NCBI RefSeq assembly: GCF_000270245.1
Contig: NC_015635.1
Coordinates: 2,232,001 to 2,296,000, forward strand
Source: Microlunatus phosphovorus NM-1
Lineage (GTDB): Bacteria; Actinomycetota; Actinomycetes; Propionibacteriales; Propionibacteriaceae
Direction: 5' to 3'
Length of the DNA: 64,000 bases
The notes under the pieces are model-generated. The model worked only from the letters and a program-made list of their open reading frames with translations. It made no database searches and was not told the DNA's origin. The position numbers were made by a program, and so were the translations under genes. Positions 1-64,000 of this stretch are shown here, piece after piece (the stretch's first letter is position 1; every line of letters begins with the position of its first letter).

Positions 1-567
1 CGCCAGCCGTCCGGCAGTGTGGTGGCCAGCACCTCGCTGGAGACTGCGGAGCGGCTGCAGGCGGTCTGCCACACCAGACGGTTCCGGGCATACACCAACA
101 CCGACGTGATCGGCTGTGAGCTCGGCGGTGCGACCAAGAACGTGATCGCGCTCGCGGTCGGCATGGCGGTCGGGCTCGGTCTCGGCGCCAATGCGACGGC
201 GACCGTGATCACGCGTGGGCTGGCCGAGTCGAGCCGCCTCGGGCTCGCGCTCGGTGCGGATCCGTACACCTTCTCGGGCTTGGCGGGGCTGGGTGACCTG
301 GTGGCGACCTGCAACTCCCCGTTGTCTCGCAACCGAACCTTCGGCGAGCAGTTGGGCCGGGGCCACTCGGTGGCCGAGATCGCGGCCTCCACCCGCCAGG
401 TCGCCGAGGGTGTGAAGTCGTGCGCCTCGATCCTGGCCCTGGCTCAGCGCGCCGGAGTGGAGATGCCGATTGTCGAGGCGGTGAAGACGGTCATCGACGG
501 CACCCAGACGCCGCCGCAGATGATCACCTCACTGATGTCGCGATCCGCGAAGGCCGAGCGCTACTGA
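1..567 (+). CDS. gpsA: Glycerol-3-phosphate dehydrogenase [NAD(P)+], 5'-truncated by window edge
   Basis: C-terminal ~188 residues of the enzyme that reduces dihydroxyacetone phosphate to sn-glycerol-3-phosphate for phospholipid synthesis. The frame is already open at base 1, so the NAD-binding Rossmann domain lies before the window; the first internal GTG (19) is not the true start. The helical substrate domain is plain: GGATKNVIALAVG carries the catalytic-lysine region, followed by GLAGLGDLVATC and SRNRTFGEQLGRG. In many actinobacteria gpsA is followed directly by ddl; here about 5.6 kb of accessory genes separate them. Confidence 0.96.
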   Translation, partial: RQPSGSVVASTSLETAERLQAVCHTRRFRAYTNTDVIGCELGGATKNVIALAVGMAVGLGLGANATATVITRGLAESSRLGLALGADPYTFSGLAGLGDLVATCNSPLSRNRTFGEQLGRGHSVAEIAASTRQVAEGVKSCASILALAQRAGVEMPIVEAVKTVIDGTQTPPQMITSLMSRSAKAERY

Positions 568-577
568 GGTCTCATCG

Positions 578-629
578 ACTGGTGCGCTGTGGTGCTTGAA
601 TTCGATCGAAGCAACCACGGCGCACCAGT
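578..629. repeat. Imperfect inverted repeat (hairpin) after gpsA
   Basis: Arms ACTGGTGCGCTGTGGTGCTT and the near-complement ending CGGCGCACCAGT flank a centre containing TTCGATCGAA. It starts 11 bases after the gpsA stop, so it may work as a terminator, but there is no U-tract. The right half resembles the right half of the hairpin at 2064-2126 (both contain TCGATCGAA followed by CGCACC), suggesting one small repeat family. Confidence 0.6.
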
Positions 630-867
630 GAGTACGCACTCACTTGCGCCGGAGGGCCGATGAGCGGTGCAGCGCGGGTGAGTATCCCCCCTTCGGTGCT
701 TCGGGAGTGAAGCTCCCAAGGGTGCCGACCGGTCCTGCGCCGGGTCCGGCCAGATGCCTGACGCCTCCGACGACTGTTTCGAAGGCCGACGTCTTGCTGA
801 CACGCGACGTGATCTGCCTATTGGCGGCGCCTTGCGCCGAACCAGCGGGTGGGAGAGCATCCTCTTC
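630..867. other. Intergenic stretch without a recognisable gene
   Basis: No reading frame on either strand looks protein-like. An open frame runs from 754 into the DinB gene but its first 38 residues have no family resemblance. The stretch has short GC-rich dyads (about 690-740) that could fold, but I could not match them to a riboswitch family. Confidence 0.4.
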
Positions 868-1413
868 GTGATTGAGGAGAGCCAGCCTTGGAAGTGGCCC
901 CCAGGGACTGCCGATGAGGCGACCGTCCTACTCGGCTTCCTGGAGCGTCAACGAGCGCTCTTCGAGTGGAAGACAGATGGCCTCGACGCCGCAGGCATGC
1001 AAGCCACTGTCGGGGCCTCAGCCATCACCCTCGGCGGGCTACTCAAGCACCTGGCTCACTCTGAGTATCACTGGTTCTCGACCTATCTGACCGGAGACGA
1101 ACCGCAGCCGCCGTGGGAGGCGCCGGAGTCGTGGGGAGAAGACTGGCAGCCCGCAACCAACGAATCTCCCGACCAATTGCGCGGACTTTGGCAGGATTCC
1201 GTCGCTCGCTCTCGTTCGACGATTGCGCGGCAGGTGGCCAGTGATGGGCTCGATGCGGCAAGCCGACCACCCTGGAACGAAGGAATTGGATCTCCCAACC
1301 TGCGATGGATCGTCTGTCACATGATCGAGGAGTACGCCCGCCATCTCGGCCATGCCGATCTTCTTCGCGAGTCGATAGATGGTGCCGTGGGGGAGGAACC
1401 CGGATCAGACTGA
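868..1413 (+). CDS. DinB/DUF664 family protein (putative thiol-dependent metalloenzyme)
   Basis: 181 residues from the GTG at 868, preceded by GGGAGAG about 8 bases upstream; the frame is open back to 754 but the extra residues do not resemble the family. Features: ATVLLGFLERQRALFEWK at the N-terminus, TLGGLLKHLAHSEYHWF in the middle and NLRWIVCHMIEEYARHLGHADLLRE near the end (quoted here in part). The conserved histidines (HLAHSEYHW and EYARHLGH) are those that bind a divalent metal in DinB folds. In actinobacteria members of this group are often mycothiol-dependent; the substrate here is unknown. It is the first gene of the accessory insertion between gpsA and ddl. Confidence 0.85.
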   Translation: MIEESQPWKWPPGTADEATVLLGFLERQRALFEWKTDGLDAAGMQATVGASAITLGGLLKHLAHSEYHWFSTYLTGDEPQPPWEAPESWGEDWQPATNESPDQLRGLWQDSVARSRSTIARQVASDGLDAASRPPWNEGIGSPNLRWIVCHMIEEYARHLGHADLLRESIDGAVGEEPGSD

Positions 1414-1613
1414 GCAATGGCTTTCGGCGGATGTCGCACAGCAAGGACTTGATGGCGCGCTCGCGGCTGACCTGAGCTTCCACCTGACCGAGACGATCGA
1501 CCTACCTATTGGCCGATGTGCTCCAGGTGGTGGAGGAGGTACGGCACGGCGTCTCCAAGAACCTCCGAGTTTCCCCAGTAGGTTGATCGGGAGTGGTCAC
1601 GGAAGGGAGGGCG

Positions 1614-1964
1614 ATGGCCGATGCATTTGTCGATCCGACTGGCGAAGGCACGACATTGATGCAGTGGATCGCGATATTTGAGGATCACCCAGACCGACTA
1701 CGGCTCCGCACTGACCTGTTCGATGCACATGTGGAGTATCTTCACGCGAGGAAGAAGACCATTCGACTCGCGGGCGCGCTTCGATCTGACAGCGATGCTC
1801 CGTGGGTCGGTGGAGTCTGGATCATCTCGGCGAGATGTCGCATGGATGCAGTCGAGTGCTGTGAGTCCGACCCGTTCTTCATCCACGGACTTCGCCGAAG
1901 CTATGAGTTGTTCCAGTGGGGCAGGGCACCTTGTTTCGGCGAGGTGGGCACGATCCTCGTGTAG
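1614..1964 (+). CDS. YciI-like (YCII-related domain) protein
   Basis: 116 residues. The second half has the YCII pattern: HVEYLHARKKTIRLAGALR, then a strand GGVWIISA, then the typical CESDPFFIHGLRRSYELFQW ending. These ferredoxin-fold proteins have a conserved histidine-aspartate pair and no settled general function. I chose ATG 1614 because GGAAGG lies 7 bases upstream; an in-frame GTG at 1593 is the alternative. Bases 1414-1613 before it hold no gene I can recognise. Confidence 0.7.
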   Translation: MADAFVDPTGEGTTLMQWIAIFEDHPDRLRLRTDLFDAHVEYLHARKKTIRLAGALRSDSDAPWVGGVWIISARCRMDAVECCESDPFFIHGLRRSYELFQWGRAPCFGEVGTILV

Positions 1965-2018
1965 TCGACGCCGATTGCAAGCACTGTGGAGTGGTGTTGC
2001 ACCCTCGATCGAGTCGGT

Positions 2019-2034
2019 GGGATGGATCCATCCC
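2019..2034. repeat. 16-bp perfect palindrome
   Basis: GGGATGGATCCATCCC, no loop, 55 bases after the YciI-like stop codon. It could be a terminator core or a protein-binding site; nothing else in the sequence decides between these. Confidence 0.5.
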
Positions 2035-2063
2035 GATGCAGCAGCTACTCATTGAGATCTGCT

Positions 2064-2126
2064 GATCGAGAGGTGCGCAGATGTAGTTTCACCTCGATCG
2101 AAACGACATCCACGCACCTCTCGATC
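2064..2126. repeat. 63-bp inverted repeat (27-bp arms, 9-nt loop)
   Basis: Arms 2064-2090 and 2100-2126 pair over 27 bases with three mismatches; outer arm sequence GATCGAGAGGTGCG. Lies in the 266-base gap between the YciI-like gene and the convergent DUF1540 gene, so it may terminate both. The right half shares TCGATCGAA and CGCACC with the hairpin at 578-629. Nothing else is visible in this gap. Confidence 0.7.
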
Positions 2127-2230
2127 GCGACGGCAGCCGTCAACCGGCGTACGGCCTCACCACCGATGCCCGGTCACCCGATCGCCGGTCGGGCTGGCCG
2201 TTGGGCCTCGTGCCGAGGGATTCGTGCCAG

Positions 2231-2533
2231 TTAGGCGTGGACGTAGGTGAGGCAGTCGGCGGCGTCGGCGCCATGGCCGATCCGGACCGCTTCGGCGGTG
2301 CACTCCAGGGCGGAGTTATGGGTGCAGTCGGCGCGCTGGCAGGCGCCGACGTGGGAGACGACGCGGTCGAGGCCGCCCTTCATGTCCAGTGGGATGAAGG
2401 TGGCACAGTTGGCGTCGCTTCCGGCAGCGCCGATGGTGACAGCAGCGGCATTGCAGGCGTGATCGTGGTTGTAGGAACAGCCATCCACCGAGCATTCGGC
2501 AACGGGCGGCAGGTCCATCAAAGTGGCGGACAT
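2231..2533 (-). CDS. DUF1540 domain protein, two tandem Cys-rich motifs
   Basis: 100 residues. Two copies of the DUF1540 cysteine pattern C-x4-C-x7-C-x13..14-C: CSVDGCSYNHDHAC near residue 13 and CQRADCTHNSALEC near residue 60. The spacing suggests a small metal-binding (zinc-type) fold; the function of the family is not known. The second of two adjacent ATGs is used because GGAGG sits 5 bases upstream of it (2 bases from the first). Convergent with the YciI-like gene and divergent from the P450. Confidence 0.85.
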   Translation of the reverse strand: MSATLMDLPPVAECSVDGCSYNHDHACNAAAVTIGAAGSDANCATFIPLDMKGGLDRVVSHVGACQRADCTHNSALECTAEAVRIGHGADAADCLTYVHA

Positions 2534-2755
2534 CATGACCTCCGAATCGAAGCTGACACAGCGTCGGAGAAGGCGCCGTTTCCCCTCACCGTAGCCCTGT
2601 TCGGTGGCTCGCGATAGCCAGAGAAGGCTTGCCTCACGGGTCTGAGGAGCCCTCACTTCGCCCGCGCCGATCGGTGACGACAGTCATCGATAACAGCTTG
2701 ATCGCGAGACACACTGGACGGCGTACCGACATCGTCGAGGGAGCGGAGGACCAAC

Positions 2756-4039
2756 ATGGCGCGAGGAGAGCAACTGCGGTTCGTTGCGGGTTTCGCCAAG
2801 GAGCGGTTGGCGCTGCGCTACGGGGCTCACCTCCGCCGCGATCCGCTGTGCCGATTGCACCTGAGCGAGGGCAGACGGGACCCCTATCCCATCTACGAGG
2901 AGGTACGCGCCCGTGGACCACTGAGCCGTTCCACCGCCAAGCTATGGGTTTCGGCTAGCCATGACATCTGCGGACAGGTGCTGCGTGACCGCCGGTTCGG
3001 TGTCCAGATGCGCGCCGAGGACCAGCGCTCCGGCTCGCCTCAGCTGTCGTTCCTGGAGATGGATCCGCCGGAGCACACCCGGTTGCGCCGATTCGTGATG
3101 CCGACCTTCTCTCCCAAGGCCGTGGCCAGTTTCGACGGACAGATCACCGAGATCGTCACCGGGCTACTCGACGCCGTCCCGGCTGAGGGCCGCTTCGACC
3201 TGGTCGCCGGCTATGCCGCGCCAATGCCGATCGCGGTGATCACCCGGCTGCTCGGCATCCCGGACGCGAACAGCGCAGAGTTCCAGCGGTACGGTGCCAC
3301 CTTCGGCAGCGCGCTCGGCGGTTTGCAGTCGCTGAAGCACGCCCGGGAGCTGTTCGAGGCACAGCGTCAGCTGCGACGGATCTTCATCGACTTGTGCGAG
3401 CTGCGGCGTACCGAGCCCGGCGACGATGTGATCAGCCGGATGGTGGCGGCGCCCGACACGCAGGTCGGCCCGGACGACTTGGTGCCGCTTTGCACGCTGT
3501 TGCTGATCGCCGGCTTCGAGACGACGGTGAATCTGATCGGCAATACCGTGCTGGCGCTGCTGGAACGGCCCGAGGCGTGGCGGCGGGTGGCCGAGGATCC
3601 GTCACTGGTCGACGCCGCGGTGGAGGAGACCCTGCGCTTCGACCCGCCGGTGCAACGGACCGCCCGCGTGGCGCGCGAGGACGTCGAACTCGGAGGGCTG
3701 CGGGTCGCGGCCGGCGACGTGATCATCACGATGATCGGTGGCACGGGGCGTGATCCCCAGGTGGTCGACCGGCCGGATGAGTTCGACCTGGACCGCTCGC
3801 ATCGTGATCACCTGGCGTTCTCCGCCGGACTGCACTACTGCGTCGGCGCACCGCTGGCCAAGCTGGAGGCGACGATCGCCGTACGGGAACTGATCGCCCG
3901 CTTCCCCGATCTGACGATCGACGGTCCTGGCCGGCGTCGTGCCGGCAGCTTGATCCGAGGGCTGGCCAGTCTGCCCGTTAGGATAAGACGTTCCCGCGGG
4001 AACGTCTTGCCGCCGGCTACCGCCGCAGCAATGTCGTGA
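2756..4039 (+). CDS. Cytochrome P450
   Basis: 427 residues, a normal length for a soluble bacterial P450. Motifs in order: I-helix AGFETT (oxygen activation), K-helix EETLRFDPPVQRTAR (ExxR), and the haem-ligand loop FSAGLHYCVGAPLA with the axial cysteine. The style (PPEHTRLRR, FSPKAV) is that of CYP107-like actinobacterial enzymes that hydroxylate small molecules; the substrate is unknown and no ferredoxin gene is adjacent. ATG 2756 has GGAGGA 5 bases upstream. The last 23 bases overlap the convergent APH-like gene, and a 24-bp palindrome sits inside the 3' coding end. Confidence 0.95.
   Translation: MARGEQLRFVAGFAKERLALRYGAHLRRDPLCRLHLSEGRRDPYPIYEEVRARGPLSRSTAKLWVSASHDICGQVLRDRRFGVQMRAEDQRSGSPQLSFLEMDPPEHTRLRRFVMPTFSPKAVASFDGQITEIVTGLLDAVPAEGRFDLVAGYAAPMPIAVITRLLGIPDANSAEFQRYGATFGSALGGLQSLKHARELFEAQRQLRRIFIDLCELRRTEPGDDVISRMVAAPDTQVGPDDLVPLCTLLLIAGFETTVNLIGNTVLALLERPEAWRRVAEDPSLVDAAVEETLRFDPPVQRTARVAREDVELGGLRVAAGDVIITMIGGTGRDPQVVDRPDEFDLDRSHRDHLAFSAGLHYCVGAPLAKLEATIAVRELIARFPDLTIDGPGRRRAGSLIRGLASLPVRIRRSRGNVLPPATAAAMS
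3985..4008. terminator. Perfect 24-bp palindrome inside overlapping convergent 3' ends
   Basis: AAGACGTTCCCG followed at once by its exact complement. It lies in the last codons of the P450 gene and 9 bases beyond the stop of the convergent APH-like gene, so it can act as a bidirectional terminator. Its 20-bp core GACGTTCCCGCGGGAACGTC occurs again, unchanged, in the palindrome after nrdJ (53807-53844). Confidence 0.65.
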
Positions 4040-4883
4040 TCGCAGGGGACTCGACCAGCCGCTCGAGCTCCTGCTGGTCATCGCGCCAAGCTTGCGCTGC
4101 CTGGTGCACCGTCCAGACGGCGGTCCAGCGCAGCACACGTCGGGGATCGGTGCTGGTACGAACGGCCAGGGCTTCCGCGATGGGCAGGATCAGCTCGGCA
4201 GGCTGATAGGCGGCAAAGGAGGCGACCTCCGCGGCCGGATCGCCGGTCATCGGCAGCGGATCGATCGCGACCCAGCCCACCGGGCTGGTGTGGTCGCTGA
4301 GCAGATTCTTGGTGATGAAGTCACCGTGCAGCAAAGCCGGATCGGCGGTGGTTCGGATCAGCTCTTCAGCGACGACGGCCGCTGCCGGCAACCGAGTCAC
4401 CCCGGGCATGCCGCGCTCCGGGTTGCCGTGGACGAGCTGCTCGTGCTTCGCGTCCTCTCGCGCGACTCGATCGTCCTCGGGATACACCTGTGCCAATGTC
4501 GGATAGGCGTACGACTCGGGGCGGGCAGACCAGAGTCGATGGAGGAGCTCTGCTGCGGCTCCGATGGTGTCGTCGAGAGATGCATCCGTCCGCCAGGGCA
4601 TCAATGCGCCAGGGCGCACGCGTACGAGGAGCAACGCGTCCGGAGTCGCGTCGAGCATCGCGACCGCGGCGCCGCTCGTCGCCCACGCGGCCAGCGCGGC
4701 GGCTTCGTCTGTGGCGGCATCGCGGTGATCGGCGCGAGTGGCGGGGACCTTCAGTACCACGTCGCGGCCAGCTTCATCCCAGGCCTCGTAGACCGCGGAT
4801 CTGGTGCCGCCGGCGAGCAACGGACCAAGCGTCAGCTGCCAATCACGTGCGGCCAGGCGGACGCGATCGGAAACAGCCGGCAT
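4017..4883 (-). CDS. Aminoglycoside/hydroxyurea phosphotransferase-type kinase
   Basis: 288 residues. The catalytic loop LLHGDFITKNLL (HGD-x4-N) and the metal-binding VAIDPLPMTGDPAAEVASF match the APH(6)/hydroxyurea-kinase branch of the protein-kinase-like fold; the N-terminal lobe has VVLKVP. Members phosphorylate streptomycin or other hydroxyl groups, but many chromosomal copies have unknown substrates, so resistance is only a possibility. It lies downstream of the trans-sulfuration gene on the same strand (79-base gap containing an 8-bp TGTGAAAG/CTTTCACA dyad). Confidence 0.85.
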   Translation of the reverse strand: MPAVSDRVRLAARDWQLTLGPLLAGGTRSAVYEAWDEAGRDVVLKVPATRADHRDAATDEAAALAAWATSGAAVAMLDATPDALLLVRVRPGALMPWRTDASLDDTIGAAAELLHRLWSARPESYAYPTLAQVYPEDDRVAREDAKHEQLVHGNPERGMPGVTRLPAAAVVAEELIRTTADPALLHGDFITKNLLSDHTSPVGWVAIDPLPMTGDPAAEVASFAAYQPAELILPIAEALAVRTSTDPRRVLRWTAVWTVHQAAQAWRDDQQELERLVESPAITTLLRR

Positions 4884-4962
4884 CGTCGCATGGTCTCACT
4901 GCCCAACCGGCTGCCCGACCTCGGGATTGTGAAAGGTTTGATGCGACCTCGCACCATGACTT

Positions 4963-6105
4963 TCACAAGTCCCGCGGTGTCGCCCGCTCAAGCGCTTGAG
5001 CCAGGTCGGTCCAGAGGTCTTCGACGTGCTCGACGCCGACGGAAAGTCGGACGAGTCCTTCCGGCACGGTCGGCAGCTCCGCTGCCCAGCGCCGACGGCG
5101 TTCCAGCATCGACTCGACGCCGCCGAGGCTGGTGGCGTGGACCCAGAGCTTCACCGACTGGATGAACGCCACGGCAGTCGGACCGTCGGCCAGTTCGATT
5201 GACAGCAGGGACCCGAATCCGGCCATGGTGCGCTTCGCCACAGCATGTCCGGGATCCCCCGGCAGCCCCGGATAGCGCACCCGGGTCACGCCCGGATGAG
5301 CGGCCAGCCGCTCCGCCAGCAGCTGAGCGTTCGCTTGGGCAGCGGTCAGCCGCAACGGCAGAGTACGCAGCCCGCGCAGCACCAGATAGGTCTCCATCGC
5401 CCCAGGTGCCGCACCGTGCAGACTGCGGGTTCCCTTCAGACGGGCCAGCAGCTCCGAGTCCCGGCCGACCAACACGCCCAGCAGAGCGTCGGAGTGGCCG
5501 GAGAGGAATTTGGTGCCCGAATGCAGCACCAGATCGGCGCCCAGATCCAGGGGCCGTTGCAGCAGCGGGGTCGCGAAGGTGCTGTCGACGAGCGTGGTCG
5601 TCACCCCGGCCAGCGCGCCGCAGATCGTCGGCAGATCGGCGACTTCCATCAACGGGTTGGTCGGCGACTCCAGCCACACCAGGTCAGCGCCGGAAGCCGC
5701 CGCGATGACCTCCTCGGCGTTTGCGACGTCGACGCGACGGATCTGCAGACCGTCCCGGGCGGCGCGCTCTTCGGCTGCCGAGGAGACCCCCAAATAGCAG
5801 TGGCGCGGCAGCACCAGGACCCCGCGGGCCGGCACGAGCTGCAAGGCGGCGTGCGCGGCTGCCATGCCGCTGGCGTACGCGAGCGCCGACCCACCCTCCA
5901 GTTCGCCAACGGCCTGCTCCAAGGCCGACCAGGTCGGGTTGCCGTACCGGCCGTAGCCCACCTCACCTTGACCGGCCGGATCGGCGCCCACGTACGTGGA
6001 GGCGAAGACGACTGGGGGATTGAGTGGCGCGTCGACCACGGCCGGTGGCCGACCAGCATGGACGGCGATCGTCGCAGGGTGCAGGCCGGGCTCAGGGGTG
6101 GTCAT
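4963..6105 (-). CDS. Trans-sulfuration enzyme (cystathionine gamma-synthase/lyase family, PLP)
   Basis: 380 residues. PLP-dependent Cys/Met metabolism enzyme: N-terminal tetramer motif with YGRYGNPTW, substrate loop ESPTNPL, and the PLP-lysine segment [16 protein letters not shown]. It makes or splits cystathionine; the sequence alone does not separate MetB, MetC and gamma-lyase. ATG 6105 opens the family's usual [18 protein letters not shown] start; the open frame behind it on the antisense of ddl is not part of the gene. Divergent from ddl. Confidence 0.92.
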
Positions 6106-6190
6106 GAGCGCAAGTCTGCCAACACTCGCGCGCCTGGCCGGGCCGAGGTCAGCTGGCGGGTAGGGTCGCACGCGATGAATGCCGTCCCTT

Positions 6191-6236
6191 GCCGGAGAGC
6201 ATGTGATGACTGAGCCGGAGAGCATGCGATGACCGA
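6191..6236 (+). repeat. 23-bp tandem duplication over the ddl start, creating an 8-codon upstream ORF
   Basis: The 23-base unit beginning GCCGGAGAGCATG is present twice (6191-6213, 6214-6236) with two changes. Each copy carries a GGAGAG ribosome site and an ATGA. The first copy opens a frame ATG 6206 (MTEPESMR) whose TGA at 6230-6232 overlaps the ddl ATG at 6229 as ATGA. If translated, it would couple to ddl. Confidence 0.65.
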
Positions 6237-7437
6237 CAGCCCCACCATCCGTCCCCGCAACGTTCGCCCTCGCGTCGCCGTTGTCTTCGGCGGTACGAGC
6301 AGTGAGCATGCGATCTCCTGCCTGACCGCAGGCAGTGTGCTGAACGCCATCGATCGGGATCGCTACGAGGTGGTCGCGATCGGCATCGCTCCGAGCGGTC
6401 GCTGGGTCGTGGTGCCCGACGACTTGGCCGGCCAGATGCAGGTCATCGACGGGGTGTTGCCCTCCCTCAGCGAGGAACTGCTCGACGCGATCTGGCTGCG
6501 GACGGCCGGGGGCAGCGACCTGGCGATTGCCGCGGATCCCCGGGGGAGCATGGACTCCGACGAGAGCGGCACGTTGCTGACGGCCGACGACGCCTCGACC
6601 GGCGAGTCGGCGCTGTCCAGGCTGGGCTCGGTCGACGTGGCCTTCGCGCTGCTGCACGGCCCGTTCGGTGAGGACGGCACCATCCAGGGCATGTTCGAGA
6701 TGATGGGCACCCGCTATGTCGGAGCCGGGGTGCTCGCCAGTGCGGTCGGGATGGACAAGACCTACATGAAGGTCGTGCTGGCCGCTGCCGGACTGCCTGT
6801 CGGGCCGTTCGTGTCGATCCTGCCACGGGAGTGGTCTCGAGACCGGAGCGCTTGCCTGGAGGCCGTGGCCGCACTGCATCGCCCGCTCTACGTCAAGCCA
6901 GCCCGTGGCGGATCCAGTCTCGGCATTACTCGAGTCGGTGAGGGCGACGATCTGGTCGCTGCCGTCGAGCATGCCCAGCAGTTCGATCCGAAGGTGATCG
7001 TCGAGGAGGGCTTCGTCGACGCTCGTGAGCTGGAGTGCGGCGTCCTGGGCGGACTCGCCGGGGCCGATCCGGAAGCCAGCCAGGTGGCCGAGATCCGGGT
7101 GCACACCGACTCCGGGTTCTATGACTTCGATGCCAAATACCTGCCCGAGGAGCAGGTCGATCTCGACGTTCCCGCCGACGTCGATGCCGACATCGCCGAG
7201 GAGGTACGCCGGCTGGCGGTGCGGACCTTCGAAGCCATCGGCTGCGAAGGGCTGGCTCGAGTCGATGTGTTCGTCACCCGGGACCGGAAGGTCTACGTCA
7301 ACGAGATCAACACCATGCCCGGGTTCACCGCGCTCTCGATGTTTCCGCGGATGTGGGCCGCCAGCGGCATGGCCTACCCCGAGTTGGTGGATCGGCTGCT
7401 GCAACTCGCGATGGAGCGTCCGGTCGGTTTGCGCTAA
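6229..7437 (+). CDS. ddl: D-alanine--D-alanine ligase
   Basis: 402 residues, ATP-grasp enzyme that joins two D-alanines for peptidoglycan precursors. Visible: VAVVFGGTSSEHAISC at the N-terminus, the ATP loop KPARGGSSLGITRV, and the C-terminal FVTRDRKVYVNEINTMPGFT segment with the metal-binding Glu and Asn. The Ser-Met type spacing NTMPGFT is usual for true Ddl enzymes. Start ATG 6229 has GGAGAG upstream and overlaps a tiny upstream frame (see 6191-6236). It lies in the conserved ddl-DUF3515-Lrp-thiL block. Confidence 0.97.
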   Translation: MTDSPTIRPRNVRPRVAVVFGGTSSEHAISCLTAGSVLNAIDRDRYEVVAIGIAPSGRWVVVPDDLAGQMQVIDGVLPSLSEELLDAIWLRTAGGSDLAIAADPRGSMDSDESGTLLTADDASTGESALSRLGSVDVAFALLHGPFGEDGTIQGMFEMMGTRYVGAGVLASAVGMDKTYMKVVLAAAGLPVGPFVSILPREWSRDRSACLEAVAALHRPLYVKPARGGSSLGITRVGEGDDLVAAVEHAQQFDPKVIVEEGFVDARELECGVLGGLAGADPEASQVAEIRVHTDSGFYDFDAKYLPEEQVDLDVPADVDADIAEEVRRLAVRTFEAIGCEGLARVDVFVTRDRKVYVNEINTMPGFTALSMFPRMWAASGMAYPELVDRLLQLAMERPVGLR

Positions 7438-7508
7438 GCATTGATCTCCGGGCCCTCGATCTCCGGGCACGGAGGCGAGCGTCATCAAACGCGGAGCATG
7501 ATGGCGTC

Positions 7509-7859
7509 ATGCGCGTACATCGCATCATCGCCAATCTCTCCGTCCCCGATATAGAGGCGGCCAGGAGCTTCTACGAGGGCTTCCTCGGCCTGGGCGAGGA
7601 GTTCAGTTTGGGCTGGGTAGCCCGCTTCACGTCCGCCGAGGCCGGCGGATGTGTCCAGCTCGTCACCGCCGACGCAACGTCTCCTGAGGACTCGGTCGCC
7701 TCAGTGCTGGTCGATGACGTCGAGAGCGCGTACGCCGAAGCGCTGCGGCTGGGCTACGAGATCGTACGTCCGCTGACGACCGAGGAGTGGGGCGTACACC
7801 GATTCCTGGTCCGGGCACCCGACGGCAATGTGCTCAACTTCGTGGAGCACCCGAACTGA
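7509..7859 (+). CDS. Glyoxalase/VOC superfamily protein
   Basis: 116 residues with the beta-alpha-beta-beta-beta layout twice: ANLSVPDIEAARSFYEGFLGL in the first half and a closing FLVRAPDGNVLNFVEHP in the second. The metal-binding positions (His/Glu near residues 4, 49 and 111) are plausible but incomplete, so it may be a binding protein rather than an enzyme. Start ATG 7509 fits the family's usual beginning. It interrupts the usual ddl-DUF3515 neighbourhood. Confidence 0.8.
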   Translation: MRVHRIIANLSVPDIEAARSFYEGFLGLGEEFSLGWVARFTSAEAGGCVQLVTADATSPEDSVASVLVDDVESAYAEALRLGYEIVRPLTTEEWGVHRFLVRAPDGNVLNFVEHPN

Positions 7860-7874
7860 GGTCGCGGAAACGGC

Positions 7875-8342
7875 TCATAGGCAGGGTTGCTTGACTGGGA
7901 TCGTCTTGACCGCCTCAGCCAGGTCGACCAGGGCATGCGCCTCTGGTGCGTACTTCGAGGGAACTCCGACCTGGACATAAGCCGGGCGGCCGATCGTGGT
8001 GAACAGGTAGCCGCCCTCAGCCTCTTCGGCGAACCAGCCGACGCCGTTCACCTCGAAGCACTCGCTCTCCGCCCCCAGACCTGGTGGCTTGTCGACACCG
8101 CACTTCAGCGTGATGGTCGGATCGCCCCAGGCGGCCGACAACTGGCCGGGATCGACGGTCCGGCGGTGTTGGTCCAGCACGATCTCCGGCAGCGCGCCCA
8201 TCAACGCCGCGCACTGAGCCCGGACCGCTGCCGACGGGTTGGCGTCGGCCATCGTGACCGTCCGCGAGCAGCCGATCGCCGAGGCCAGCACCAGGCTGGC
8301 GCCGAGGACTACGGCTGCGCCGTAGTGAGGGAGGCGGCGCAG
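7875..8342 (-). CDS. DUF3515 family lipoprotein
   Basis: Secreted lipoprotein family found next to ddl and thiL in actinobacteria; function unknown. Cys residues at the CAALMGALP and CFEVNGVGWFAEE segments and the ending YLFTTIGRPAYVQVGVP match DUF3515. The first ATG/GTG in frame (GTG 8291) would cut the signal peptide in half; the frame continues upstream as RRLPHYGAAVVLGASLV then LASAIGC, a full lipoprotein signal with lipobox cysteine. I therefore extend to the CTG at 8342, which has GAGG about 9 bases upstream. The non-standard start is an inference; GTG 8291 is the fallback. Confidence 0.8.
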   Translation of the reverse strand: MRRLPHYGAAVVLGASLVLASAIGCSRTVTMADANPSAAVRAQCAALMGALPEIVLDQHRRTVDPGQLSAAWGDPTITLKCGVDKPPGLGAESECFEVNGVGWFAEEAEGGYLFTTIGRPAYVQVGVPSKYAPEAHALVDLAEAVKTIPVKQPCL

Positions 8343-8353
8343 GATCGAGGGCC

Positions 8354-8590
8354 TCAGATGTGGACGACCGGGCAGGTGACCGTCCGGGTGATGCCGGGCA
8401 CGTTCTGGACTTGAGCCACCACCAGTGCGCCGAGCTCATCGACGCTGGCTGCCTCGGCGCGCACGATCACGTCGTACGGGCCGGTCACGTCCTCGGCGAG
8501 CGTGACACCCTGGAGCGCGCCGATGGCGCGGGCGACATCGGCTGACTTGCCGACGGTGGTCTGCACCAAGATGTATGCCTGAACGACCAT
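8354..8590 (-). CDS. Lrp/AsnC-type ligand-binding domain protein (stand-alone RAM domain)
   Basis: 78 residues: only the effector-binding beta-alpha-beta-beta-alpha-beta domain of Lrp regulators (AYILVQTTVGKSADVARAI, then the GPYDVIVRAEA core), with no DNA-binding helix-turn-helix. Such proteins form ring oligomers and sense amino acids in other bacteria. ATG 8590 has CGGAGG 6 bases upstream. It ends 11 bases before the DUF3515 start on the same strand and is divergent from thiL. Confidence 0.9.
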   Translation of the reverse strand: MVVQAYILVQTTVGKSADVARAIGALQGVTLAEDVTGPYDVIVRAEAASVDELGALVVAQVQNVPGITRTVTCPVVHI

Positions 8591-8717
8591 GCTGTTCCTC
8601 CGATTCGAGCCACGCTGTCACGTCGCCCTGCCGCTCGTGCCGCACTGGGAGACGCCGTCAACCTACCGTGTGAACTGAAACGGCATAAGACCTGCTGACC
8701 AAGAGAGAGTTGAGATC

Positions 8718-9749
8718 TTGCCCATCGGCCCCAATTCCGCCGGCTCCCTTCCCACCGGGCCTGCTCGCTCCGGCACGGGTCGCTCGGGACCCACCCTGGG
8801 CGAGTCCGGTGAGTTCGCCCTCATCGCCCGGATCGTCGCCGACCTGCCGCCCTCGGCGGAAGTGGTGCTCGGGCCGGGGGACGATGCCGCAGCGCTGGCC
8901 ATCGAACCACCGGTGCTCACCTCGGTGGATGTCCTGGTCGAAGGTGTCCACTTCCGCCGCGACTGGTCTTCGGCCGCCGACGTCGGCCGCAAGGCTGTGG
9001 CGGTGAACGTCGCCGACATCGAGGCGATGGGAGGCCGGGCGGTGGCGGTCGTCGTCGGCCTGTCGGCACCTGCGGATCTGCCCTTGGCCTGGGCGCTGGA
9101 GCTGGCCGACGGCATCCGGTCCGAGGGTGAGCGCGCCGGGGTCACCCTGGTGGGCGGCGACGTCACCGGCGCCAGGGACGTCACGATCTCGGTCACGGTG
9201 CTCGGTGGACTGGACGGCGGGCCGCTGATCAGGCGCTCCGGCGCCGGGTCTGACCAGGTCGTCGCGCTGACCGGGCGGACCGGCTGGGCTGCCGCCGGTA
9301 TGGCGGTGCTGCAGCGCGGCTTCCGGTCCCCGCGAGCCGTCGTCGAGGCTCAGCGGGTGCCCGAGGTGCCGTATGGGCAGGGCCGGGTGGCCGCCGAGGC
9401 GGGCGCGACGGCGATGATCGACGTCTCCGACGGTCTGCTGGCCGACCTGGGGCACGTGGCGCGCGCCTCGGGAGTGATGGTCGAGTTGGACCTGTCAGCC
9501 TTCCCGGTGCCCGATGTCTTGCGGGCCGTGGCGGCAGCGACCGGCAAGGACCCGTACGCGCTGCTGCTGACCGGTGGTGAGGACCATGCGCTGGCCGCGT
9601 GCTTTTCCAGCGCGGACCAGGTGCCCGACGGCTGGCGAGTGGTCGGCCGGACCCGGCAGATCGGCGAGGATGAGGAGCCCGGGGTGCTGGTGGACGGTGC
9701 GCCCTGGAAAGGTGCCGCAGGCTGGGATCACTTCGGAGGCGGGAGATGA
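8718..9749 (+). CDS. thiL: Thiamine-monophosphate kinase
   Basis: 343 residues; phosphorylates thiamine phosphate to thiamine diphosphate. PurM-like fold: [11 protein letters not shown] (metal/ATP), [48 protein letters not shown] and LTGGEDHAL are all present in the right order. The start is a TTG (8718) with a GAGAGAG tract upstream; an unusual 25-residue Ser/Gly/Pro-rich N-terminus precedes the conserved GEFALI. It overlaps thiD by four bases (ATGA), so the two are translated together. Confidence 0.95.
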
Positions 9750-10558
9750 ACGTGGGGGAGCGGCGGCTGCCGACGGCACGGGTGTTGACCATCGCCGGAT
9801 CCGATTCCGGCGGCGGTGCCGGGATCCAGGCCGATCTGAAGACCCTGCTGGCCTTCGGTGTGCACGGGATGAGTGCGCTGACCGCGATCACCGCGCAGAA
9901 TTCGGTCGGCGTCCAGGGCTGGTGGCCACTGCCGGACGAAGCCGTCCGCGCGCAGGTACGCAGTGTGGTGGACGACATCGGCGTGGACGCCGTGAAGACG
10001 GGGATGCTCGGGACGGCGTCCACCACGCGGCTGGTCGCTGAGCTGTTGGCGGAGCTGCCCGACGAGGTGCCGGTGGTGGTGGATCCGGTGTGCGCGAGCA
10101 AGCACGGCGACGCGCTGATCGCCGATGACGCGGTGGCGGCCCTGCGGGATGAGCTGCTGCCGGTGGCCACGGTGATCACGCCCAATCTGCCCGAGGCCAG
10201 CCTGCTCGCCGGGCGGGACGGGTCGCCGCGCGAATTGGCCGAGGTGCTGCTGGGATTCGGACCGGCCTGGGTGCTTATCAAGGGTGGACATGCCGAGGGC
10301 GATCCGATCGACCAGCTGTACGGCGCCGACGGCACCGCCAAGGCGTTCGCTGCGGCGCGGTCGAACAACCGGCACAGCCACGGCACCGGCTGCACGTTGG
10401 CGTCGGCAATCGCGAGCCGGCTGGGGTGGGGCGACGATGTGGTCAGCGCGGTCGCGGCGGCCAAGGAATACATCACCGGCGCGGTGGCAGCCGGCTTTCC
10501 CCTCGGGGCCGGGATTGGTCCCACCGACCACCTCTGGCGGCTCCGACGCCATCTCTAG
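9746..10558 (+). CDS. thiD: Hydroxymethylpyrimidine/phosphomethylpyrimidine kinase
   Basis: 270 residues, ribokinase-like fold. Converts HMP to HMP-PP in thiamine synthesis. Motifs: [19 protein letters not shown] at the N-terminus, [14 protein letters not shown], and the C-terminal [13 protein letters not shown] with the GTGC anion hole and catalytic region. Coupled to thiL through ATGA. No TPP riboswitch is visible upstream of thiL. Confidence 0.95.
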
Positions 10559-10635
10559 GAGGCTCCCGGAGGGCAGATCGAGATGGGCTCGTGGATTCTC
10601 GATCGCTACCGACGGCGGGGTGTCGGATCCGCTAG

Positions 10636-10710
10636 GTCCGACTTCGCACCAACTATGGCTACTGCCCCCGGCAGACCTGGTGCGCAGAAGACGCAGCTGG
10701 TGCGAAGTGG
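10636..10710. repeat. ~75-bp dyad repeat element, copy A
   Basis: Begins TCCGACTTCGCACCAACT and ends CAGCTGGTGCGAAGT, so its ends are inverted repeats. An internal GACCTGGTGCGCAGAAGACG block completes it. A second copy in the opposite orientation is at 25831-25910 and aligns along its whole length. Placed between thiD and ftsK; the rest of the 10559-10801 gap holds only the ftsK promoter. Confidence 0.75.
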
Positions 10711-10801
10711 GGGTGGGCGAGGCGAGCGTCACTCAGTCGATACTCAGCAATCCGCGTGGGACTGCTGTGACTGAAGTGGTGATCGCGTAGGCTGCTGGAC
10801 T

Positions 10802-13429
10802 ATGGCGACCCGCGTGCCTTCCCCACCGCGGTCGCGAGCAAAAGCCAGCACCTCATCCGGTGCCGGCTCGCCGCCGCGGTCGTCAGGAAGCAAGACCAAG
10901 TCCACTACCTCCGCGCGCTCTGGGAGTTCCCGGAGCGGCAGCCGTACGCCCAGTCGCGGTCCCGCCAAGAAGCCCAATCACCGCCCGGCCTCGCGGTCGG
11001 GTTCCCGGTCGCGCCAGTCGCGGCGCTCGATCCTGGCGAGCATCGGCGCCGGACTGGTCGCGATCTGGCTCGGTCTGGCCCATCTGGTCGGCTCGGCGAT
11101 CCGGGCCATTGGCACCAGCGCGCGTGACCTCGACCCGGCGCTGCGGCGCGATGGCGTCGGCCTCTTCCTGATCGGCACCGCCATCATCATTGGTGCCGAG
11201 TTCTGGTTCGGGCTGCCCGGCAGCGTCGGCACGGCCGTCCACCTCGGCGTCTCCACCTTGATCGGCACCCTGGCGTACGCGGCGCCGCTGCTGCTGATCG
11301 TGATGGCCTGGCGCACGATTCGTCACCCCGAGCGCAACGGCCCCGGCGGCCGCCAGTTCGTCGGCTGGTCGGCGATCACCTTCGGGCTGCTCGGCCTGAT
11401 CAACATCGCCGACGGACTGCCGCGCACCAACAATCCCGAGGCGCTGCGCGAGGCGGGTGGCATCGCCGGTTATCTGTCCTCGAGTCTGCTGGCCGACCTG
11501 CTCACGCCCTACGTGGCCGTGCCGCTGCTGGTGCTGCTGCTGGGCTTCGGTGTGCTCGTCGTGGTCGGCATCCCGCTGCATCAGATCCCCGGTCGGGTGC
11601 GGGACCGGATGGAGCCCTTCCGTCGTCCGCTGGTGATCCGCGGCGAGGTCGAGGACTATCACGGCGACGAGGCGTACGAGACGCCGGTGATCGAGGAGCG
11701 TCCGAAGCGGGGCAAGCGCAAGCAGGCCGCGCTGACCGCCGAGGCGGAGCTGGACTTCGATCCGGCTGAGGGCATCGCCCTGGAGCCCGATCTCGACGCC
11801 TCCGCCGTCTTCGGCGAGGAGGCCGTGGCGCCGACGTCGGAAAAGCCCAAGAAGGTGACCGCCGGCCTGCCGCCGGGTGTCAAGGTGCACGAGAGCCCCG
11901 AGCTCGAGGCCCCGGCACACACCCCGATCCCACAACGAGTCGAGCAGTTGCAGCTGTCCGGCGACGTGCAGTATCTGCTGCCGGACTCCGAGCAGCTGCG
12001 CCAGGGCAGCGTGCACCGCTCTCGCACCGAGGCCAGCGACGGGGTCGTCGGCGCGCTCACCGGTGTGCTGGAGCAGTTCGAGATCGACGCAGCGGTCACC
12101 GGCTACACCCGGGGACCGACCGTCACCCGCTACGAGGTCGAGCTCGGGCCTGCGGTCAAGGTCGAGAAGGTCACCGCACTCAGCAAGAACATCGCGTACG
12201 CGGTAGCCAGCGCGGATGTGCGGATCCTGTCGCCGATCCCCGGCAAGTCGGCGATCGGCATCGAGATCCCCAACACCGACAAGGAAGTCGTCTCCCTCGG
12301 TGACGTGCTCCGGTCGGGGAAGGCGCGCAACGACCATCACCCGATGACCGTCGGGTTGGGCAAGGACGTCGAGGGCGGTTTCGTGGTCGCCAATCTGGCC
12401 AAGATGCCGCACCTGCTGGTGGCCGGCGCCACCGGCTCCGGCAAGTCGAGCTTCGTCAACTCGATGATCACCTCGGTGATGATGCGGGCGACGCCGGACG
12501 AGGTCCGGATGTTGCTGGTCGACCCCAAGCGCGTCGAGCTGACCGCGTACGAGGGCATCCCGCACCTGGTCACGCCGATCATCACCAACCCGAAGAAGGC
12601 GGCCGAGGCGCTGCAGTGGGTGGTGCGCGAGATGGACATGCGCTACGACGACCTCGCGGCGTTCAACTTCCGGCACGTCGATGACTTCAACAAGGCGGTC
12701 CGGGCCGGGTCGGTGAAGCCGCTGGAAGGCTCGGAGCGGGTGCTCGCGCCCTACCCGTACCTGCTGGTGATCATCGACGAGCTCGCCGACCTGATGATGG
12801 TCGCCCCGCGCGACGTCGAGGACTCGATCGTCCGGATCACCCAGCTGGCCCGCGCGGCCGGCATCCACCTGGTGCTGGCCACCCAGCGGCCGTCGACCGA
12901 CGTGGTCACCGGTCTGATCAAGGCCAACGTGCCCAGCCGGCTCGCGTTTGCGACGTCCTCGATGACCGACTCCCGGGTCATCCTCGACCAGCCGGGCGCG
13001 GAGAAGCTGGTCGGTCAAGGCGACGGACTGTTCCTGCCGATGGGGTCGAGCAAGCCGATCCGCATCCAGGGTGCCTGGGTCACCGAAGCCGAGGTCAGGA
13101 CTGTCGTCGGGCACGTCACCGAGCAGCTCAAGCCGGTCTATCGCGAGGACATCAGTGCCCCCGCGGAGTCGGCGAACAAGGTGGCCGAGGACATCGGCGA
13201 CGACCTGGACCTGGTGCTGCAGGCGGTCGAGCTCGTGGTCACCTTGCAGCTCGGCTCCACCTCGATGCTGCAGCGCAAGCTGCGGGTGGGCTTCGCCAAG
13301 GCCGGCCGGCTGATGGACATCTTGGAGACGCGTGGCGTGGTCGGTCCGTCGGAGGGCTCCAAGCCACGTGAGGTGCTGGTCAAGCCCGACGAGCTCGATG
13401 CCGTGGTGGACAACCTGCGGGCAGGCTGA
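10802..13429 (+). CDS. ftsK: DNA translocase FtsK/SpoIIIE
   Basis: 875 residues. Septal ATPase that pumps chromosomal DNA during division. A ~75-residue Ser/Arg/Pro-rich cytoplasmic start is followed by four membrane segments (about residues 75-260), a linker, then the motor: Walker A GATGSGKSSFVNS, Walker B LLVIIDELADLMM, and a C-terminal gamma winged-helix domain (TSMLQRKLRVGFAKAGRLM). ATG 10802 follows TAGGCT by 8 bases, suggesting a leaderless transcript. Upstream of rimO-pgsA-cinA-clgR as in mycobacteria and relatives. Confidence 0.97.
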   Translation: MATRVPSPPRSRAKASTSSGAGSPPRSSGSKTKSTTSARSGSSRSGSRTPSRGPAKKPNHRPASRSGSRSRQSRRSILASIGAGLVAIWLGLAHLVGSAIRAIGTSARDLDPALRRDGVGLFLIGTAIIIGAEFWFGLPGSVGTAVHLGVSTLIGTLAYAAPLLLIVMAWRTIRHPERNGPGGRQFVGWSAITFGLLGLINIADGLPRTNNPEALREAGGIAGYLSSSLLADLLTPYVAVPLLVLLLGFGVLVVVGIPLHQIPGRVRDRMEPFRRPLVIRGEVEDYHGDEAYETPVIEERPKRGKRKQAALTAEAELDFDPAEGIALEPDLDASAVFGEEAVAPTSEKPKKVTAGLPPGVKVHESPELEAPAHTPIPQRVEQLQLSGDVQYLLPDSEQLRQGSVHRSRTEASDGVVGALTGVLEQFEIDAAVTGYTRGPTVTRYEVELGPAVKVEKVTALSKNIAYAVASADVRILSPIPGKSAIGIEIPNTDKEVVSLGDVLRSGKARNDHHPMTVGLGKDVEGGFVVANLAKMPHLLVAGATGSGKSSFVNSMITSVMMRATPDEVRMLLVDPKRVELTAYEGIPHLVTPIITNPKKAAEALQWVVREMDMRYDDLAAFNFRHVDDFNKAVRAGSVKPLEGSERVLAPYPYLLVIIDELADLMMVAPRDVEDSIVRITQLARAAGIHLVLATQRPSTDVVTGLIKANVPSRLAFATSSMTDSRVILDQPGAEKLVGQGDGLFLPMGSSKPIRIQGAWVTEAEVRTVVGHVTEQLKPVYREDISAPAESANKVAEDIGDDLDLVLQAVELVVTLQLGSTSMLQRKLRVGFAKAGRLMDILETRGVVGPSEGSKPREVLVKPDELDAVVDNLRAG

Positions 13430-13462
13430 GGAACTGCGCCGGTCCGGCATACTGGTGCGGCC

Positions 13463-14974
13463 ATGACTGTGCTGAACAGGCCGACCACCGTCCACCTTGT
13501 CTCCTTGGGCTGCGCCCGCAACGACGTCGACTCCGAGGAACTCGCCGCCCGGCTCGAGCTGGGCGGCTTCGAACTGGTAGCTGATCCGGCTGACGCCGAT
13601 GCGGTGATGGTCAACACCTGTGGTTTCGTCGAGTCGGCGAAGAAGGACAGCATCGACACCCTGCTCGCGGCTGCCGATCTGAAGGGCGAGGGGCGTACGC
13701 AGGCGGTGGTCGCGGTCGGCTGCCTGGCGGAACGGTACGGCACCGAGCTGGCCGACGCGCTGCCCGAGGCCGACGCGGTGCTGGGCTTCGACGATTACGT
13801 GGACGTGGCCGACCGGCTGCAGACGATCGTGGCCGGCGGAAAGCACATCTCGCACATCCCGCGCGATCGGCGGTCCCTGCTGCCGCTGGCTCCCCGCGAG
13901 CGAGCAGCCTCGGCGGGTTCTGTGGTCACGCCGGGGCACGCCATGATCACGCCTACCGGCGGTGTCGCCGACCTGCCGAGCGGGATCGCTCCGGCTAGCG
14001 GTCCGCGGGTGCTGCGCCGCCGGCTGAACACCAGCCCGTGGGCGCCGCTCAAGCTCGCGTCGGGCTGCGATCGCCGGTGCAGCTTCTGTGCGATTCCCGC
14101 CTTCCGCGGTGCGTACCTGTCCCGGCCGCCGGCCGAGGTGCTGGCCGAGGCCCGCTGGCTCGCCGACAGTGGGGTGAAGGAGGTGCTGCTGGTCAGCGAG
14201 AACTCCTCGTCCTACGGCAAGGACCTCGGTGATCTGCGGTTGCTGGAGAAGCTGCTGCCCGAGTTGGCCGCTGTCGACGGGCTGGAACGGGTCCGAGTGA
14301 CCTACCTGCAACCGGCGGAGACTCGACCCGGGCTGATCGAGGTGATCGCCCAGACCCCGGGCGTGGTGCCGTACTTCGACCTCTCCTTCCAGCACGCTTC
14401 CGGTTCGGTGCTGCGCCGGATGCGACGCTTCGGCGACCGGGAGTCGTTCCTCGGTCTGATCGATCAGGTCCGCACTCAGGTGCCGAACGCGGGCATTCGC
14501 AGCAACGTCATCGTCGGCTTCCCGGGTGAGACCGACGATGACGTCGAGGTGCTGGCGGACTTCTTGACCCGAGCCAGGCTCGATGCGATCGGCGTGTTCG
14601 GCTACTCCGACGAGGAGGGCACGGAGGCTGTCGGACTTGATGGTCATCTGCCGCCGGAGGAGATCGAGGAGCGTCGTGCCGCTCTTGCCGACCTCGCCGA
14701 CGAGCTGGTCGCGCAGCGTGCGGAGGAGCGGATCGGTAGCGTGCTCACCGTGCTGGTGGATGAGGTTGGGCTGGTGGACGAGATCGAGAACGAAGCAGGT
14801 AGCCGGGTCGCCGCCGGCCGAGCCGAACATCAAGGACCCGAGGTGGACGGTGTGACACTGCTGGATGCCGCCGGGCTGACCATCGGCGACCTGGTCGAGG
14901 TGACCGTGGTCGACACCGATGGTGTCGATCTGCGCGCCACGGCGCAGAGGCATCCTGCGGTGGTGGCAGGCTGA
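13463..14974 (+). CDS. rimO: Ribosomal protein S12 methylthiotransferase
   Basis: 503 residues. Radical-SAM enzyme that methylthiolates Asp in ribosomal protein S12. N-terminal MTTase domain ([19 protein letters not shown]; Cys in [15 protein letters not shown] and VGCLAERYG), radical-SAM [11 protein letters not shown] cluster, and C-terminal TRAM domain. RimO-type features (CARND, not the MiaB CQMN) separate it from miaB at 35002. CATACT 9 bases before the ATG may be a -10. Its stop overlaps the pgsA start (TGATG). Confidence 0.96.
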
Positions 14975-15594
14975 TGACCATGGGCAGCACCCCAACCGGA
15001 CCCAGCGACACCGGTTCTCCGGCCGATCGGCCGGAGGCCTCACCTTGGAATGTGCCGAACGCGCTGACCGCGTTCCGCTGCGTACTGGTGCCGGTGTTCG
15101 CCTGGATGCTGCTGAGTCACCCGTACGAGACCAGCTGGCGGATCGCGTCCACCGTGTTGTTCGCGGTGGCGATCCTGACCGACAGTATCGACGGCCACCT
15201 CGCCCGCAAGTACGACATCATCACCAAATTCGGCAAGCTCGCTGACCCGATCGCCGACAAGGCCCTCACTGGCATGGCGTTCATCGGTCTGTCGATCATC
15301 GGCGAGCTGCCCTGGTGGGTGACCATCATCATCCTGGTCCGGGAGTGGGGGATCACGGTGATGCGGTTCTTCATGCTCCGGTACGGGGTGATGGCGGCCA
15401 ACCGTGGCGGCAAGATCAAGACCGTGCTGCAAGCGGTGGCCCTGATCCTGTATCTGCTGCCGTTGCCGGCCAGTGGGCCGCTGCACTGGTTCGCGGTGGT
15501 CGTGATGGCGGCGGCATTCCTGTTCACCGTGGTCACCGGCATCGACTACGTCCGCGAGGCGATCAAGCTGCGGCGGCAGGCTTCGAGACCGTGA
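14974..15594 (+). CDS. pgsA: CDP-diacylglycerol--glycerol-3-phosphate 3-phosphatidyltransferase
   Basis: 206 residues, integral membrane enzyme that makes phosphatidylglycerophosphate. The CDP-alcohol phosphotransferase signature D-x2-DG-x2-AR-x8-G-x3-D-x3-D is complete (DSIDGHLARKY, then GKLADPIADKA). Five or six hydrophobic segments follow. Starts inside the rimO stop and ends inside the cinA start (GTGA), so rimO-pgsA-cinA form a translationally coupled operon. Confidence 0.95.
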   Translation: MTMGSTPTGPSDTGSPADRPEASPWNVPNALTAFRCVLVPVFAWMLLSHPYETSWRIASTVLFAVAILTDSIDGHLARKYDIITKFGKLADPIADKALTGMAFIGLSIIGELPWWVTIIILVREWGITVMRFFMLRYGVMAANRGGKIKTVLQAVALILYLLPLPASGPLHWFAVVVMAAAFLFTVVTGIDYVREAIKLRRQASRP

Positions 15595-16097
15595 GTCTGC
15601 CGCAGCTCGCGGCAGAGGTCGTGACCGCGCTGCGGGCGCGGCGCGAGACCCTGGCGACTGCCGAGTCGCTGACCGGCGGACTGCTCGGAGCGACCATCAC
15701 CGGAGTGCCGGGGGCGTCGGTGGTCTACCGCGGCGGGCTGATCGCGTACGCGACCGAACTGAAGGCCACACTGGCAGGTGTCTCGGCGGACACGCTGGCC
15801 GAAGACGGACCGGTGGCTGAGAGCACCGCTGCGCAACTGGCCTCGGGTGCGGCTGGTGCCTGCGGCGCGGACTGGGGCTTGGCGACGACCGGGGTGGCCG
15901 GCCCGGACTCTCAGGACGGGCATCCGGTCGGGCAGGTCTTCATCGCCGTGGCCGGGTATCCCGTGGCTGGTGGGGTTCGGGTCCGCGAACTCAGGCTGAC
16001 CGGGCACCGTGATGCGATTCGTACCCAGACGGTGATCGCCGTGCTGGCCTTACTGCTGGAGTCGTTGACGGGTTCTGAGGGCTCTGAGTGGTCCTGA
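15591..16097 (+). CDS. cinA: CinA C-terminal family protein (nicotinamide-nucleotide amidase)
   Basis: 168 residues: only the amidase domain of CinA (PncC-type), which deamidates NMN to nicotinate mononucleotide in pyridine-nucleotide salvage. [20 protein letters not shown] carries the catalytic Ser; [20 protein letters not shown] follows. GTG 15591 overlaps the pgsA TGA by four bases. The longer open frame back to 15315 is antisense-type noise over pgsA. In many actinobacteria this domain stands alone between pgsA and clgR. Confidence 0.93.
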
Positions 16098-16160
16098 GTG
16101 GGCCCGAGGGCAGTCTCGGCACCCCGACACGGATGCTCAGTGCCCGGTCAGCCGAGGCAG

Positions 16161-16182
16161 TGTCGGTGTGGCTGGGTACAGT
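16161..16182 (+). promoter_or_regulatory. RecA-NDp/PafBC-type promoter of clgR
   Basis: TGTCGGTG (16161-16168), exactly 8 bases, TACAGT (16177-16182), then 6 bases to the clgR ATG. This matches the actinobacterial LexA-independent DNA-damage promoter TTGTCRGTG-N8-TANNNT activated by PafBC, except that the first T is a G. Spacing puts transcription start on the ATG. Confidence 0.75.
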
Positions 16183-16188
16183 CTCTAC

Positions 16189-16512
16189 ATGCGTCTTTCT
16201 CCTCCGCTGAAGCAGGTGCTCGTCCGAGAGCTCATCGGCGAGTCGCTGCGTGAGGAGAGGATGTCCCAGGGCAAGACCCTCCGCGAGGTCTCGCAGGGCG
16301 CCAGAGTCAGTCTGGGCTACCTGTCCGAGGTCGAGCGTGGTCAGAAGGAGGCCTCGAGCGAGCTGCTCGCGGCCATCTGCGCGGCCCTCGACGTGCCGCT
16401 GTCGGTGATCTTGAATCTGGTCAGCGAGAAGATGGCGGCTCACGAGCAGCTGACCCAGCGGGTGGCGGCGCTGCCGACCATCCACGACACCGTGGCTCAG
16501 GCTGCTGCCTAG
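16189..16512 (+). CDS. clgR: ClgR-family XRE transcriptional regulator
   Basis: 107 residues. One Cro/C1 helix-turn-helix ([29 protein letters not shown]) followed by [20 protein letters not shown], the layout of ClgR, which activates clp protease and other stress genes in actinobacteria. ATG 16189 is chosen over GTG 16168 because a -10 hexamer TACAGT sits 6 bases upstream, giving a leaderless mRNA. Follows cinA as in mycobacteria. Confidence 0.92.
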
Positions 16513-16573
16513 CGGTCGCGGACTCGCTCCCCGCGTCGCGCCGCCGCGAAGACAGGTGCGGACACTGCGACGC

Positions 16574-16579
16574 TACACT
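16574..16579 (+). promoter_or_regulatory. -10 hexamer of a leaderless promoter (LAL regulator)
   Basis: TACACT, 6 bases before ATG 16586. No Shine-Dalgarno sequence and no clear -35. Confidence 0.5.
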
Positions 16580-16585
16580 CCTCGC

Positions 16586-19189
16586 ATGCCATCGCGGTGG
16601 CCGTTCGTCGGGCGACGTCGCGAGGTGGACGCGGTGGTGGCGGCCTGTGGACCGGGCACCGCGGGAATCGTGCTCGTCGGTCCGGCCGGGGTGGGCAAGA
16701 CGCGGATCGCGGAGGTCGCGATCCGGCGACTCCGACAACGGGGACGTGAGGCCCGGATCGTGATGGCGACGGGTTCGACCTCATCGGTGCCGTTCGGGGC
16801 CTTCGGCGCCTACTCGCTCCCGGTCGATCCCACCGGCGATCTGGTCACTGCGGTCTGCGCGATTCTCGGCGCGCGGTCCCGCGCCGGGGCCACGGCGTGC
16901 CTGATCGATGATGCGCAGTTGCTCGACGAGCGGTCGGCGTCGCTGGTTCGCCGGCTGGTCGTGGATCGTGCCGTGACGCTCATCCTCACCATCCGTTCGG
17001 GGGAACCGGTCCCCCAGGACATCACGGCTCTGTGGCGCGACGGGCACTTGCGGCGCCTCGATGTCGGACACCTCGACGAGACGGAGCTGATCGCTGCGGC
17101 GGAGGCGAGCCTCGGCGGTGCCCTCGACTCCTTCGCCGCTGCCCGCCTGACGAGTCTCAGCGGCGGCAACGTCATGTATTTCCGCCAGCTCGTCGAGGGT
17201 CAACGCGAGGCTGGTCATCTGATGCGGGTCGGCGAGATCTGGCGGTGGGATGTGACGCCAGGGGTTCCTCCCGGGCTGTCGGAGTTGATCACCGATCGGC
17301 TCGCTGATCTTCCGCAGGCCGTCGGCGAGGTGCTCGATCTCGTGGCGCTGGCGGAGCCACTGGAGCTGGCGGCCCTGATTCGCCTGACCTCGGCCGAGGC
17401 GGCGGAGCGCGCCGAACGGCACGGCGTGATCCTCATCGATGAAGCGAATGGCAGGCTGGTCGCCCGCGCTGCACATCCGTTGTTCGGCGAGGTCGCGGTC
17501 ACAGCGCTGCCGCGGCTGCGGGCACGGCGACTTCGGGGACGGATCGCGGAGGCGCTTGCACATGACGCGGCACCTGATCCGGTGCTCACCTTGCGTCGGG
17601 CGGTCCTGTCGCTCGACGCCGATGCCACGCCGCCGGCGGGACTCCTCACCCGTGGCGCCGCCCTGGCGGTGACCGCCGGCGACTCGGATCTGGCGGATCG
17701 GCTGGCCGGTGCGGCGCTCGCTGCCGGCGAGGGCTTCGCTGCGCAGAACGTACGTGCCTTCGTTCGCTCCTGGGCGGGTCGAGACCCGGGGGCAGCTGAC
17801 CGTGAGTTGATCCGATTGGCCGAGCTCGCACGCACGCCGGATGAGGCCGTGCACGCTGTTCTGCATCGGGCGCTCCACCTGGCCTGGGGGTGCGCACAGC
17901 CCGAGGCCGCGGTCGGCGTGCTCGATGCCGGCCGAGTCCAGTGGCCGGATTCGCCGATCCTCCTCGCCGGTCGGTCGCTGATCGAGGTCTATTGGGCGGG
18001 CGAGCTGCGGGATGCGGCCGGTCTGTTGCTCGATCCGAACCTGCCGCCCGAGGCGACGGCGCTCGCCGCCACGGCCGTGGCGGCGCAGGCTGCGGCATGC
18101 GGCCGGTTCGCTACCTTCGTCACAGCCACCGAGCAGGGACTCGCCGCAGTCGCACTGGCCGGCGCGCCGGCAAGCTTCGGGGTGTCGGTGACCCCAATGG
18201 CTGTGCACGGCTACTGCCTTGCCGGTGCCCTCGACGTGGCTCGCCGGATCGCCGGGGACCGTCATCGCGAGGCACTCGGCAAGGAGCCGTACGCCCAGTT
18301 CGTGGCGTGCATGGCAGGGGATGCGGAGTTGTCCGGCGGAGCCGTGCATTCGGCCCTTCGCCTGTTCCGCGAGGCTTGGGCCGGATTCGCGCCGTACGGC
18401 GATCTGGGCCCCTGGCGGTTCGTCTGCGCGGTCGGGATGTGCTCGGCCACTGCTCTGCTGGGCGATGTCGATGCCGCGCGCGAGTGGTACGTCGAAGCAC
18501 AAGCCAGGCGACAGCCGTCGTTTGCGTTGCTGGACGTCGACTTGATGCTCGCCGGTTCCGGCGTTGCCTCCGCGGAGGGCGCCACCCAGGAGGCGATCGA
18601 CCTCGCCCTGACCGCCGCAGACCTCGCAGGTGCCCGATCCCATGCCGCGTACGAGCTGCTGTCGTTGCAGCGGGCGGTCCTGCTGGGTGCTCCCGGTCTC
18701 GCTGCCAGGGTAGGGGCTCTGGCGACGGTCGTCGACGGACCTCGGGCAGAGCTCGTCCGGCTGCTCGCGACGGCCGCAGAGCAAGGCGACGGTGCCGTGT
18801 TGCGGGAGGCCTCGGCCGGACTCGAGCGGATGGGCGATCTGATGGCCGCCGGGGACGCGGCCGTGCTGGCCTGCGAAGCCTTCCAGCGCAGCGGCGCCGG
18901 TGTGGCGGCACAGGAGTCTCGGGTTCGGGTACGGCGGCTCATCGAGTCGGCCGGCGGTGCACGGACCGCAGCCATGGCCCGGTGCGTGCTGGCCCTGCCA
19001 CTGACCGGGCGGGAGTGGGAGATCGCGGAACTGGCGGCCCACGGGGCGACCAGCCGCCAGATCGCCACTCGGTTGGTGCTGTCCGCACGCACCGTCGAAG
19101 GGCATCTGTATCGCATCTACCAGAAGCTCGGTCTCGGCACGCGGGCCGAACTCGCCGCCGCTTTGAACCGCGGCGAACGAATGGAGTAA
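16586..19189 (+). CDS. LuxR-family large ATP-binding (LAL-type) regulator
   Basis: 867 residues. N-terminal AAA/STAND ATPase with Walker A GPAGVGKT (about residues 32-39) and Walker B-like ACLIDDAQLLD, a long helical (TPR-like) middle, and a C-terminal LuxR helix-turn-helix (LTGREWEIAELAAHGATSRQIA then SARTVEGHLYRIYQKLG). LAL proteins are ATP-dependent activators, often of secondary metabolism or sugar use. The start follows TACACT by 6 bases. It and the next gene are inserted between clgR and the lhr/recA block. The likely target is the monooxygenase 105 bases downstream. Confidence 0.9.
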   Translation: MPSRWPFVGRRREVDAVVAACGPGTAGIVLVGPAGVGKTRIAEVAIRRLRQRGREARIVMATGSTSSVPFGAFGAYSLPVDPTGDLVTAVCAILGARSRAGATACLIDDAQLLDERSASLVRRLVVDRAVTLILTIRSGEPVPQDITALWRDGHLRRLDVGHLDETELIAAAEASLGGALDSFAAARLTSLSGGNVMYFRQLVEGQREAGHLMRVGEIWRWDVTPGVPPGLSELITDRLADLPQAVGEVLDLVALAEPLELAALIRLTSAEAAERAERHGVILIDEANGRLVARAAHPLFGEVAVTALPRLRARRLRGRIAEALAHDAAPDPVLTLRRAVLSLDADATPPAGLLTRGAALAVTAGDSDLADRLAGAALAAGEGFAAQNVRAFVRSWAGRDPGAADRELIRLAELARTPDEAVHAVLHRALHLAWGCAQPEAAVGVLDAGRVQWPDSPILLAGRSLIEVYWAGELRDAAGLLLDPNLPPEATALAATAVAAQAAACGRFATFVTATEQGLAAVALAGAPASFGVSVTPMAVHGYCLAGALDVARRIAGDRHREALGKEPYAQFVACMAGDAELSGGAVHSALRLFREAWAGFAPYGDLGPWRFVCAVGMCSATALLGDVDAAREWYVEAQARRQPSFALLDVDLMLAGSGVASAEGATQEAIDLALTAADLAGARSHAAYELLSLQRAVLLGAPGLAARVGALATVVDGPRAELVRLLATAAEQGDGAVLREASAGLERMGDLMAAGDAAVLACEAFQRSGAGVAAQESRVRVRRLIESAGGARTAAMARCVLALPLTGREWEIAELAAHGATSRQIATRLVLSARTVEGHLYRIYQKLGLGTRAELAAALNRGERME

Positions 19190-19294
19190 CCGGCTACTCT
19201 TCCGCACGATCGAGCGGTCGCCAGGATGGACGGGGGCCCGGCCGACAGGGCTCCGAGCACACGTCCCGAGTCAGCTCCACGAGGAGGTCTGGTG

Positions 19295-20584
19295 ATGCGG
19301 ATTGCCATCGCTGGCGGTGGGCCGGTCGGAGCGTTTCTCGCGATCGGCCTGGCCCGTCGCGGCCACTCGGTCCTCGTCATCGACCGCGATCCGGGACCTC
19401 CGCGCTCGGGAGACTGGACCCGAGTGGGGGTCATGCAGTTCAATCAGCCACACGGTTTTCGGAGCGGGGCGCGGCTTAGTCTGATCCACCAGCTACCCGA
19501 TGTGTACCAGGCGCTGTTGACCGCAGGATCGCGGATCGGGCGGCTTCCGCAGGCGCCGGATGAATCCGCCAACATCTTCTGCCGCCGCTCGGTGTTCGAG
19601 TCGACACTGCGCGAGGCGGCGCGCCGGCAGGAAGGGGTGGACTGGCGGACAGGACATGTCGACGATGTGATCATCGATGGTGGCATCGCGGGCGGTCTGG
19701 TCGTGGACGGTGTCGGGCAGCTCGCGGACGTGGTCGTCGTGGCGACCGGCAAGAACAGCCACCTCGGGGACGCGCTTCGCGGTCCCGCCGAGGGCGGACT
19801 ATGCGGCTTCTCTTCCGTATCCAGGTCCTATCGCAGCCGCAACCCGGGGGACGGCTGTGATCTGCCCGTGCCGTCGGTGGTGGAGGGACCGGACTACCTC
19901 AGCATGGTGATGCCGTCCGACAGCGGACACCACTCGCTGCTGTTCACCTATCCGGCGTCGAACCGAGACTTCCGCCGATTGCGGGACGGCCTGGCGTTCG
20001 ACCGGGCAGCCGCGGCGGTGCCGAACCTCTCGCCGTGGCGTGACCCGGCACGGTACGAGCCTGTCTCGGATCCGGTGGTTGCCGGCAACCTCACGAACAC
20101 CTACCGGCACCAAGGTCCCGCCCGTGGCGTGGCGCCGGCGAGTGGGTTGTTCTTCATCGGTGACGCTGTGACGACCCTGAATCCGGCGTACGGCCTCTAT
20201 CTGTCACTGGCCTTCCCCCACGCGGTGCACCTGATGGCTCGTCTCGCCGATCCTGGATCGGACTTCGGCCAGATCTCCGCGGAACTGGACGAGTGGGCGG
20301 AACAACACATCTATCCGTGGTATCTCGACCATGTCCGACAGGATGAGTCGATCCTCCGCCGTCTCACCGGCGGGGAGCTGGATCTTGCCCAACCCGTCAC
20401 CGCCGACGTCGTATGCTCCGCCGCGGCCGTCGATCCCACGCTGATGTCCCTCGTCGGCCCGTACCTCGCGCTGCTTGCCGGGCCCGACATCCTCGACGGC
20501 GCGACACCTCGGGTCCGCCGGTTGCTTGCGGACGGCTGGCGGCCGATCGGCTCCGGCCCGCCGAGTGCGACGGTCATCGGCTGA
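19295..20584 (+). CDS. FAD-dependent monooxygenase (class A-like flavoprotein)
   Basis: 429 residues. Rossmann ADP-binding GGGPVGAFLAIGLARRGHSVLVID (quoted in part: IAGGGPVGAFLAIGL) at the extreme N-terminus, and the second FAD motif FFIGDAVTTLNPAYGLYLSLA near residue 290. The order resembles p-hydroxybenzoate-hydroxylase-fold oxygenases, with PAYGLY in place of the common PxxGqG. Substrate unknown. ATG 19295 has GAGGAGG 7 bases upstream; GTG 19292 is too close to it. Its 3' end overlaps the convergent lhr stop by 11 bases. Confidence 0.82.
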   Translation: MRIAIAGGGPVGAFLAIGLARRGHSVLVIDRDPGPPRSGDWTRVGVMQFNQPHGFRSGARLSLIHQLPDVYQALLTAGSRIGRLPQAPDESANIFCRRSVFESTLREAARRQEGVDWRTGHVDDVIIDGGIAGGLVVDGVGQLADVVVVATGKNSHLGDALRGPAEGGLCGFSSVSRSYRSRNPGDGCDLPVPSVVEGPDYLSMVMPSDSGHHSLLFTYPASNRDFRRLRDGLAFDRAAAAVPNLSPWRDPARYEPVSDPVVAGNLTNTYRHQGPARGVAPASGLFFIGDAVTTLNPAYGLYLSLAFPHAVHLMARLADPGSDFGQISAELDEWAEQHIYPWYLDHVRQDESILRRLTGGELDLAQPVTADVVCSAAAVDPTLMSLVGPYLALLAGPDILDGATPRVRRLLADGWRPIGSGPPSATVIG

Positions 20585-23500
20585 GCGCTTCTGCCGGACT
20601 CGGCCTCAGCCGCAGTCCCGACGGAGTCATCACGAAGCCGGCGTCCTGCAAGCTCCTGCTGACCGGCGCCGAGCCGAACACGTGCTGGCCGTCGGCGCGC
20701 TCCACGGTCAGCCGGCCCAGCTGTCCGAGCCGTACGGATCTCGCCAAGGCAGCCGCCGCCGGGGCCAGCATGACCGGGTCGTCGGTGAACGACAGCAGAG
20801 TCTTGCCACCGCGCTCGACATAGAACACCAGGTGCCCGTCGACCAAGGTGACCAGCGCACCTGGCTTGCGGCCGGGACGATGTCCCTCCCGTTCGGGCCA
20901 GGGCAGCGCGGCCCCGTACGGGTTGGCTGGATCACAGGCGGCCAGCACGAGTCCGCGTCGCTCGCTGGACTCGGTCTGCTCCGAGCGCAGCCGATCCACT
21001 GCGCCGGTCGAGGCGAACTGCGCTGCACCGAGCCCCTCGATCAGATAGCCGCGGCGACATTGTCCGGACTCCTCCAAGGCGCTGAGCGCCCGGTAGGCGG
21101 TGCCGAAGCCACCCTCGACGGATTCGGTCAGCACGCTGCCCCGAGTGACCACGCCATAGCGGTCGAGCTGGGTGAACATGGCTTCTGCCAGCCGGGCTGA
21201 GGGCGGCTGAGTGGCCGGCGCGACCAGGGACCAGCGTCCGACGGTGGTCGGTGAGCTCAGTCGAGTCGGCCGGTCCCCGCGACCGGGGCGCGGGATGCGT
21301 GGTCGCCCGCGATAGTTGCGCGGCGGGGGACGACGAGCGGGCTTGTGCGCTCCCGCCATGGTCAGATTGCGGACGGCGGTGAAGGTGTCGCTGCTGACCA
21401 GGCCCGCCCAGACGAGCTGCCACAGCGCGGCGACCCAGCTGCTCCGGTCCGGCTCGGCATCGGGTGAGAGCAAAGCGTCGAAGAAGTAGGCGCCGCCGGG
21501 CGCGAACCTCTCCAGCAGCTGGCGGGCTTGGGCGGACTCCACCCCGCTCCGGGCCAGCGCCGGGTCAAGCGGTGAATCGCTGCCCGCCAACTGGAAGCGA
21601 ACCCAGCCGTCCCGGTCGCCGATCGCCCCGTCGCCGACCCAGAAGACCTCACCGGCGCTGGTCAGCTCGTCCAGCATCGCGGGCCGGTAGTCCTCGACCC
21701 GGGCCGGCAGGATCATCGACTCGACGGCACTGGCCGGCATCGCATATCCGGCCAGCTGCTCCAGGGTGGAGAGCACGGCGTCGGTGCCTCGGGCGTGGGA
21801 GCCGACACCTTGCCACTCCGCGAGGAAGCGGGCAAAGACAACCTGCTCGACCGGCTCCACCTCGCGGCGCAGCGCAGCCAGCGAACGGCGTTTGATCAGC
21901 GCCAGGACCTGGGTGTGGCACAGCTGCTCCTCGTCGCCGGCGGCCGGGTCGGGATCGACGAACGAGCCGCGGACCAGCTGACCTGAGCGGACCAGATCTG
22001 AGCAGGCGTCTGCAATCACCACTCGGCCCAGCCCATAGCGCCGAGCCACCGTCAGGACGGTGAAGGGTCCGTGCGTCCGTGCCCAGCGGAGCACCAGATC
22101 ATGGATCGGCTGGTTGCTGACCTCCTCGAAGCCGGCGGCCACGCCCGGCGGCACGGGCACGCCCAGGCCGTCTCTGAGCCGGGGGACATCCTCGACGACG
22201 GCGACCATCTCCTGGCCGGCGATCCGCAGCTGTACCAGCCGTCGCGCGAGGGTGAGCTCGGTCAGTGCCGCGTGGAGGTCGAGGCCCTCGGCGACCCGGT
22301 CGGCGAGTTCGGCGGGGGTGAACGGTCCGGCGGTGCGGATCAGGTCGAAAAGCTGCTCGGCCGAGGTGGCCCGGCGTTGCTCACTGAGACCCTGCAGGTC
22401 TGCTTCGGTCGCGGCGATGACGGCCGGGTCGAGCAGCTGCCGCAGTCCGTCCCGGCCGAGCAGCTCGGCCAGCAGGCTGGCATCCAACGACAGCGCCGCA
22501 ACCTTCTTCTCCGCCAGGGGGACGTCGCCCTCGTAGACGAAGGCACCGACGTACCCGAACAGCAGCGATTTGGCGAACGGCGAGGCCTCTCGGGTCTCGA
22601 CCTCGACCAGCCGGATGGTGCGTGCCGCCAGCTCCCGCTGCACCTCGAGCAGGCCGTCGAGATCGAACACATCGTTGAGACACTCCCGCATGGTCTCCAG
22701 CACGATCGGGAACTCCGGATACTGGGCGGCGACCGTGAGCAGCTGGGCCGACCGCATCCGCTGCTGCCACAACGGAGAGCGGGACCGCGGGTCGCGGCGA
22801 GGGAGCAGCAGCGCCCGCGCGGCGCACTCGCGGAACCGGGCGGCGAACAGCGCGGACCCGCCGACCTCGTCGGTGACGATGCTCTCCAGCTGATCGGGGT
22901 CGACGATCACCAGCTCGGCGCCGGGTGGCTCCGCCGAGGTGTCGGGCACACGAAGCACGATGCCGTCGTTGGTGGCGGTGGCCTGGACTTCGATCCCGTA
23001 CCGCTCACGGGCCGCTCGCTCGATCGCCAGGGCCCATGGGGTCAGCACTCCGGAGCCCAGCGGGGAGTGCACGCAGACCCGCCAGTCGCCCAGCTCGTCG
23101 CGGAAGCGCTCGACGACGACGGTGGTGTCGGTCGGCAGTGCGTTGGTGGCTTGGTGCTGTTCGGTCAGGTAGCTCTGTAGGTTGCGCGCCGCCAGCTCGT
23201 CCAGACCGGCCTCGCGGAGCCGTACGTACGCCTGATCTGACTCGAGACCGGCTAGCTCGCGAACGAAGGCGCCGAACGCCCGGCCGAGTTCGAGAGGTCG
23301 CGGTGGTGAGTCGCCCTTCCAGAACGGCAGCCGGCCCGGAGTGCCGGGGGCGGGGGAGACCAACACCTGGTCGTGGGTGATCTGCTCGACCCGCCAGCTC
23401 GTCGTGCCGAGGGTGAACACGTCGCCGACCCGGGTTTCGTAGACCATCTCCTCGTCGAGCTCGCCGACCCGACGGCCCGGGTTGTGCTTGCCTGACGCTG

Positions 23501-25301
23501 AGCCCTCGCCGATCAGGAAGACTCCGAACAGACCGCGGTCCGGGATCGTGCCGCCGGAGGTCACCGCGAGTCGCTGCGCTCCCGGGCGAGCGCTCAGCAC
23601 GCCGGTGTCCCGGTGCCAGACCAGCCGTGGTCGCAGCTCGGCGAAGTCCTCGGACGGATAACGCCCACTGAGCATGTCGAGCGTCGCCTCGAAGGCGCTG
23701 TGCGGCAGATCTCGGTAACCGTCGGCTCGCCGGACTAGGGCATAGACCTCGTCGGCGGTGATCTCGGTCGGTTGCTGATTCTGGCTGTCCACGTTGCTGC
23801 CGATTGCGGCACTGGCCACGATGGCGACGATCTGCTGCGCGAGCACGTCGAGCGGGTTGCGCAGGGTTGTCACTTCCTCGATCGCGCCGGCTCGCATCCG
23901 CTCGACGACCACGGCCGACTCGATCAGATCTCCCCGGTGATTGGGGAAGAAGACGCCGCGGGAGGTCGCCCCGACCTGATGGCCGGCTCGCCCGACGCGT
24001 TGCAGGCCGCTGGCCACCGACGGCGGTGCCTCGACCTGGACGACGATGTCGACCGCACCCATGTCGATGCCGAGCTCCAACGACGATGTCGCCACCACGC
24101 ACGGCAATTGCCCAGACTTCAGATCGCCTTCGATCTGAGCACGCTGCTCCTTGCTGACCGAGCCGTGATGGGCACGGGCGACCACGGGATAGCCGGTGCT
24201 CCCGTCGTGGCCGGCACTGGCGCCGGACTGGGCCATGATCTCCGCCGGCGGTGGGAACTCGGCGAGGAGAGCAGGGAACTCGTCTGGTTCGTCCGATTCG
24301 GCCGAATGGGCTGCTGCCGTGCGTTCGGCCTGGAGCTCGTTCAGATGCGCGGTCAGTCGCTCGGCGAGTCGCCGGGAGTTGGCGAACACGATCGTCGACC
24401 GATGGGCGTTGATCAGGTCCAGGATCTGGTTCTCCACATGCGGCCAGATCGAGGGCCGGGGCGGCGGAGCACCGTCAACGTCGAGATCCAAGGTGGGTGT
24501 CGAAGCCGTGCTGGCCAGGTCGCCCATGTCCTCGACCGGCACCACGACCGAGAGATCCCAGGCTTTCGCGGCCGGTGGGGCCACCACGGTCACCTGGTGG
24601 CTGCCACCCAGATAGCGGGCCACCCGCTCCGGTGGACGCACGGTTGCCGACAGGCCGATGCGCTGGACCGGGCGGGCGGTTTGGTTTGACTTGTTGCTGT
24701 CGGCGACCAGAGCATCCAGCCGCTCCAGCGACAGCGCCAGGTGCGCGCCGCGCTTGGTGCCCGCCAGGGCGTGGACCTCGTCGATGATCACGGTGTGCAC
24801 GTAGCGCAGCACGTCGCGGGCCGCCGAGGTCAGCATCAAGAACAGCGACTCAGGCGTGGTGATCAAGATGTCCGGTGGATGCGTGACGATCTTGCGCCGG
24901 TCACCCGCCGACGTATCGCCGGAGCGCACTCCGACGCTCAACGATGGGGGAGTCTGACCAAGCCGAAGTGCGGTCTGGGTGATGCCCGCCAGCGGTGCCC
25001 GCAGGTTTCGCTCCACGTCAACCGCCAGCGCCTTGAGCGGCGACACATAGAGCACCCGACAGCGCTGCTTGGCCGGCGGCTTCGGATCCTGGATCAGGGA
25101 GTCCAACGCGGCGAGGAATGCAGCCAACGTCTTGCCCGAGCCGGTCGGCGCGATCACCAACGCGTTCTCACCCGACGAGATCGCCTGCCAGGCACCGATC
25201 TGGGCCGCCGTGGGCGCGGCGAACACCTCGGCGAACCAGGTGGCGGTCGCCGGGCTGAACGCGCGCAGCGCCTGGGCTGCGGCAGGGGTCTGAACAGGCA
25301 C
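20574..25301 (-). CDS. lhr: Lhr-type large ATP-dependent helicase
   Basis: 1575 residues. Superfamily 2 3'-5' DNA/RNA-DNA translocase. N-terminal RecA-like domains: Q-region TAAQIGAWQAISSGENALVI, Walker A APTGSGKT (about residues 51-58), VIIDEVHAL box, SATVRPPERVARYLGG, then LGIDMGAVDIVVQVEAP and QRVGRAGHQ. A winged helix and the ~700-residue bacterial Lhr C-terminal extension follow. In mycobacteria Lhr is induced by DNA damage. I place the start at GTG 25301: it lies 6 bases after CAGGAT of an NDp-type promoter (25308-25329). The open frame continues upstream to 25532 but only into repeat DNA. Confidence 0.93.
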   Translation of the reverse strand: MPVQTPAAAQALRAFSPATATWFAEVFAAPTAAQIGAWQAISSGENALVIAPTGSGKTLAAFLAALDSLIQDPKPPAKQRCRVLYVSPLKALAVDVERNLRAPLAGITQTALRLGQTPPSLSVGVRSGDTSAGDRRKIVTHPPDILITTPESLFLMLTSAARDVLRYVHTVIIDEVHALAGTKRGAHLALSLERLDALVADSNKSNQTARPVQRIGLSATVRPPERVARYLGGSHQVTVVAPPAAKAWDLSVVVPVEDMGDLASTASTPTLDLDVDGAPPPRPSIWPHVENQILDLINAHRSTIVFANSRRLAERLTAHLNELQAERTAAAHSAESDEPDEFPALLAEFPPPAEIMAQSGASAGHDGSTGYPVVARAHHGSVSKEQRAQIEGDLKSGQLPCVVATSSLELGIDMGAVDIVVQVEAPPSVASGLQRVGRAGHQVGATSRGVFFPNHRGDLIESAVVVERMRAGAIEEVTTLRNPLDVLAQQIVAIVASAAIGSNVDSQNQQPTEITADEVYALVRRADGYRDLPHSAFEATLDMLSGRYPSEDFAELRPRLVWHRDTGVLSARPGAQRLAVTSGGTIPDRGLFGVFLIGEGSASGKHNPGRRVGELDEEMVYETRVGDVFTLGTTSWRVEQITHDQVLVSPAPGTPGRLPFWKGDSPPRPLELGRAFGAFVRELAGLESDQAYVRLREAGLDELAARNLQSYLTEQHQATNALPTDTTVVVERFRDELGDWRVCVHSPLGSGVLTPWALAIERAARERYGIEVQATATNDGIVLRVPDTSAEPPGAELVIVDPDQLESIVTDEVGGSALFAARFRECAARALLLPRRDPRSRSPLWQQRMRSAQLLTVAAQYPEFPIVLETMRECLNDVFDLDGLLEVQRELAARTIRLVEVETREASPFAKSLLFGYVGAFVYEGDVPLAEKKVAALSLDASLLAELLGRDGLRQLLDPAVIAATEADLQGLSEQRRATSAEQLFDLIRTAGPFTPAELADRVAEGLDLHAALTELTLARRLVQLRIAGQEMVAVVEDVPRLRDGLGVPVPPGVAAGFEEVSNQPIHDLVLRWARTHGPFTVLTVARRYGLGRVVIADACSDLVRSGQLVRGSFVDPDPAAGDEEQLCHTQVLALIKRRSLAALRREVEPVEQVVFARFLAEWQGVGSHARGTDAVLSTLEQLAGYAMPASAVESMILPARVEDYRPAMLDELTSAGEVFWVGDGAIGDRDGWVRFQLAGSDSPLDPALARSGVESAQARQLLERFAPGGAYFFDALLSPDAEPDRSSWVAALWQLVWAGLVSSDTFTAVRNLTMAGAHKPARRPPPRNYRGRPRIPRPGRGDRPTRLSSPTTVGRWSLVAPATQPPSARLAEAMFTQLDRYGVVTRGSVLTESVEGGFGTAYRALSALEESGQCRRGYLIEGLGAAQFASTGAVDRLRSEQTESSERRGLVLAACDPANPYGAALPWPEREGHRPGRKPGALVTLVDGHLVFYVERGGKTLLSFTDDPVMLAPAAAALARSVRLGQLGRLTVERADGQHVFGSAPVSRSLQDAGFVMTPSGLRLRPSPAEALSR

Positions 25302-25307
25302 CCTCAC

Positions 25308-25329
25308 ATCCTGCCCGCTGCCACTGACA
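25308..25329 (-). promoter_or_regulatory. RecA-NDp/PafBC-type promoter of lhr
   Basis: On the minus strand: TGTCAGTG, 8 bases, CAGGAT, then 6 bases to GTG 25301. The -10 has C instead of T at its first position. It gives a leaderless lhr mRNA and agrees with lhr being damage-inducible in relatives. Confidence 0.7.
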
Positions 25330-25366
25330 GCGCTGGTCGTCGACTCGCTGTGCGGCGGAGCGACGG

Positions 25367-25765
25367 TGGTCGTTCGTGGCCCGGGGGTGCGAGACGTACG
25401 GGTGTTCTGCGGGGCTGGTGGTCGTTCGTGGCCCGCGGGCGTGAGACGGACGTGCCTCCCGCCTGGTCCGCGGTCGTATGTGGCCCGGCGGCGCGAGACG
25501 TACGGGTGTTCCGCCCGTATCGCGGACGTCATTGGCCCGGGGGTGCGGGACGTACGTGCCTCCCGCCTGGTCCGCGGTCGTTCGTGGCCCGCGGGCGTGA
25601 GACGTACGTGCCTCCTGCGGGGCTGGTGGTCGTTCGTGGCCCGGGGGCGCGAGACGTACGTGCCTCCCGCCTGGTCCGCGGTCGTTCGTGGCCCGGCGGT
25701 GCGAGACGTACGGGTGTGCCGCCCGAATCGCGGACGTCATTGGCCCGGTGGCGTCAGCGGGTACG
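25367..25765. repeat. Tandem array of eight 52-bp units with a 208-bp higher-order period
   Basis: The anchor CGTTCG/CGTATG/CGTCAT followed by TGGCCC recurs at 25371, 25423, 25475, 25527, 25579, 25631, 25683 and 25735, exactly 52 bases apart. Each unit continues with a GAGACGTACG-type core and one of three linkers. The linker order of units 1-3 repeats in units 5-7, so units 1-4 were duplicated as one 208-bp block. 52 is not a multiple of 3, so the long open frames across it are not protein repeats. Related units in reverse orientation lie near lexA (48205-48320). Confidence 0.9.
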
Positions 25766-25830
25766 CCTTGAGGGTGGGATCCGGGTCCTCGGCACCGATG
25801 CTGCTTCAGTCGTCAGGTCCGCGGCCCATG

Positions 25831-25910
25831 CCGACTTCGCACCAACTGCGTCATCTGCGCACCAGGTAGACCCCATGCGAAGTCGCAGCAGCTGGTGCGA
25901 AGTCGGATCT
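25831..25910. repeat. ~80-bp dyad repeat element, copy B (inverted relative to copy A)
   Basis: Ends CCGACTTCGCACCAACT and CAGCTGGTGCGAAGTCGG. The reverse complement aligns with 10636-10710 along the full length, including the block CTACCTGGTGCGCAGATGAC. Lies between the 52-bp array and DUF3046. Confidence 0.75.
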
Positions 25911-26018
25911 AGGTCGGCCGATGGGCCCATTGGCCGACACGCCTATGGCTCACAACCGGCGTACGGTGGTCCTCCGATGTGAGCGAGGGTTGCGACCGAG
26001 AGATGAGGCAGAGCAGGC

Positions 26019-26213
26019 ATGAAGGAGACCGAGCTGTGGGCGCGGCTGGATACCCAGCTGGGGCGTGGCTACAGCCGGGTGTGGTCCGCCGAGCACAGTC
26101 TGGCCGAGCTGGGTGGACGGACGGTCGATCAGGCGATCGACGACGGCATCTCCTTCAAGGTCATCTGGCGTGCGGTCTGGGGTGCCCTCGAACTCCCCGC
26201 TTCCGAGCGCTGA
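26019..26213 (+). CDS. DUF3046 family protein
   Basis: 64 residues, full length for the family: MKETELWARLDTQLG at the start, SLAELGGRTVDQAIDDG in the middle and FKVIWRAVWGALELP at the end. The gene is found just upstream of recA in many actinobacteria; no function is established. AGCAGG serves as the ribosome site. Confidence 0.93.
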   Translation: MKETELWARLDTQLGRGYSRVWSAEHSLAELGGRTVDQAIDDGISFKVIWRAVWGALELPASER

Positions 26214-26263
26214 TCGGCTCCTCTGTCGGCCTTTTCGAACGGCTCGGCGTGTCGGACTAGAGT

Positions 26264-26279
26264 TCGAACACGTGTTCGC
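26264..26279 (+). promoter_or_regulatory. LexA (SOS) box of recA
   Basis: TCGAACACGTGTTCGC, one base from the actinobacterial consensus TCGAAC-N4-GTTCGA. It is 165 bases before the recA ATG, 50 bases after the DUF3046 stop. Confidence 0.85.
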
Positions 26280-26296
26280 CTAGGTTGTGTCTGGAG

Positions 26297-26335
26297 ATAT
26301 CCACAGGCCACACGCGACCTCGAGCGTTGTCCACA
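26297..26335 (+). promoter_or_regulatory. Two DnaA-box-like 9-mers in the recA control region
   Basis: ATATCCACA (26297-26305) and TTGTCCACA (26327-26335), 30 bases apart start to start. TTGTCCACA is the actinobacterial DnaA box. They lie between the LexA box and the second promoter. Confidence 0.5.
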
Positions 26336-26358
26336 GATTCGATCAACCACCGGTCGGA

Positions 26359-26380
26359 TGTCAGTGGTCATCCTTATGGT
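26359..26380 (+). promoter_or_regulatory. RecA-NDp/PafBC-type promoter of recA
   Basis: TGTCAGTG (26359-26366), 8 bases, TATGGT (26375-26380). This matches the LexA-independent recA promoter of mycobacteria (activated by PafBC), which also lies downstream of the SOS box there. Transcription would start about 60 bases before the recA ATG. Confidence 0.82.
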
Positions 26381-26444
26381 CACTAGCGATCGACTATTCA
26401 GGCAGTCAGGAAGCCACCCGGCAGGGTGAACGGAAGGAATGACG

Positions 26445-27491
<1,047 letters not shown>

Positions 27492-27496
27492 TCCTG

Positions 27497-28171
27497 ATGA
27501 GCGCGGCTGATCCCGTCGATCAGGCGCGGGCCTGGTTGGCGGCACAGACTGGCCAGCCCGGTGTCGCGCCGGCGGACTCGGCTAGGCCGGTCCGCTCGAC
27601 TCGACGAGTTTCTGTCGGTCCGAATCAACCAGGCTCTGCTCAGTCAGGCCCGTCTGGACCTGCTCGCCCGATCCGGCCCGGGCCTGCTGATCCGGGCGAG
27701 GATGCCGATCCGGAGAGCGTCGCGCGCACGATCGCGCTTCGCAAACTGGCGGCTCAGGCAAGGACCAGGCAGGAACTCGACCAGGCTCTGCGGAAGAAGA
27801 ATGTGCCCGAGGAAGCCGTGGCCGCGGTGCTCGACCGGCTGGAGGAGGTCGGTCTGGTCGACGACCGGGCCTTCGCCCAGGACTGGGTGTCGTCGCGACA
27901 GCAGCGCCGGCACCTGTCCAGGTCGGCCTTGCGGCGCGAGCTTCAGGCCAAGGGGATCGATCGTGAACACCTGGACGAGGCGCTCGCCGCGGTCGACAGT
28001 GACGACGAGCTCGATGCCGCACGGGCACTGGCGAGCAAGAAGGCAGCGACGATGCGGAGCTTGGAGCCGATGGTCCGCGATCGGCGGCTGGCCGGGGCAC
28101 TTGCTCGCAGAGGCTTCGGCTCGGGAATCATCAGCACGGTGCTGGATGAGTTGCGCCAGGACGAGCGTTGA
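27497..28171 (+). CDS. recX: Regulatory protein RecX
   Basis: 224 residues. Binds and restrains RecA filaments. The RecX three-helix repeats occupy residues ~75-220 (IALRKLAAQARTRQELDQAL, LDRLEEVGLVDDRAFAQDWV). An N-terminal Pro/Gly/Ser-rich linker of about 70 residues precedes them, which is longer than in many homologues. Five bases after recA, so almost certainly co-transcribed. Confidence 0.95.
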   Translation: MSAADPVDQARAWLAAQTGQPGVAPADSARPVRSTRRVSVGPNQPGSAQSGPSGPARPIRPGPADPGEDADPESVARTIALRKLAAQARTRQELDQALRKKNVPEEAVAAVLDRLEEVGLVDDRAFAQDWVSSRQQRRHLSRSALRRELQAKGIDREHLDEALAAVDSDDELDAARALASKKAATMRSLEPMVRDRRLAGALARRGFGSGIISTVLDELRQDER

Positions 28172-28182
28172 GCGCGACTCCG

Positions 28183-28260
28183 GGCTGGGTGGCTCAGGCT
28201 GGGTTGTCCCCGGGCTGGGTTGTCCCCGGGCTGGGTTGTCCCCGGGCTGGGTGGCTCAAG
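28183..28260. repeat. 16-bp minisatellite after recX
   Basis: Three exact copies of GGCTGGGTTGTCCCCG (28197-28244) flanked on both sides by the variant GGCTGGGTGGCTCA. It lies in the 480-base recX-rny gap. The rest of the gap (28300-28650) is AT-richer than its surroundings and probably holds the rny promoter; no gene is visible. Confidence 0.85.
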
Positions 28261-28651
28261 CTGGGCGGCTCAGCCCGGGTTGTCCCTGGTCGGATTGCCA
28301 GACTGGGCGGCTCGGACTGGGCCTTGGGCAACGATGGCTTCACGCGTGACAGGTCAGAGGCGATGGGGACCTGGGCTATGTCCTGACCAGGTCTTGACCA
28401 GGCCGAGGGTCAGCCCTACCCTGCATTCACGAGGTTTTACGGCAAATGTTGTACAAATGGTTGAACGTGCAAGGTCTACCCAAACTGAGCACGAATGATC
28501 CTTACGTAATTGTTATCAAAGGTCGACCCACAATCGCATATGCAGCGCCACCGACTGGTCAAACCCGTCTGACCAGGGGATGCGCTGTTTCGGTATTGCC
28601 GTAGAGCCTCCTGAAGGCGTGCATAGCACGCAGACAGGAGTGCTGAACACC

Positions 28652-30277
28652 ATGTTGAATTTGGGGCTATTCGAGATCTTGGTTCTGGCTGGTCTATTCC
28701 TGCTGGTGATCGTCGTCGCGGCGATCGGATATCTGATTTACCAGCGGTACGCCGCCAAGGCATCGGCATCCGCCGCCGCCTCGCCCGCCGTCACTGCCGC
28801 CCGCAACTCGCAGGTGCTCGAAGCCGAGGAACTCGCTCACCGGATCCGGGCCGACGCCGAGGCTCAGGCAGCTCAGGTGATGGCCAAAGCTGAAGCGCAG
28901 GTTCAGGCGGTCGAGGACTCTCGACGTGAGGCTGACGAGGAGACTCGGTTACGCCGCAGCGAGCTGCGCACCCAGCGGCTGGAGGTCGAACGTCGCGAGC
29001 AACGACTGGCAGAGCGTGAGGAACGGTTGCACGCCGACTCCCGAGCGCTCGAGGAGAAGGCCCGGTATCTCGACACCACGAAGGCCGAGCTGAAGGCGCA
29101 ACGGCGTACGTTGCAGGAGGCGGAAGCCGAGTCGCAGCAAGCCTTGGAGCGGATCGCCGGCTTGACCGCGGAGCAGGCGAAGGCGGAGCTGGTGGCTGCG
29201 GTGGCGCACGATGCCAAGCGGCAGGCGGTGATCGTCGCTCGCGACATCGAGCGCGAGGCCACCAAGCAGGCCGAGTCGCGAGCGCAGATGATCATCGTGG
29301 GAGCCATCCAGCGGCTTGCCTCGGATCAGACGGCAGAGTCGGTTGTCTCCGCCGTGCACCTCCCGGGCGACGACATGAAGGGTCGCATCATCGGACGCGA
29401 GGGCCGAAACATTCGCGCCTTCGAGCAGGTCACCGGCGTCAATGTCATGATCGACGACACACCGGAGTCGGTGCTGTTGTCCTGCTTCGACCCGGTACGC
29501 CGTGAGACGGCCCGGATGACCCTCACCGAGCTGGTCAAGGACGGCCGCATCCATCCGGCCCGGATCGAAGAGGTGCACGAGCGGAGCAAGAGCCAGATCG
29601 AGCAGCAGTGTCTGCGTGCTGCCGAGGACGCTCTTGCCGATGTCGGGATCTCCGACCTGCATCCGGCGTTGGTCCCGATTTTGGGCAGCCTGCAGTATCG
29701 GACCTCGTACGGGCAGAACGTGCTCAAGCATCTGGTCGAGTCGGGTCATATTGCGGCGTTGATGGCCGCCGAACTCGGCTTGGACGTGGCCCAGTGTCGT
29801 CGTGCCGCGTTCCTGCACGACATCGGCAAGGCGCTCACGCATGAGGTTGAGGGCTCGCACGCCATCGTCGGCGCCGATCTTGCTCGCAAGTACGGTGAGA
29901 ATCCCGATGTCGTGCATGCGATCGAAGCACACCACAACGAGGTCGAGGTGCGCACCGTCGAAGCGGTCTTGGTGCAGGCGGCCGACGCGATCAGCGGCAG
30001 TCGGCCCGGCGCTCGGCGGGAGAGCATCGAGGCCTACGTCCAGCGGCTGGAGAAGCTGGAGAGCCTGGCCGCTGCCCACACCGGCGTTGACAAGGTGTTC
30101 GCGATGCAGGCGGGTCGGGAGATCCGGGTGATGGTCGCGCCGGAGCAGATCGACGACATCGAGGCTCAGGTGCTGGCACGTGATCTGGCTAAGCAGATCG
30201 AGGAGGAGCTCACCTATCCCGGTCAGATCAAGGTCGTGGTCGTACGCGAGTCCCGCGCCACGGAGACCGCCCGCTGA
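28652..30277 (+). CDS. rny: Ribonuclease Y
   Basis: 541 residues. Membrane-anchored endoribonuclease that starts mRNA decay. N-terminal membrane segment (ILVLAGLFLLVIVVAAIGYL), a long charged coiled coil to about residue 210, a KH domain (GDDMKGRIIGREGRNIRAFE), then the HD domain with HDIGKAL and AHHNEVE. ATG 28652 starts just before the membrane helix, with AGGAG 11 bases upstream. The placement next to recA-recX is common in Propionibacteriales and other actinobacteria. Confidence 0.95.
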   Translation: MLNLGLFEILVLAGLFLLVIVVAAIGYLIYQRYAAKASASAAASPAVTAARNSQVLEAEELAHRIRADAEAQAAQVMAKAEAQVQAVEDSRREADEETRLRRSELRTQRLEVERREQRLAEREERLHADSRALEEKARYLDTTKAELKAQRRTLQEAEAESQQALERIAGLTAEQAKAELVAAVAHDAKRQAVIVARDIEREATKQAESRAQMIIVGAIQRLASDQTAESVVSAVHLPGDDMKGRIIGREGRNIRAFEQVTGVNVMIDDTPESVLLSCFDPVRRETARMTLTELVKDGRIHPARIEEVHERSKSQIEQQCLRAAEDALADVGISDLHPALVPILGSLQYRTSYGQNVLKHLVESGHIAALMAAELGLDVAQCRRAAFLHDIGKALTHEVEGSHAIVGADLARKYGENPDVVHAIEAHHNEVEVRTVEAVLVQAADAISGSRPGARRESIEAYVQRLEKLESLAAAHTGVDKVFAMQAGREIRVMVAPEQIDDIEAQVLARDLAKQIEEELTYPGQIKVVVVRESRATETAR

Positions 30278-30325
30278 CCCCGGTGCTCACTTCAGGCAAC
30301 CCGAACTCAGGCAACCCGAACCCCG

Positions 30326-31243
30326 TCAGCGAAGAGTCTCGGTGGCGGCAGCCTGCTCCTGCTCCTCGGCCGCCAGCGCCGGATTCGCACCGACGTTGAG
30401 CGGACCCGGCCGGATTCCCCGGCGGCCGCTGCGCAGCCGTGCCTCGACGGCCTGGGCCACCCTGGTCAGCGCCCAGTTGATGATGATGTAGATGGCGGCC
30501 AGCACGATCAACGTCGGGATCAGATTGCCCTTGTAGGTCGCCAGGTTCTGCCCCTGTCGCAGCAGCTCCAGATAGGTGATGTTGTAGGCCAACGCGGAGT
30601 CCTTCAAGATCACCACCAGCTGGCTGACGATGGACGGCAGCATGGCGGTGACGGCCTGGGGCAGCAGGATCGTCCGCAGCGTCTGGCTGCCGGTCATGCC
30701 GATCGCGTAGCCCGCTTCGCGCTGGCCACGAGGCAGGCTGTGCACGCCGGAGCGGACCAACTCGGCGATGACGCAGGAGTTGTAGAACGTCAGGCCGACG
30801 ACAGCGCCGAACAGCGGCAGCGCGGTGCCGCTGATGTGCAGCACGAAGATGCCGAAGAAGTAGGCGAAGAACATCATCATCAGCACCGGGATGGCGCGGA
30901 AGAACTCCACGAACGCCCCGCAGACGACGCGGAGCACGAGAATCTCGGACAGTCGTCCCATCCCCAGCAGGATGCCCGCGATGATGGCGAGGACGACACT
31001 GATGACGGCGGCCTTCAAGGTGCCGATCAGCCCCGGGATCAGGTAGCTCTTCCAGGACGACCACTCCAGGAAGGGTGACCACTTTTCGGCAGTGAGCTGG
31101 TTGTTGTCCGGGTTGGCCAGGCCCTTGAGCACCAAGGCCAGCCCGGCCAGCAGCAGGAGGGTGCCGACGACCGCGATGATCCGGTACCGGACGATCGCCT
31201 TCGGCCCCGGCGCGTCGAACAGGACGCTCGCCCCGGCGCTCAT
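30326..31243 (-). CDS. gluD: Glutamate ABC transporter permease GluD
   Basis: 305 residues. His/Glu/Gln/Arg-type ABC permease: about five membrane helices, with the cytoplasmic coupling loop REAGYAIGMTGSQTLRTILLPQA (quoted in part: EAGYAIGMTGSQTL). ATG 31243 overlaps the gluC TGA as ATGA, preferred over the start 27 bases upstream. Last gene of gluABCD. In Corynebacterium gluABCD also lies beside recA-recX, which supports the substrate call. Confidence 0.9.
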   Translation of the reverse strand: MSAGASVLFDAPGPKAIVRYRIIAVVGTLLLLAGLALVLKGLANPDNNQLTAEKWSPFLEWSSWKSYLIPGLIGTLKAAVISVVLAIIAGILLGMGRLSEILVLRVVCGAFVEFFRAIPVLMMMFFAYFFGIFVLHISGTALPLFGAVVGLTFYNSCVIAELVRSGVHSLPRGQREAGYAIGMTGSQTLRTILLPQAVTAMLPSIVSQLVVILKDSALAYNITYLELLRQGQNLATYKGNLIPTLIVLAAIYIIINWALTRVAQAVEARLRSGRRGIRPGPLNVGANPALAAEEQEQAAATETLR

Positions 31244-31929
31244 CGCTGCACCGCCAGCTTGCGCGACCACCAGGTGAAGAAGATCCCCATGGGCAACGTC
31301 AGGATCACGAATCCGGCGGCCATGATGAAGAAGATCGCGAACAGTAGCGAGCTGTTGAACTCCAGCATGTTGCGCATCATCAGCGCGGGCTCCGCGACGC
31401 CGATGGTGGCCAGCACCGTGGTGTTCTTGGTCAGCGCGATCAACGTGTTCCCGAGTGGGGCGATCGCGCCACGGAACGCCTGCGGGAGCACGATCGTGGT
31501 GATGGTCGGCACGAACGACAACCCGATCGCCCGCGCCGCCTCCGCCTGGCCTTGCGGCACGGTGTTGATGCCGCTGCGGATGGCCTCGGCGATGAAGGCC
31601 GCATGGTAGACCGAGAGCGCCACCACGCCCCAGCGGAAGGCGTTGTCGGCCAGCGAGGTGGGGGAGTTCGGGTCAGCCAGGCTGATCTGGAGCGTGTAGA
31701 ACAGCCCGAACGCGAACGCGAAGACGAGCAGCGTCAGCGGCGTGTTGCGGACCAGCGTCACGTACGCGGTGCCGGCGAGTTGGAAGACCCGGACCGGCGA
31801 GACCCGCATGATCGCCACGACGGTGCCTATGATCATCGCACCGATCGCTCCCAGAACCGTGAGTTTGATCGTCATCCAGAACGCCGCGAAGACGCTGTAT
31901 TCCTGGAACAGGGTCTGTAGACCATCCAT
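31240..31929 (-). CDS. gluC: Glutamate ABC transporter permease GluC
   Basis: 229 residues. Partner permease of GluD: helices at FWMTIKLTVLGAIGAMIIG and others, the RNTPLTLLVF motif and the EAARAIGLSF coupling loop. ACCTCC on the plus strand just beyond 31929 gives an AGGAGGT ribosome site for this gene. Coupled to gluD by four bases. Separated from gluB by a 103-base gap containing an 11-bp hairpin. Confidence 0.9.
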   Translation of the reverse strand: MDGLQTLFQEYSVFAAFWMTIKLTVLGAIGAMIIGTVVAIMRVSPVRVFQLAGTAYVTLVRNTPLTLLVFAFAFGLFYTLQISLADPNSPTSLADNAFRWGVVALSVYHAAFIAEAIRSGINTVPQGQAEAARAIGLSFVPTITTIVLPQAFRGAIAPLGNTLIALTKNTTVLATIGVAEPALMMRNMLEFNSSLLFAIFFIMAAGFVILTLPMGIFFTWWSRKLAVQR

Positions 31930-31979
31930 CAGCCGTCACCTCCTTCGACTCGTACGCAGGATGCTGGTCAATGGCCCCA

Positions 31980-32010
31980 GGTCGGGGAGGACGATCCGCC
32001 CTCCCCGACC
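31980..32010 (-). terminator. Hairpin between gluB and gluC (partial terminator/processing site)
   Basis: Stem of 11 pairs (GGTCGGGGAGG with CCTCCCCGACC) and a 9-base loop, 22 bases after the gluB stop on the transcribed strand. A stem here is typical for operons in which the binding protein must be made in excess over the permeases. No U-tract. Confidence 0.6.
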
Positions 32011-32032
32011 CGACGGGTCCACCGTTTCGGGA

Positions 32033-32869
32033 CTAGGAGCAGGCGTCCGGCTTGGGCGGGTTGGTGGCAGGATCCGGCTTGAAGCCGGAGGCGCCGACTG
32101 TGGCGTCCAGCGCCTTCTGCCAGGAGCCGTCGGATTCCATCTTCTCGATCGCGGTGTTGATCTTGCCGCACAGCTCGGTGTCGCCCTTGGCGATGCCGAC
32201 GCCGTACCGCTCCTCGGAGAACGGCTTGCCGACGACCTTGAGCTTGCCCTGGTACTGCGACTGCGCAGCGAAACCGGCCAGGATCACGTTGTCGGTGGTC
32301 ACCGCGTCGATCTGCCCGGAGTTCAGTGCCTCGACGCACTTGGAATAGGTGTCGAACTCCTGCAACTGGACCCCGGACGAGTAGTTGTCCTTGATCTTCT
32401 TGGCCGAGGTGGAGCCGGTGACCGAGCACAGCTTCTTGCCGTTGAGGCTGTCCGGACCGGTGATGTCGGTGTTGTCATTGCGAACCAGGAGATCCTGGCC
32501 GGCGATGAAGTACGGACCGCCGAAGGAGACCTTCTGCTTCCGGTCGTCGGTGATCGAGTACGTCGCGAAGATCATCTTCACCTGGCCGCTCTGCAGCAGC
32601 GTCTCGCGCTGGGCCGACGGCGACTCCATGAACTGGACGTCGGTGTAGCCGAGGTCCTTGGCGACGTACTTCGCGACCTCGACATCGAAACCGGTGTAGT
32701 TGTCGCCTTCCTTCAGGCCGAGGCCCGGCTGGTCGAACTTGATGCCGATGACGACCTTGCCGCCGCCCGACTCAGTGCTGCCGGAGTCGCTTGTCCCGCC
32801 GCAGGCGACGAGGGGGATCACCATGGCCAATCCGGCTCCGATAGCAAGGATCCGTCTGGTCAGTTTCAT
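32033..32869 (-). CDS. gluB: Glutamate-binding lipoprotein GluB
   Basis: 278 residues. Lipoprotein signal with lipobox LVAC-GG (Cys 23), then the SBP-family-3 fold: FDVEVAKYVAKDLGY, TLLQSGQVKMIFATYSIT and the C-terminal CGKINTAIEKMESDGSW. Delivers glutamate to GluCD. GGAGGAC before the ATG. The second gene of the operon after gluA. Confidence 0.92.
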   Translation of the reverse strand: MKLTRRILAIGAGLAMVIPLVACGGTSDSGSTESGGGKVVIGIKFDQPGLGLKEGDNYTGFDVEVAKYVAKDLGYTDVQFMESPSAQRETLLQSGQVKMIFATYSITDDRKQKVSFGGPYFIAGQDLLVRNDNTDITGPDSLNGKKLCSVTGSTSAKKIKDNYSSGVQLQEFDTYSKCVEALNSGQIDAVTTDNVILAGFAAQSQYQGKLKVVGKPFSEERYGVGIAKGDTELCGKINTAIEKMESDGSWQKALDATVGASGFKPDPATNPPKPDACS

Positions 32870-32959
32870 GCTTGTCCTCCGTTGGTTTGGGCTCGTCGTT
32901 GAGCTCTGATTTCCGTCGGTCTTTGGGGTCGGTGGGTGGGGTTCATGAGTAGAGATGGG

Positions 32960-33769
32960 TCAGTGGGTGAGGATCTTGCTCAGGAAGTCCTTGGCGCGGT
33001 GGCTCTTGGCTGCGGTGAAGAAGGTCTCCGGGTCGGCCTCTTCGACGATTTGACCGTCGGCCATGAACACGACCCGGTTGGCGGCCTTGCGGGCGAACCC
33101 CATCTCGTGGGTGACGACGATCATGGTCATGCCCTGCTTGGCGAGGCTGACCATCACGTCGAGCACCTCGTTGACCATCTCCGGATCCAGGGCGGAGGTG
33201 GGCTCGTCGAAGAGGATCACCTTGGGGTCCATCGCCAGTGCTCGGGCGATGGCGACCCGCTGCTGCTGGCCGCCGGAGAGCTGGGCCGGATACTTCGAGG
33301 CCTGGCTGTCCACCCCGACGCGTTTCAGCAGTTCCATGCCGCGCTGCTTGGCCTCGGCTGTCGACTTCTTGCGGACCTTGATCGGTCCGAGCGTGACGTT
33401 CTCCAGGATCGTCTTGTGGGCGAACAGATTGAACGACTGGAACACCATGCCCACGTCCGCGCGCAGGTTGGCCAGTGCCTTGCCTTCGGACGGCAGTTCG
33501 CTGCCGTCGATGGTGATCGTGCCGGACTGGATCGTCTCGAGCCGATTGATCGCCCGACACAGTGTCGACTTGCCCGAGCCGGACGGGCCCAGCACCACGA
33601 CGACCTCGCCCTTGTGCACGGTCAGGTCGATGTGCTGCAGGACATGGAGATCGCCAAAGTACTTGTCGACTCCGGTCAGCACGACCAGTGGCTCCCCGAT
33701 CTGGTCGGGGGCGATCGACGGCCCTTGGGTGGGGTCGCTCAAATCTATCGGCTCAGCAGCTTCCACCAT
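32960..33769 (-). CDS. gluA: Glutamate ABC transporter ATP-binding protein GluA
   Basis: 269 residues. Walker [21 protein letters not shown]-loop FQSFNLF, signature [15 protein letters not shown], Walker [15 protein letters not shown] and switch HEMGF. A ~28-residue acidic N-terminal extension precedes the ATPase core. The ATG follows TAGGGT by 6 bases, so the operon seems to start with a leaderless mRNA. Confidence 0.95.
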
Positions 33770-33775
33770 ATGTGG

Positions 33776-33781
33776 ACCCTA
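33776..33781 (-). promoter_or_regulatory. -10 hexamer of the gluABCD leaderless promoter
   Basis: Minus strand TAGGGT, then CCACAT, then ATG 33769. Six-base spacing fits a transcript starting on the ATG; no Shine-Dalgarno sequence is present. Confidence 0.55.
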
Positions 33782-33907
33782 GACGAGATCACTCGGCAGT
33801 GGGGGGATCTGGATGTTGAGATTTCGTTACGCCGCGCAGGGAAGCACGATTTTCTCGTGACGATTCAATCATTTCCGCGGTGTTCTCGCGGCTCCCTGAA
33901 CGGTCGT

Positions 33908-34825
33908 TCAGACGCCGTCGATTCCCCACTCGTGTGCCGCGGTCTCGCCGGGCTCGAGCACGATCACGCCGTCGTGTGTCGGCCCGGGATTGAAGGCATT
34001 CGGGCCACAGGTCATCGGCTCCACCGCAATCGACAGGTCACGACGCTCGTTGCCGGTGAACACCTGGACCCAGTCGAGCCCCTCGCCGGCCCAGAGCTCC
34101 GCCCACCGGTCGCCGCGCTCCAGCCGAGCCCGCCACCGTCCGTCGGCACCACGTGCCAGCCCGCTCAGCGCGGTGTCGAAGCTGCGCTGACCCAGCGGCG
34201 CGGCCGTTCGCATGTCCTCGTCGCGGCCTTCCACCAGAAGGAGATCGACGGGCAGCAGGCGATCGTCGACAGCCAGATAGCGCTCTGCCGGGATCGAGAT
34301 CACCACATCATCGACGGTGTCCTCACCGACGGTCAGATAGGGGTGGGCGGCGTATCCGTACGGCACTGCCACCGTGCCGATATTGGTCACGCTCACATTC
34401 GTGACCACGCCGTCGTCGCCGACCGTATGGACAATCGTGGCCTCGATGATGCCCGGCCATCCTGGTTGCGGGTAGACCCGGATTCGTTGCTCGACCCGGT
34501 CCGCGGTGTGCGAGATGAGCCGCCAGGGCTGATGCCGGACCAGCCCGTGGATGGCGTTGTGCCGAGCCGGCTCCGACAGCACCAGTTGCTGGGTCTTGCC
34601 GTTGAAGGTGTAGCGACCGTCGCGGATCCGATTGGGCCAGGGCAGCAGCTGCATCCCGCGTCCACCGCTGATCACCTGGTCGGCGGCGAAACCGGCAACC
34701 ACATCGCGCCCGTCCACCGTGTACGAGCGCAGCGTCGCACCCACCTCGGTGACCACCGCCCGGCGGTTGCCGGCGGCGATCTCGTACTGCTCTCCGGTCG
34801 GATTCACGGCTGCCTCGCTCGTCAT
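33908..34825 (-). CDS. Aldose 1-epimerase family protein
   Basis: 305 residues of the galactose-mutarotase beta-sandwich: [33 protein letters not shown] (catalytic His), AAHPYLTVG (second His) and [18 protein letters not shown] near the end with the general-base Glu region. It interconverts sugar anomers; the exact sugar is unknown. It stands alone between gluA and miaB and is divergent from miaB. Confidence 0.9.
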
Positions 34826-34867
34826 GGTCGAACTCTAGTGGCCGGCCCGACTATCCTGTTCGGCGCC

Positions 34868-35005
34868 ATGACTGTGTTGAATTGTCGCCCTCCGCGCTCC
34901 GCGGTCATGAAGCTCCGCGAGTCTCGCTCGTTCGTCGCGATCTGGAACGACGAAGAGCGTGTCGCTCCAGATCGCTCCTGCACTCCCGAGAGGCTCCGCA
35001 CATGA
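34868..35005 (+). other. Possible 45-codon leader ORF and hairpin in front of miaB
   Basis: ATG 34868 opens a frame beginning MTVLN that ends in TGA overlapping the miaB ATG (ATGA). TATCCT lies 10 bases before this ATG. The frame covers a strong hairpin (34937-34951 with 34961-34975, 15 pairs, one mismatch, 9-base loop). Its first bases ATGACTGTGTTGAA nearly repeat those of rimO (ATGACTGTGCTGAA). It may be a leader peptide or a non-coding attenuator; it has no protein resemblance beyond the first five residues. Confidence 0.35.
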
Positions 35006-36501
35006 CCGGGTCGAACCGCACGTACCAGATCCGCACTCACGGGTGCCAGATGAACGTGCACGACTCCGAGCGGTTGGCCGGGTTGCTGGAGGATGCCGGC
35101 TACGCCAAGGCCGATGACGGCGACCAGGCCGACGTGGTCGTGTTCAACACCTGCGCGGTCCGGGAGAACGCCGACAACCGGCTGTACGGCAATCTCGGGC
35201 AGTTGTACCCAGTGAAGAAGGCCAAACCTGGTATGCAGATCGCGGTTGGCGGCTGCATGGCGCAGAAGGACAAGGGCGTCATCCTCGACCGGGCGCCGTG
35301 GGTCGACGTGGTCTTCGGCACGCACAACATCGGCTCGCTGCCGACCCTGCTGGAACGGGCCCGGATCGCCGACGAGGCGCAGGTCGAGATCAAGGAGTCC
35401 CTCGAGCGATTCCCCTCCACGCTGCCGACCCGCCGCGACTCCGCCTACGCGGCCTGGGTGTCGATCAGCGTCGGCTGCAACAACACCTGCACCTTCTGCA
35501 TCGTGCCGAGCCTGCGTGGCAAGGAGACCGACCGCCGGCCGGGCGACATCCTGGCCGAGATCCAGGCGCTGGTCGCGGAGGGGGTCCAGGAGATCACGCT
35601 GCTCGGCCAGAACGTGAACGCGTACGGGGTCGAGTTCGGCGACCGGCAGGCATTCGCCAAGCTACTCCGCTCCTGTGGGGAGATCGAGGGGCTGGAGCGG
35701 GTCCGCTTCACCTCACCGCATCCGAAGGACTTCACCGACGATGTGATCGCGGCGATGGCCGAGACGCCGAATGTGATGCCGCAGCTGCACATGCCGCTGC
35801 AGTCCGGCTCCGACCGGGTGCTCAAAGCGATGCGTCGCTCGTATCGCAGCACGCGCTATCTGTCGATCATCGAAAAGGTGCGGGCGGCCATGCCGCACGC
35901 TGCCATCACCACCGACATCATCGTCGGCTTCCCCGGCGAGACCGAGGCCGACTTCGCCGACACGCTCGAGGTGGTACGCCGGTCGCGGTTCGCGAGCGCG
36001 TTCACCTTCCAGTACTCGATTCGTCCCGGCACTCCCGCGGCCACCATGCCCGACCAGGTGCCCAAGGCCGTCGTCCAGGAACGCTACGAGCGGTTGGTCG
36101 AAGTGGTGGGAGAGATCTCCTGGGCCGAGAACCTGACCCAGGTCGGACGCATCGTGGAGGTCATGTTCGCCGACGGCGAGGGTCGCAAGGACGCCGCGAC
36201 GTCGCGGATGTCGGGTCGGGCTCAAGACAACCGGCTGGTCCACGTCGCCGTACCGGAGGATCCGGCGGAGCGTCCACGGCCCGGTGATCTGGCGGAGGTC
36301 GAGATCACCTACGCCGCACCGCACCACCTGAATGCCGACAACGGGCTGCTGTCGCTGCGGCGTACCCGGGGTGGTGACGCCTGGCAGGCCCGGCGCGACG
36401 GAACCGCGCCGGAGCCGACCCGTTCGGTGGGATTGGGAATGCCCGCCATTGGGGTGCCCGCTCCACTGCCACCGGCTCCGGCCTGCGCCGTGAGCGGCTG
36501 A
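35002..36501 (+). CDS. miaB: tRNA-2-methylthio-N6-dimethylallyladenosine synthase
   Basis: 499 residues. Radical-SAM methylthiotransferase acting on i6A37 made by Mia[21 protein letters not shown] is the MiaB signature; Cys in [16 protein letters not shown] and VGGCMAQKD; radical-SAM [18 protein letters not shown]-terminal TRAM domain. ATG 35002 has GAGAGG 8 bases upstream. The open frame back to 34882 is not conserved. The Pro-rich tail of ~35 residues after TRAM is longer than usual. Confidence 0.97.
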
Positions 36502-36520
36502 CCCGGCGAACGACCCGCCC

Positions 36521-37309
36521 TCAGGCCAGCAGTCGGCCGGTGAGCGCCAGGGTGGCACGTCGTGGGGCGAGTCCGGCGACCTTGGCGGTGAACGCATTGA
36601 GCCGACCGGCCACCACACTGACCGGCACGGTCCGGCGGTCCAGCGCGTTGAAAGCGAGACTGACGACCTGCTCCGGGGACTGGAAGCGTCCGACCGCGGC
36701 GTCTTCGGTTCCCACGACATCGAAGAACTCGGTCCGCGTGGCTCCCGGGCTGACGCACAGCACCCGCAGGTCACTGTGCCGAGTTTCGTACGCGATGGCC
36801 TCGGTGAAGCTCAACACGAAGGCCTTCGTCGCGCCGTAGAGGGCCATGTTCGGGCACGGCTGGTACGCGGCGGTGCTGGCCACGTTGATCAGGGCACCCC
36901 GCCCGTCTCGCTGAAGATCGGGCAGGAACTCGCGCGTCAGGGCGACGACAGCAGCTACATTCAGCTGCAGCATCGACGCCAGCCGCGCCGGATCCGCCTC
37001 GGCGAAGTTGCCTTTCATGCCGAAGCCGGCGTTGTTGACCAGGGTCTGGATCGAGATTCCACGGGCCTCGAGGACGCGTCTGAGCTCGGTGGCGGCATGT
37101 GGTTCGGTCAGGTCGAGGGCTACCGGCGTAGCGGTGACACCGTGCTCGGCATGGATGCGGTCGGCCAGCTCGCGCAGTCGGTCCTCGCGCCGCGCGACCA
37201 GCACGACGTCGGCGCCACGGTGAGCGAGCTGGGTCGCGAATTCGGCGCCCAAGCCGGAGCTGGCACCGGTGATCACGGCGGTGGTGTGGTGGAGATCAAA
37301 CGGCATCAT
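36521..37309 (-). CDS. Short-chain dehydrogenase/reductase (SDR)
   Basis: 262 residues. Classical SDR: TGASSGLGAEFATQLA (cofactor loop), NNAGFG, catalytic Ser in INVASTAAYQP and YGATK (YxxxK). VARRED after the second strand suggests NADP preference. Its substrate is unknown. ATG 37309 is preferred because TACATT lies 6 bases upstream (leaderless); a second ATG follows directly. Convergent with miaB. A decayed TetR-like regulator lies divergently upstream. Confidence 0.9.
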   Translation of the reverse strand: MMPFDLHHTTAVITGASSGLGAEFATQLAHRGADVVLVARREDRLRELADRIHAEHGVTATPVALDLTEPHAATELRRVLEARGISIQTLVNNAGFGMKGNFAEADPARLASMLQLNVAAVVALTREFLPDLQRDGRGALINVASTAAYQPCPNMALYGATKAFVLSFTEAIAYETRHSDLRVLCVSPGATRTEFFDVVGTEDAAVGRFQSPEQVVSLAFNALDRRTVPVSVVAGRLNAFTAKVAGLAPRRATLALTGRLLA

Positions 37310-37315
37310 GAAGCA

Positions 37316-37321
37316 AATGTA
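37316..37321 (-). promoter_or_regulatory. -10 hexamer of the SDR leaderless promoter
   Basis: Minus strand TACATT, then TGCTTC, then ATG 37309. Confidence 0.55.
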
Positions 37322-37355
37322 GACAGCGGCTACGCTCGGCAGGTCGGGGTCAGTC

Positions 37356-37603
37356 ATGGGGCGTCGGCGCGATATTTCGCTGGCGATGATCGCGGACGCT
37401 CAGCAGGCCGGCCTCATCGTGTCGGGCGATCCGGACCGGCCACCGCGGCATTCGCGGCCGTGCATGGCGTGGCGATCCTGGCAACCGACGACCTGCTGAG
37501 CGCGACACCCGCGGACGAAGCAGCGGCGACAACGGTCGAGGTCGTCTGGCGAGGTCAGACAGCGGGCGGCGGCCCTGAGGTGCACGCGACACGCGACGCC
37601 TGA
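37356..37603 (+). pseudogene. Remnant of a TetR-family regulator (C-terminal effector domain), frameshifted
   Basis: Frame 37356 reads SLAMIADAQQAGLIVSGDP; from about 37435 the coding-like sequence jumps one base into another frame and continues ATAAFAAVHGVAILATDD and TTVEVVWRGQ to a stop at 37603. Together they look like the end of a TetR C-terminal domain (A-x2-G at the helix, then AxxHGxA). The DNA-binding half is missing; the SDR promoter occupies its place. The family call is by pattern only. Confidence 0.45.
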
Positions 37604-37604
37604 T

Positions 37605-37796
37605 TCAGGCTGCGCACTCCAGCTTGGCGGCGTCCTTCTGCAGCTTGGCCTTCTTGAGCGCCTTCTTGTTGCGGGCATTGGCGAACAACGTACGTGCGTC
37701 CTGCGGGGAAAGCTTGCCCTCGGCGAGCAGACGGATGGGGCAGCGCTTGCACCGGGGCTTGTCCTGGCAGCACTTCTTCTTCGGTCGAACGGCCAC
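37605..37796 (-). CDS. Small Cys/Lys-rich conserved protein
   Basis: 63 residues: KKKCCQDKPRCKRCP near the N-terminus, then a helical Lys-rich stretch (NARNKKALKKAKLQKDAAK) and a final Cys. The CC-x5-C-x2-C cluster suggests metal binding, perhaps on RNA or the ribosome; I do not recognise a named family. Very basic. Gene lies between the TetR remnant and the MT0933-like gene, all within the miaB-miaA interval. Confidence 0.65.
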   Translation of the reverse strand: MAVRPKKKCCQDKPRCKRCPIRLLAEGKLSPQDARTLFANARNKKALKKAKLQKDAAKLECAA

Positions 37797-37847
37797 CCGG
37801 TGACGATAGCAGTGTGGTGAGGCTTACCTCACCACACTGCCGAGAAA

Positions 37848-38033
37848 TCAGCCGCGCGGATGTCCGCTGACGTCATCGATGGTGTCCTTGACCTGCTGTG
37901 CGCCTTGGTCGATCTGCTCGCTGTGCTGATGACCGGTCCTCTCGTCGACGATGTCGGCAGCCTTGTCGATGCCCTGGTCCACCACCTCGTTGTGCTCGTT
38001 GAGCAGGTCCTTGGCCTTGTCGAAGATGCCCAT
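37848..38033 (-). CDS. MT0933-like antitoxin-family protein
   Basis: 61 residues: MGIFDKAKDLLNEHNEV then DQGIDKAADIVDERTGHQH and DQGAQQVKDTIDDV. These two amphipathic KAKD/KAAD repeats are typical of the small acidic MT0933/Rv0909-type proteins. The family is annotated as antitoxins from one mycobacterial pair, but most copies, like this one, have no toxin next to them. GGAA ribosome site before the ATG. Confidence 0.8.
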   Translation of the reverse strand: MGIFDKAKDLLNEHNEVVDQGIDKAADIVDERTGHQHSEQIDQGAQQVKDTIDDVSGHPRG

Positions 38034-38099
38034 CGCTGTTCCTTTCGCTTCCGTCGTAGGTCTCAGATGCTGCCACGTCGACAGGTAGGTTCATACCCC

Positions 38100-39059
38100 G
38101 TGCCTTCCGATGCGTCCCCCGAGCGACCCAGCACAGTCGTGCTGGTGGGTCCGACGGCATCGGGCAAGTCTGGACTGTCGATCGCACTGGCGGAGCGACT
38201 GATCGCGAGCAGCCAGCCCGCTGAGGTCGTGAACGCCGACTCGATGCTGGTCTACCGCGGCATGGACATCGGCACCGCGAAGCCCACCGTGGATGAGCGG
38301 TCTCGGGTCGTGCATCACCTGGTCGACATCCTTGATGTCACCGAGACCGCAACCGTCGCGGAATTCCAGTCTCGAGCTCGGGCGGCGATCGCCGACTGCC
38401 ATGCGCGTGGCGTGGTGCCGGTCGTGGTCGGTGGCTCCGCCCTCTACATCAGGGCGATCGTCGACGAGTTCTCCTTTCCTGGCACCGACCCGCAGGTACG
38501 AGTCGCGCTCGAGCAGGAGTTGGCCGCGATCGGCCCAGTTGCCCTGCATCATCGGTTGGCGGCGCTGGATCCCGCGGCGGCTGCGGCGATCCTGCCGCAG
38601 AACGGGCGCCGGATCGTCCGCGCCCTCGAGGTCATCCAGCTCACCGGCGCGCCTTTTGCCGCTCGGCTGCCGGAACGGCGCTATCACCTGCCCGGTGTCG
38701 TCCAGGTCGGGTTGACCATCGATCGTCCGACCCTTGACGCTCGGATCGAACAACGGGTCGATGCCATGTGGGCGGCCGAGCTGGTCGCCGAGGTCACCCG
38801 GCTGACCGCCCTCGGACTGCGGGACGGGCTGACTGCCTCCCGGGCGCTGGGCTATCGCCAGGTGTTGGAGTTCCTGGCCGGTGAGACCGACGAACTCGAG
38901 GCACACCGCCGTACCGTGGTCGGGACTCGCAAGTTCGCCCGCCGGCAGTTCTCCTGGTTCAAGCAGGATCCGCGGATCACCTGGCTGGCCTACGACCGGG
39001 ACGACCTGGTCACCGCTGCCCTGAGCGCGGCTGGCTTCGCCGCCCTCGTGGGAGACTGA
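38100..39059 (+). CDS. miaA: tRNA dimethylallyltransferase
   Basis: 319 residues. Adds dimethylallyl to A37 of UNN-decoding tRNAs, giving the substrate of MiaB. P-loop VGPTASGKSGLSIALAE, NADSMLVYRGMDIGTAKP, VVGGSALYIRAIVD and the C-terminal GTRKFARRQFSWFK. GTG 38100 starts right before the conserved region; AGGTAGG or a TAGGTT -10 lies upstream. The frame is open to 37860 but that part is antisense to the MT0933-like gene. dapF follows after 5 bases. Confidence 0.96.
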   Translation: MPSDASPERPSTVVLVGPTASGKSGLSIALAERLIASSQPAEVVNADSMLVYRGMDIGTAKPTVDERSRVVHHLVDILDVTETATVAEFQSRARAAIADCHARGVVPVVVGGSALYIRAIVDEFSFPGTDPQVRVALEQELAAIGPVALHHRLAALDPAAAAAILPQNGRRIVRALEVIQLTGAPFAARLPERRYHLPGVVQVGLTIDRPTLDARIEQRVDAMWAAELVAEVTRLTALGLRDGLTASRALGYRQVLEFLAGETDELEAHRRTVVGTRKFARRQFSWFKQDPRITWLAYDRDDLVTAALSAAGFAALVGD

Positions 39060-39064
39060 ACGTC

Positions 39065-39913
39065 GTGGGTAGGTGGGCGTTCGCGAAAGGCCACGGGACC
39101 GAGAACGACTTCGTCATCCTCGTCGACCGGGACGGGGCCAACCCGGTGACGGCGGAGCAGGTCCGCTGGATCTGCAATCGTCGGGCCGGGATCGGTGGCG
39201 ACGGCATCCTGCGGGCGGTCCGGGGCCGGCACATTCCCGAGTGGGACGGTGATCCGGAGATCTGGTTCATGGACTACCGCAACGCCGACGGCTCGATCGC
39301 CGAGATGTGCGGCAACGGCATTCGTGTGTTCGTGCGTTATCTGGTCGACGAGGGACTGACCGAGGGTCCCCTGGTGCCGGTCGGCACCCGGGCCGGGTTG
39401 CGGGAGACCGAGGTGTTGTCCGACGGGCGAATCCGGGTTGCCATGGGTCCGGCTCGGGTGCTGAGCGAGCAGGTTCGGGTGTCGACCGCCGATCAGCAGG
39501 CATTCGACGCGGTCGGTGTCGATGTCGGCAATCCGCATGCGGTGAGCTTCTGCGCCGATCCTGATGGGTTGGATCTCCGGAGCGCGCCGACCTGGGAGCC
39601 GGCCGCGGTCTTTCCCCACGGGGTGAACGCCGAGTTCGTCGCCGAGCGGGGGCCGCATCGGCTGGCCATGCGGGTGTTCGAACGAGGGTCGGGGGAGACC
39701 CGGTCCTGTGGCACGGGCACGGTCGCCGCGGCCGCCGCCTGGCATGCCAGACACGGAGTCGTCGCGACGCCGGACCTGGCCGCACACACGACGCCGGTTC
39801 GCTATCAGGTCGACGTGCCGGGCGGATCCGTCGAGGTCGAACTCGGCGAGCAGGCATACCTGACCGGGCCCGCCGTGATCGTGGCGCGCGGAGAGCTGTC
39901 GCCGCCTACCTAG
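39065..39913 (+). CDS. dapF: Diaminopimelate epimerase
   Basis: 282 residues. Converts LL- to meso-DAP for lysine and peptidoglycan. Both catalytic cysteines are present: EMCGNGIRVF (about residue 80) and GETRSCGTGTVAAAAA (about residue 219). Also GTENDFVILVD at the start. GTG 39065, five bases after miaA, so one operon. Its TAG stop is part of the 169-bp inverted repeat that follows. Confidence 0.96.
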   Translation: MGRWAFAKGHGTENDFVILVDRDGANPVTAEQVRWICNRRAGIGGDGILRAVRGRHIPEWDGDPEIWFMDYRNADGSIAEMCGNGIRVFVRYLVDEGLTEGPLVPVGTRAGLRETEVLSDGRIRVAMGPARVLSEQVRVSTADQQAFDAVGVDVGNPHAVSFCADPDGLDLRSAPTWEPAAVFPHGVNAEFVAERGPHRLAMRVFERGSGETRSCGTGTVAAAAAWHARHGVVATPDLAAHTTPVRYQVDVPGGSVEVELGEQAYLTGPAVIVARGELSPPT

Positions 39914-40078
39914 GAGGGCGGTGTCAAACGCCGATCTACTGCGCGGCACCCGAGCGCGCGCCGTGCTGCGTTGTCGTCGTCGCGGATAGAACCCCGCTAT
40001 CCGACTCCTCCTCCGCCTTGCACGGCACGCACTCGGGCACCTGCTCGCTACGGCCGCCGTTCGACACCGCCCTCCTAG
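39910..40078. repeat. 169-bp inverted repeat spanning the convergent dapF and pentapeptide stops
   Basis: Perfect 16-bp outer arms CTAGGAGGGCGGTGTC and GACACCGCCCTCCTAG contain the two stop codons. Symmetry continues inward: CCCGAG-CGCG-GCCGTGC is matched by its near complement at 40023-40035, and the centre is GGATAG-aaccccg-CTATCC. The whole element folds into one long imperfect hairpin. It looks like a MITE-type or fossil repeat rather than a simple terminator. No gene inside. Confidence 0.85.
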
Positions 40079-40944
40079 ACCCAGTGCGGCGGCCGCTGGA
40101 AACCGGGCGGGAGCCGGGTCGCCGCATCACCCCGGGCGCTGTTGACCTGCATCTGGGTGAGATAGATCGCGTCCTCGAGGTCGGCACCGGATAGGTCGGC
40201 ATCGCGAAGGTCGACGCCGAGCAGATCGCAGTGCGCCAGCCGGGCACCACTCAGGTCCGCCGCGATCAGCGTCGAACCCCGCAGGCAGATTCCCTGCAGG
40301 TCTGCCCGGGTGAGACGAGCGCCCATCAGGTCGGACTGCGGTCCGAGCGTGCGCGTACGGCGCCGAGACCGGTCGCTCCGGACCCCCTGTCGGGCGATCT
40401 CGCCTCGTCGGGCGATCTCGCTGGCCTGGATCAGCAACGGGCGGGCGGCGTCGTACTCGGCGTCGACATCGAGATCCAGGAGCCGCTCGCCGGGCAGATC
40501 GCTCAGCTCGCGAACGCGTTCGAACCGCTGCAGCCAGGGCGTCGCGTCGCGATCCGCAGCTTCGACGAGTGCGCTGGCCTGATCCAGATACCAGAGCAGT
40601 TCGTGCAACCGGCGGATGATGGGGAACGCAGCGAACATCGCCGTACGGATCTGGTTGTCGTCCCGCCAGGACCGACCTGCGAAGGTGTGTCGGGAGGTCT
40701 TCTGCCCGGCGCCGAAGCAGTCGAACACGGTGCATCCCTTGAACCCGTGGGGCCGGAGCTGCGCATGGACTCGGCAGCCATCGTGGTCGTCGAGATTCGG
40801 GCAGGGCTCGCCGGCAGGCTTGTCGAACGGGAAGTCCGCAGATGTGGTGAAGGCCAACGCCACACAACACAGACCGAAGCAGTTCGCGCAGTCGGCGCCG
40901 AGATCCTCTCGTCGACCGAGCTCGACGCGTGTCCGTGTCCCCAC
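40075..40944 (-). CDS. Pentapeptide-repeat protein with Cys-rich N-terminal domain
   Basis: 289 residues. The first ~75 hold CANCFGLCC, CPNLDDHDGCRVH and GFKGCTVFDCFGAGQ, a probable metal cluster. A helical middle follows, then about ten pentapeptide units A(D/N)LxG from residue ~205 (SDLMGARLTRADLQGICLRG, DLRDADLSGADLEDA). Related proteins are widespread in actinobacteria; function unknown. Its stop lies inside the 169-bp inverted repeat. Divergent from hflX, with a 19-bp TTGCCGGC-gcg-GCCGGCAA hairpin (40987-41005) between. Confidence 0.88.
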   Translation of the reverse strand: MGTRTRVELGRREDLGADCANCFGLCCVALAFTTSADFPFDKPAGEPCPNLDDHDGCRVHAQLRPHGFKGCTVFDCFGAGQKTSRHTFAGRSWRDDNQIRTAMFAAFPIIRRLHELLWYLDQASALVEAADRDATPWLQRFERVRELSDLPGERLLDLDVDAEYDAARPLLIQASEIARRGEIARQGVRSDRSRRRTRTLGPQSDLMGARLTRADLQGICLRGSTLIAADLSGARLAHCDLLGVDLRDADLSGADLEDAIYLTQMQVNSARGDAATRLPPGFQRPPHWV

Positions 40945-41071
40945 CAGGAGGAAGGTAGCTCCCGAATCGTGCCCTCGTACAGGTCATTGCCGGCGCGGCC
41001 GGCAAGAGATTTGCACCGCTGACGCAAGTCGTTGGCCGAGTGTTGGTGGTACGTGCGATTCTTGATCCACG

Positions 41072-42481
41072 ATGAGTGTTCCTGAATCTGAGTACGCACC
41101 CGACTACGACGGCGAGCAGCTGGATCTGCAGGAGCGCCACTCCCTACGCCGCGTCGCGGGCATGTCGACCGAGCTCACCGACGTCACCGAGGTCGAGTAT
41201 CGCCAGCTTCGGCTGGAGCGGGTGGTGCTGGTCAGCGTCTGGACGACCGGCAGCGAGGTCGACGCCGAAAACGCCATGGCGGAGCTGAAGCTGCTGGCCG
41301 AGACTGCCGGCTCGGAAGTGCTGGAAGGGCTGGTGCAGCGCCGGCTGCGGCCCGATCCCGCGACCTACATCGGCCGCGGCAAGGTCGCCGAACTGCGTGA
41401 GATCGTCGTTGCCACCGGCGCCGACACGGTGATCTGTGATGGCGAACTGGCGCCCGCGCAGCTGCGCAACCTGGAGGACCGGGTCAAGGTCAAAGTGATC
41501 GACCGGACCGCGCTGATCCTCGACATCTTCGCCCAGCACGCCAAGAGCGCCGAGGGCCAGGCCCAGGTGGAGCTGGCCCAGCTGCAGTACCTGAAGCAGC
41601 GGCTGCGTGGCTGGGGTGGCAATCTGTCCCGGCAGGCCGGCGGTCGGGCCAGCGGCGGCGCCGGGATCGGCGGCCGTGGTCCCGGCGAGACCAAGCTGGA
41701 GACCGATCGCCGGCGGATCCACAGCCGGATCGCGAAGCTGCGCGCCACCCTGCGCGAGCTGGACGCGAACCGGCAGCTGAAGCGGGCCGAGCGGCAGCGA
41801 CATCAGGTGCCGTCTGTTGCCATCGTCGGTTACACCAACGCCGGGAAGTCCAGTGTGCTGAATCGGCTGACCGGTGCCGGGGTGCTGGTCGAGGACGCGC
41901 TGTTCGCGACCCTCGATCCGACGACCCGGCGCGCCCAGACCAGCGACGGACGCGTCTACACGCTGACCGACACGGTCGGCTTCGTCCGGCATCTGCCGCA
42001 CGATCTGGTCGAGGCGTTCGCCTCGACGTTGGAGGAGTCCGCTCAGGCCGACCTGCTGGTGCATGTGGTCGATGCCTCTGACCCCGACCCGGTGGGCCAG
42101 ATCAAGGCAGTCCGCAGCGTGCTGGCCGACATCGGCGCGGGCGATGTGCCGGAGCTGATCGTGTTGAACAAGGCCGACAAGGCCAGCCGGGAAGCCATCA
42201 CCACACTGCGTACCGCGGCTCCTGGCGCGGTGGTCACCTCCGCCCGCACCGGCGAAGGGATCGACGAATTGCGGGCAGCGGTCGAGAGCGGGCTGCCACG
42301 GCCGGAGCGTGAGCTGCGGGTGCTGCTGCCGTACGAGCGTGGCGACCTGGTGGATCGGATCCACACCAGCGGGGAGCTGCTGAGCGTCGAGCACACCGAG
42401 CACGGATCGCTGGTCACTGCCCGGGTGCATCCGGATCTGGCGGGCGAGCTGGGACCGTACACGCTCGCGGCCTCGAGCTGA
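41072..42481 (+). CDS. hflX: Ribosome-associated GTPase HflX
   Basis: 469 residues. Splits or rescues stalled 70S ribosomes. HflX N-terminal domain (LRPDPATYIGRGKVAELRE, VIDRTALILDIFAQHAKSAE) and glycine-rich GGRGPGETKLETDRR, then the GTPase: P-loop VGYTNAGKSSVLN, DTVGFVRHLP, NKAD and TSARTGEG. Starts at ATG 41072 without a clear ribosome site. dinG-like gene follows after 24 bases. Confidence 0.96.
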   Translation: MSVPESEYAPDYDGEQLDLQERHSLRRVAGMSTELTDVTEVEYRQLRLERVVLVSVWTTGSEVDAENAMAELKLLAETAGSEVLEGLVQRRLRPDPATYIGRGKVAELREIVVATGADTVICDGELAPAQLRNLEDRVKVKVIDRTALILDIFAQHAKSAEGQAQVELAQLQYLKQRLRGWGGNLSRQAGGRASGGAGIGGRGPGETKLETDRRRIHSRIAKLRATLRELDANRQLKRAERQRHQVPSVAIVGYTNAGKSSVLNRLTGAGVLVEDALFATLDPTTRRAQTSDGRVYTLTDTVGFVRHLPHDLVEAFASTLEESAQADLLVHVVDASDPDPVGQIKAVRSVLADIGAGDVPELIVLNKADKASREAITTLRTAAPGAVVTSARTGEGIDELRAAVESGLPRPERELRVLLPYERGDLVDRIHTSGELLSVEHTEHGSLVTARVHPDLAGELGPYTLAASS

Positions 42482-42505
42482 GCCCGCATATCGTCGTACC
42501 TTGCT

Positions 42506-44587
42506 GTGACAGATCCAAAGAAGGCCCGATCCCACTCGCGTGAGCCCAAAACGGGTAGGCAGAGCGCCGGGGAGCAGACGGCGGCCGTGCTGGCAGCCGC
42601 GGTTGCCGAGATCGGAGGCCACGAGCGGCCCGGCCAGCTGGAACTGGCCGCGGCCGTGGGCGAGTCGTTGGACACGGGCGTACATCTGCTGGCCCAGGCC
42701 GGCACGGGAACCGGCAAGTCGCTGGGCTACCTGGCGCCGACCCTGGTCCGGCTTGCTCGCGGCGAGCTGGATCGGGTCGTGGTGACCACCGCGACCCTGG
42801 CCCTGCAGAGCCAGCTCGCCAGCAAGGACATCCCGCACGCACTGGATGCGGTCGAGCAAGTGACCGGCCGCCGGCCCGAGCACGCCATCCTCAAGGGCCG
42901 CACCAACTACGCGTGCCTGCTGAAGGTGCGCGATGGTGCCGATGAGCAGGCCACCCTCATTTCGGCCGCGGACCTGCTGGCCACCGTGCAGGATTCGCCG
43001 CGGACAGCGCCGGAATCGGCGCTCGGGGCCGAGGTGCTCGCGCTGCGCGAGTGGGCCGAGGATCAGTTGCAGGACGGCGGGCTGGCCGACCGCGACGATG
43101 CACCGTCGCACACCGACCGCGGCTGGCAGCAGGTCTCCATCCCGGTTCGGGAGTGCCTGGGGACCCAGCGGTGTCCACAGGGTGGCCTGTGTTTCGTGGA
43201 GAAGTCGCGTGAGACAGCACGCGAGGCCGAGTTGGTGGTGACCAACCACGCACTGCTCGCCATCGACGCGATGCATGGCGGCACGGCACTGCCCGAACAC
43301 CAGGCCGTGGTGATCGATGAGGCACATGAGCTGACCGCCCGGGTGACCAGTGCTGATTCGGCGGAGCTCAGCCCAGGCATGGTCGAGCGAGTCGGCAACC
43401 GGGCGCTGACCTGGCTGGACGACGACGATCTCGGCGTCGAGCTGCTCGGCTCGGCCGACCGGCTGCGCGATGCGCTGGACTCGATGCCACTCGAGCGGGT
43501 CGAGGACCCGGGAAGCGCGTTCGTGGCTGCTTGCGATGCGGTGCGCTCGGTCACCCGCCAGGTGGTCAGTGCGCTGACCAGCGGCACCGACAAGAGCGAA
43601 CCGGAGTGCCGGCAGGCTGCGGCGGCGGTGAAGGAGATTTTCGACATCGCCGAACGGATGGCCGCGCTGAGCGAGCGAGACGTCGTGTGGGTCGCCGATC
43701 GAGAGCGCAGCGGACGGGAGGCCCGGGTCGCGCCGCTCACGGTGGCAGGTCTGATGCGATCCCGAGTCTTCGGCGAGCACACCACGATCCTCACCTCGGC
43801 GACGCTGAAGCTCGGCGGCGACTTCACCGGAGTCGCCGGCTCGGTGGGGCTACGCGACGACGAGCGGCTCCGGGACGACGATCCGGTCCCCGAGCTCAGT
43901 GAGGCCGATGAGCGCCGACCATGGCGAGCGGTCGATGTCGGCTCGCCGTTCGCGTACCAGAAGCAGGGCATCCTCTATCTCGCTCGGCGGATGCCGCAGC
44001 CGGGACGGGACGGGATCAGTGAGGCGGTGCTGGAGGAGGTGGCCGAGCTGGTCTGGGCCGCGGGCGGCCGTACGCTCGGGTTGTTCTCCTCTCGGCGGGC
44101 TGCCGAAGCCGCGGCGGTGTGGGTACGCAAGCAGCTGCCGAAGCAGAAGATCCTCTGCCAGGGCGATGCCCAGCTGTCCGAGCTGACCCGCCGATTCGTG
44201 GCCGAGGAGGAGACGTCGCTGTTCGGCACCTTGTCGCTGTGGCAGGGGATCGACGTGCCCGGGGACACCTGCCGGCTGGTGATCATCGACCGGATTCCCT
44301 TTCCCCGGCCGGACGAGCCGCTGACCGTGGCACGCCAGCGAGCGGTCACCGAAGCCGGCGGCAACGGGTTCATGAGTGTGGCCGCCAACCACGCAGCCCT
44401 GCTGTTGGCCCAGGGCTCTGGCCGGCTGATTCGCCGGATCAGCGACCGTGGCGTGGTCGCGGTCCTTGACCCGCGCCTGGTGACCGCGCGGTACGGCTCC
44501 TATCTGCGAGCGTCGATGCCACCGATGTGGACGACTTCGGATCGCGAGACCGCCATCGGAGCCCTGCGCCGGTTGGCGACTGGCTGA
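42506..44587 (+). CDS. dinG: DinG-family ATP-dependent DNA helicase
   Basis: 693 residues, XPD/DinG-like superfamily 2 helicase. Walker A AQAGTGTGKSLGYLAP, the four-Cys region (NYACLLK ... CLGTQRCPQGGLCFVEKSRE) that usually holds a 4Fe-4S cluster, VVIDEAHELTARV (DEAH), LTSATLKLGG, then FGTLSLWQGIDVPGD and QGSGRLIRRISDRG. Unwinds D-loops or R-loops. GTG start; no LexA or NDp motif is visible upstream, so it probably relies on the hflX promoter. Confidence 0.92.
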   Translation: MTDPKKARSHSREPKTGRQSAGEQTAAVLAAAVAEIGGHERPGQLELAAAVGESLDTGVHLLAQAGTGTGKSLGYLAPTLVRLARGELDRVVVTTATLALQSQLASKDIPHALDAVEQVTGRRPEHAILKGRTNYACLLKVRDGADEQATLISAADLLATVQDSPRTAPESALGAEVLALREWAEDQLQDGGLADRDDAPSHTDRGWQQVSIPVRECLGTQRCPQGGLCFVEKSRETAREAELVVTNHALLAIDAMHGGTALPEHQAVVIDEAHELTARVTSADSAELSPGMVERVGNRALTWLDDDDLGVELLGSADRLRDALDSMPLERVEDPGSAFVAACDAVRSVTRQVVSALTSGTDKSEPECRQAAAAVKEIFDIAERMAALSERDVVWVADRERSGREARVAPLTVAGLMRSRVFGEHTTILTSATLKLGGDFTGVAGSVGLRDDERLRDDDPVPELSEADERRPWRAVDVGSPFAYQKQGILYLARRMPQPGRDGISEAVLEEVAELVWAAGGRTLGLFSSRRAAEAAAVWVRKQLPKQKILCQGDAQLSELTRRFVAEEETSLFGTLSLWQGIDVPGDTCRLVIIDRIPFPRPDEPLTVARQRAVTEAGGNGFMSVAANHAALLLAQGSGRLIRRISDRGVVAVLDPRLVTARYGSYLRASMPPMWTTSDRETAIGALRRLATG

Positions 44588-44692
44588 CTTCAGGTGTCCG
44601 GGGCGGCCCGGGCGAGATCGCGATTGGGCTCATCACTACGATGACCGAAAGAGGCATGCGGTCCCGGGCCGCACCTGTGATCGGGGGATCCA

Positions 44693-45484
44693 GTGGATCG
44701 AGAGCGTGTTACGAGAACGCTGCCGCGGCAACGTGAACCTGAGACCGAGTTCGGGCGCCACTCGCCACACGGGCCCGTGCCCGCCTTGCTCGACCTCCAA
44801 CGTTCGGCGGGAAACCAGGCCATCCAGACCGCGGTTCAGCGCGTGCGACAGGGAGGACCCGGCGCTCGTTCCGGAAGGAGCATCTACGACCCCCAGCCGG
44901 GGGACGATGCCCGGACCGCGAAGTGGAAGGCCGCCATGCGCGCTCGGGACGCCGCCGCTGGGCAGAAGCTGGATGAGCTGCAACTGGACAGAGCCTGGCT
45001 GCTTGCTGGGGTCGAGAGCCTGGGCGCCAGCACCGACATCACCGAGGTGCTCAGATCAGCCATCGTCTCGAACTGTCAAGGGCTCGGTGGCCAGACGACG
45101 TACATGGACAGGGACTATCCGCCGGAGACGGTGGTGGAAGCGGCCAGAGCGTGGTCCGATCTCGAGCACCAAGTCGTGTACGACGACGATCTCACCCCTA
45201 TCGACGGTGGGTCGGGTGGGTTTGACAGCGGTCCGGGTCAGATGGTCGGGAAAAACCTCAGGGTGGCCCGGATCATGAGCGATGTCAGCTTGCGCGGGGA
45301 CAACATCGGGGCTCAGGAGCGCAATGGAGGCTGGGAGTGCACCGTCAATCTCGGAATGAGGATTCTGGGCAAGCAATCGAACTTCTTCATCCATCCGCCC
45401 GAATGGCGGAGCGCGCAGCGCCCGCCCGGAGATCAGTACGATCCGACGTGGTTGCGGGAGAAGCTGCAGGTGGGCGCGAACTGA
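44693..45484 (+). CDS. Protein with eCIS-cargo-like LQRSAGN signature; unknown C-terminal domain
   Basis: 263 residues. The N-terminus has PALLDLQRSAGNQAIQTAVQ, the short helical signature found at the start of many actinobacterial proteins linked to extracellular contractile injection systems and other released toxins. The rest (DLEHQVVYDDDLTPIDGG ... WECTVNLGMRILGKQSNFFIHPPEW) matches nothing I know; it has no membrane segment or signal peptide. GTG 44693 has GGGGGA 5 bases upstream. It is an orphan: no baseplate, sheath or immunity gene is near. Confidence 0.6.
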   Translation: MDRERVTRTLPRQREPETEFGRHSPHGPVPALLDLQRSAGNQAIQTAVQRVRQGGPGARSGRSIYDPQPGDDARTAKWKAAMRARDAAAGQKLDELQLDRAWLLAGVESLGASTDITEVLRSAIVSNCQGLGGQTTYMDRDYPPETVVEAARAWSDLEHQVVYDDDLTPIDGGSGGFDSGPGQMVGKNLRVARIMSDVSLRGDNIGAQERNGGWECTVNLGMRILGKQSNFFIHPPEWRSAQRPPGDQYDPTWLREKLQVGAN

Positions 45485-45572
45485 ACCCAGCGACCCAAGA
45501 TCGCTAGCGTGAGGGTCCAGATCGGCGATCGCATGGTGGCGAATCGCTGCGCACTTGTGTGAGGCTGCACGC

Positions 45573-47018
45573 ATGGAGCACACGTACGACTTCGACCTCG
45601 CCGTCATCGGATCTGGACCAGGTGGTCAGAAGGCAGCCGTGCAGGCCGCCAAGCTCGGCAAGCGGGTCTGTGTCATCGACAGCAAGCAGATGGTCGGTGG
45701 TGTCTGCGTGAACACAGGCACCATCCCCTCGAAGACGCTTCGTGAGGCAGTCCTCTATCTGACGGGAATGCAGCAGCGCGATATGTACGGCGCCAGCTAT
45801 CGGGTCAAGAACGAGATCACCATCTCCGATCTGCTGAGCCGGCTGCAGCACGTGATCGGCCGCGAGATCGAGGTGATTCGCAACCAGCTGCTGCGTAATC
45901 ACATCGAGCTGATGGCCGGCACGGCGAGCTTCCTCGACCCGCACACGCTGTCGATCGACGACGAGAGTCACGGCATGATGCGCACGCTGACGGCCGACAA
46001 GATCGTGGTCGCCACCGGCACCACTCCGGCCCGGCCGCCCAGCATCGAGTTCGACGGCGTGCGGGTGCTCGACAGCGACCAGATCCTCACCTTGGAGAAG
46101 GTGCCGGATTCGTTGGTCGTTGTGGGCGCGGGTGTGATCGGGGTGGAGTACGCCTCGATCTTTGCCGCGCTCGGCACGCGGGTGACTCTGGTGGAGAAGC
46201 GGGCTCAGATGCTCGACTTCTGCGACCCCGAGATCGTGGAGTCGCTGAAGTTCCATTTGCGCGATCTGTCGATGTCGTTCCGGTTCGGTGAGGAGGTGCA
46301 GTCGGTCGAGAGCTCCGGACACGGGACGATCACGACCCTCGCGTCGGGGAAGCGGATCGCGGCCGAGGTGGTCATGTATTCGGCCGGTCGGCAGGGAAAC
46401 ACGGGCCAGCTGAACCTGGATCTCGCGGGCCTGGAGGCCGACAAGCGTGGCCGGCTGGTCGTCGACGAGTTCTACACCACCGCGGTGCCCAACATCTACG
46501 CAGTCGGAGACGTGATCGGCTTCCCGGCCTTGGCTGCCACCTCGATGGACCAGGGGCGGCTGGCTGCGGCGTACGCCTTCGGCGAGACCGCCAACGAACT
46601 GCACCACCTGCAGCCGATCGGCATCTACACCATCCCGGAGATCTCCTACTGCGGTCGTAGCGAGGTCGAGCTGACCAAGGATGCGGTGCCGTTCGAGGTC
46701 GGCATCTCGCGCTATCGGGAGCTTGCTCGGGGCCAGATCATCGGCGATTCCTACGGCATGTTGAAGCTGATCGTGCACTCCGACACCCACGAGATCCTCG
46801 GCGTGCACGTCTTCGGCACCAACGCCACTGAGCTGGTGCACATCGGGCAGGCGGTGATGGGCTGTGGCGGCACCGTCGACTACCTGGTGAACACCGTCTT
46901 CAACTATCCGACCTTGTCCGAGGCCTACAAGGTCGCGGCTCTCGACGTGGCGAACAAGCTGCGCGCCGTCGCCCGCATCACCAACCAGATGCTGACCAGC
47001 GAGCCCAGCCTGCTGTAA
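45573..47018 (+). CDS. sthA: Soluble (Si-specific) NAD(P)+ transhydrogenase
   Basis: 481 residues. FAD enzyme that transfers hydride between NADPH and NAD+. FAD motif [38 protein letters not shown], in which the second redox cysteine of the lipoamide-dehydrogenase family is Thr, as expected for SthA; NAD motif [20 protein letters not shown]-terminal dimer domain with [19 protein letters not shown] 45573 has GAGG 8 bases upstream. Convergent with lexA. Confidence 0.95.
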
Positions 47019-47029
47019 GGGTTGCGTCA

Positions 47030-47205
47030 GTCGTCACTCGCTGTTCGGCTGCGCTCCCAAGACTCCGTCTTCGCTCCTCGTTCGCAAACGGAAGAACGTG
47101 TTTGCTCTCTCGTCGTTCCAGACGGAGCCGTCGCTACGCCTCACGGTCGCTCGCGACGGGGTCGTCACTCGCTGTTCGGCTGCGCTCCCAAGACTCCGCC
47201 TTCGC
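47030..47205. repeat. 45-bp direct repeats between sthA and lexA
   Basis: 47030-47074 and 47161-47205 are identical over 45 bases except one. Core: GGCTGCGCTCCCAAGACTCC. The bases between them contain GCAAAC/GTTTGC and further imperfect dyads. The core occurs a third time, inverted, at 50018-50050. The second copy touches the lexA stop region. Confidence 0.85.
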
Positions 47206-47207
47206 GA

Positions 47208-48014
47208 CTAGAGTCTCCGGAGGACGGCGACGACCTTGCCGAGGATGCTGGCGTGGTTGCCGTCGATCGGATCGTATGCCGGGTTGTGAGGCATCAGCCA
47301 GACCTGGTTGGCCACCTTCTTGAAGGTCTTGACCGTGGCCTCGTTGTCCAGCAGCGCCGCGACGATGTCTCCGTTGATCGCCGTGGGCTGCTGCCGGACG
47401 ACCACCCAGTCGCCGTCGCAGATCGCGGCGTCGACCATCGAGTCGCCCTTCACCTCGAGCATGAACATCGTCCCCTCGCCGATCAGCTGACGGGGGAGCG
47501 CGAAGACGTCTTCCACCCGCTCCTCAGCGAGGATCGGACCGCCGGCGGCGATCCGGCCGACCATCGGCACGTGGACCGGCTTAGGATAGGCGTCGTTGAC
47601 CCCGGTCTGATCGAACTCCAGCTCAGCAGGTGCGGGGTGCAGCGGGCGTACCTTGGCTGCCTCGTGCGCGCCCGGCAGCAACACCTCGAGGGCCCGTGGC
47701 CGGTTCGGGTCGCGACGAAGGAAGCCCTTGGCCTCCAACACCTTGAGCTGATGGGCGACGCTCGAAGAGGAGGCCAGCCCGACGGCGTCGCCCATCTCGC
47801 GGATGCTCGGCGGGTAGCCCCTGGTCTCGACCGTGTCCTTGATCATCTCGAGGATCCGTCGCTGCCGCAGGGTCAGACCGTCAACCCCCGCCGGTGCGTC
47901 GGGAAGGGCCGAGATCGACCCTGTCTCGCCCAGTTGTGCTGCCACTTCGCTGGCCCGAGGCCGGCCGCGCTTGCGCTGCGGCTGCGGTGCGGGCTGATCC
48001 GTCTTCTTCGCCAT
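47208..48014 (-). CDS. lexA: SOS repressor LexA
   Basis: 268 residues. Long basic N-terminal extension (about 45 residues, [17 protein letters not shown]) before the winged helix ([29 protein letters not shown]), then the S24 peptidase: cleavage site Ala-Gly in VGRIAAGGP, catalytic Ser in [10 protein letters not shown] and Lys in the EATVKTFKK segment. Cleaved on RecA filaments. A LexA box lies 32 bases upstream, so it is autoregulated. Confidence 0.97.
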
Positions 48015-48045
48015 GACTGCACTCTAGAATGACTTCGCCGACCAA

Positions 48046-48061
48046 TCAAACATCTGTTCGA
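48046..48061 (-). promoter_or_regulatory. LexA (SOS) box of lexA
   Basis: Minus strand TCGAACAGATGTTTGA: one mismatch to TCGAAC-N4-GTTCGA. Confidence 0.8.
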
Positions 48062-48204
48062 GCGTGTCGCGAACTTCTTCGATTGGCTCGGATCCAGCCG
48101 AATCGGGAGCCCGGTGGCGGCTGGGTCCGGTCTGCATCGGGAGTGGTTCGCCACTCTATTGGGTCGCGGTCACCTCGCGGAGTCGACGAGTAGATCTCTC
48201 GCGC

Positions 48205-48320
48205 CGCCGGGCCACAGCCGACCGTCGGTGCCGCGGAACGCACGTGCGTGTAGCGCCCGCGGGCCACGAACGACCATTCGTGCCACGGATCGTCCGTACC
48301 TCTTGCGGCGCCCGGCTGCA
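48205..48320. repeat. Reverse-oriented units of the 52-bp repeat family
   Basis: GCCAC at 48211 and 48263 mark two units 52 bases apart. The second contains CGCCCGCGGGCCACGAACGACC-type sequence (17+ bases identical to the reverse complement of array units at 25367-25765). A third, degraded unit follows. The rest of the 607-base lexA-divS gap holds the LexA boxes, the NDp promoter and a weak second TGTCAGTG at 48426. Confidence 0.7.
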
Positions 48321-48493
48321 GCTGATCACAGAGATGCAGGCTGCCTCGGCCAGTCAGACGCCGCCCATCTGATCCAGGTCGACGAACCGCTACAGAACTG
48401 ACGCGGAGCTTGTGGATCGGGCGAGTGTCAGTGGCTGCTGGTCCACTGATCCTCGGACCGTGAAGGTGCTTGTCGAAGGCTGTCGGCAGGGAC

Positions 48494-48515
48494 TGTCAGT
48501 GGTCCGGTTCAGAGT
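48494..48515 (+). promoter_or_regulatory. RecA-NDp/PafBC-type promoter upstream of the DivS-like gene
   Basis: TGTCAGTG (48494-48501), 8 bases, CAGAGT. It is 107 bases before the ATG. A second TGTCAGTG at 48426 lacks a good -10. Confidence 0.6.
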
Positions 48516-48591
48516 AGGTCGCACGAAGTTCTTTATCGAAAGGTCTTGCCAATCACCTAAGTGTGCGGTAAGAATTCAAACAGGCATTCTA

Positions 48592-48607
48592 TCGAATGCT
48601 CGTTCGA
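48592..48607 (+). promoter_or_regulatory. LexA (SOS) box of the DivS-like gene
   Basis: TCGAATGCTCGTTCGA: one mismatch to the consensus. It ends 15 bases before the ATG, overlapping where RNA polymerase would clear. Confidence 0.85.
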
Positions 48608-48621
48608 CGCAGGAGGAAGCA

Positions 48622-48996
48622 ATGACTCAGCTCGTGGTTGACCGTCCGACCGCCGCCCGTTCGGTTGTCCGTCCGCGGCGCCGCACTCGGCCCGCGCAAG
48701 GCTCGGGCAGGGAAGCGGGGCCGCGGCTGCGCCCTGCCCAGCCGGTTTCGACGCAGTCCTTGAGCCGTCCGGTGAACTCGGCTGCTCGTGCTTGTGTGAT
48801 GCCGACGCCAGCGCCGATCGTCGCCGTGCCGAGTGCGAGGCCGGCTGGCTGGCGGCTGACCGATCGGGGTGTCGCTGTCGTCATCGTGACCGGCCTGATG
48901 ATCATGGTTGCCGCGCTGACGGTGGTCGGGCTCACCGCCCTGCGAGTCACCAGTGACGGCTACCAGGCGACGGTCTCCCAGACGTTGCCGCTGTGA
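48622..48996 (+). CDS. SOS-controlled single-pass membrane protein (DivS/ChiZ-like by position)
   Basis: 124 residues. Arg/Pro-rich N-terminal half (about 80 residues), one membrane helix (GVAVVIVTGLMIMVAALTV), and only ~20 residues outside. In actinobacteria the gene divergent from lexA and upstream of nrdR encodes a cell-division suppressor (DivS in Corynebacterium, ChiZ in Mycobacterium). This copy has no LysM domain. Position, SOS box and topology support that role; sequence similarity is not visible. AGGAGGAA 5 bases before ATG 48622. Confidence 0.75.
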   Translation: MTQLVVDRPTAARSVVRPRRRTRPAQGSGREAGPRLRPAQPVSTQSLSRPVNSAARACVMPTPAPIVAVPSARPAGWRLTDRGVAVVIVTGLMIMVAALTVVGLTALRVTSDGYQATVSQTLPL

Positions 48997-49229
48997 GGGT
49001 CGAGGGGTCATCGACGCGCAGATCGATCGCGACCGTCTTCGCGATCTGGTCGGCGAGCTGCGACGAGCAGGGCACGGGCCGCGTTGGCCCCGCATGCACC
49101 GTGAAGGTCTGTCGTCTCGGGTGCCACAGCGGCCAGAGATAGCCGATGTAGACGGCACCATCCAGGATGTGCAGGAGGTCCCGCAGGAAGGCATTCAGCG
49201 GACCGATCGCCAGGACGAGGAGGGAGCGA
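48947..49229 (-). pseudogene. C-terminal remnant of an RDD-family membrane protein
   Basis: On the minus strand the sequence reads LLVLAIGPLNAFLRDLLHIL, then DGAVYIGYLWPLWHPRRQTF and, after about 16 unrelated residues, ADQIAKTVAIDLR. RDD proteins end YxxxLWxLxDxRRQTxxDKxAxTxVV, so this is their last helix with a ~48-bp insertion. There is no start; upstream sequence is direct-repeat DNA. It overlaps the DivS-like 3' end on the other strand. Confidence 0.5.
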
Positions 49230-49241
49230 TGCCGGGGTTGT

Positions 49242-49353
49242 ATCGCGACCGGCGAGAACGCCGCGAGGTGCGTGCGTGCCACGAGAGCACCGTTCACGGC
49301 GCGTGTCGCGACCTGATCGCGACCCGGCGAGAACGCCGCGAGGTGCGTGTGTG
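49242..49353. repeat. 38-bp direct repeats, 74 bp apart
   Basis: 49242-49279 and 49316-49353 share ATCGCGACC-cGGCGAGAACGCCGCGAGGTGCGTG (one inserted C, one change). They fill the 467-base gap between the DivS-like gene and DUF2752 together with the RDD remnant. Confidence 0.75.
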
Positions 49354-49463
49354 GGCATCGCGCAGCCGGGCAGCATTGACCAGCGGATCCCCAGGTTGGC
49401 ATGGGGACGGCGGGGGCGACCGCATTAAGGCAGGTTGCACCGGTCCGCAGGCAGAATGGCGGG

Positions 49464-49889
49464 GTGAGCGATGCGCGGCAACAGGTCGGGCGGCCATTCC
49501 AGGCCGTCGGTGGCTTGAAGTGGCTCGCCGGCTACGCCGCGTTCGGCCTCGGGGTGACCACGCTCTATGCGACGACGGGAATCGGGTTTCCATGCCCGTT
49601 CCTGATGCTGACTGGCTGGCAGTGTCCCTTCTGCGGTGGAACGCGGCTCGGCTCCGCGCTGCTTCACGGCGACATTGCGTCGGCGTTCGCCTACAACCCG
49701 GTGGTGTTCGTCAGTCTCGTGCTCGGTGCCGTCGTCGGCACGCTGTGGATCGTCGAGGCACTAGGCGGTCCCCGAGTCCGGCCTCCGGCCCGCTGGCAAC
49801 GTGCCACCCACCGGATCCGCCCGGCCATCTGGTGGACCCTCGCCGGCGTACTCACCGCCCTCTACGTCGTACTCCGAAACCTGACCTAG
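49464..49889 (+). CDS. DUF2752 membrane protein
   Basis: 141 residues, three membrane helices. Family signature GFPCPFLMLTGWQCPFCGG, then TRLGSALLHGDIASAFAYNP. The CPF and CPFCGG cysteines are invariant in DUF2752; no function is established. GTG 49464 follows CAGAAT by 6 bases, so a leaderless start is plausible. Inserted between the DivS-like gene and nrdR, which are adjacent in other actinobacteria. Confidence 0.85.
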   Translation: MSDARQQVGRPFQAVGGLKWLAGYAAFGLGVTTLYATTGIGFPCPFLMLTGWQCPFCGGTRLGSALLHGDIASAFAYNPVVFVSLVLGAVVGTLWIVEALGGPRVRPPARWQRATHRIRPAIWWTLAGVLTALYVVLRNLT

Positions 49890-49911
49890 TCGACCTAGCC
49901 GCAACTGGACG

Positions 49912-49994
49912 CATCGAGAAGGAGCGACCCACGCCGAGAAGGAGCACTTACACCTCAAGATTGCGGTTTGGGATGTATCTGCTCCTTCTCGATG
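49912..49994. repeat. Inverted repeat CATCGAGAAGGAGC after DUF2752
   Basis: CATCGAGAAGGAGC (49912-49925) and its exact complement (49981-49994) flank 55 bases. GAGAAGGAGC recurs at 49935, and a partial complement CTCCTTTTCGATG at 50002. A terminator role is possible. Confidence 0.65.
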
Positions 49995-50017
49995 AGCGCG
50001 TCTCCTTTTCGATGGGC

Positions 50018-50050
50018 GACGGAGTCTTGGGAGCGCAGCCTCGCAGTGAG
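50018..50050 (-). repeat. Inverted third copy of the sthA-lexA 45-bp repeat
   Basis: Contains GGAGTCTTGGGAGCGCAGCC, the exact complement of the core at 47030 and 47161, followed by a degraded CGCAGTGAG. Confidence 0.75.
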
Positions 50051-50064
50051 TCGGCGACTAGCAC

Positions 50065-50086
50065 TGTCAGTGGTCTTGCGCATAAT
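50065..50086 (+). promoter_or_regulatory. RecA-NDp/PafBC-type promoter of nrdR(J)
   Basis: TGTCAGTG (50065-50072), 8 bases, CATAAT (50081-50086). It would give a ~140-base leader before nrdR. Confidence 0.7.
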
Positions 50087-50133
50087 GTCCCTAGGACGTA
50101 CGGTACCTATATCTAGTAGTTACACGCGTGTTC

Positions 50134-50174
50134 TTCATCCACAAGTTGTGGTTGATGATCCACAATGATCCACA
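50134..50174 (+). promoter_or_regulatory. Cluster of DnaA-box-like motifs upstream of nrdR
   Basis: TTCATCCACA (50134-50143), then TGATCCACA at 50156 and again at 50166, exactly 10 bases (one helical turn) apart. CCACAAGTTGTGG (50139-50151) is also a perfect 13-bp palindrome. Weaker CCCACAGG and CCCCAGG copies follow to the ribosome site. NrdR itself may bind here too; I see no full 16-bp NrdR box pair. Confidence 0.45.
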
Positions 50175-50233
50175 GGCCGGCCCACAGGTCATCCCCAAGA
50201 TGTCCCCAGGGCTATCCCCAGAGAGGAGTCGAG

Positions 50234-50788
50234 ATGCACTGTCCTTACTGTCGGCACACCGACTCCAAGGTCCTGGATTCACGGGTGGCTGACGAAGGCG
50301 CCACGATCCGTCGACGGCGGCAGTGCCCCGCGTGCGGGCGGCGATTCACCACGACTGAGCAGATGCAGTTGGTGGTGGTGAAGCGCAGCGGCGTGGTGGA
50401 GCCGTTCAACCGGGACAAGGTGGTCTCCGGGGTCCGGAAGGCATGCAAGGGCCGTCCGGTGACCGAGGATCAGCTCGCCCGGTTGGGTCAACTCGTCGAG
50501 GATGCGATCCGCGCCTCAGGTCAGCCGGAGATCCCGGCCGACGAGGTCGGTGTGGCGATCCTCGGCCCGCTGCGTGACCTCGACCAGGTCGCTTACCTGC
50601 GATTTGCCAGTGTCTACCGGCAATACCAGTCGGTCGACGATTTCGAGGCTGAGATCGCCCTGCTGCGCGCGGAGTCTGAGCCGCTCGGCATCGAACCCTT
50701 GATCCCCAGCAAGGTGGCCGACTCGAAGGTCAGCACCTTCGTGCCGCACAAGCGGAGTCCGGGCCGGGCAGCCCCGACATCGCCTTGA
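50234..50788 (+). CDS. nrdR: Transcriptional repressor NrdR
   Basis: 184 residues. Zinc ribbon [17 protein letters not shown] then [16 protein letters not shown], followed by the ATP-cone ([20 protein letters not shown]). Senses dATP/ATP and represses ribonucleotide reductase genes. The ~30-residue tail after the ATP-cone ([17 protein letters not shown]) is longer than in most NrdR. ATG 50234 has GAGAGGAG upstream. nrdJ follows after 103 bases. Confidence 0.96.
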
Positions 50789-50811
50789 CGAACAACACAT
50801 CCCCACAGACC

Positions 50812-50862
50812 CCGGGACGGGGATCGCGCAGCAGGGGAAGGCTCGCGCGAACCTCGTCCCGG
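50812..50862 (+). other. Hairpin between nrdR and nrdJ
   Basis: Arms 50812-50829 (CCGGGACGGGGATCGCGC) and 50845-50862 pair over 18 bases with two mismatches; 15-base loop. Possible mRNA-stability or attenuation element. It is not a cobalamin riboswitch. Confidence 0.55.
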
Positions 50863-50891
50863 CTCCAGCAGCAGGACCAGAGAGGCAGGCA

Positions 50892-53756
50892 ATGACCGAG
50901 ACCACCCGAGCCACCAACGGGCGCGCCGACAAGCGGATGGGCCGTGGCCGCAACAGCGCGCTGCGGATCACCCCGGTGTTCAGCACCCCGGGGGTGCATC
51001 CGTACGACGAGGTCACTTGGGAGCGGCGCGACGTCGTCCAGACCAACTGGAAGACCGGCGAGGTCGTTTTCGAGCAGAAGGGTACGGAGTTTCCGGACTT
51101 CTGGAGCGTGAACGCCTCCACCATCGTCACCACGAAGTACTTCCGTGGCGCCCTCGGCACCGATGCTCGGGAGACCGGCCTCAAGCAGCTGATCGACCGG
51201 GTGGTGAAGACCTACCGCAAGGCCGGCGAGGACTTCGGCTACTTCGCCGACACCGAGTCCGCGGACGTCTTCGAGCACGAGTTGACCTGGATGCTGCTGC
51301 ACCAGTACTTCTCGTTCAACTCACCCGTCTGGTTCAACGTCGGGACCAAGTCGCCGCAGCAGGTGAGCGCCTGCTTCATTCTCAGCGTCGACGACTCGAT
51401 GGACTCGATCCTGAACTGGTACAAGGAGGAGGGGTTCATCTTCAAGGGTGGCTCCGGTGCCGGTCTGAACCTGTCCCGGATCCGGTCCAGCAAGGAACTG
51501 CTCAGCTCCGGTGGCACCGCCTCCGGCCCGGTGTCCTTCATGCGTGGCGCCGACGCCAGCGCGGGCACCATCAAGTCCGGTGGCGCTACCCGGCGGGCGG
51601 CCAAGATGGTGGTGCTGGACGTCGATCACCCCGACATCGAGGAGTTCGTCGAGACCAAGGCACGCGAAGAGAACAAGATCCGCGCGCTGCGGGACGCCGG
51701 CTTCGACATGGACCTGGGCGGCCGCGACATCACCTCGGTGCAGTACCAGAACGCCAACAACTCGGTCCGGGTCTCCGACACGTTCATGCATGCGGTCGAG
51801 GAGGGCAAGAGCTTCGATCTGCGCGCCCGTACCGACAACAGGGTGATCGAGACCGTCGACGCCAAGACCCTGTTCGACAAGATCGCCAAGGCGGCCTGGG
51901 AGTGCGCCGATCCCGGCATCCAGTACGACGACACCATCAACGACTGGCACACCAACCCCGAGACCGGCCGGATCACCGCGTCCAATCCCTGCTCGGAGTA
52001 CATGAGTCTGGACAACAGCTCCTGCAACCTGGCCAGCCTCAACCTGTTGAAGTTCTTGACCGACGACGACACCTTCGACGCCGAGCGGTTCGAGCAGGCC
52101 GTCGAGCTGATCATCACCGCGATGGACATCTCGATCTGCTTCGCCGACTTCCCGACCGAATCCATCGGCCAGACCACCCGCGACTACCGTCAGCTCGGCA
52201 TCGGGTACGCCAACCTGGGTGCCCTGCTGATGGCCACCGGTCACGGGTACGACTCCGACGGCGGTCGGGCGGTGGCCGGGGCGATTACGTCGCTGATGAC
52301 CGGTGTCTCCTACCGCCGGTCGGCCGAACTCGCCGGCATCGTCGGCCCGTACGCCGGCTATGCCCGCAACGCCGATGCGCACAAGCGGGTGATGCGCAAG
52401 CATCAGGCGGCCAACGACTCGCTGCGCACCCTCGGCTCGATGGACACCGACATCCACAAGCGGGCGACGGCGGCCTGGGGCGGCGTGATCAAGCTCGGTG
52501 AGACCAACGGCTTCCGCAACGCGCAGGCCAGCGTGCTCGCGCCGACCGGCACCATCGGTTTCATGATGGACTGCGACACCACCGGTGTGGAGCCCGACTT
52601 CTCCCTGGTGAAGTTCAAGAAGCTGGTCGGCGGCGGCTCGATGCAGATCGTCAACCAGACCATCCCGAGGGCGCTGAAGAAGCTCGGCTACACCACCGAG
52701 ACGGCCGAGGCGATCGTGGAGTACATCGCCGAGCACGGCCATGTCGTCGACGCGCCCGGGCTGCGGCCGGAGCACTACGAGGTCTTCGACACCGCGATGG
52801 GTCAGCGGGCGATCAAGCCGATGGGACACGTGCGGATGATGGCGGCCGCTCAACCGTTCCTGTCCGGCGCCATCTCCAAGACCGTCAACCTGCCGGAGTC
52901 GGCGACCGTCGAGGAGATCGCCGAGGTCTACCTGCAGGGTTGGAAGCTCGGCTTGAAGGCGCTCGCGGTCTACCGGGACAATTGCAAGGTGGGTCAGCCG
53001 CTCAGCGACGGCAAGGCGGACAAGAAGTCCGACGAGGCTCCTGCGGCCGTAGCCGAGCCCCAGGTGGTCGAGAAGGTCGTCTACCGGCCGACGCGCAAGC
53101 GGCTGCCGAAGTCGCGGCCGAGCCGGACGACGTCGTTCTCTGTCGGCGGTGCGGAGGGCTACATGACCTCCGGCTCCTATCCCGATGACGGTCTGGGCGA
53201 GGTGTTCCTGAAGCTGGGCAAGCAGGGCTCGACCCTGGCCGGTGTGATGGACGCCTTCTCGATCGCGGTCTCGATCGGTCTGCAGTACGGCGTCCCGCTG
53301 GAGACCTATGTGCAGAAGTTCAGCAACCTGAAGTTCGAGCCGGCCGGCCTGACCGACGACCCGGACATCCGGATGGCGCAGTCGATCATGGACTACATCT
53401 TCCGCCGACTGGCGCTGGACTACCTGACCTTCGACGAGCGGGCCGAGCTCGGCATCTACACCGCGGCCGAGCGCGCTCGGCAGCTGGAGACCGGGTCATA
53501 CCTGCCGGAGGAAGCCGTCGAGGAGATCGAGTCGGAGTCGCTGAAGAACGACGCCGGCGACGACGTCGACACCGACGCGGGGCACGCGGTCGCGACCGCC
53601 GCTCCGGCCGGTGCCCGGACCACCTCGGAGCTGTTCGAGGCGATCACCGGCACCAGTGTCGACGCACCGCTCTGCCTGACCTGCGGTACGAAGATGCGGC
53701 CCAGCGGCAGCTGCTACGTGTGCGAGGGCTGCGGCAGCACCAGCGGCTGCAGCTGA
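50892..53756 (+). CDS. nrdJ: Vitamin B12-dependent (class II) ribonucleotide reductase
   Basis: 954 residues. Makes dNTPs with adenosylcobalamin, independent of oxygen. NSPVWFNVGTKSPQQVSACF (substrate Cys), NPCSEYMSLDNSSCNLASLN (catalytic Cys/Glu and paired Cys), LAPTGTIGFMMDCDTTGVEP, and a C-terminal zinc/redox tail CLTCGTKMRPSG then CYVCEGCGSTSGC. The preceding ~40 residues are low complexity. AGAGAGGCAGGCA before the ATG. The strongest palindromic terminator of the window follows. Confidence 0.97.
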   Translation: MTETTRATNGRADKRMGRGRNSALRITPVFSTPGVHPYDEVTWERRDVVQTNWKTGEVVFEQKGTEFPDFWSVNASTIVTTKYFRGALGTDARETGLKQLIDRVVKTYRKAGEDFGYFADTESADVFEHELTWMLLHQYFSFNSPVWFNVGTKSPQQVSACFILSVDDSMDSILNWYKEEGFIFKGGSGAGLNLSRIRSSKELLSSGGTASGPVSFMRGADASAGTIKSGGATRRAAKMVVLDVDHPDIEEFVETKAREENKIRALRDAGFDMDLGGRDITSVQYQNANNSVRVSDTFMHAVEEGKSFDLRARTDNRVIETVDAKTLFDKIAKAAWECADPGIQYDDTINDWHTNPETGRITASNPCSEYMSLDNSSCNLASLNLLKFLTDDDTFDAERFEQAVELIITAMDISICFADFPTESIGQTTRDYRQLGIGYANLGALLMATGHGYDSDGGRAVAGAITSLMTGVSYRRSAELAGIVGPYAGYARNADAHKRVMRKHQAANDSLRTLGSMDTDIHKRATAAWGGVIKLGETNGFRNAQASVLAPTGTIGFMMDCDTTGVEPDFSLVKFKKLVGGGSMQIVNQTIPRALKKLGYTTETAEAIVEYIAEHGHVVDAPGLRPEHYEVFDTAMGQRAIKPMGHVRMMAAAQPFLSGAISKTVNLPESATVEEIAEVYLQGWKLGLKALAVYRDNCKVGQPLSDGKADKKSDEAPAAVAEPQVVEKVVYRPTRKRLPKSRPSRTTSFSVGGAEGYMTSGSYPDDGLGEVFLKLGKQGSTLAGVMDAFSIAVSIGLQYGVPLETYVQKFSNLKFEPAGLTDDPDIRMAQSIMDYIFRRLALDYLTFDERAELGIYTAAERARQLETGSYLPEEAVEEIESESLKNDAGDDVDTDAGHAVATAAPAGARTTSELFEAITGTSVDAPLCLTCGTKMRPSGSCYVCEGCGSTSGCS

Positions 53757-53806
53757 CCGGCAAGGCCGGTCGGCAGAGCTGACTCGGCAGAGCTGACGGT
53801 AAGCGA

Positions 53807-53844
53807 GAGGGCCGGGACGTTCCCGCGGGAACGTCCCGGCCCTC
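53807..53844. terminator. Perfect 38-bp palindrome after nrdJ
   Basis: GAGGGCCGGGACGTTCCCG and its exact complement with no loop, 50 bases after the stop. The central 20 bases are identical to those of the palindrome at 3985-4008. Confidence 0.8.
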
Positions 53845-53892
53845 GTGCGTCCGGTCCCGGGTTCCGCCGACGAGACGCGGAGCAGGTTCTCA

Positions 53893-53950
53893 CCCGGAGC
53901 TTTGGTCAGAAGCCGCAGGAGAGAGGGTCTTCTGACCAAAGACCTCCGGG
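53893..53950. terminator. Hairpin downstream of the lipoprotein gene
   Basis: CCCGGAGCTTTGGTCAGAAG pairs with CTTCTGACCAAAG-ac-CTCCGGG; small bulge, 15-base loop. It lies 24 bases beyond the minus-strand lipoprotein stop. Confidence 0.75.
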
Positions 53951-53973
53951 TCGGGCGGGGCGGGCCACGTCGG

Positions 53974-54636
53974 TCAGTTGACGCGTACGGTGTCGACCAG
54001 CTCGGACAGATCGTCCGGGGGAGTCATGGCGAAGACCGCGAGCCAAGGACCGACAGCAACGGCCTGGTAGCCGGTCGCGCTGTCGGATCTGATCTTGACC
54101 TGGCCGCTGATGCCCGGATGGCCCTGGAAGGTGCCGTGCTTCGGCTTTTCGGCACCGGACAAGGCCTGCTCAACCAGGCCGCGGAGTTCGCGGTGGGCAT
54201 CGTCGTCGGTGGCCGGGGTCTTCTGCAGTTCGACCACGAAGACGCCGGCGGTCGTGCCGGCGCCTTGACCACAGGCCCAGCCGGTCATGCTCTTGATGAC
54301 CTTCTTAGCCCGCTTGTTGAGATCCATCGTCTGTGTTCGCGGCTTGGCACAGGGCAGGGTCCAACTGATCGCCCCATCCGCCGCGGTGACCGGGGTGGTG
54401 CCGGCGGAGGGCGGCGCGGCGCTGACGGTGCCAGAGCCGGGCGTCGGAGAGGCCGGTGCCGACTCGGTGGCAGCGCTCGAGGGACCTGGGCTCGAGGGAG
54501 CCGCACTCGTCGGGGCCGGCGTGCCGGACTGCTCGGGCTCGGCCGAGCCCGAGCAACTGGTGAGAGCCGCCATCGCGGCGATCGAGGTCAGGACCGAGAC
54601 AGCTGATCTGACGAATATGCGTGACTGGATGGGCAT
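53974..54636 (-). CDS. Secreted lipoprotein of unknown function
   Basis: 220 residues. Signal peptide with lipobox ALTSC (Cys 28), then a ~60-residue Ser/Pro/Thr-rich linker, then a globular domain of ~130 residues with two cysteines (LPCAKPRTQ, GWACGQGAG) and an ending GPWLAVFAMTPPDDLSELVDTV. I do not recognise the domain. Probably anchored outside the membrane. No close functional neighbours. Confidence 0.8.
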   Translation of the reverse strand: MPIQSRIFVRSAVSVLTSIAAMAALTSCSGSAEPEQSGTPAPTSAAPSSPGPSSAATESAPASPTPGSGTVSAAPPSAGTTPVTAADGAISWTLPCAKPRTQTMDLNKRAKKVIKSMTGWACGQGAGTTAGVFVVELQKTPATDDDAHRELRGLVEQALSGAEKPKHGTFQGHPGISGQVKIRSDSATGYQAVAVGPWLAVFAMTPPDDLSELVDTVRVN

Positions 54637-54734
54637 CCGCGAACTCTAGGCAACGAACGGGTCCATCCGAGGACGGGAAGGCTAGGAAAGGCTCGGAAAC
54701 ACAGGCCCTGCCCGGTAGCCAATCAGATTGGCAG

Positions 54735-54740
54735 TAGGAT
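54735..54740 (+). promoter_or_regulatory. -10 hexamer of a leaderless promoter (antitoxin)
   Basis: TAGGAT, 7 bases before ATG 54748; no ribosome site. Confidence 0.5.
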
Positions 54741-54747
54741 CGACGTT

Positions 54748-54963
54748 ATGTCGGCCGAGCCCAGCTATGAGAGGGCCTCTTGGACCATCCCGTCGGACGT
54801 CCTGGAGGCTGTGCGTAGGCATGCGCCGCGCGGAAAGGTGTCGGCGTACGTCGCCGACGCTCTCCGGCGTCAACTCGAACGCGACGAACTGGCCGAACTC
54901 GTCGATGAGTCCGGTCCACTTGATGATGCCCTTGTTCGTCGTTACGCGGACGAGATGCGGTGA
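54748..54963 (+). CDS. VapB-like antitoxin, orphaned
   Basis: 71 residues. An N-terminal strand and two helices (RASWTIPSDVLEAVRRHAP, SAYVADALRRQLERDELAEL) resemble ribbon-helix-helix antitoxins; the C-terminal part (DESGPLDDALVRRYADEM) would wrap the toxin. Its stop overlaps the GTG of a VapC remnant (GTGA), as in intact pairs. Because the toxin is deleted, this antitoxin has no partner here. Confidence 0.75.
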   Translation: MSAEPSYERASWTIPSDVLEAVRRHAPRGKVSAYVADALRRQLERDELAELVDESGPLDDALVRRYADEMR

Positions 54964-55063
54964 CTGACCCGACACTCCGCGTCGTCATCCTGGATTCGGA
55001 AGCATTGGCGACGATCTGCACCTGCTGACCGAGGGGCACGACGTGCGTGTGATCGGCCTCTGA
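54960..55063 (+). pseudogene. VapC (PIN-domain toxin) with internal deletion
   Basis: GTG 54960 begins TLRVVILDSEALA, the first strand and first acidic residue of a PIN domain, then stops at TGC-TGA (55026). In another frame the next bases read DDLHLLTEGHDVRVIGL and end at TGA 55063, which is a PIN-domain C-terminus. So about 100 central codons are gone, joined out of frame near 55005. Confidence 0.75.
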
Positions 55064-55067
55064 CGGG

Positions 55068-55112
55068 AGCAGCACGACTCCGCGAGGGTTCGAGCCCTCG
55101 CGGAGTGCTGCT
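55068..55112. terminator. Hairpin between VapC remnant and PrsW gene
   Basis: AGCAGCAC-gac-TCCGCGAGGG pairs with CCCTCGCGGAGTGCTGCT; 6-base loop TTCGAG. It ends 2 bases from the minus-strand PrsW stop, so it probably terminates that gene and any transcript from the antitoxin. Confidence 0.75.
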
Positions 55113-55113
55113 A

Positions 55114-56253
55114 TTAGGGGCCTGGAAACACATACGGACGCAGGATCTGCGTACGCACGAGCAGATCACCGACCTGCAGGGCAACCTTGGGATCCGGCGG
55201 CAGCGGCGAAGTCATCACCGCGTCGTGCAGGAAGGCCAACAGAGTCAGGTCGTTGGTGTAGGTCTCCATCAGCTGTTTGGCGGGGGCGCCGCCGTGCAGC
55301 TTGGCCGACCGGCAAGCGGCCCTTCGTGCCTGCAGGCTGCCTGCGAGGGCGATATCGGCTGGCGTGATCCAGCCGCGCTGCTGAGCGTCGGTGAGCGCTC
55401 GCTGGACGAGTCGCCCCTCGTTTCGCCGGGCTCGGGCCGCCAGCACGATGAGGACGGCCAGCGCCGGCAGCATGATCAGCACATACGCGATCAGGAAGCC
55501 GCGACCCTCGGCCACCATCGTGCTGCCGTTCCAGGTCGCGTGCAGCAGCACGGCGACCAGATAGCCGAGCAGGGGAGCGAGCACCTTGACCTGGAGGGTC
55601 CTGGCGGTCACCGCAACGCCGACGCCGATACCGATCGCGGACGTGAACAGCGGATGCGCGAACGGACTGAACAGCCCGCGGATGACCACGGTTGCCGCCA
55701 GTTCGTTCGGCCCACCGTCGGTCAACGCGCTGGAGTAGTACAAGACGTCCTCGGTGTAGGCGAAGCCGATACCGGCCAGGCACGCGTAGACGATGCTGTC
55801 GACGACGCCGTGCAGCTGAGCCGGACGTAGCCAGAACACCAGCACCAGGAACAGACCCTTGGCGAACTCCTCGGTCACCGGGGCGAACACCACGGCGCCC
55901 AGGAACTCTGATCGGCTGAAGGCCGACAGCAGGAACTGCGCCCCGGCGCCGATCAGCACCGCGGCGCTGCCGCCCCAGGCCAACGCCGCCCAGCGATAGC
56001 GGGCCGGCTCGGGTTCCCAACGGTCCAACCAGAAGAAGAACCAGATCAGCAGTGGAAACGAGGCGGCGGCCGCCAGAGCGGAGATCAGCACCGGACGGGG
56101 CCCGCCGACCATCAGCAGCAAGATGACCACCAGCACCAGTGCCAGCCCGAGGATGGCAATCGACAGTACGGTCAGCTTGGACCGCGGTCCGCGAGACTGC
56201 AGCACGGCCATGGCATTGGCGTCGTACGCCCAGGGAACGACCGGACCGGACAA
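55114..56253 (-). CDS. PrsW-family intramembrane metalloprotease
   Basis: 379 residues, about eight membrane helices. The PrsW motifs are all present: DRWEPEPARYRW, FAPVTEEFAKG (EExxK), GFAYTEDVLYY (ED), FAHPLFTSAIG (H) and LLHATWNG (H). In Bacillus PrsW cleaves an anti-sigma factor; no anti-sigma gene is nearby. TTG start with AGGAGG 6 bases upstream. A ~90-residue cytoplasmic tail follows the last helix. Confidence 0.93.
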   Translation of the reverse strand: MSGPVVPWAYDANAMAVLQSRGPRSKLTVLSIAILGLALVLVVILLLMVGGPRPVLISALAAAASFPLLIWFFFWLDRWEPEPARYRWAALAWGGSAAVLIGAGAQFLLSAFSRSEFLGAVVFAPVTEEFAKGLFLVLVFWLRPAQLHGVVDSIVYACLAGIGFAYTEDVLYYSSALTDGGPNELAATVVIRGLFSPFAHPLFTSAIGIGVGVAVTARTLQVKVLAPLLGYLVAVLLHATWNGSTMVAEGRGFLIAYVLIMLPALAVLIVLAARARRNEGRLVQRALTDAQQRGWITPADIALAGSLQARRAACRSAKLHGGAPAKQLMETYTNDLTLLAFLHDAVMTSPLPPDPKVALQVGDLLVRTQILRPYVFPGP

Positions 56254-56425
56254 CGGACGCCTCCTGTCGGGTGGATGCCGAAACGTGGTGGGCGGCTACC
56301 ACCCACCGCTGCTGCCGTCGACAACTCTAGAGACCCGAGGTTGTTGAGACTGGTTCGGTGGCAAGTGCCGGGCACGACGATGATGGGTCGCACCTGACCT
56401 GGTCGAGAAGGAGGAGAGCAAGCAC

Positions 56426-57364
56426 GTGCTCGGAGTGCTCGCCGGGTTCGTGACCATCGCCGCGGTCATCGGAGTCGGCGCCGCCCTGGCTCAATGGCGG
56501 ATCCTGGACGAAGGCGGCCAGCGGACGCTGATCCAACTCTCCTTCTTCGTGGCCAGTCCGTGTCTGATGGTCACAGTCCTCGGTGACACCGACGTCAGCC
56601 ACGTGTTCTCTGCCAACCTCGTCGCCTCCATCGGCAGCGTGCTCGTCTCGGCCGTTGTCTGGATCGGGTTGGCGCGCCTGGTGTGGCGCCGGAATCTGGG
56701 CGATACCGTCATCGGCACCTTCGCCTCCTGCTACGTCAACGCCGGCAACCTGGGTCTGCCCATCACCGCGTACGCGCTGGGCAACGTCGGCTACATCGTG
56801 CCGATGCTGCTGACCCAGATGCTGGTCCTGCAGCCGATCGGCCTGATGTTGCTCGACCTGGCCTCGGGTGCCGGCCGCGACATCTCCCGGCGAGACTGGC
56901 TCGTCTCGATGCTGACCCGGCCGTTTCGCAATCCGCTGACGGTCGGCGCGCTGGCCGGTCTGCTCCTCTCGATCACCGGCTTCGAGTTACCACGGCTCGT
57001 CGCCGATCCGCTCGAGTTGATTGCCGGAATGGCCATTCCCGGGATGCTGCTCGCGTACGGGGTGTCCCTGCGGATGGGTCCGCGGCCGGGGTCGGGGGAG
57101 CAGAGCAGCCAAGTTGCGACGATCGTCGCTCTGAAACTCGTCGTCCAGCCGTTGGTCGCCATCCTGATCGCCAAGTTTGCCCTGGGCCTCGAGGGGCAGG
57201 ACGTCTTCGCCGTGGCCGTGGTGGCCGGACTGCCGACCGCGCAGAACGTGTTCACCCATGCCGTTCGATACCAGCGTGCGGTCATCCTGGCCAGGGACGC
57301 GATCATTCTCACCACGATTCTGGCCGTACCGGCGCTGATCGTGATCGCCGCCTTGCTCGCCTGA
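56426..57364 (+). CDS. AEC-family (auxin efflux carrier-like) transporter
   Basis: 312 residues with ten predicted helices in two halves: LSFFVASPCLMVTVL and CYVNAGNLGLPITAYALGN in the first, and IPGMLLAYGVSLRMGP and AGLPTAQNVFTHAVRYQ in the second. These crossover motifs mark AEC permeases, which move small organic acids such as malate or malonate. GTG 56426 with AGGAGGAG upstream. It may be unrelated to the sugar locus after it. Confidence 0.9.
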   Translation: MLGVLAGFVTIAAVIGVGAALAQWRILDEGGQRTLIQLSFFVASPCLMVTVLGDTDVSHVFSANLVASIGSVLVSAVVWIGLARLVWRRNLGDTVIGTFASCYVNAGNLGLPITAYALGNVGYIVPMLLTQMLVLQPIGLMLLDLASGAGRDISRRDWLVSMLTRPFRNPLTVGALAGLLLSITGFELPRLVADPLELIAGMAIPGMLLAYGVSLRMGPRPGSGEQSSQVATIVALKLVVQPLVAILIAKFALGLEGQDVFAVAVVAGLPTAQNVFTHAVRYQRAVILARDAIILTTILAVPALIVIAALLA

Positions 57365-57398
57365 CCCTGGCCGAGCGCAGAGGAGGAGTGATAAAATG

Positions 57399-57426
57399 GA
57401 CAGTGGTCGGACCTCTTTCCACTGTC
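57399..57426 (+). promoter_or_regulatory. Candidate operator upstream of the Gfo/Idh/MocA gene
   Basis: Inverted repeat GACAGTGG (57399-57406) and CCACTGTC (57419-57426) with a 12-base spacer that contains TCGGACC. Preceded by the AT-rich GATAAAAT. It could bind a regulator or form a small leader hairpin. Confidence 0.45.
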
Positions 57427-57482
57427 ACCGTTCGGCCATGCGCGAGAGCCTCTACACAAGCCCCTATCAACGAAGGAAACTC

Positions 57483-58640
57483 ATGCCTTGCGAAACCGTC
57501 CGCTGCGCCGTTGTCGGCCTGGTGCAGGGACTCGAAGACGTCTACACGACTCTTCACCACCCGCGGTACACGCTGGTTGCCGTGTGCGACCAGAACCCAC
57601 AGCGCTGGCGTTGGCTGACTGGCGAGGAGGATGTCGACAAGGTCGACGAGAGCGCGGCGCTGTTCCCGCATCACAAGGAGTGGGTACGCGAGTCTCGCAA
57701 GGCGGCGGGCTTTGCAGACGTCGAGTACCTCCCTGACTTCGACGACGTGCTCGCGCGCGACGACATCGACGCCGTGATTCTCGTGCTGCCAGACCTCTTG
57801 CATGCCGAGTATGCGATCAAGGCGCTGGAGGCCGGCAAGGACGTGCTGTCGACCAAGCCGATGGCCCGCACGCTGGACGAGGCGTTCGCCATCGCCGATA
57901 GCGCGCGTCAGCATCCGAACCACTTCATGCTCGGTTTCCAGGTGAGCTACAGCGGTTTCGCGACGGCGGTGCGTGAGGTCATTGCGACCGGCGAGATCGG
58001 CACTCCGCGTCAGCTTCGCTTCGACTTCGACCGCGGTCCGTGGCGCCCGGTTCATCGCAAGAAGTACGCCGAGGTGGACGGCTCGATGATCAAGGAGGGC
58101 GTCCACTGGCTCGACATGATCTACCGGCTGAGCGGTGAGCTGCCCTGGCGGGCGATCGCCGGATTCGGCGGCCAGGAGACCTTCCCGGACGACTTCGAGT
58201 TCGAGGACAGCGGCGTGCTGATCATCGACTACCCGGGCTTCCGTGCCGCGCACACCTTCAGCTACTTCCGGCAGCCTCTGACCCGTTCCGAGGACTTCCT
58301 GCTGATCGGTGACAAGGGAACGATCCGCGGCACGTTCGAGCAGTTCGCCGTCGAGACCGACGCCGGCACCCGGACGATTGTGCCGACCACGAGTCCGCTG
58401 CCCGCGCAGTACCACAACGGCTACTACGAGATGGCCGATGCCTTCGCGGCAGCTGTTCTCGACGGGATCGAGCCTTACACGAACTGGCGGACCGGGCTGG
58501 AGAACATGCTCACCTGCCATGCGGCACAGGTCGCCGTGGCGGGCAACACGATGGTCACCCGCGAGTCTCTTGCCGACCTCGATTGGCGAGTCAAGTTCGG
58601 CCAGGAGACCAGCTCGGCCGCGCAGCTGATCGAGGCCTGA
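57483..58640 (+). CDS. Gfo/Idh/MocA-family protein; candidate NAD+-dependent sulfoquinovosidase
   Basis: 385 residues. N-terminal dinucleotide-binding half (CAVVGLVQG), STKP with Lys125 in the place of the family EKP motif, and EGVHWLDMI (His208, Asp211), the usual H-x2-D pair. Most relatives oxidise sugars or cyclitols with NAD+. In Arthrobacter a branch of this family (SqgA, GH188) hydrolyses sulfoquinovosides by transient oxidation. This gene starts a sulfo-EMP locus that lacks a YihQ-type glycosidase in view, so that role is a reasonable inference, not proven. ATG 57483 has AAGGAAA upstream. Confidence 0.85.
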   Translation: MPCETVRCAVVGLVQGLEDVYTTLHHPRYTLVAVCDQNPQRWRWLTGEEDVDKVDESAALFPHHKEWVRESRKAAGFADVEYLPDFDDVLARDDIDAVILVLPDLLHAEYAIKALEAGKDVLSTKPMARTLDEAFAIADSARQHPNHFMLGFQVSYSGFATAVREVIATGEIGTPRQLRFDFDRGPWRPVHRKKYAEVDGSMIKEGVHWLDMIYRLSGELPWRAIAGFGGQETFPDDFEFEDSGVLIIDYPGFRAAHTFSYFRQPLTRSEDFLLIGDKGTIRGTFEQFAVETDAGTRTIVPTTSPLPAQYHNGYYEMADAFAAAVLDGIEPYTNWRTGLENMLTCHAAQVAVAGNTMVTRESLADLDWRVKFGQETSSAAQLIEA

Positions 58641-58643
58641 CCT

Positions 58644-59261
58644 GTGACATTCGCTGCGTCGGAGCTGATCGTTCCCAGCGGGTGGGTCGGTGTCCCCACC
58701 CGTCAGCTCATCAATGCGCGATCGGGCTCCGCGCTGTGGATGTCAACCGCTGTCCAGCTCGTCCGCGCGGACGACAGACTGGTGGCCAGGTTCGTCTGCG
58801 CGGCGCGGAGCATTCGAGCCACGATGACGCACTACAAGGACAAGGTCTGGCAGGAGGGGGCCGTCCAGGTCTATCTGCGTCCGCCCGGCGATCCGCGCCT
58901 CTACGAGTTTCAACTGAGCCCGCTCGGCACGACGCGCGACCTCCTGGTCCACGACCCGGGAACCCCCGCTCAGGTCTTCGACGATTCCTGGTCCTGCGAG
59001 GGTCTCGCGACCGCCGCGTGGATCCATCGCGACGAGGATGGCAAGGTCGAGGGGTGGGAGGCAGCCTTCATGATCCCGTTGGCGGCGATGGTGGGTGCAG
59101 ACGTGGCATCTGCGGCTGGCTGGCGGGTGGGCGTCTTCCGGCTCGAGTACGACCCGGTGGAGTTCGGCGCTCTTGCCGCGGACCCCACGGCTGGCGCCCA
59201 CGCGGACGTGTTCCTGGTGGATCTGGACAGCTGGGTAGCGAGGGCCACGAGCAGCGTCTGA
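58644..59261 (+). CDS. CBM9-like carbohydrate-binding/DOMON-type protein
   Basis: 205 residues. WQEGAVQVYLRPPGDPRLYEF and a later GWEAAFMIPL follow the pattern of stand-alone CBM9-type domains (W-x-D/E-x-V-x-v-f-l-x-P, then Y-x-F/e). No signal peptide, so it is probably cytosolic. GTG 58644 is 3 bases after the Gfo/Idh/MocA stop, so the two are one operon. Its job is unknown; a role in sugar-substrate handling is inferred from position. Confidence 0.7.
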   Translation: MTFAASELIVPSGWVGVPTRQLINARSGSALWMSTAVQLVRADDRLVARFVCAARSIRATMTHYKDKVWQEGAVQVYLRPPGDPRLYEFQLSPLGTTRDLLVHDPGTPAQVFDDSWSCEGLATAAWIHRDEDGKVEGWEAAFMIPLAAMVGADVASAAGWRVGVFRLEYDPVEFGALAADPTAGAHADVFLVDLDSWVARATSSV

Positions 59262-59288
59262 AGTCGACGAGCAGTGTCTGACGTCACT

Positions 59289-59326
59289 GTGCCGTGTCAG
59301 GTCAGGAACCTGACCTGACACGGCAC
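59289..59326. terminator. Bidirectional terminator with perfect 18-bp stem
   Basis: GTGCCGTGTCAGGTCAGG and its exact complement around a 2-base loop (AA), between the convergent CBM9-like and isomerase genes. Confidence 0.85.
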
Positions 59327-59339
59327 CTCGCTGGCTCCG

Positions 59340-60578
59340 TCAGAGTACGGAGTCGAGAAGACCTGCGGCGAGGGCCGGAGCCATCGCCGGGGCCAGGGGG
59401 AGCCGGGGCACGAGCAGGCAGTGCATCAGGTGATAGATGTCCGGCTTGCCATCCCAGACTTCCTGGGTCGGTCGATTGTCCGGGTCGAGTTCCTGATGCC
59501 AGGAGCCGCCCTCCATGTCCATCAGGTACGTGCGCGCATAGTCCCAGAAGCGCTCGTACCACTGGTCGTATTTCTGATCGCCAGTCTCGCGGTAGAGCGC
59601 CGCAGCGCCACCCATCGCCTCCACGACGACCCACCGGATGCGCTCTCGGACAATCGGCTGCCCGTCCCAGCCGACGGTGTAGACGAAGCCGCGCTTGCCG
59701 TCCGGCTCCCAGGCATCCCGGACCGCCGCGTCGAACAGGCCAGCCGCGTCTTCGACGAGCCAGTCCGGCGCCTCCATGCCACGCGCTCGGAGGCTGTCCT
59801 TCAGCGAGATCAGCAGCCGAGACCATTCGGTCCAGTGCCCCGGAGTTCCGCCGTAGGCGCGAAATCGGTGGGCCCGATTCTCGGAGTTGTAGTCGAACAG
59901 CGGCGTCCACGATTCGTCGAAGTGCTCGACCACGCGATAGCTGTTGTTCCGCGCCACACCGTGAATGATCCGCTGCGCGATGGTGAGTGCCCGATCCAGC
60001 CACTTGTGGTCGCCAGTGACATCGGCGACCACCAGGAACGCTTCGACGGCATGCATGTTCACGTTGCCGCCGCGGTAGGCCTCGGTCTCAGTGAAGGTCT
60101 CGTTCCAGAGCTCGCGGCACATCTGCTCGCTCTCACTCCAGTAGTAGCGCTCGATCACCTCGATCGCTCGGTCGAGAAGCTTGTGCGCCTCAGGCCGCCC
60201 GGCAGCACTCGCGCTGGCCGCGCCGAGAAGCACGAAGAAGTGGGCGTACCCGGGCTTGTCTCGCTCCACCGGTCCGTCCTCGTTGACTGAGGAATACCAA
60301 CCGTCGTTGGTCTGATCCCAGAAGTGCCTGGTCAGCGCCTCGATGCCGTGATCGGCAAGCACCCCGGCACCCGGACGACCGAGCAGGGACGCCAGGGAGT
60401 AGACATGGATCATCCTCGCCGTGATCCACAACTGAGTCGGCATGTCGCCACGAACGACGCCTTGGTTGCTGAGCCAGCCGAAACCGGTGGGCACCACGGC
60501 GTTCCGTCCGAACTCGAATGTTCGATCTGCTTCCGTCTCCAACCAGCGTGCGTGCGCCGGAGATGACAGCCATGCCAT
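59340..60578 (-). CDS. yihS: Sulfoquinovose isomerase (YihS-type, AGE family)
   Basis: 412 residues, the length of E. coli YihS. It converts sulfoquinovose to sulfofructose, the first step of sulfo-EMP. The (alpha/alpha)6-barrel active-site residues fall at the same numbers as in E. coli: His176 ([10 protein letters not shown]), His248 and Glu251 ([10 protein letters not shown]) and His383 (DIYHLMHC). The whole N-terminus ([25 protein letters not shown]) is also YihS-like rather than mannose-isomerase or GlcNAc-epimerase-like. Convergent with the Gfo/CBM9 operon. Confidence 0.92.
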
Positions 60579-60625
60579 GTGACCCTCGTTCCGCTAGAGA
60601 TCCAGCCTCGATCTGATAATAACTC

Positions 60626-60656
60626 AACATCAAATGTTAGAGATACAACGTATTGT
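60626..60656 (-). promoter_or_regulatory. Candidate operators upstream of the isomerase gene
   Basis: AACAT-caa-ATGTT (60626-60638) and ACAA-cgta-TTGT (60645-60656) lie in an AT-rich pocket 48-78 bases before the isomerase ATG. They are plausible sites for the (now broken) DeoR-type repressor or another regulator. Confidence 0.4.
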
Positions 60657-60692
60657 GGTGAATCGGTCGCAGGGGTGGACTCGATCGACGGC

Positions 60693-61105
60693 TTAGTGTT
60701 TGATCTTCGACACAAGGACCAGGTCGACATCAAGGGCATCGCCCCGTTCCCGCAGCTCTGCGGGAACGGGGCCGTTCGTGACGATGCTCGACAGCGCGTC
60801 GAGGTCGACCAGCTTCACCGGAGCGGTGTGGGTCAGCTTGGCACCGTCGACAAGCAGCACGACGCGCGACGCCCGTTGAATGAGTGCGGATTTGATGGGG
60901 GACTCGCGGTCACCACGCAGGTACGTGCCGGTGGCGTCGATGCTGTTGGCACCGAGAAAACACACATCCACCGAGAGCTCCAGCGCCGCGGCGGTGGAGC
61001 GCGGAGCGCGCTGATCGAGGCAAACCCTGAGCGTTGCAACTCGGCCAGGATCGCCGCTGCGCGCTCCTCGACCGTCATCCGTGGGGCTTGCGTCTCGGTC
61101 ACCAA
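60693..61105 (-). pseudogene. DeoR-family (YihW-like) regulator with internal deletion and frameshift
   Basis: From ATG 61105: TVEERAAAILAELQRSGFAS, the first helix of a DeoR helix-turn-helix, then the frame breaks near 61015. Another frame continues with VDVCFLGANSIDATGTYLRG, SALIQRASRVVLLVDGAKL and the usual DeoR ending to 60693. About 110 codons (rest of the HTH and half of the sugar-phosphate sensor) are missing from a gene of normally ~250 codons. YihW, the E. coli sulfo-EMP repressor, is of this family. Confidence 0.85.
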
Positions 61106-61160
61106 GTCTGGCCCCTCATGGGGAGGATATTACACGTTCGAAATGCGACACGAATCGATG

Positions 61161-61188
61161 TTGACTTAACACCAGGCTGTGTTACGTT
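61161..61188 (+). promoter_or_regulatory. Promoter with overlapping operator for the kinase/aldolase operon
   Basis: TTGACT (61161-61166), 16-base spacer, TACGTT (61183-61188), then 6 bases to ATG 61195: a leaderless promoter. TAACAC-caggct-GTGTTA (61167-61184) is an inverted repeat lying exactly across the spacer, a likely repressor site. Confidence 0.75.
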
Positions 61189-61194
61189 ACCGAC

Positions 61195-61477
61195 ATGGCC
61201 CAGGCTTTCGGAGTGGACCGGGGCGTTGACCCAGGTGCCAACCTTCTCTGTCGAGGTCGTCAGCACCCTCGGGGCGGGCGATGTCTTCCACGGTGCGCTG
61301 GTCGCCGCGCTGGCCGACGATCATCCACTTCCCGATGCCGTATGCCGCGCGAACGCCACGGCGGCGCTGTCTTGCCGAGTGCTCGACGGTCGAGGGGCGA
61401 TCCCCACCTTGTCCGAGCTCAACACCTTCCTGGCCAGCCAGCCGGATCCATCGGCTGCTTCGTCCGATCTCACCTAG
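61195..61477 (+). pseudogene. PfkB-family sugar kinase (YihV-like), N-terminal two thirds deleted
   Basis: The leaderless ATG 61195 is kept, but after about 13 codons the kinase sequence resumes in another frame at VPTFSVEVVSTLGAGDVFHG (GAGD catalytic loop), and runs through CRANATAALSCRVLDGRGAI to TAG 61477. About 200 residues, including the sugar-binding site, are absent. Read from 61195, the other frame is open straight through into the aldolase. The position matches the sulfofructose kinase of sulfo-EMP operons. Confidence 0.85.
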
Positions 61478-61488
61478 GAGTGACCTCA

Positions 61489-62376
61489 ATGGCGCATGTC
61501 CGTGCCGGTACCGACCTGTCTCCGCTACAGCGATCCGGAGGCGGATTCGCCATGCTGGCCGTGGACCAGCGTGAGGCAATGCGGAACATGTTCGCCGAGC
61601 ACACCGCAGAGCCGGTCACCGATCAGGATCTGCAGGACTTCAAGGTCGCTGCCGCCCGGATCCTCACGCCGTACGCCTCGGCGGTCTTGGTCGACAAGCA
61701 GTTCGCGTTCGACGCCGTCGTCGACCAGCACGCGGTCGCGGACGGCTGTGGGCTGATCGCCGCAGCTGATCATTTCGAGTCCGCCAACGGTGAACTGGTC
61801 GGTCGGGTCACCATCGACCCACAGGTCGTTCCGGCGCGGGTGAAGGAGCAAGGCGCCGTCGCGCTGAAGCTGCTCGTGCTGTGGCGGGAAGACGAGCCCG
61901 CCGGCCCGCGAGTCTCGATGGTGGAGCAGTTCGTCGATCTCTGCCGCAACACGGGCCTGATCTCGATCATCGAACCGGTCTCCCGTGGCCGGGCCGACCG
62001 CCGCCCGAGTGACACGGAGGCCGGCGTACTGGCGGCGGCTCGCGAGCTGGGTCGACTCGGTGCGGACCTGTACAAGGCCGAGGTGCCGCTGAAAGGCCAG
62101 GGCGACCAGGCGGAGATCCGACGCCGCTGCGCGGAGATCACCGCTGCGGTCGACAGCCCCTGGGTGGTGCTGAGCTCCGGTGTCCCACAAGATCTGTTCC
62201 CCGAAGCAGTCCGCACTGCGATGAGTGAAGGTGCGAACGGTTTCCTGGCCGGTCGCGCCGTGTGGGCCAGCTGCATCGGGGCGGCCGACGTCGAGCAGCA
62301 ACTGCGGGAGGCCGCGGTGCAGCGCCTGCAGAACCTGGCCGCGATCGTCGACGAACAGATGGCGGCGCGCACATGA
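61489..62376 (+). CDS. yihT: 6-deoxy-6-sulfofructose-1-phosphate aldolase (YihT-type, class I)
   Basis: 295 residues. Cleaves SFP to DHAP and sulfolactaldehyde. SGGGFAMLAVDQREAMRNMF, DFKVAAARILTPYASAVLVD, ALKLLVLWREDE, GADLYKAEVPL (Schiff-base Lys196) and SSGV followed by GFLAGRAVWASCIG match YihT along the full length, better than tagatose-bisphosphate aldolase LacD. ATG 61489 has AGGAG 8 bases upstream. Because the broken kinase leaves an open frame from 61195, a version with 98 extra N-terminal residues could also be made. Confidence 0.92.
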   Translation: MAHVRAGTDLSPLQRSGGGFAMLAVDQREAMRNMFAEHTAEPVTDQDLQDFKVAAARILTPYASAVLVDKQFAFDAVVDQHAVADGCGLIAAADHFESANGELVGRVTIDPQVVPARVKEQGAVALKLLVLWREDEPAGPRVSMVEQFVDLCRNTGLISIIEPVSRGRADRRPSDTEAGVLAAARELGRLGADLYKAEVPLKGQGDQAEIRRRCAEITAAVDSPWVVLSSGVPQDLFPEAVRTAMSEGANGFLAGRAVWASCIGAADVEQQLREAAVQRLQNLAAIVDEQMAART

Positions 62377-62444
62377 CCACAGCCGTCCCGCCCCACCTGC
62401 CTACCACCGCCGACCTGCTCGGCATCCCCGTCGTCGAGTGGTGA
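62373..62444 (+). other. 23-codon ORF overlapping the aldolase stop; possible gene remnant
   Basis: ATGA overlap with the aldolase, then MTTAVPPHLPTTADLLGIPVVEW and stop. This is the spacing of a real downstream gene, but it ends at once. It may be the surviving 5' end of a further pathway gene cut by deletion, or a leader for the binding-protein gene 34 bases later. Confidence 0.3.
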
Positions 62445-62478
62445 CCTGCCACCTCGACCAGACCGTCACCAATGGAGG

Positions 62479-63762
62479 TTGACCCGCTCCATCTCTCGTC
62501 GCACGCTTCTCGCCCTGATGGGCGGGGCCGGCGCCGCTGCCACGCTCGGTGCGTGCGCCGGCCCCGGTTCGACCGCTCCCAAGGGCGGCGAGGGTGCCGC
62601 CCCAGCGACCGGCGACGCCAAGGGCGAGGTGTCCTTCGCCCACTGGCGCGCCGAGGACAAGGCCGCATTCGACAAGCTGATCGAAGAGTTCCAAGCCAAG
62701 TTCCCCGATATCACGGTGGAGCAGGACATCAGCCCGTCGAACGACTACCAGACCCAGGCGCTCAACCGGCTCAAGGGCGGCTCTGCGGGAGATGTCTTCC
62801 CGACGTTCCGCGGCGCACAGTTCCAGCAGTTCGTCAAGGCCGGGGTCTACACCGACCTCAGCAACGAGGACTTCGTCGCCAACTACAACCCGGCCATGTT
62901 GGAGGCCGGCAAGTCCGACGGCAAGCAGTACGGCCTGCCCTACCAGGTGGTGCTGCCGATGCCGATCGCCAACAAGAGTCTGCTCTCCTCGGCCGGGGTC
63001 GATGCGCCGCCGGAGACCTGGGACGGGTTCCTGGACATGTGCGACAAGCTCAAGTCCAAGGGCGTGGTGCCGTTGGCCTGGCCCGGCAACGCTCCCGGCG
63101 ATGCCGGCCAGCTGTTCAACACCATGGTGATGAACGAGCAGCCCAGTGACGATGCGTGCGCTCAGATCGAGGCCGGCACCATGAAGACCACCGATGAGTG
63201 GTTCGTCGGCATGCTGAAGAAGTACGCGGAGTTGCGGCCCTACTTCCAGCCGAATGCCGTGGGGACGGTCGTCGAGCCGCTGCAGCAGCTGTTCGTGAGC
63301 GAGAAGGCGGCGCTGCTGTGCACGGGCAGCTACCACATCTCGGCGGTCCGATCCCTGGGTGCCAAGTTCGATCTCGAGCTGGTGCCGCCGATCACCGTGA
63401 ACAGCAATCCCAAGTATCTCGGCAGCTACAACGCCACCTTCATCCTCGGCATCAACGCCGCCTCCAAGGTCCAGCCGGCCGCGGTCGAGTGGCTCCGGTT
63501 CCTCTCCGACAAGCAGTACGCGGGCGAGTACGCCAACGCCACGGTGCAGAACGTGTCCGTGGCCGGAGTCGAGTACACCAACCCGGACCTGAAGGCACTC
63601 GCGCCGTGGCTGGAGAAGACGCTCATGCTGGCACCGCGATTCCAGTTCAACGACCTCGACATCCGCAGTGCGGTCGAGGGCAGCTGCATCGCGGTGGTCG
63701 GCGGCACCGACCCCGCCGAAGCTGCTGCGAAGGCCCAGAAGGTCATCGACCAGCGGATCTGA
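62479..63762 (+). CDS. ABC transporter sugar-binding lipoprotein (CUT1), candidate for sulfoquinovose/sulfoquinovosyl glycerol
   Basis: 427 residues. Tat-lipoprotein signal SISRRTLLALMGGAG with lipobox TLGAC, then an SBP-family-1 fold: FDKLIEEFQAKFPDITVEQD, YGLPYQVVLPMPIANKSLL, ETWDGFLDMCDKLKSKGV, FILGINAASKVQPAAVEWL. Comparable proteins (SmoF in Agrobacterium) bind sulfoquinovosyl glycerol; specificity here is inferred from the locus. TTG 62479 is the only start that keeps the twin-arginine signal, but GGAGG is directly next to it, so the exact start is uncertain. Confidence 0.88.
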   Translation: MTRSISRRTLLALMGGAGAAATLGACAGPGSTAPKGGEGAAPATGDAKGEVSFAHWRAEDKAAFDKLIEEFQAKFPDITVEQDISPSNDYQTQALNRLKGGSAGDVFPTFRGAQFQQFVKAGVYTDLSNEDFVANYNPAMLEAGKSDGKQYGLPYQVVLPMPIANKSLLSSAGVDAPPETWDGFLDMCDKLKSKGVVPLAWPGNAPGDAGQLFNTMVMNEQPSDDACAQIEAGTMKTTDEWFVGMLKKYAELRPYFQPNAVGTVVEPLQQLFVSEKAALLCTGSYHISAVRSLGAKFDLELVPPITVNSNPKYLGSYNATFILGINAASKVQPAAVEWLRFLSDKQYAGEYANATVQNVSVAGVEYTNPDLKALAPWLEKTLMLAPRFQFNDLDIRSAVEGSCIAVVGGTDPAEAAAKAQKVIDQRI

Positions 63763-63845
63763 CCTACCAAGGCGACCCGGCGCCGGATGGTGCCGGGTCC
63801 GGCCCCTCCCACAAACCGCCACCGATGTCGCTCACTGGAGGCCCG

Positions 63846-64000
63846 ATGACCACGCAAGAACTGACACCCCCGCCCGCCCCCGCGCAGACGTCCAAGCGAA
63901 GGCGCCGGTCGGCGACCGAGGCGCGGCCCACCCTCTTTCTCTTTCCGCTCCCCGCGCTGGTGATCTTCACGATCTTCTTCGCCATCCCGACACTGCAGGC
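63846..64000 (+). CDS. ABC sugar transporter permease (MalF type), cut by window end
   Basis: First 51 codons: a charged cytoplasmic N-terminus (PAQTSKRRRRSATEARPT) then the first membrane helix (LFLFPLPALVIFTIFFAIPT). This is the usual start of a CUT1 MalF-type permease, following its binding protein by 83 bases. GGAGG 5 bases before ATG 63846. The gene continues beyond the window. Confidence 0.8.
   Translation, partial: MTTQELTPPPAPAQTSKRRRRSATEARPTLFLFPLPALVIFTIFFAIPTLQ

Follow-up and report, generated by a model that had tools for sequence, protein, structure and literature searches.

The locus described here in Microlunatus phosphovorus NM-1 is probably what is left, after decay, of an actinobacterial sulfo-EMP cluster for the plant sulfosugar sulfoquinovose, to which a sulfolactate-cleaving module has been added. 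It occupies positions 57483–64000 of the window (the whole 64,000-nucleotide stretch analysed) and continues past it to genome position 2307048, in a host genome that is a single contig rated 100% complete with 0.01% contamination. The identities and order of its genes, their lesions and their intact relatives can be read directly from the DNA. The cluster is the published Arthrobacter-type actinobacterial sulfo-EMP cluster plus a sulfolactate-cleaving extension. Genes beyond the window were identified from the gene map together with Pfam and NCBIfam. The features are:

57483–58640, plus strand: Gfo/Idh/MocA-family oxidoreductase, 385 aa, intact (Pfam GFO_IDH_MocA)
58644–59261, plus strand: CBM9-like protein, 205 aa (Pfam CBM9_2, 25.2 bits, cut-off 25)
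59340–60578, minus strand: YihS-type sulfoquinovose isomerase, 412 aa, intact, 63% to E. coli YihS
60705–61078, minus strand: CsqR/DeoR-type regulator remnant, two pieces in different frames, middle missing
About 61220–61477, plus strand: C-terminal remnant of a sulfofructose kinase of the PfkB family (61226–61477 matches Pfam PfkB positions 242–300 of 302 only)
61489–62376, plus strand: YihT-type sulfofructose-1-phosphate aldolase, 295 aa, intact, 52% to E. coli YihT
62479–63762, plus strand: CUT1 solute-binding lipoprotein of a sugar ABC transporter (SBP_bac_1)
63846–64000 in the window and on to genome 2296820, plus strand: CUT1 permease 1 (BPD_transp_1)
Past base 64000: permease 2, GH31 (broken), GabD-type SLA dehydrogenase (predicted), GntR (minus strand), SuyA and SuyB (broken)
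Past SuyB, to genome 2307048: SlcC-like protein, ComC-like protein and a PF03601 membrane protein

Arthrobacter sp. AK04 (L046), L060, L062 (Phycicoccus), L063 (Nostocoides), L066 and L122 share the core gene order and have the kinase intact. In NM-1, about three-quarters of the sulfofructose kinase gene is missing, and the C-terminal quarter that is left matches the corresponding end of seven intact cluster kinases at 44–57%. The neighbouring regulator survives as a C-terminal sensor piece (about 60705–61007, minus strand; DeoRC positions 89–159 of 160) and a short N-terminal piece (about 61001–61078), found by tblastn using the regulators of intact relatives, whose score was matched by none of 200 shuffles. 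Both fragments had been recognized in the initial annotation and are real, as is the CUT1 transporter that it listed with them, the second permease lying past the window. Its claim that these elements complete the sulfo-EMP set does not hold: compared with four relatives carrying an intact divergent DeoR–kinase pair, NM-1 lacks 1049–1088 bp, and a search across the rest of its genome found no intact orthologue of the sulfofructose kinase. What lies between the remaining pieces of DeoR and kinase looks like a retained promoter region, which is odd for one simple deletion.

Six other PfkB-family proteins are encoded in the NM-1 genome. Their best scores against the cluster kinases were 45–75 bits, and one reached 259 bits, but its target, L087_kin, is itself placed apart; 28 cluster kinases scored 155–387 bits against L063_kin. 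E. coli YihV lies outside the 29 actinobacterial cluster kinases in the kinase tree; its neighbours, two NM-1 PfkB proteins (genome 4186501 and 208749), join it by branches that are very long and unresolved. The 4186501 kinase is 33% to YihV over residues 6–276, about as close as the actinobacterial cluster kinases are. The ribokinase model was dropped as a ground for dismissing this kinase because YihV also scores on it (173 bits, against 207 for the 4186501 protein; both under the cut-off of 300). As YihV itself falls outside the cluster kinases and the ribokinase model is undiscriminating, a distant substitute is possible by sequence, and a more distant PfkB kinase may stand in for the lost one. 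The pathway would then work, with sulfofructose phosphorylated by the 4186501 protein or by an FrlD-like one at 2324817, ~30 kb downstream, and with breaks in GH31 and SuyB that are either sequencing errors or tolerated as the Gfo/Idh/MocA protein frees sulfoquinovose. The intact YihS, YihT, transporter and SLA dehydrogenase genes are consistent with such a route. However, none of these kinases lies in the cluster or groups with the 29 cluster kinases in the tree, and the ~1 kb lost in total from the kinase and DeoR genes is too large for base-calling errors, so we consider a working pathway unlikely.

The two central enzymes of the cluster are intact. The isomerase is invariant with E. coli YihS at H176, H248, E251 and H383 and scored 618–622 bits against the four YihS chains in the PDB, with the next protein at 154; a match of this strength (up to 622 bits) is beyond chance. 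The aldolase matches YihT structures over residues 11–294, with K196, the Schiff-base lysine expected of a YihT-type class I aldolase, opposite a lysine of E. coli YihT; it is 68% identical to the Arthrobacter sp. AK04 aldolase. Using the ‘quick’ tree method, with SH-aLRT as the only support, long-branch warnings, and outgroups made up of uncharacterised same-order homologues rather than mannose isomerases or LacD aldolases of experimentally known function, the isomerase was placed inside the YihS clade (SH-aLRT 100; 55 of 92 hits kept) and the aldolase inside the YihT clade (42 rows, SH-aLRT 97; 66 of 125 hits kept), most enterobacterial loci and some duplicates having been left out of both. 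The residues named in the initial annotation are thus in place, and this clade placement passes the phylogenetic test that it proposed.

These data also bear on an alternative substrate, either a different sulfosugar or some related sugar such as an aldose processed by a mannose-type isomerase and a tagatose-type aldolase. The isomerase reaches 509 bits on the NCBIfam D-mannose isomerase model, under its cut-off of 600, but the model is unable to separate the two, as E. coli YihS itself reaches 501; we therefore dropped it as an argument against the YihS reading. A paralogue in the same genome (40%) falls outside the YihS clade that holds the window isomerase, and the aldolase scored 295–301 bits against YihT structures versus 69 against tagatose aldolases. 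Elsewhere, YihT-like aldolases occur in clusters with no annotated YihS, such as that of the Arthrobacter plasmid pYA7-1a, which has a galactonate dehydratase, and one homologue belongs to the cluster of a sulfofucose-degrading Paracoccus (PMC12421959), as another substrate would allow. Weighing both sides, we regard a different sugar as very improbable. On a Cereibacter plasmid, an aldolase at 58–59% sits in a cluster with a kinase, dehydrogenases and an ABC transporter; a YihS-type isomerase is absent among the listed genes of an incomplete gene table. The CUT1 binding protein of NM-1 is 48–62% to the same-position binding protein of related clusters.

The initial annotation had suggested that an SLA reductase or dehydrogenase may lie beyond base 64000. 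A GabD-type, SSADH-like dehydrogenase of 484 aa is indeed present there, at genome 2299928–2301382, and its SLA role is expected from sequence: it is 57–63% to the dehydrogenases of full clusters and 38–44% to those in L067, L068, L080 and L129. The gene sits between GH31 and the sulfolactate module; GH31, its lesions and the module were outside the view of that annotation. Following a GntR gene, the module comprises SuyA (SAF) and SuyB (UxaA-like domains; GD_AH_second and GD_AH_C) beside SlcC (2-Hacid_dh) and ComC (Ldh_2) homologues, the ComC-like protein scoring 171 on the L-sulfolactate dehydrogenase model (cut-off 500). An intact cluster with this extension was found on one MAG contig, L065, in the order SuyA, SuyB, SLADH, SlcC, ComC, CsqR, YihS, kinase, YihT, Gfo, SBP, permease, permease, GntR. 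NM-1 SuyB is 71% to that of L065, itself 62% to a Cupriavidus protein adjoining hpsN/hpsO. The NM-1 suyB reading frame is interrupted by a frame change near its 3′ end, detected by tblastn, Pfam and third-position GC, with strong coding signal on either side of the break.

We examined the sulfoquinovosidase position over 43 distinct loci, finding GH188 SqgA in 18, a YicI-like GH31 in 10 (NM-1 and nine others) and both together in none. NM-1 encodes just one GH31 of this group, interrupted by a single in-frame TAA and by a frame change, across which coding signal persists less clearly than in suyB. Identity to YihQ was 24–28% in 8 intact relatives and 21% and 29% for the two NM-1 pieces. Both catalytic aspartate positions are kept in the group. 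Of R301, W304 and Y508, which we take to be the sulfonate-binding residues of YihQ (E. coli numbering), R301 and Y508 are absent from NM-1 GH31 and the 8 intact relatives aligned; W304 was left unaligned by MAFFT, and a nearby conserved W (FIWNN) fits under another gap placement. The protein scored higher against YicI entries (219–222 bits) than YihQ-type ones (123–139), the top match being the alpha-glucosidase 5f7c (260), and the group occupies the sulfoquinovosidase position despite this. A plasmid search for the group returned three haloarchaeal records at ~43% and no further clusters.

The Gfo/Idh/MocA protein is 61.6% to a protein inside the intact L065 cluster. Among 391 genomes of the order, only that of NM-1 itself had it at E≤1e-60; a plasmid search at E≤1e-40 gave no match. 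The key residues of GH188 SqgA are K107, Y136, E163, R166, K172, E189, H193 and H321 (PMC10755693). In the SqgA columns, the NM-1 protein keeps K107, R166, H193 and H321 and lacks Y136, E163/164, K172 and E189. We rejected it as a plain GH188 on these residues and on score (28.5 bits to PDB 8qc2, ~22% identity). The CBM9-like gene lies directly 3′ of it; for this pair, which lies upstream of the isomerase, a PADLOC scan gave no hits. Candidates for new sulfoquinovosidases are the GH31 group and the Gfo/Idh/MocA protein that NM-1 and L065 have in common. More tentatively, and less likely than not as a whole, the YicI-like GH31 could be a second sulfoquinovosidase lineage without R301/Y508, and the Gfo/Idh/MocA protein a third, NAD-dependent, non-GH188 type.

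Predictions from these genes cover the substrates, the order of the reactions and the loss of function. In the ancestral route, the CUT1 transporter would import sulfoquinovose or its glycosides, a glycosidase would free sulfoquinovose, YihS would convert it to sulfofructose, the PfkB-type kinase would form sulfofructose-1-phosphate and YihT would split this into DHAP and sulfolactaldehyde. The GabD-type dehydrogenase would then yield sulfolactate, SlcC and ComC would alter its stereochemistry, and SuyAB would cleave it to pyruvate and sulfite. Given the lesions in the kinase, DeoR, GH31 and SuyB genes, seen in one strain, we predict that the route halts at sulfofructose, barring a substitute sugar kinase. 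Reading frames remain uninterrupted in the genes for Gfo, the CBM9-like protein, YihS, YihT, the binding protein, the two permeases, SLADH, SuyA, SlcC and ComC; with most genes open and a strong SuyB coding signal flanking the break, the decay may be recent, or the GH31 and SuyB breaks may be sequencing errors. That every lesion is an assembly or sequencing artefact, the cluster being in truth a normal, undamaged sulfo-EMP one extended for sulfolactate, would suit the coding signal running on across the SuyB and, less clearly, GH31 frame changes, but is hardly credible given ~1 kb of internal loss in DeoR and kinase in a single-contig genome of this completeness. A codon-usage Viterbi scan for frame breaks, run on the window and other stretches, was discarded, having labelled ordinary gene ends as nonsense events.

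If an intact cluster with new glycosidases and SuyAB operates as predicted, one organism would take sulfoquinovose glycosides to central metabolites and sulfite by sulfo-EMP, and joining this pathway to SuyAB would close the sulfur loop within one cell. The GH31 group offers a concrete, testable sulfoquinovosidase candidate for clusters with neither YihQ nor SqgA. The damaged NM-1 copy would be a caution to marker-gene surveys, which here would infer use of sulfoquinovose from nothing more than YihS and YihT.

Sulfo-EMP in high-GC Gram-positives is already published, and Arthrobacter sp. AK04 grows on sulfoquinovose and excretes sulfolactate (PMC8873060). The NM-1 cluster shares with Arthrobacter AK01/AK04 the order of kinase, YihT, CUT1-type ABC transporter and GabD-type SLADH, with YihS nearby; in contrast, its kinase and regulator are broken, GH31 replaces GH188 SqgA, SuyAB, SlcC and ComC are added, and the isomerase lies upstream on the opposite strand. 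Like the E. coli yih cluster, it has YihS and YihT orthologues, but it has an ABC transporter instead of YihO, a dehydrogenase instead of the reductase YihU, and a GH31 that is not YihQ-like. The NM-1 GH31 shares its GH31 domains and both catalytic aspartate positions with YicI-type alpha-xylosidase and YihQ-type sulfoquinovosidase and, as with GH188 SqgA (PMC10755693), a Gfo/Idh/MocA superfamily gene stands within a sulfoglycolytic cluster. The name Sulfo-EMP2 was rejected, as in two reviews (PMC12890257, PMC9594981) it denotes the SqvD/SqiK/SqiA route. Sulfoglycolysis and sulfolactate cleavage by SuyAB also occur together, allowing full use of the sugar, in the sulfo-TAL systems of Thermotogae and Chloroflexi (PMC9594981) and in the sulfofucose ED pathway of Paracoccus wurundjeri (PMC12421959). 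Unlike in both of these, the upstream half here is a YihS/YihT sulfo-EMP pathway, broken in the actinobacterium and intact in L065.

The initial annotation had read the end of the window (57483–64000) as a complete sulfo-EMP set for sulfoquinovose, with a YihS-type isomerase, a YihT-type aldolase, a PfkB fragment, a DeoR fragment and a CUT1 transporter. All five were found where it had placed them, and the four isomerase residues and the aldolase lysine that it named are the same in the E. coli counterparts. Identity to the E. coli proteins is 63% for the isomerase (YihS) and 52% for the aldolase (YihT). Against solved structures, the isomerase scored 618–622 bits with four YihS chains versus 154 with the next protein, while the aldolase scored 295–301 bits with YihT and ≤69 with tagatose aldolases. 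In a tree of 55 isomerase rows (54 different), the window protein falls in a 27-row clade (SH-aLRT 100; the window protein and one other protein are each present twice) with E. coli YihS, Arthrobacter AK04 and other cluster isomerases; the genome's own paralogue lies outside it, as do 27 further homologues of the order. In the aldolase tree of 66 rows, the window protein and E. coli YihT share a clade of 42 rows (SH-aLRT 97). Placement inside the YihS and YihT clades thus leaves both assignments unrefuted. At E≤1e-40, the aldolase was found in 30 of 391 genomes of the order, including this one, with identities of 40–65% outside it.

The paralogue, a second copy of the YihS/mannose-isomerase family (genome 2152789–2154003; 8771–10180, minus strand, of L005, a stretch of the same genome), is 40% identical to the window isomerase, sits on a long branch and has an N-terminal extension in its ORF. 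By eye, L005:10350–11430 looks like a DNA tandem repeat, with peptides recurring in several overlapping frames of either strand.

The genome is a single contig of 5,683,123 bases, of which the window is 2232001–2296000. Past the window its genes run in the following order, with domains assigned from Pfam and NCBIfam matches.

Gene order beyond base 64000 of the window (genome coordinates)
2295846–2296820, permease 1
2296822–2297637, permease 2
2297647–2299879, GH31 glycosidase
2299928–2301382, GabD-type aldehyde dehydrogenase
between the GabD-type dehydrogenase and SuyA, opposite strand, GntR regulator
2302496–2302801, SuyA
2302780–2303942, SuyB, in two frames
2303939–2304883, SlcC-like 2-hydroxyacid dehydrogenase
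2304883–2305899, ComC-like Ldh_2 dehydrogenase
2306053–2307048, PF03601 membrane protein, followed by a LysR regulator

The sulfolactaldehyde (SLA) step missing from the window, which was suspected to lie past base 64000, is therefore present as the GabD-type dehydrogenase and is of the oxidative type. Some PF03601 proteins have been proposed to export sulfate in organisms that degrade sulfonates. At the other end, a Mem_trans-family permease (window 56426–57364), directly upstream of the gene for a Gfo/Idh/MocA-family protein (Gfo protein; 57483–58640, plus strand), could be an exporter of the cluster or unrelated.

Genes and pathway had been named correctly, but the set is not full in the sequenced genome, where the kinase and the regulator are reduced to fragments. 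The kinase remnant covers only positions 242–300 of the 302 of the PfkB profile, and the regulator remnant positions 89–159 of the 160 of the DeoRC profile plus an N-terminal piece. This 26-residue piece survives at the regulator start, and 0 of 200 shuffles equalled the highest score that it reached with five relatives. Surviving positions of the two genes lie 213–255 bp apart here versus 1262–1343 bp in four relatives whose regulator and kinase are arranged divergently (L122, L060, L062 and L063), so that 1049–1088 bp are missing. These data suggest that regulator and kinase were each cut internally, with the region between their starts retained. By eye, that region (window 61078–61195) carries TTGACT / TACGTT and resembles a divergent promoter that has been kept. 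The GH31 gene, the genome's sole representative of its group (next GH31 match, 29%), has one in-frame TAA and a frame change upstream of it, and SuyB has a frame change close to its 3' end. Third-position GC showed the switch clearly in SuyB and less clearly in GH31, where one frame stays high before and after the break. Either break could be recent or a sequencing error; miscalled bases could not account for what is missing from kinase and regulator.

A more distant PfkB kinase may act as a functional stand-in. Used as queries on the genome, E. coli YihV and the L063 kinase gave six matches each, one being the fragment, and together six other PfkB proteins; neither these searches nor the kinase tree revealed an orthologue of the cluster kinases elsewhere in the genome. 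Against the L063 kinase, 28 cluster kinases scored 155–387 bits and YihV 117. The genome's other PfkB proteins reached at best 45–75 bits against cluster kinases, except for a KDG-kinase-like protein with 259 bits to the L087 kinase, which groups apart, with that protein. A single group (SH-aLRT 91) unites the 29 cluster kinases; YihV and the genome's proteins at 4186501 and 208749 lie just outside it, in no resolved order and on very long branches. Best NCBIfam matches of the six were ribokinase (two), fructoselysine kinase, IolC, KDG kinase and fructokinase, with only IolC above the cut-off; the ribokinase model scored YihV at 173 and the 4186501 protein at 207.

For the sulfoquinovosidase position we scored 44 loci at presence thresholds of 250–300 bits, comprising 31 of 80 aldolase-search loci (the actinobacterial ones and L065, a contig titled as an Acidobacteria MAG) and 13 from this genome or the order; L083 and L124 are one contig, leaving 43 distinct loci. 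GH188-type SqgA, assigned by the R166-L170-K172, E189-H193 and H321 positions as in an excerpt of PMC10755693, was present in 18 and the cluster GH31 group in 10 (including the broken copy here and one cut by a contig end); no locus had both, and none had a YihQ-type GH31. The Gfo protein occurred in L065 and this genome only. In 14 distinct loci none of the four was found; eight of these are from the order, including distant aldolases, and L055 starts 795 bases before the aldolase. At E≤1e-130, the GH31 group was found in 4 of 391 genomes of the order, always ≤6 kb from the aldolase. On the basis of this placement and the mutual exclusion with SqgA, the group is a candidate sulfoquinovosidase by guilt by association.

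Alternatively, these proteins may have an alpha-xylosidase-like activity on another glycoside. Of the sulfonate-binding YihQ residues R301, W304 and Y508, R301 and Y508 are kept neither in the window GH31 nor in eight aligned intact relatives; W304 was unmatched by MAFFT and was not counted, as shifting the gap could, by eye, pair it with a conserved W (FIWNN) that lies two residues further along. Both aspartate positions are kept. Identity to YihQ is 24–28% in the eight relatives and 21% and 29% for the two window pieces, and the C-terminal piece scored 260 bits with the alpha-glucosidase 5f7c, 219–222 with YicI and 123–139 with YihQ-type structures.

The Gfo protein is intact here, is 62% identical to the L065 protein and was found at E≤1e-60 in 1 of 391 genomes of the order, this one. 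The cluster GH31 had no match at E≤1e-20 in L065's genome (a search of one genome, run without a positive control), so the Gfo protein could be the glycosidase of L065. Membership of GH188 is ruled out by the residue columns and ~22% identity to SqgA: K107, R166, H193 and H321 are kept in three alignment modes, and Y136, E163/164, K172 and E189 are not. The kept lysine and the first of the two kept histidines are common in the Gfo/Idh/MocA superfamily.

Regulator, kinase, aldolase, transporter, SLA dehydrogenase and isomerase are all present in Arthrobacter AK04, which grows on sulfoquinovose and excretes sulfolactate (excerpt of PMC8873060). L065 alone carries, as one uninterrupted run, SuyA (in one of two gene maps only), SuyB, SLA dehydrogenase, SlcC, ComC, CsqR, YihS, kinase, YihT, Gfo protein, binding protein, two permeases and GntR, all open. 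Its SuyB is 62% identical to a Cupriavidus pinatubonensis protein adjoining hpsN and hpsO and 83% identical to Rhodococcus plasmid proteins, one of which sits in a run of GntR, a UxaA-type pair, aldehyde dehydrogenase, MFS, oxidoreductase, hydroxyacid dehydrogenase and Ldh. Gene order and similarity point to SuyAB as the identity of this pair. Within the order, SuyB was found at E≤1e-60 in 1 of 391 genomes, this one.

Two plasmids carry related clusters. A Cereibacter sphaeroides plasmid (2658–13255) has at least genes for a YihT-like aldolase (about 58%), a sugar kinase, SSADH, tartrate and alcohol dehydrogenases and a full ABC transporter; no YihS-type isomerase is among the genes listed. 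Besides a YihT-like aldolase and a PfkB kinase, the conjugative plasmid pYA7-1a of Arthrobacter sp. YA7-1 (529–13143) encodes SSADH, TauE, a galactonate dehydratase, a lactonase and a member of the Gfo/Idh/MocA family. This set is similar to the published Paracoccus sulfofucose pathway, although the host is an actinobacterium.

Excerpts of the literature describe sulfo-EMP in Actinobacteria (PMC8873060; reviewed in PMC12890257 and PMC9594981) and SuyAB extensions of sulfo-TAL clusters (PMC9594981) and of sulfofucose degradation in Paracoccus (PMC12421959); a 2026 survey screened SuyAB, SlcC and ComC in selected genomes and assigned sulfo-EMP to Micrococcaceae (PMC13372026). In the parts of the literature covered by our search, we found no description of an actinobacterial sulfo-EMP cluster that includes SuyAB, nor, in those on GH31 subfamilies and sulfoquinovosidase, of a second GH31 sulfoquinovosidase group. 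Within that coverage the sulfo-EMP plus SuyAB arrangement appears to be a new variation on a known cluster type, broken here and intact in L065. Most useful are this one-cell arrangement and the GH31 and Gfo leads on missing sulfoquinovosidases. In its oxidative SLA step, assigned to a dehydrogenase, the cluster is like that of Arthrobacter (PMC8873060, in excerpt).
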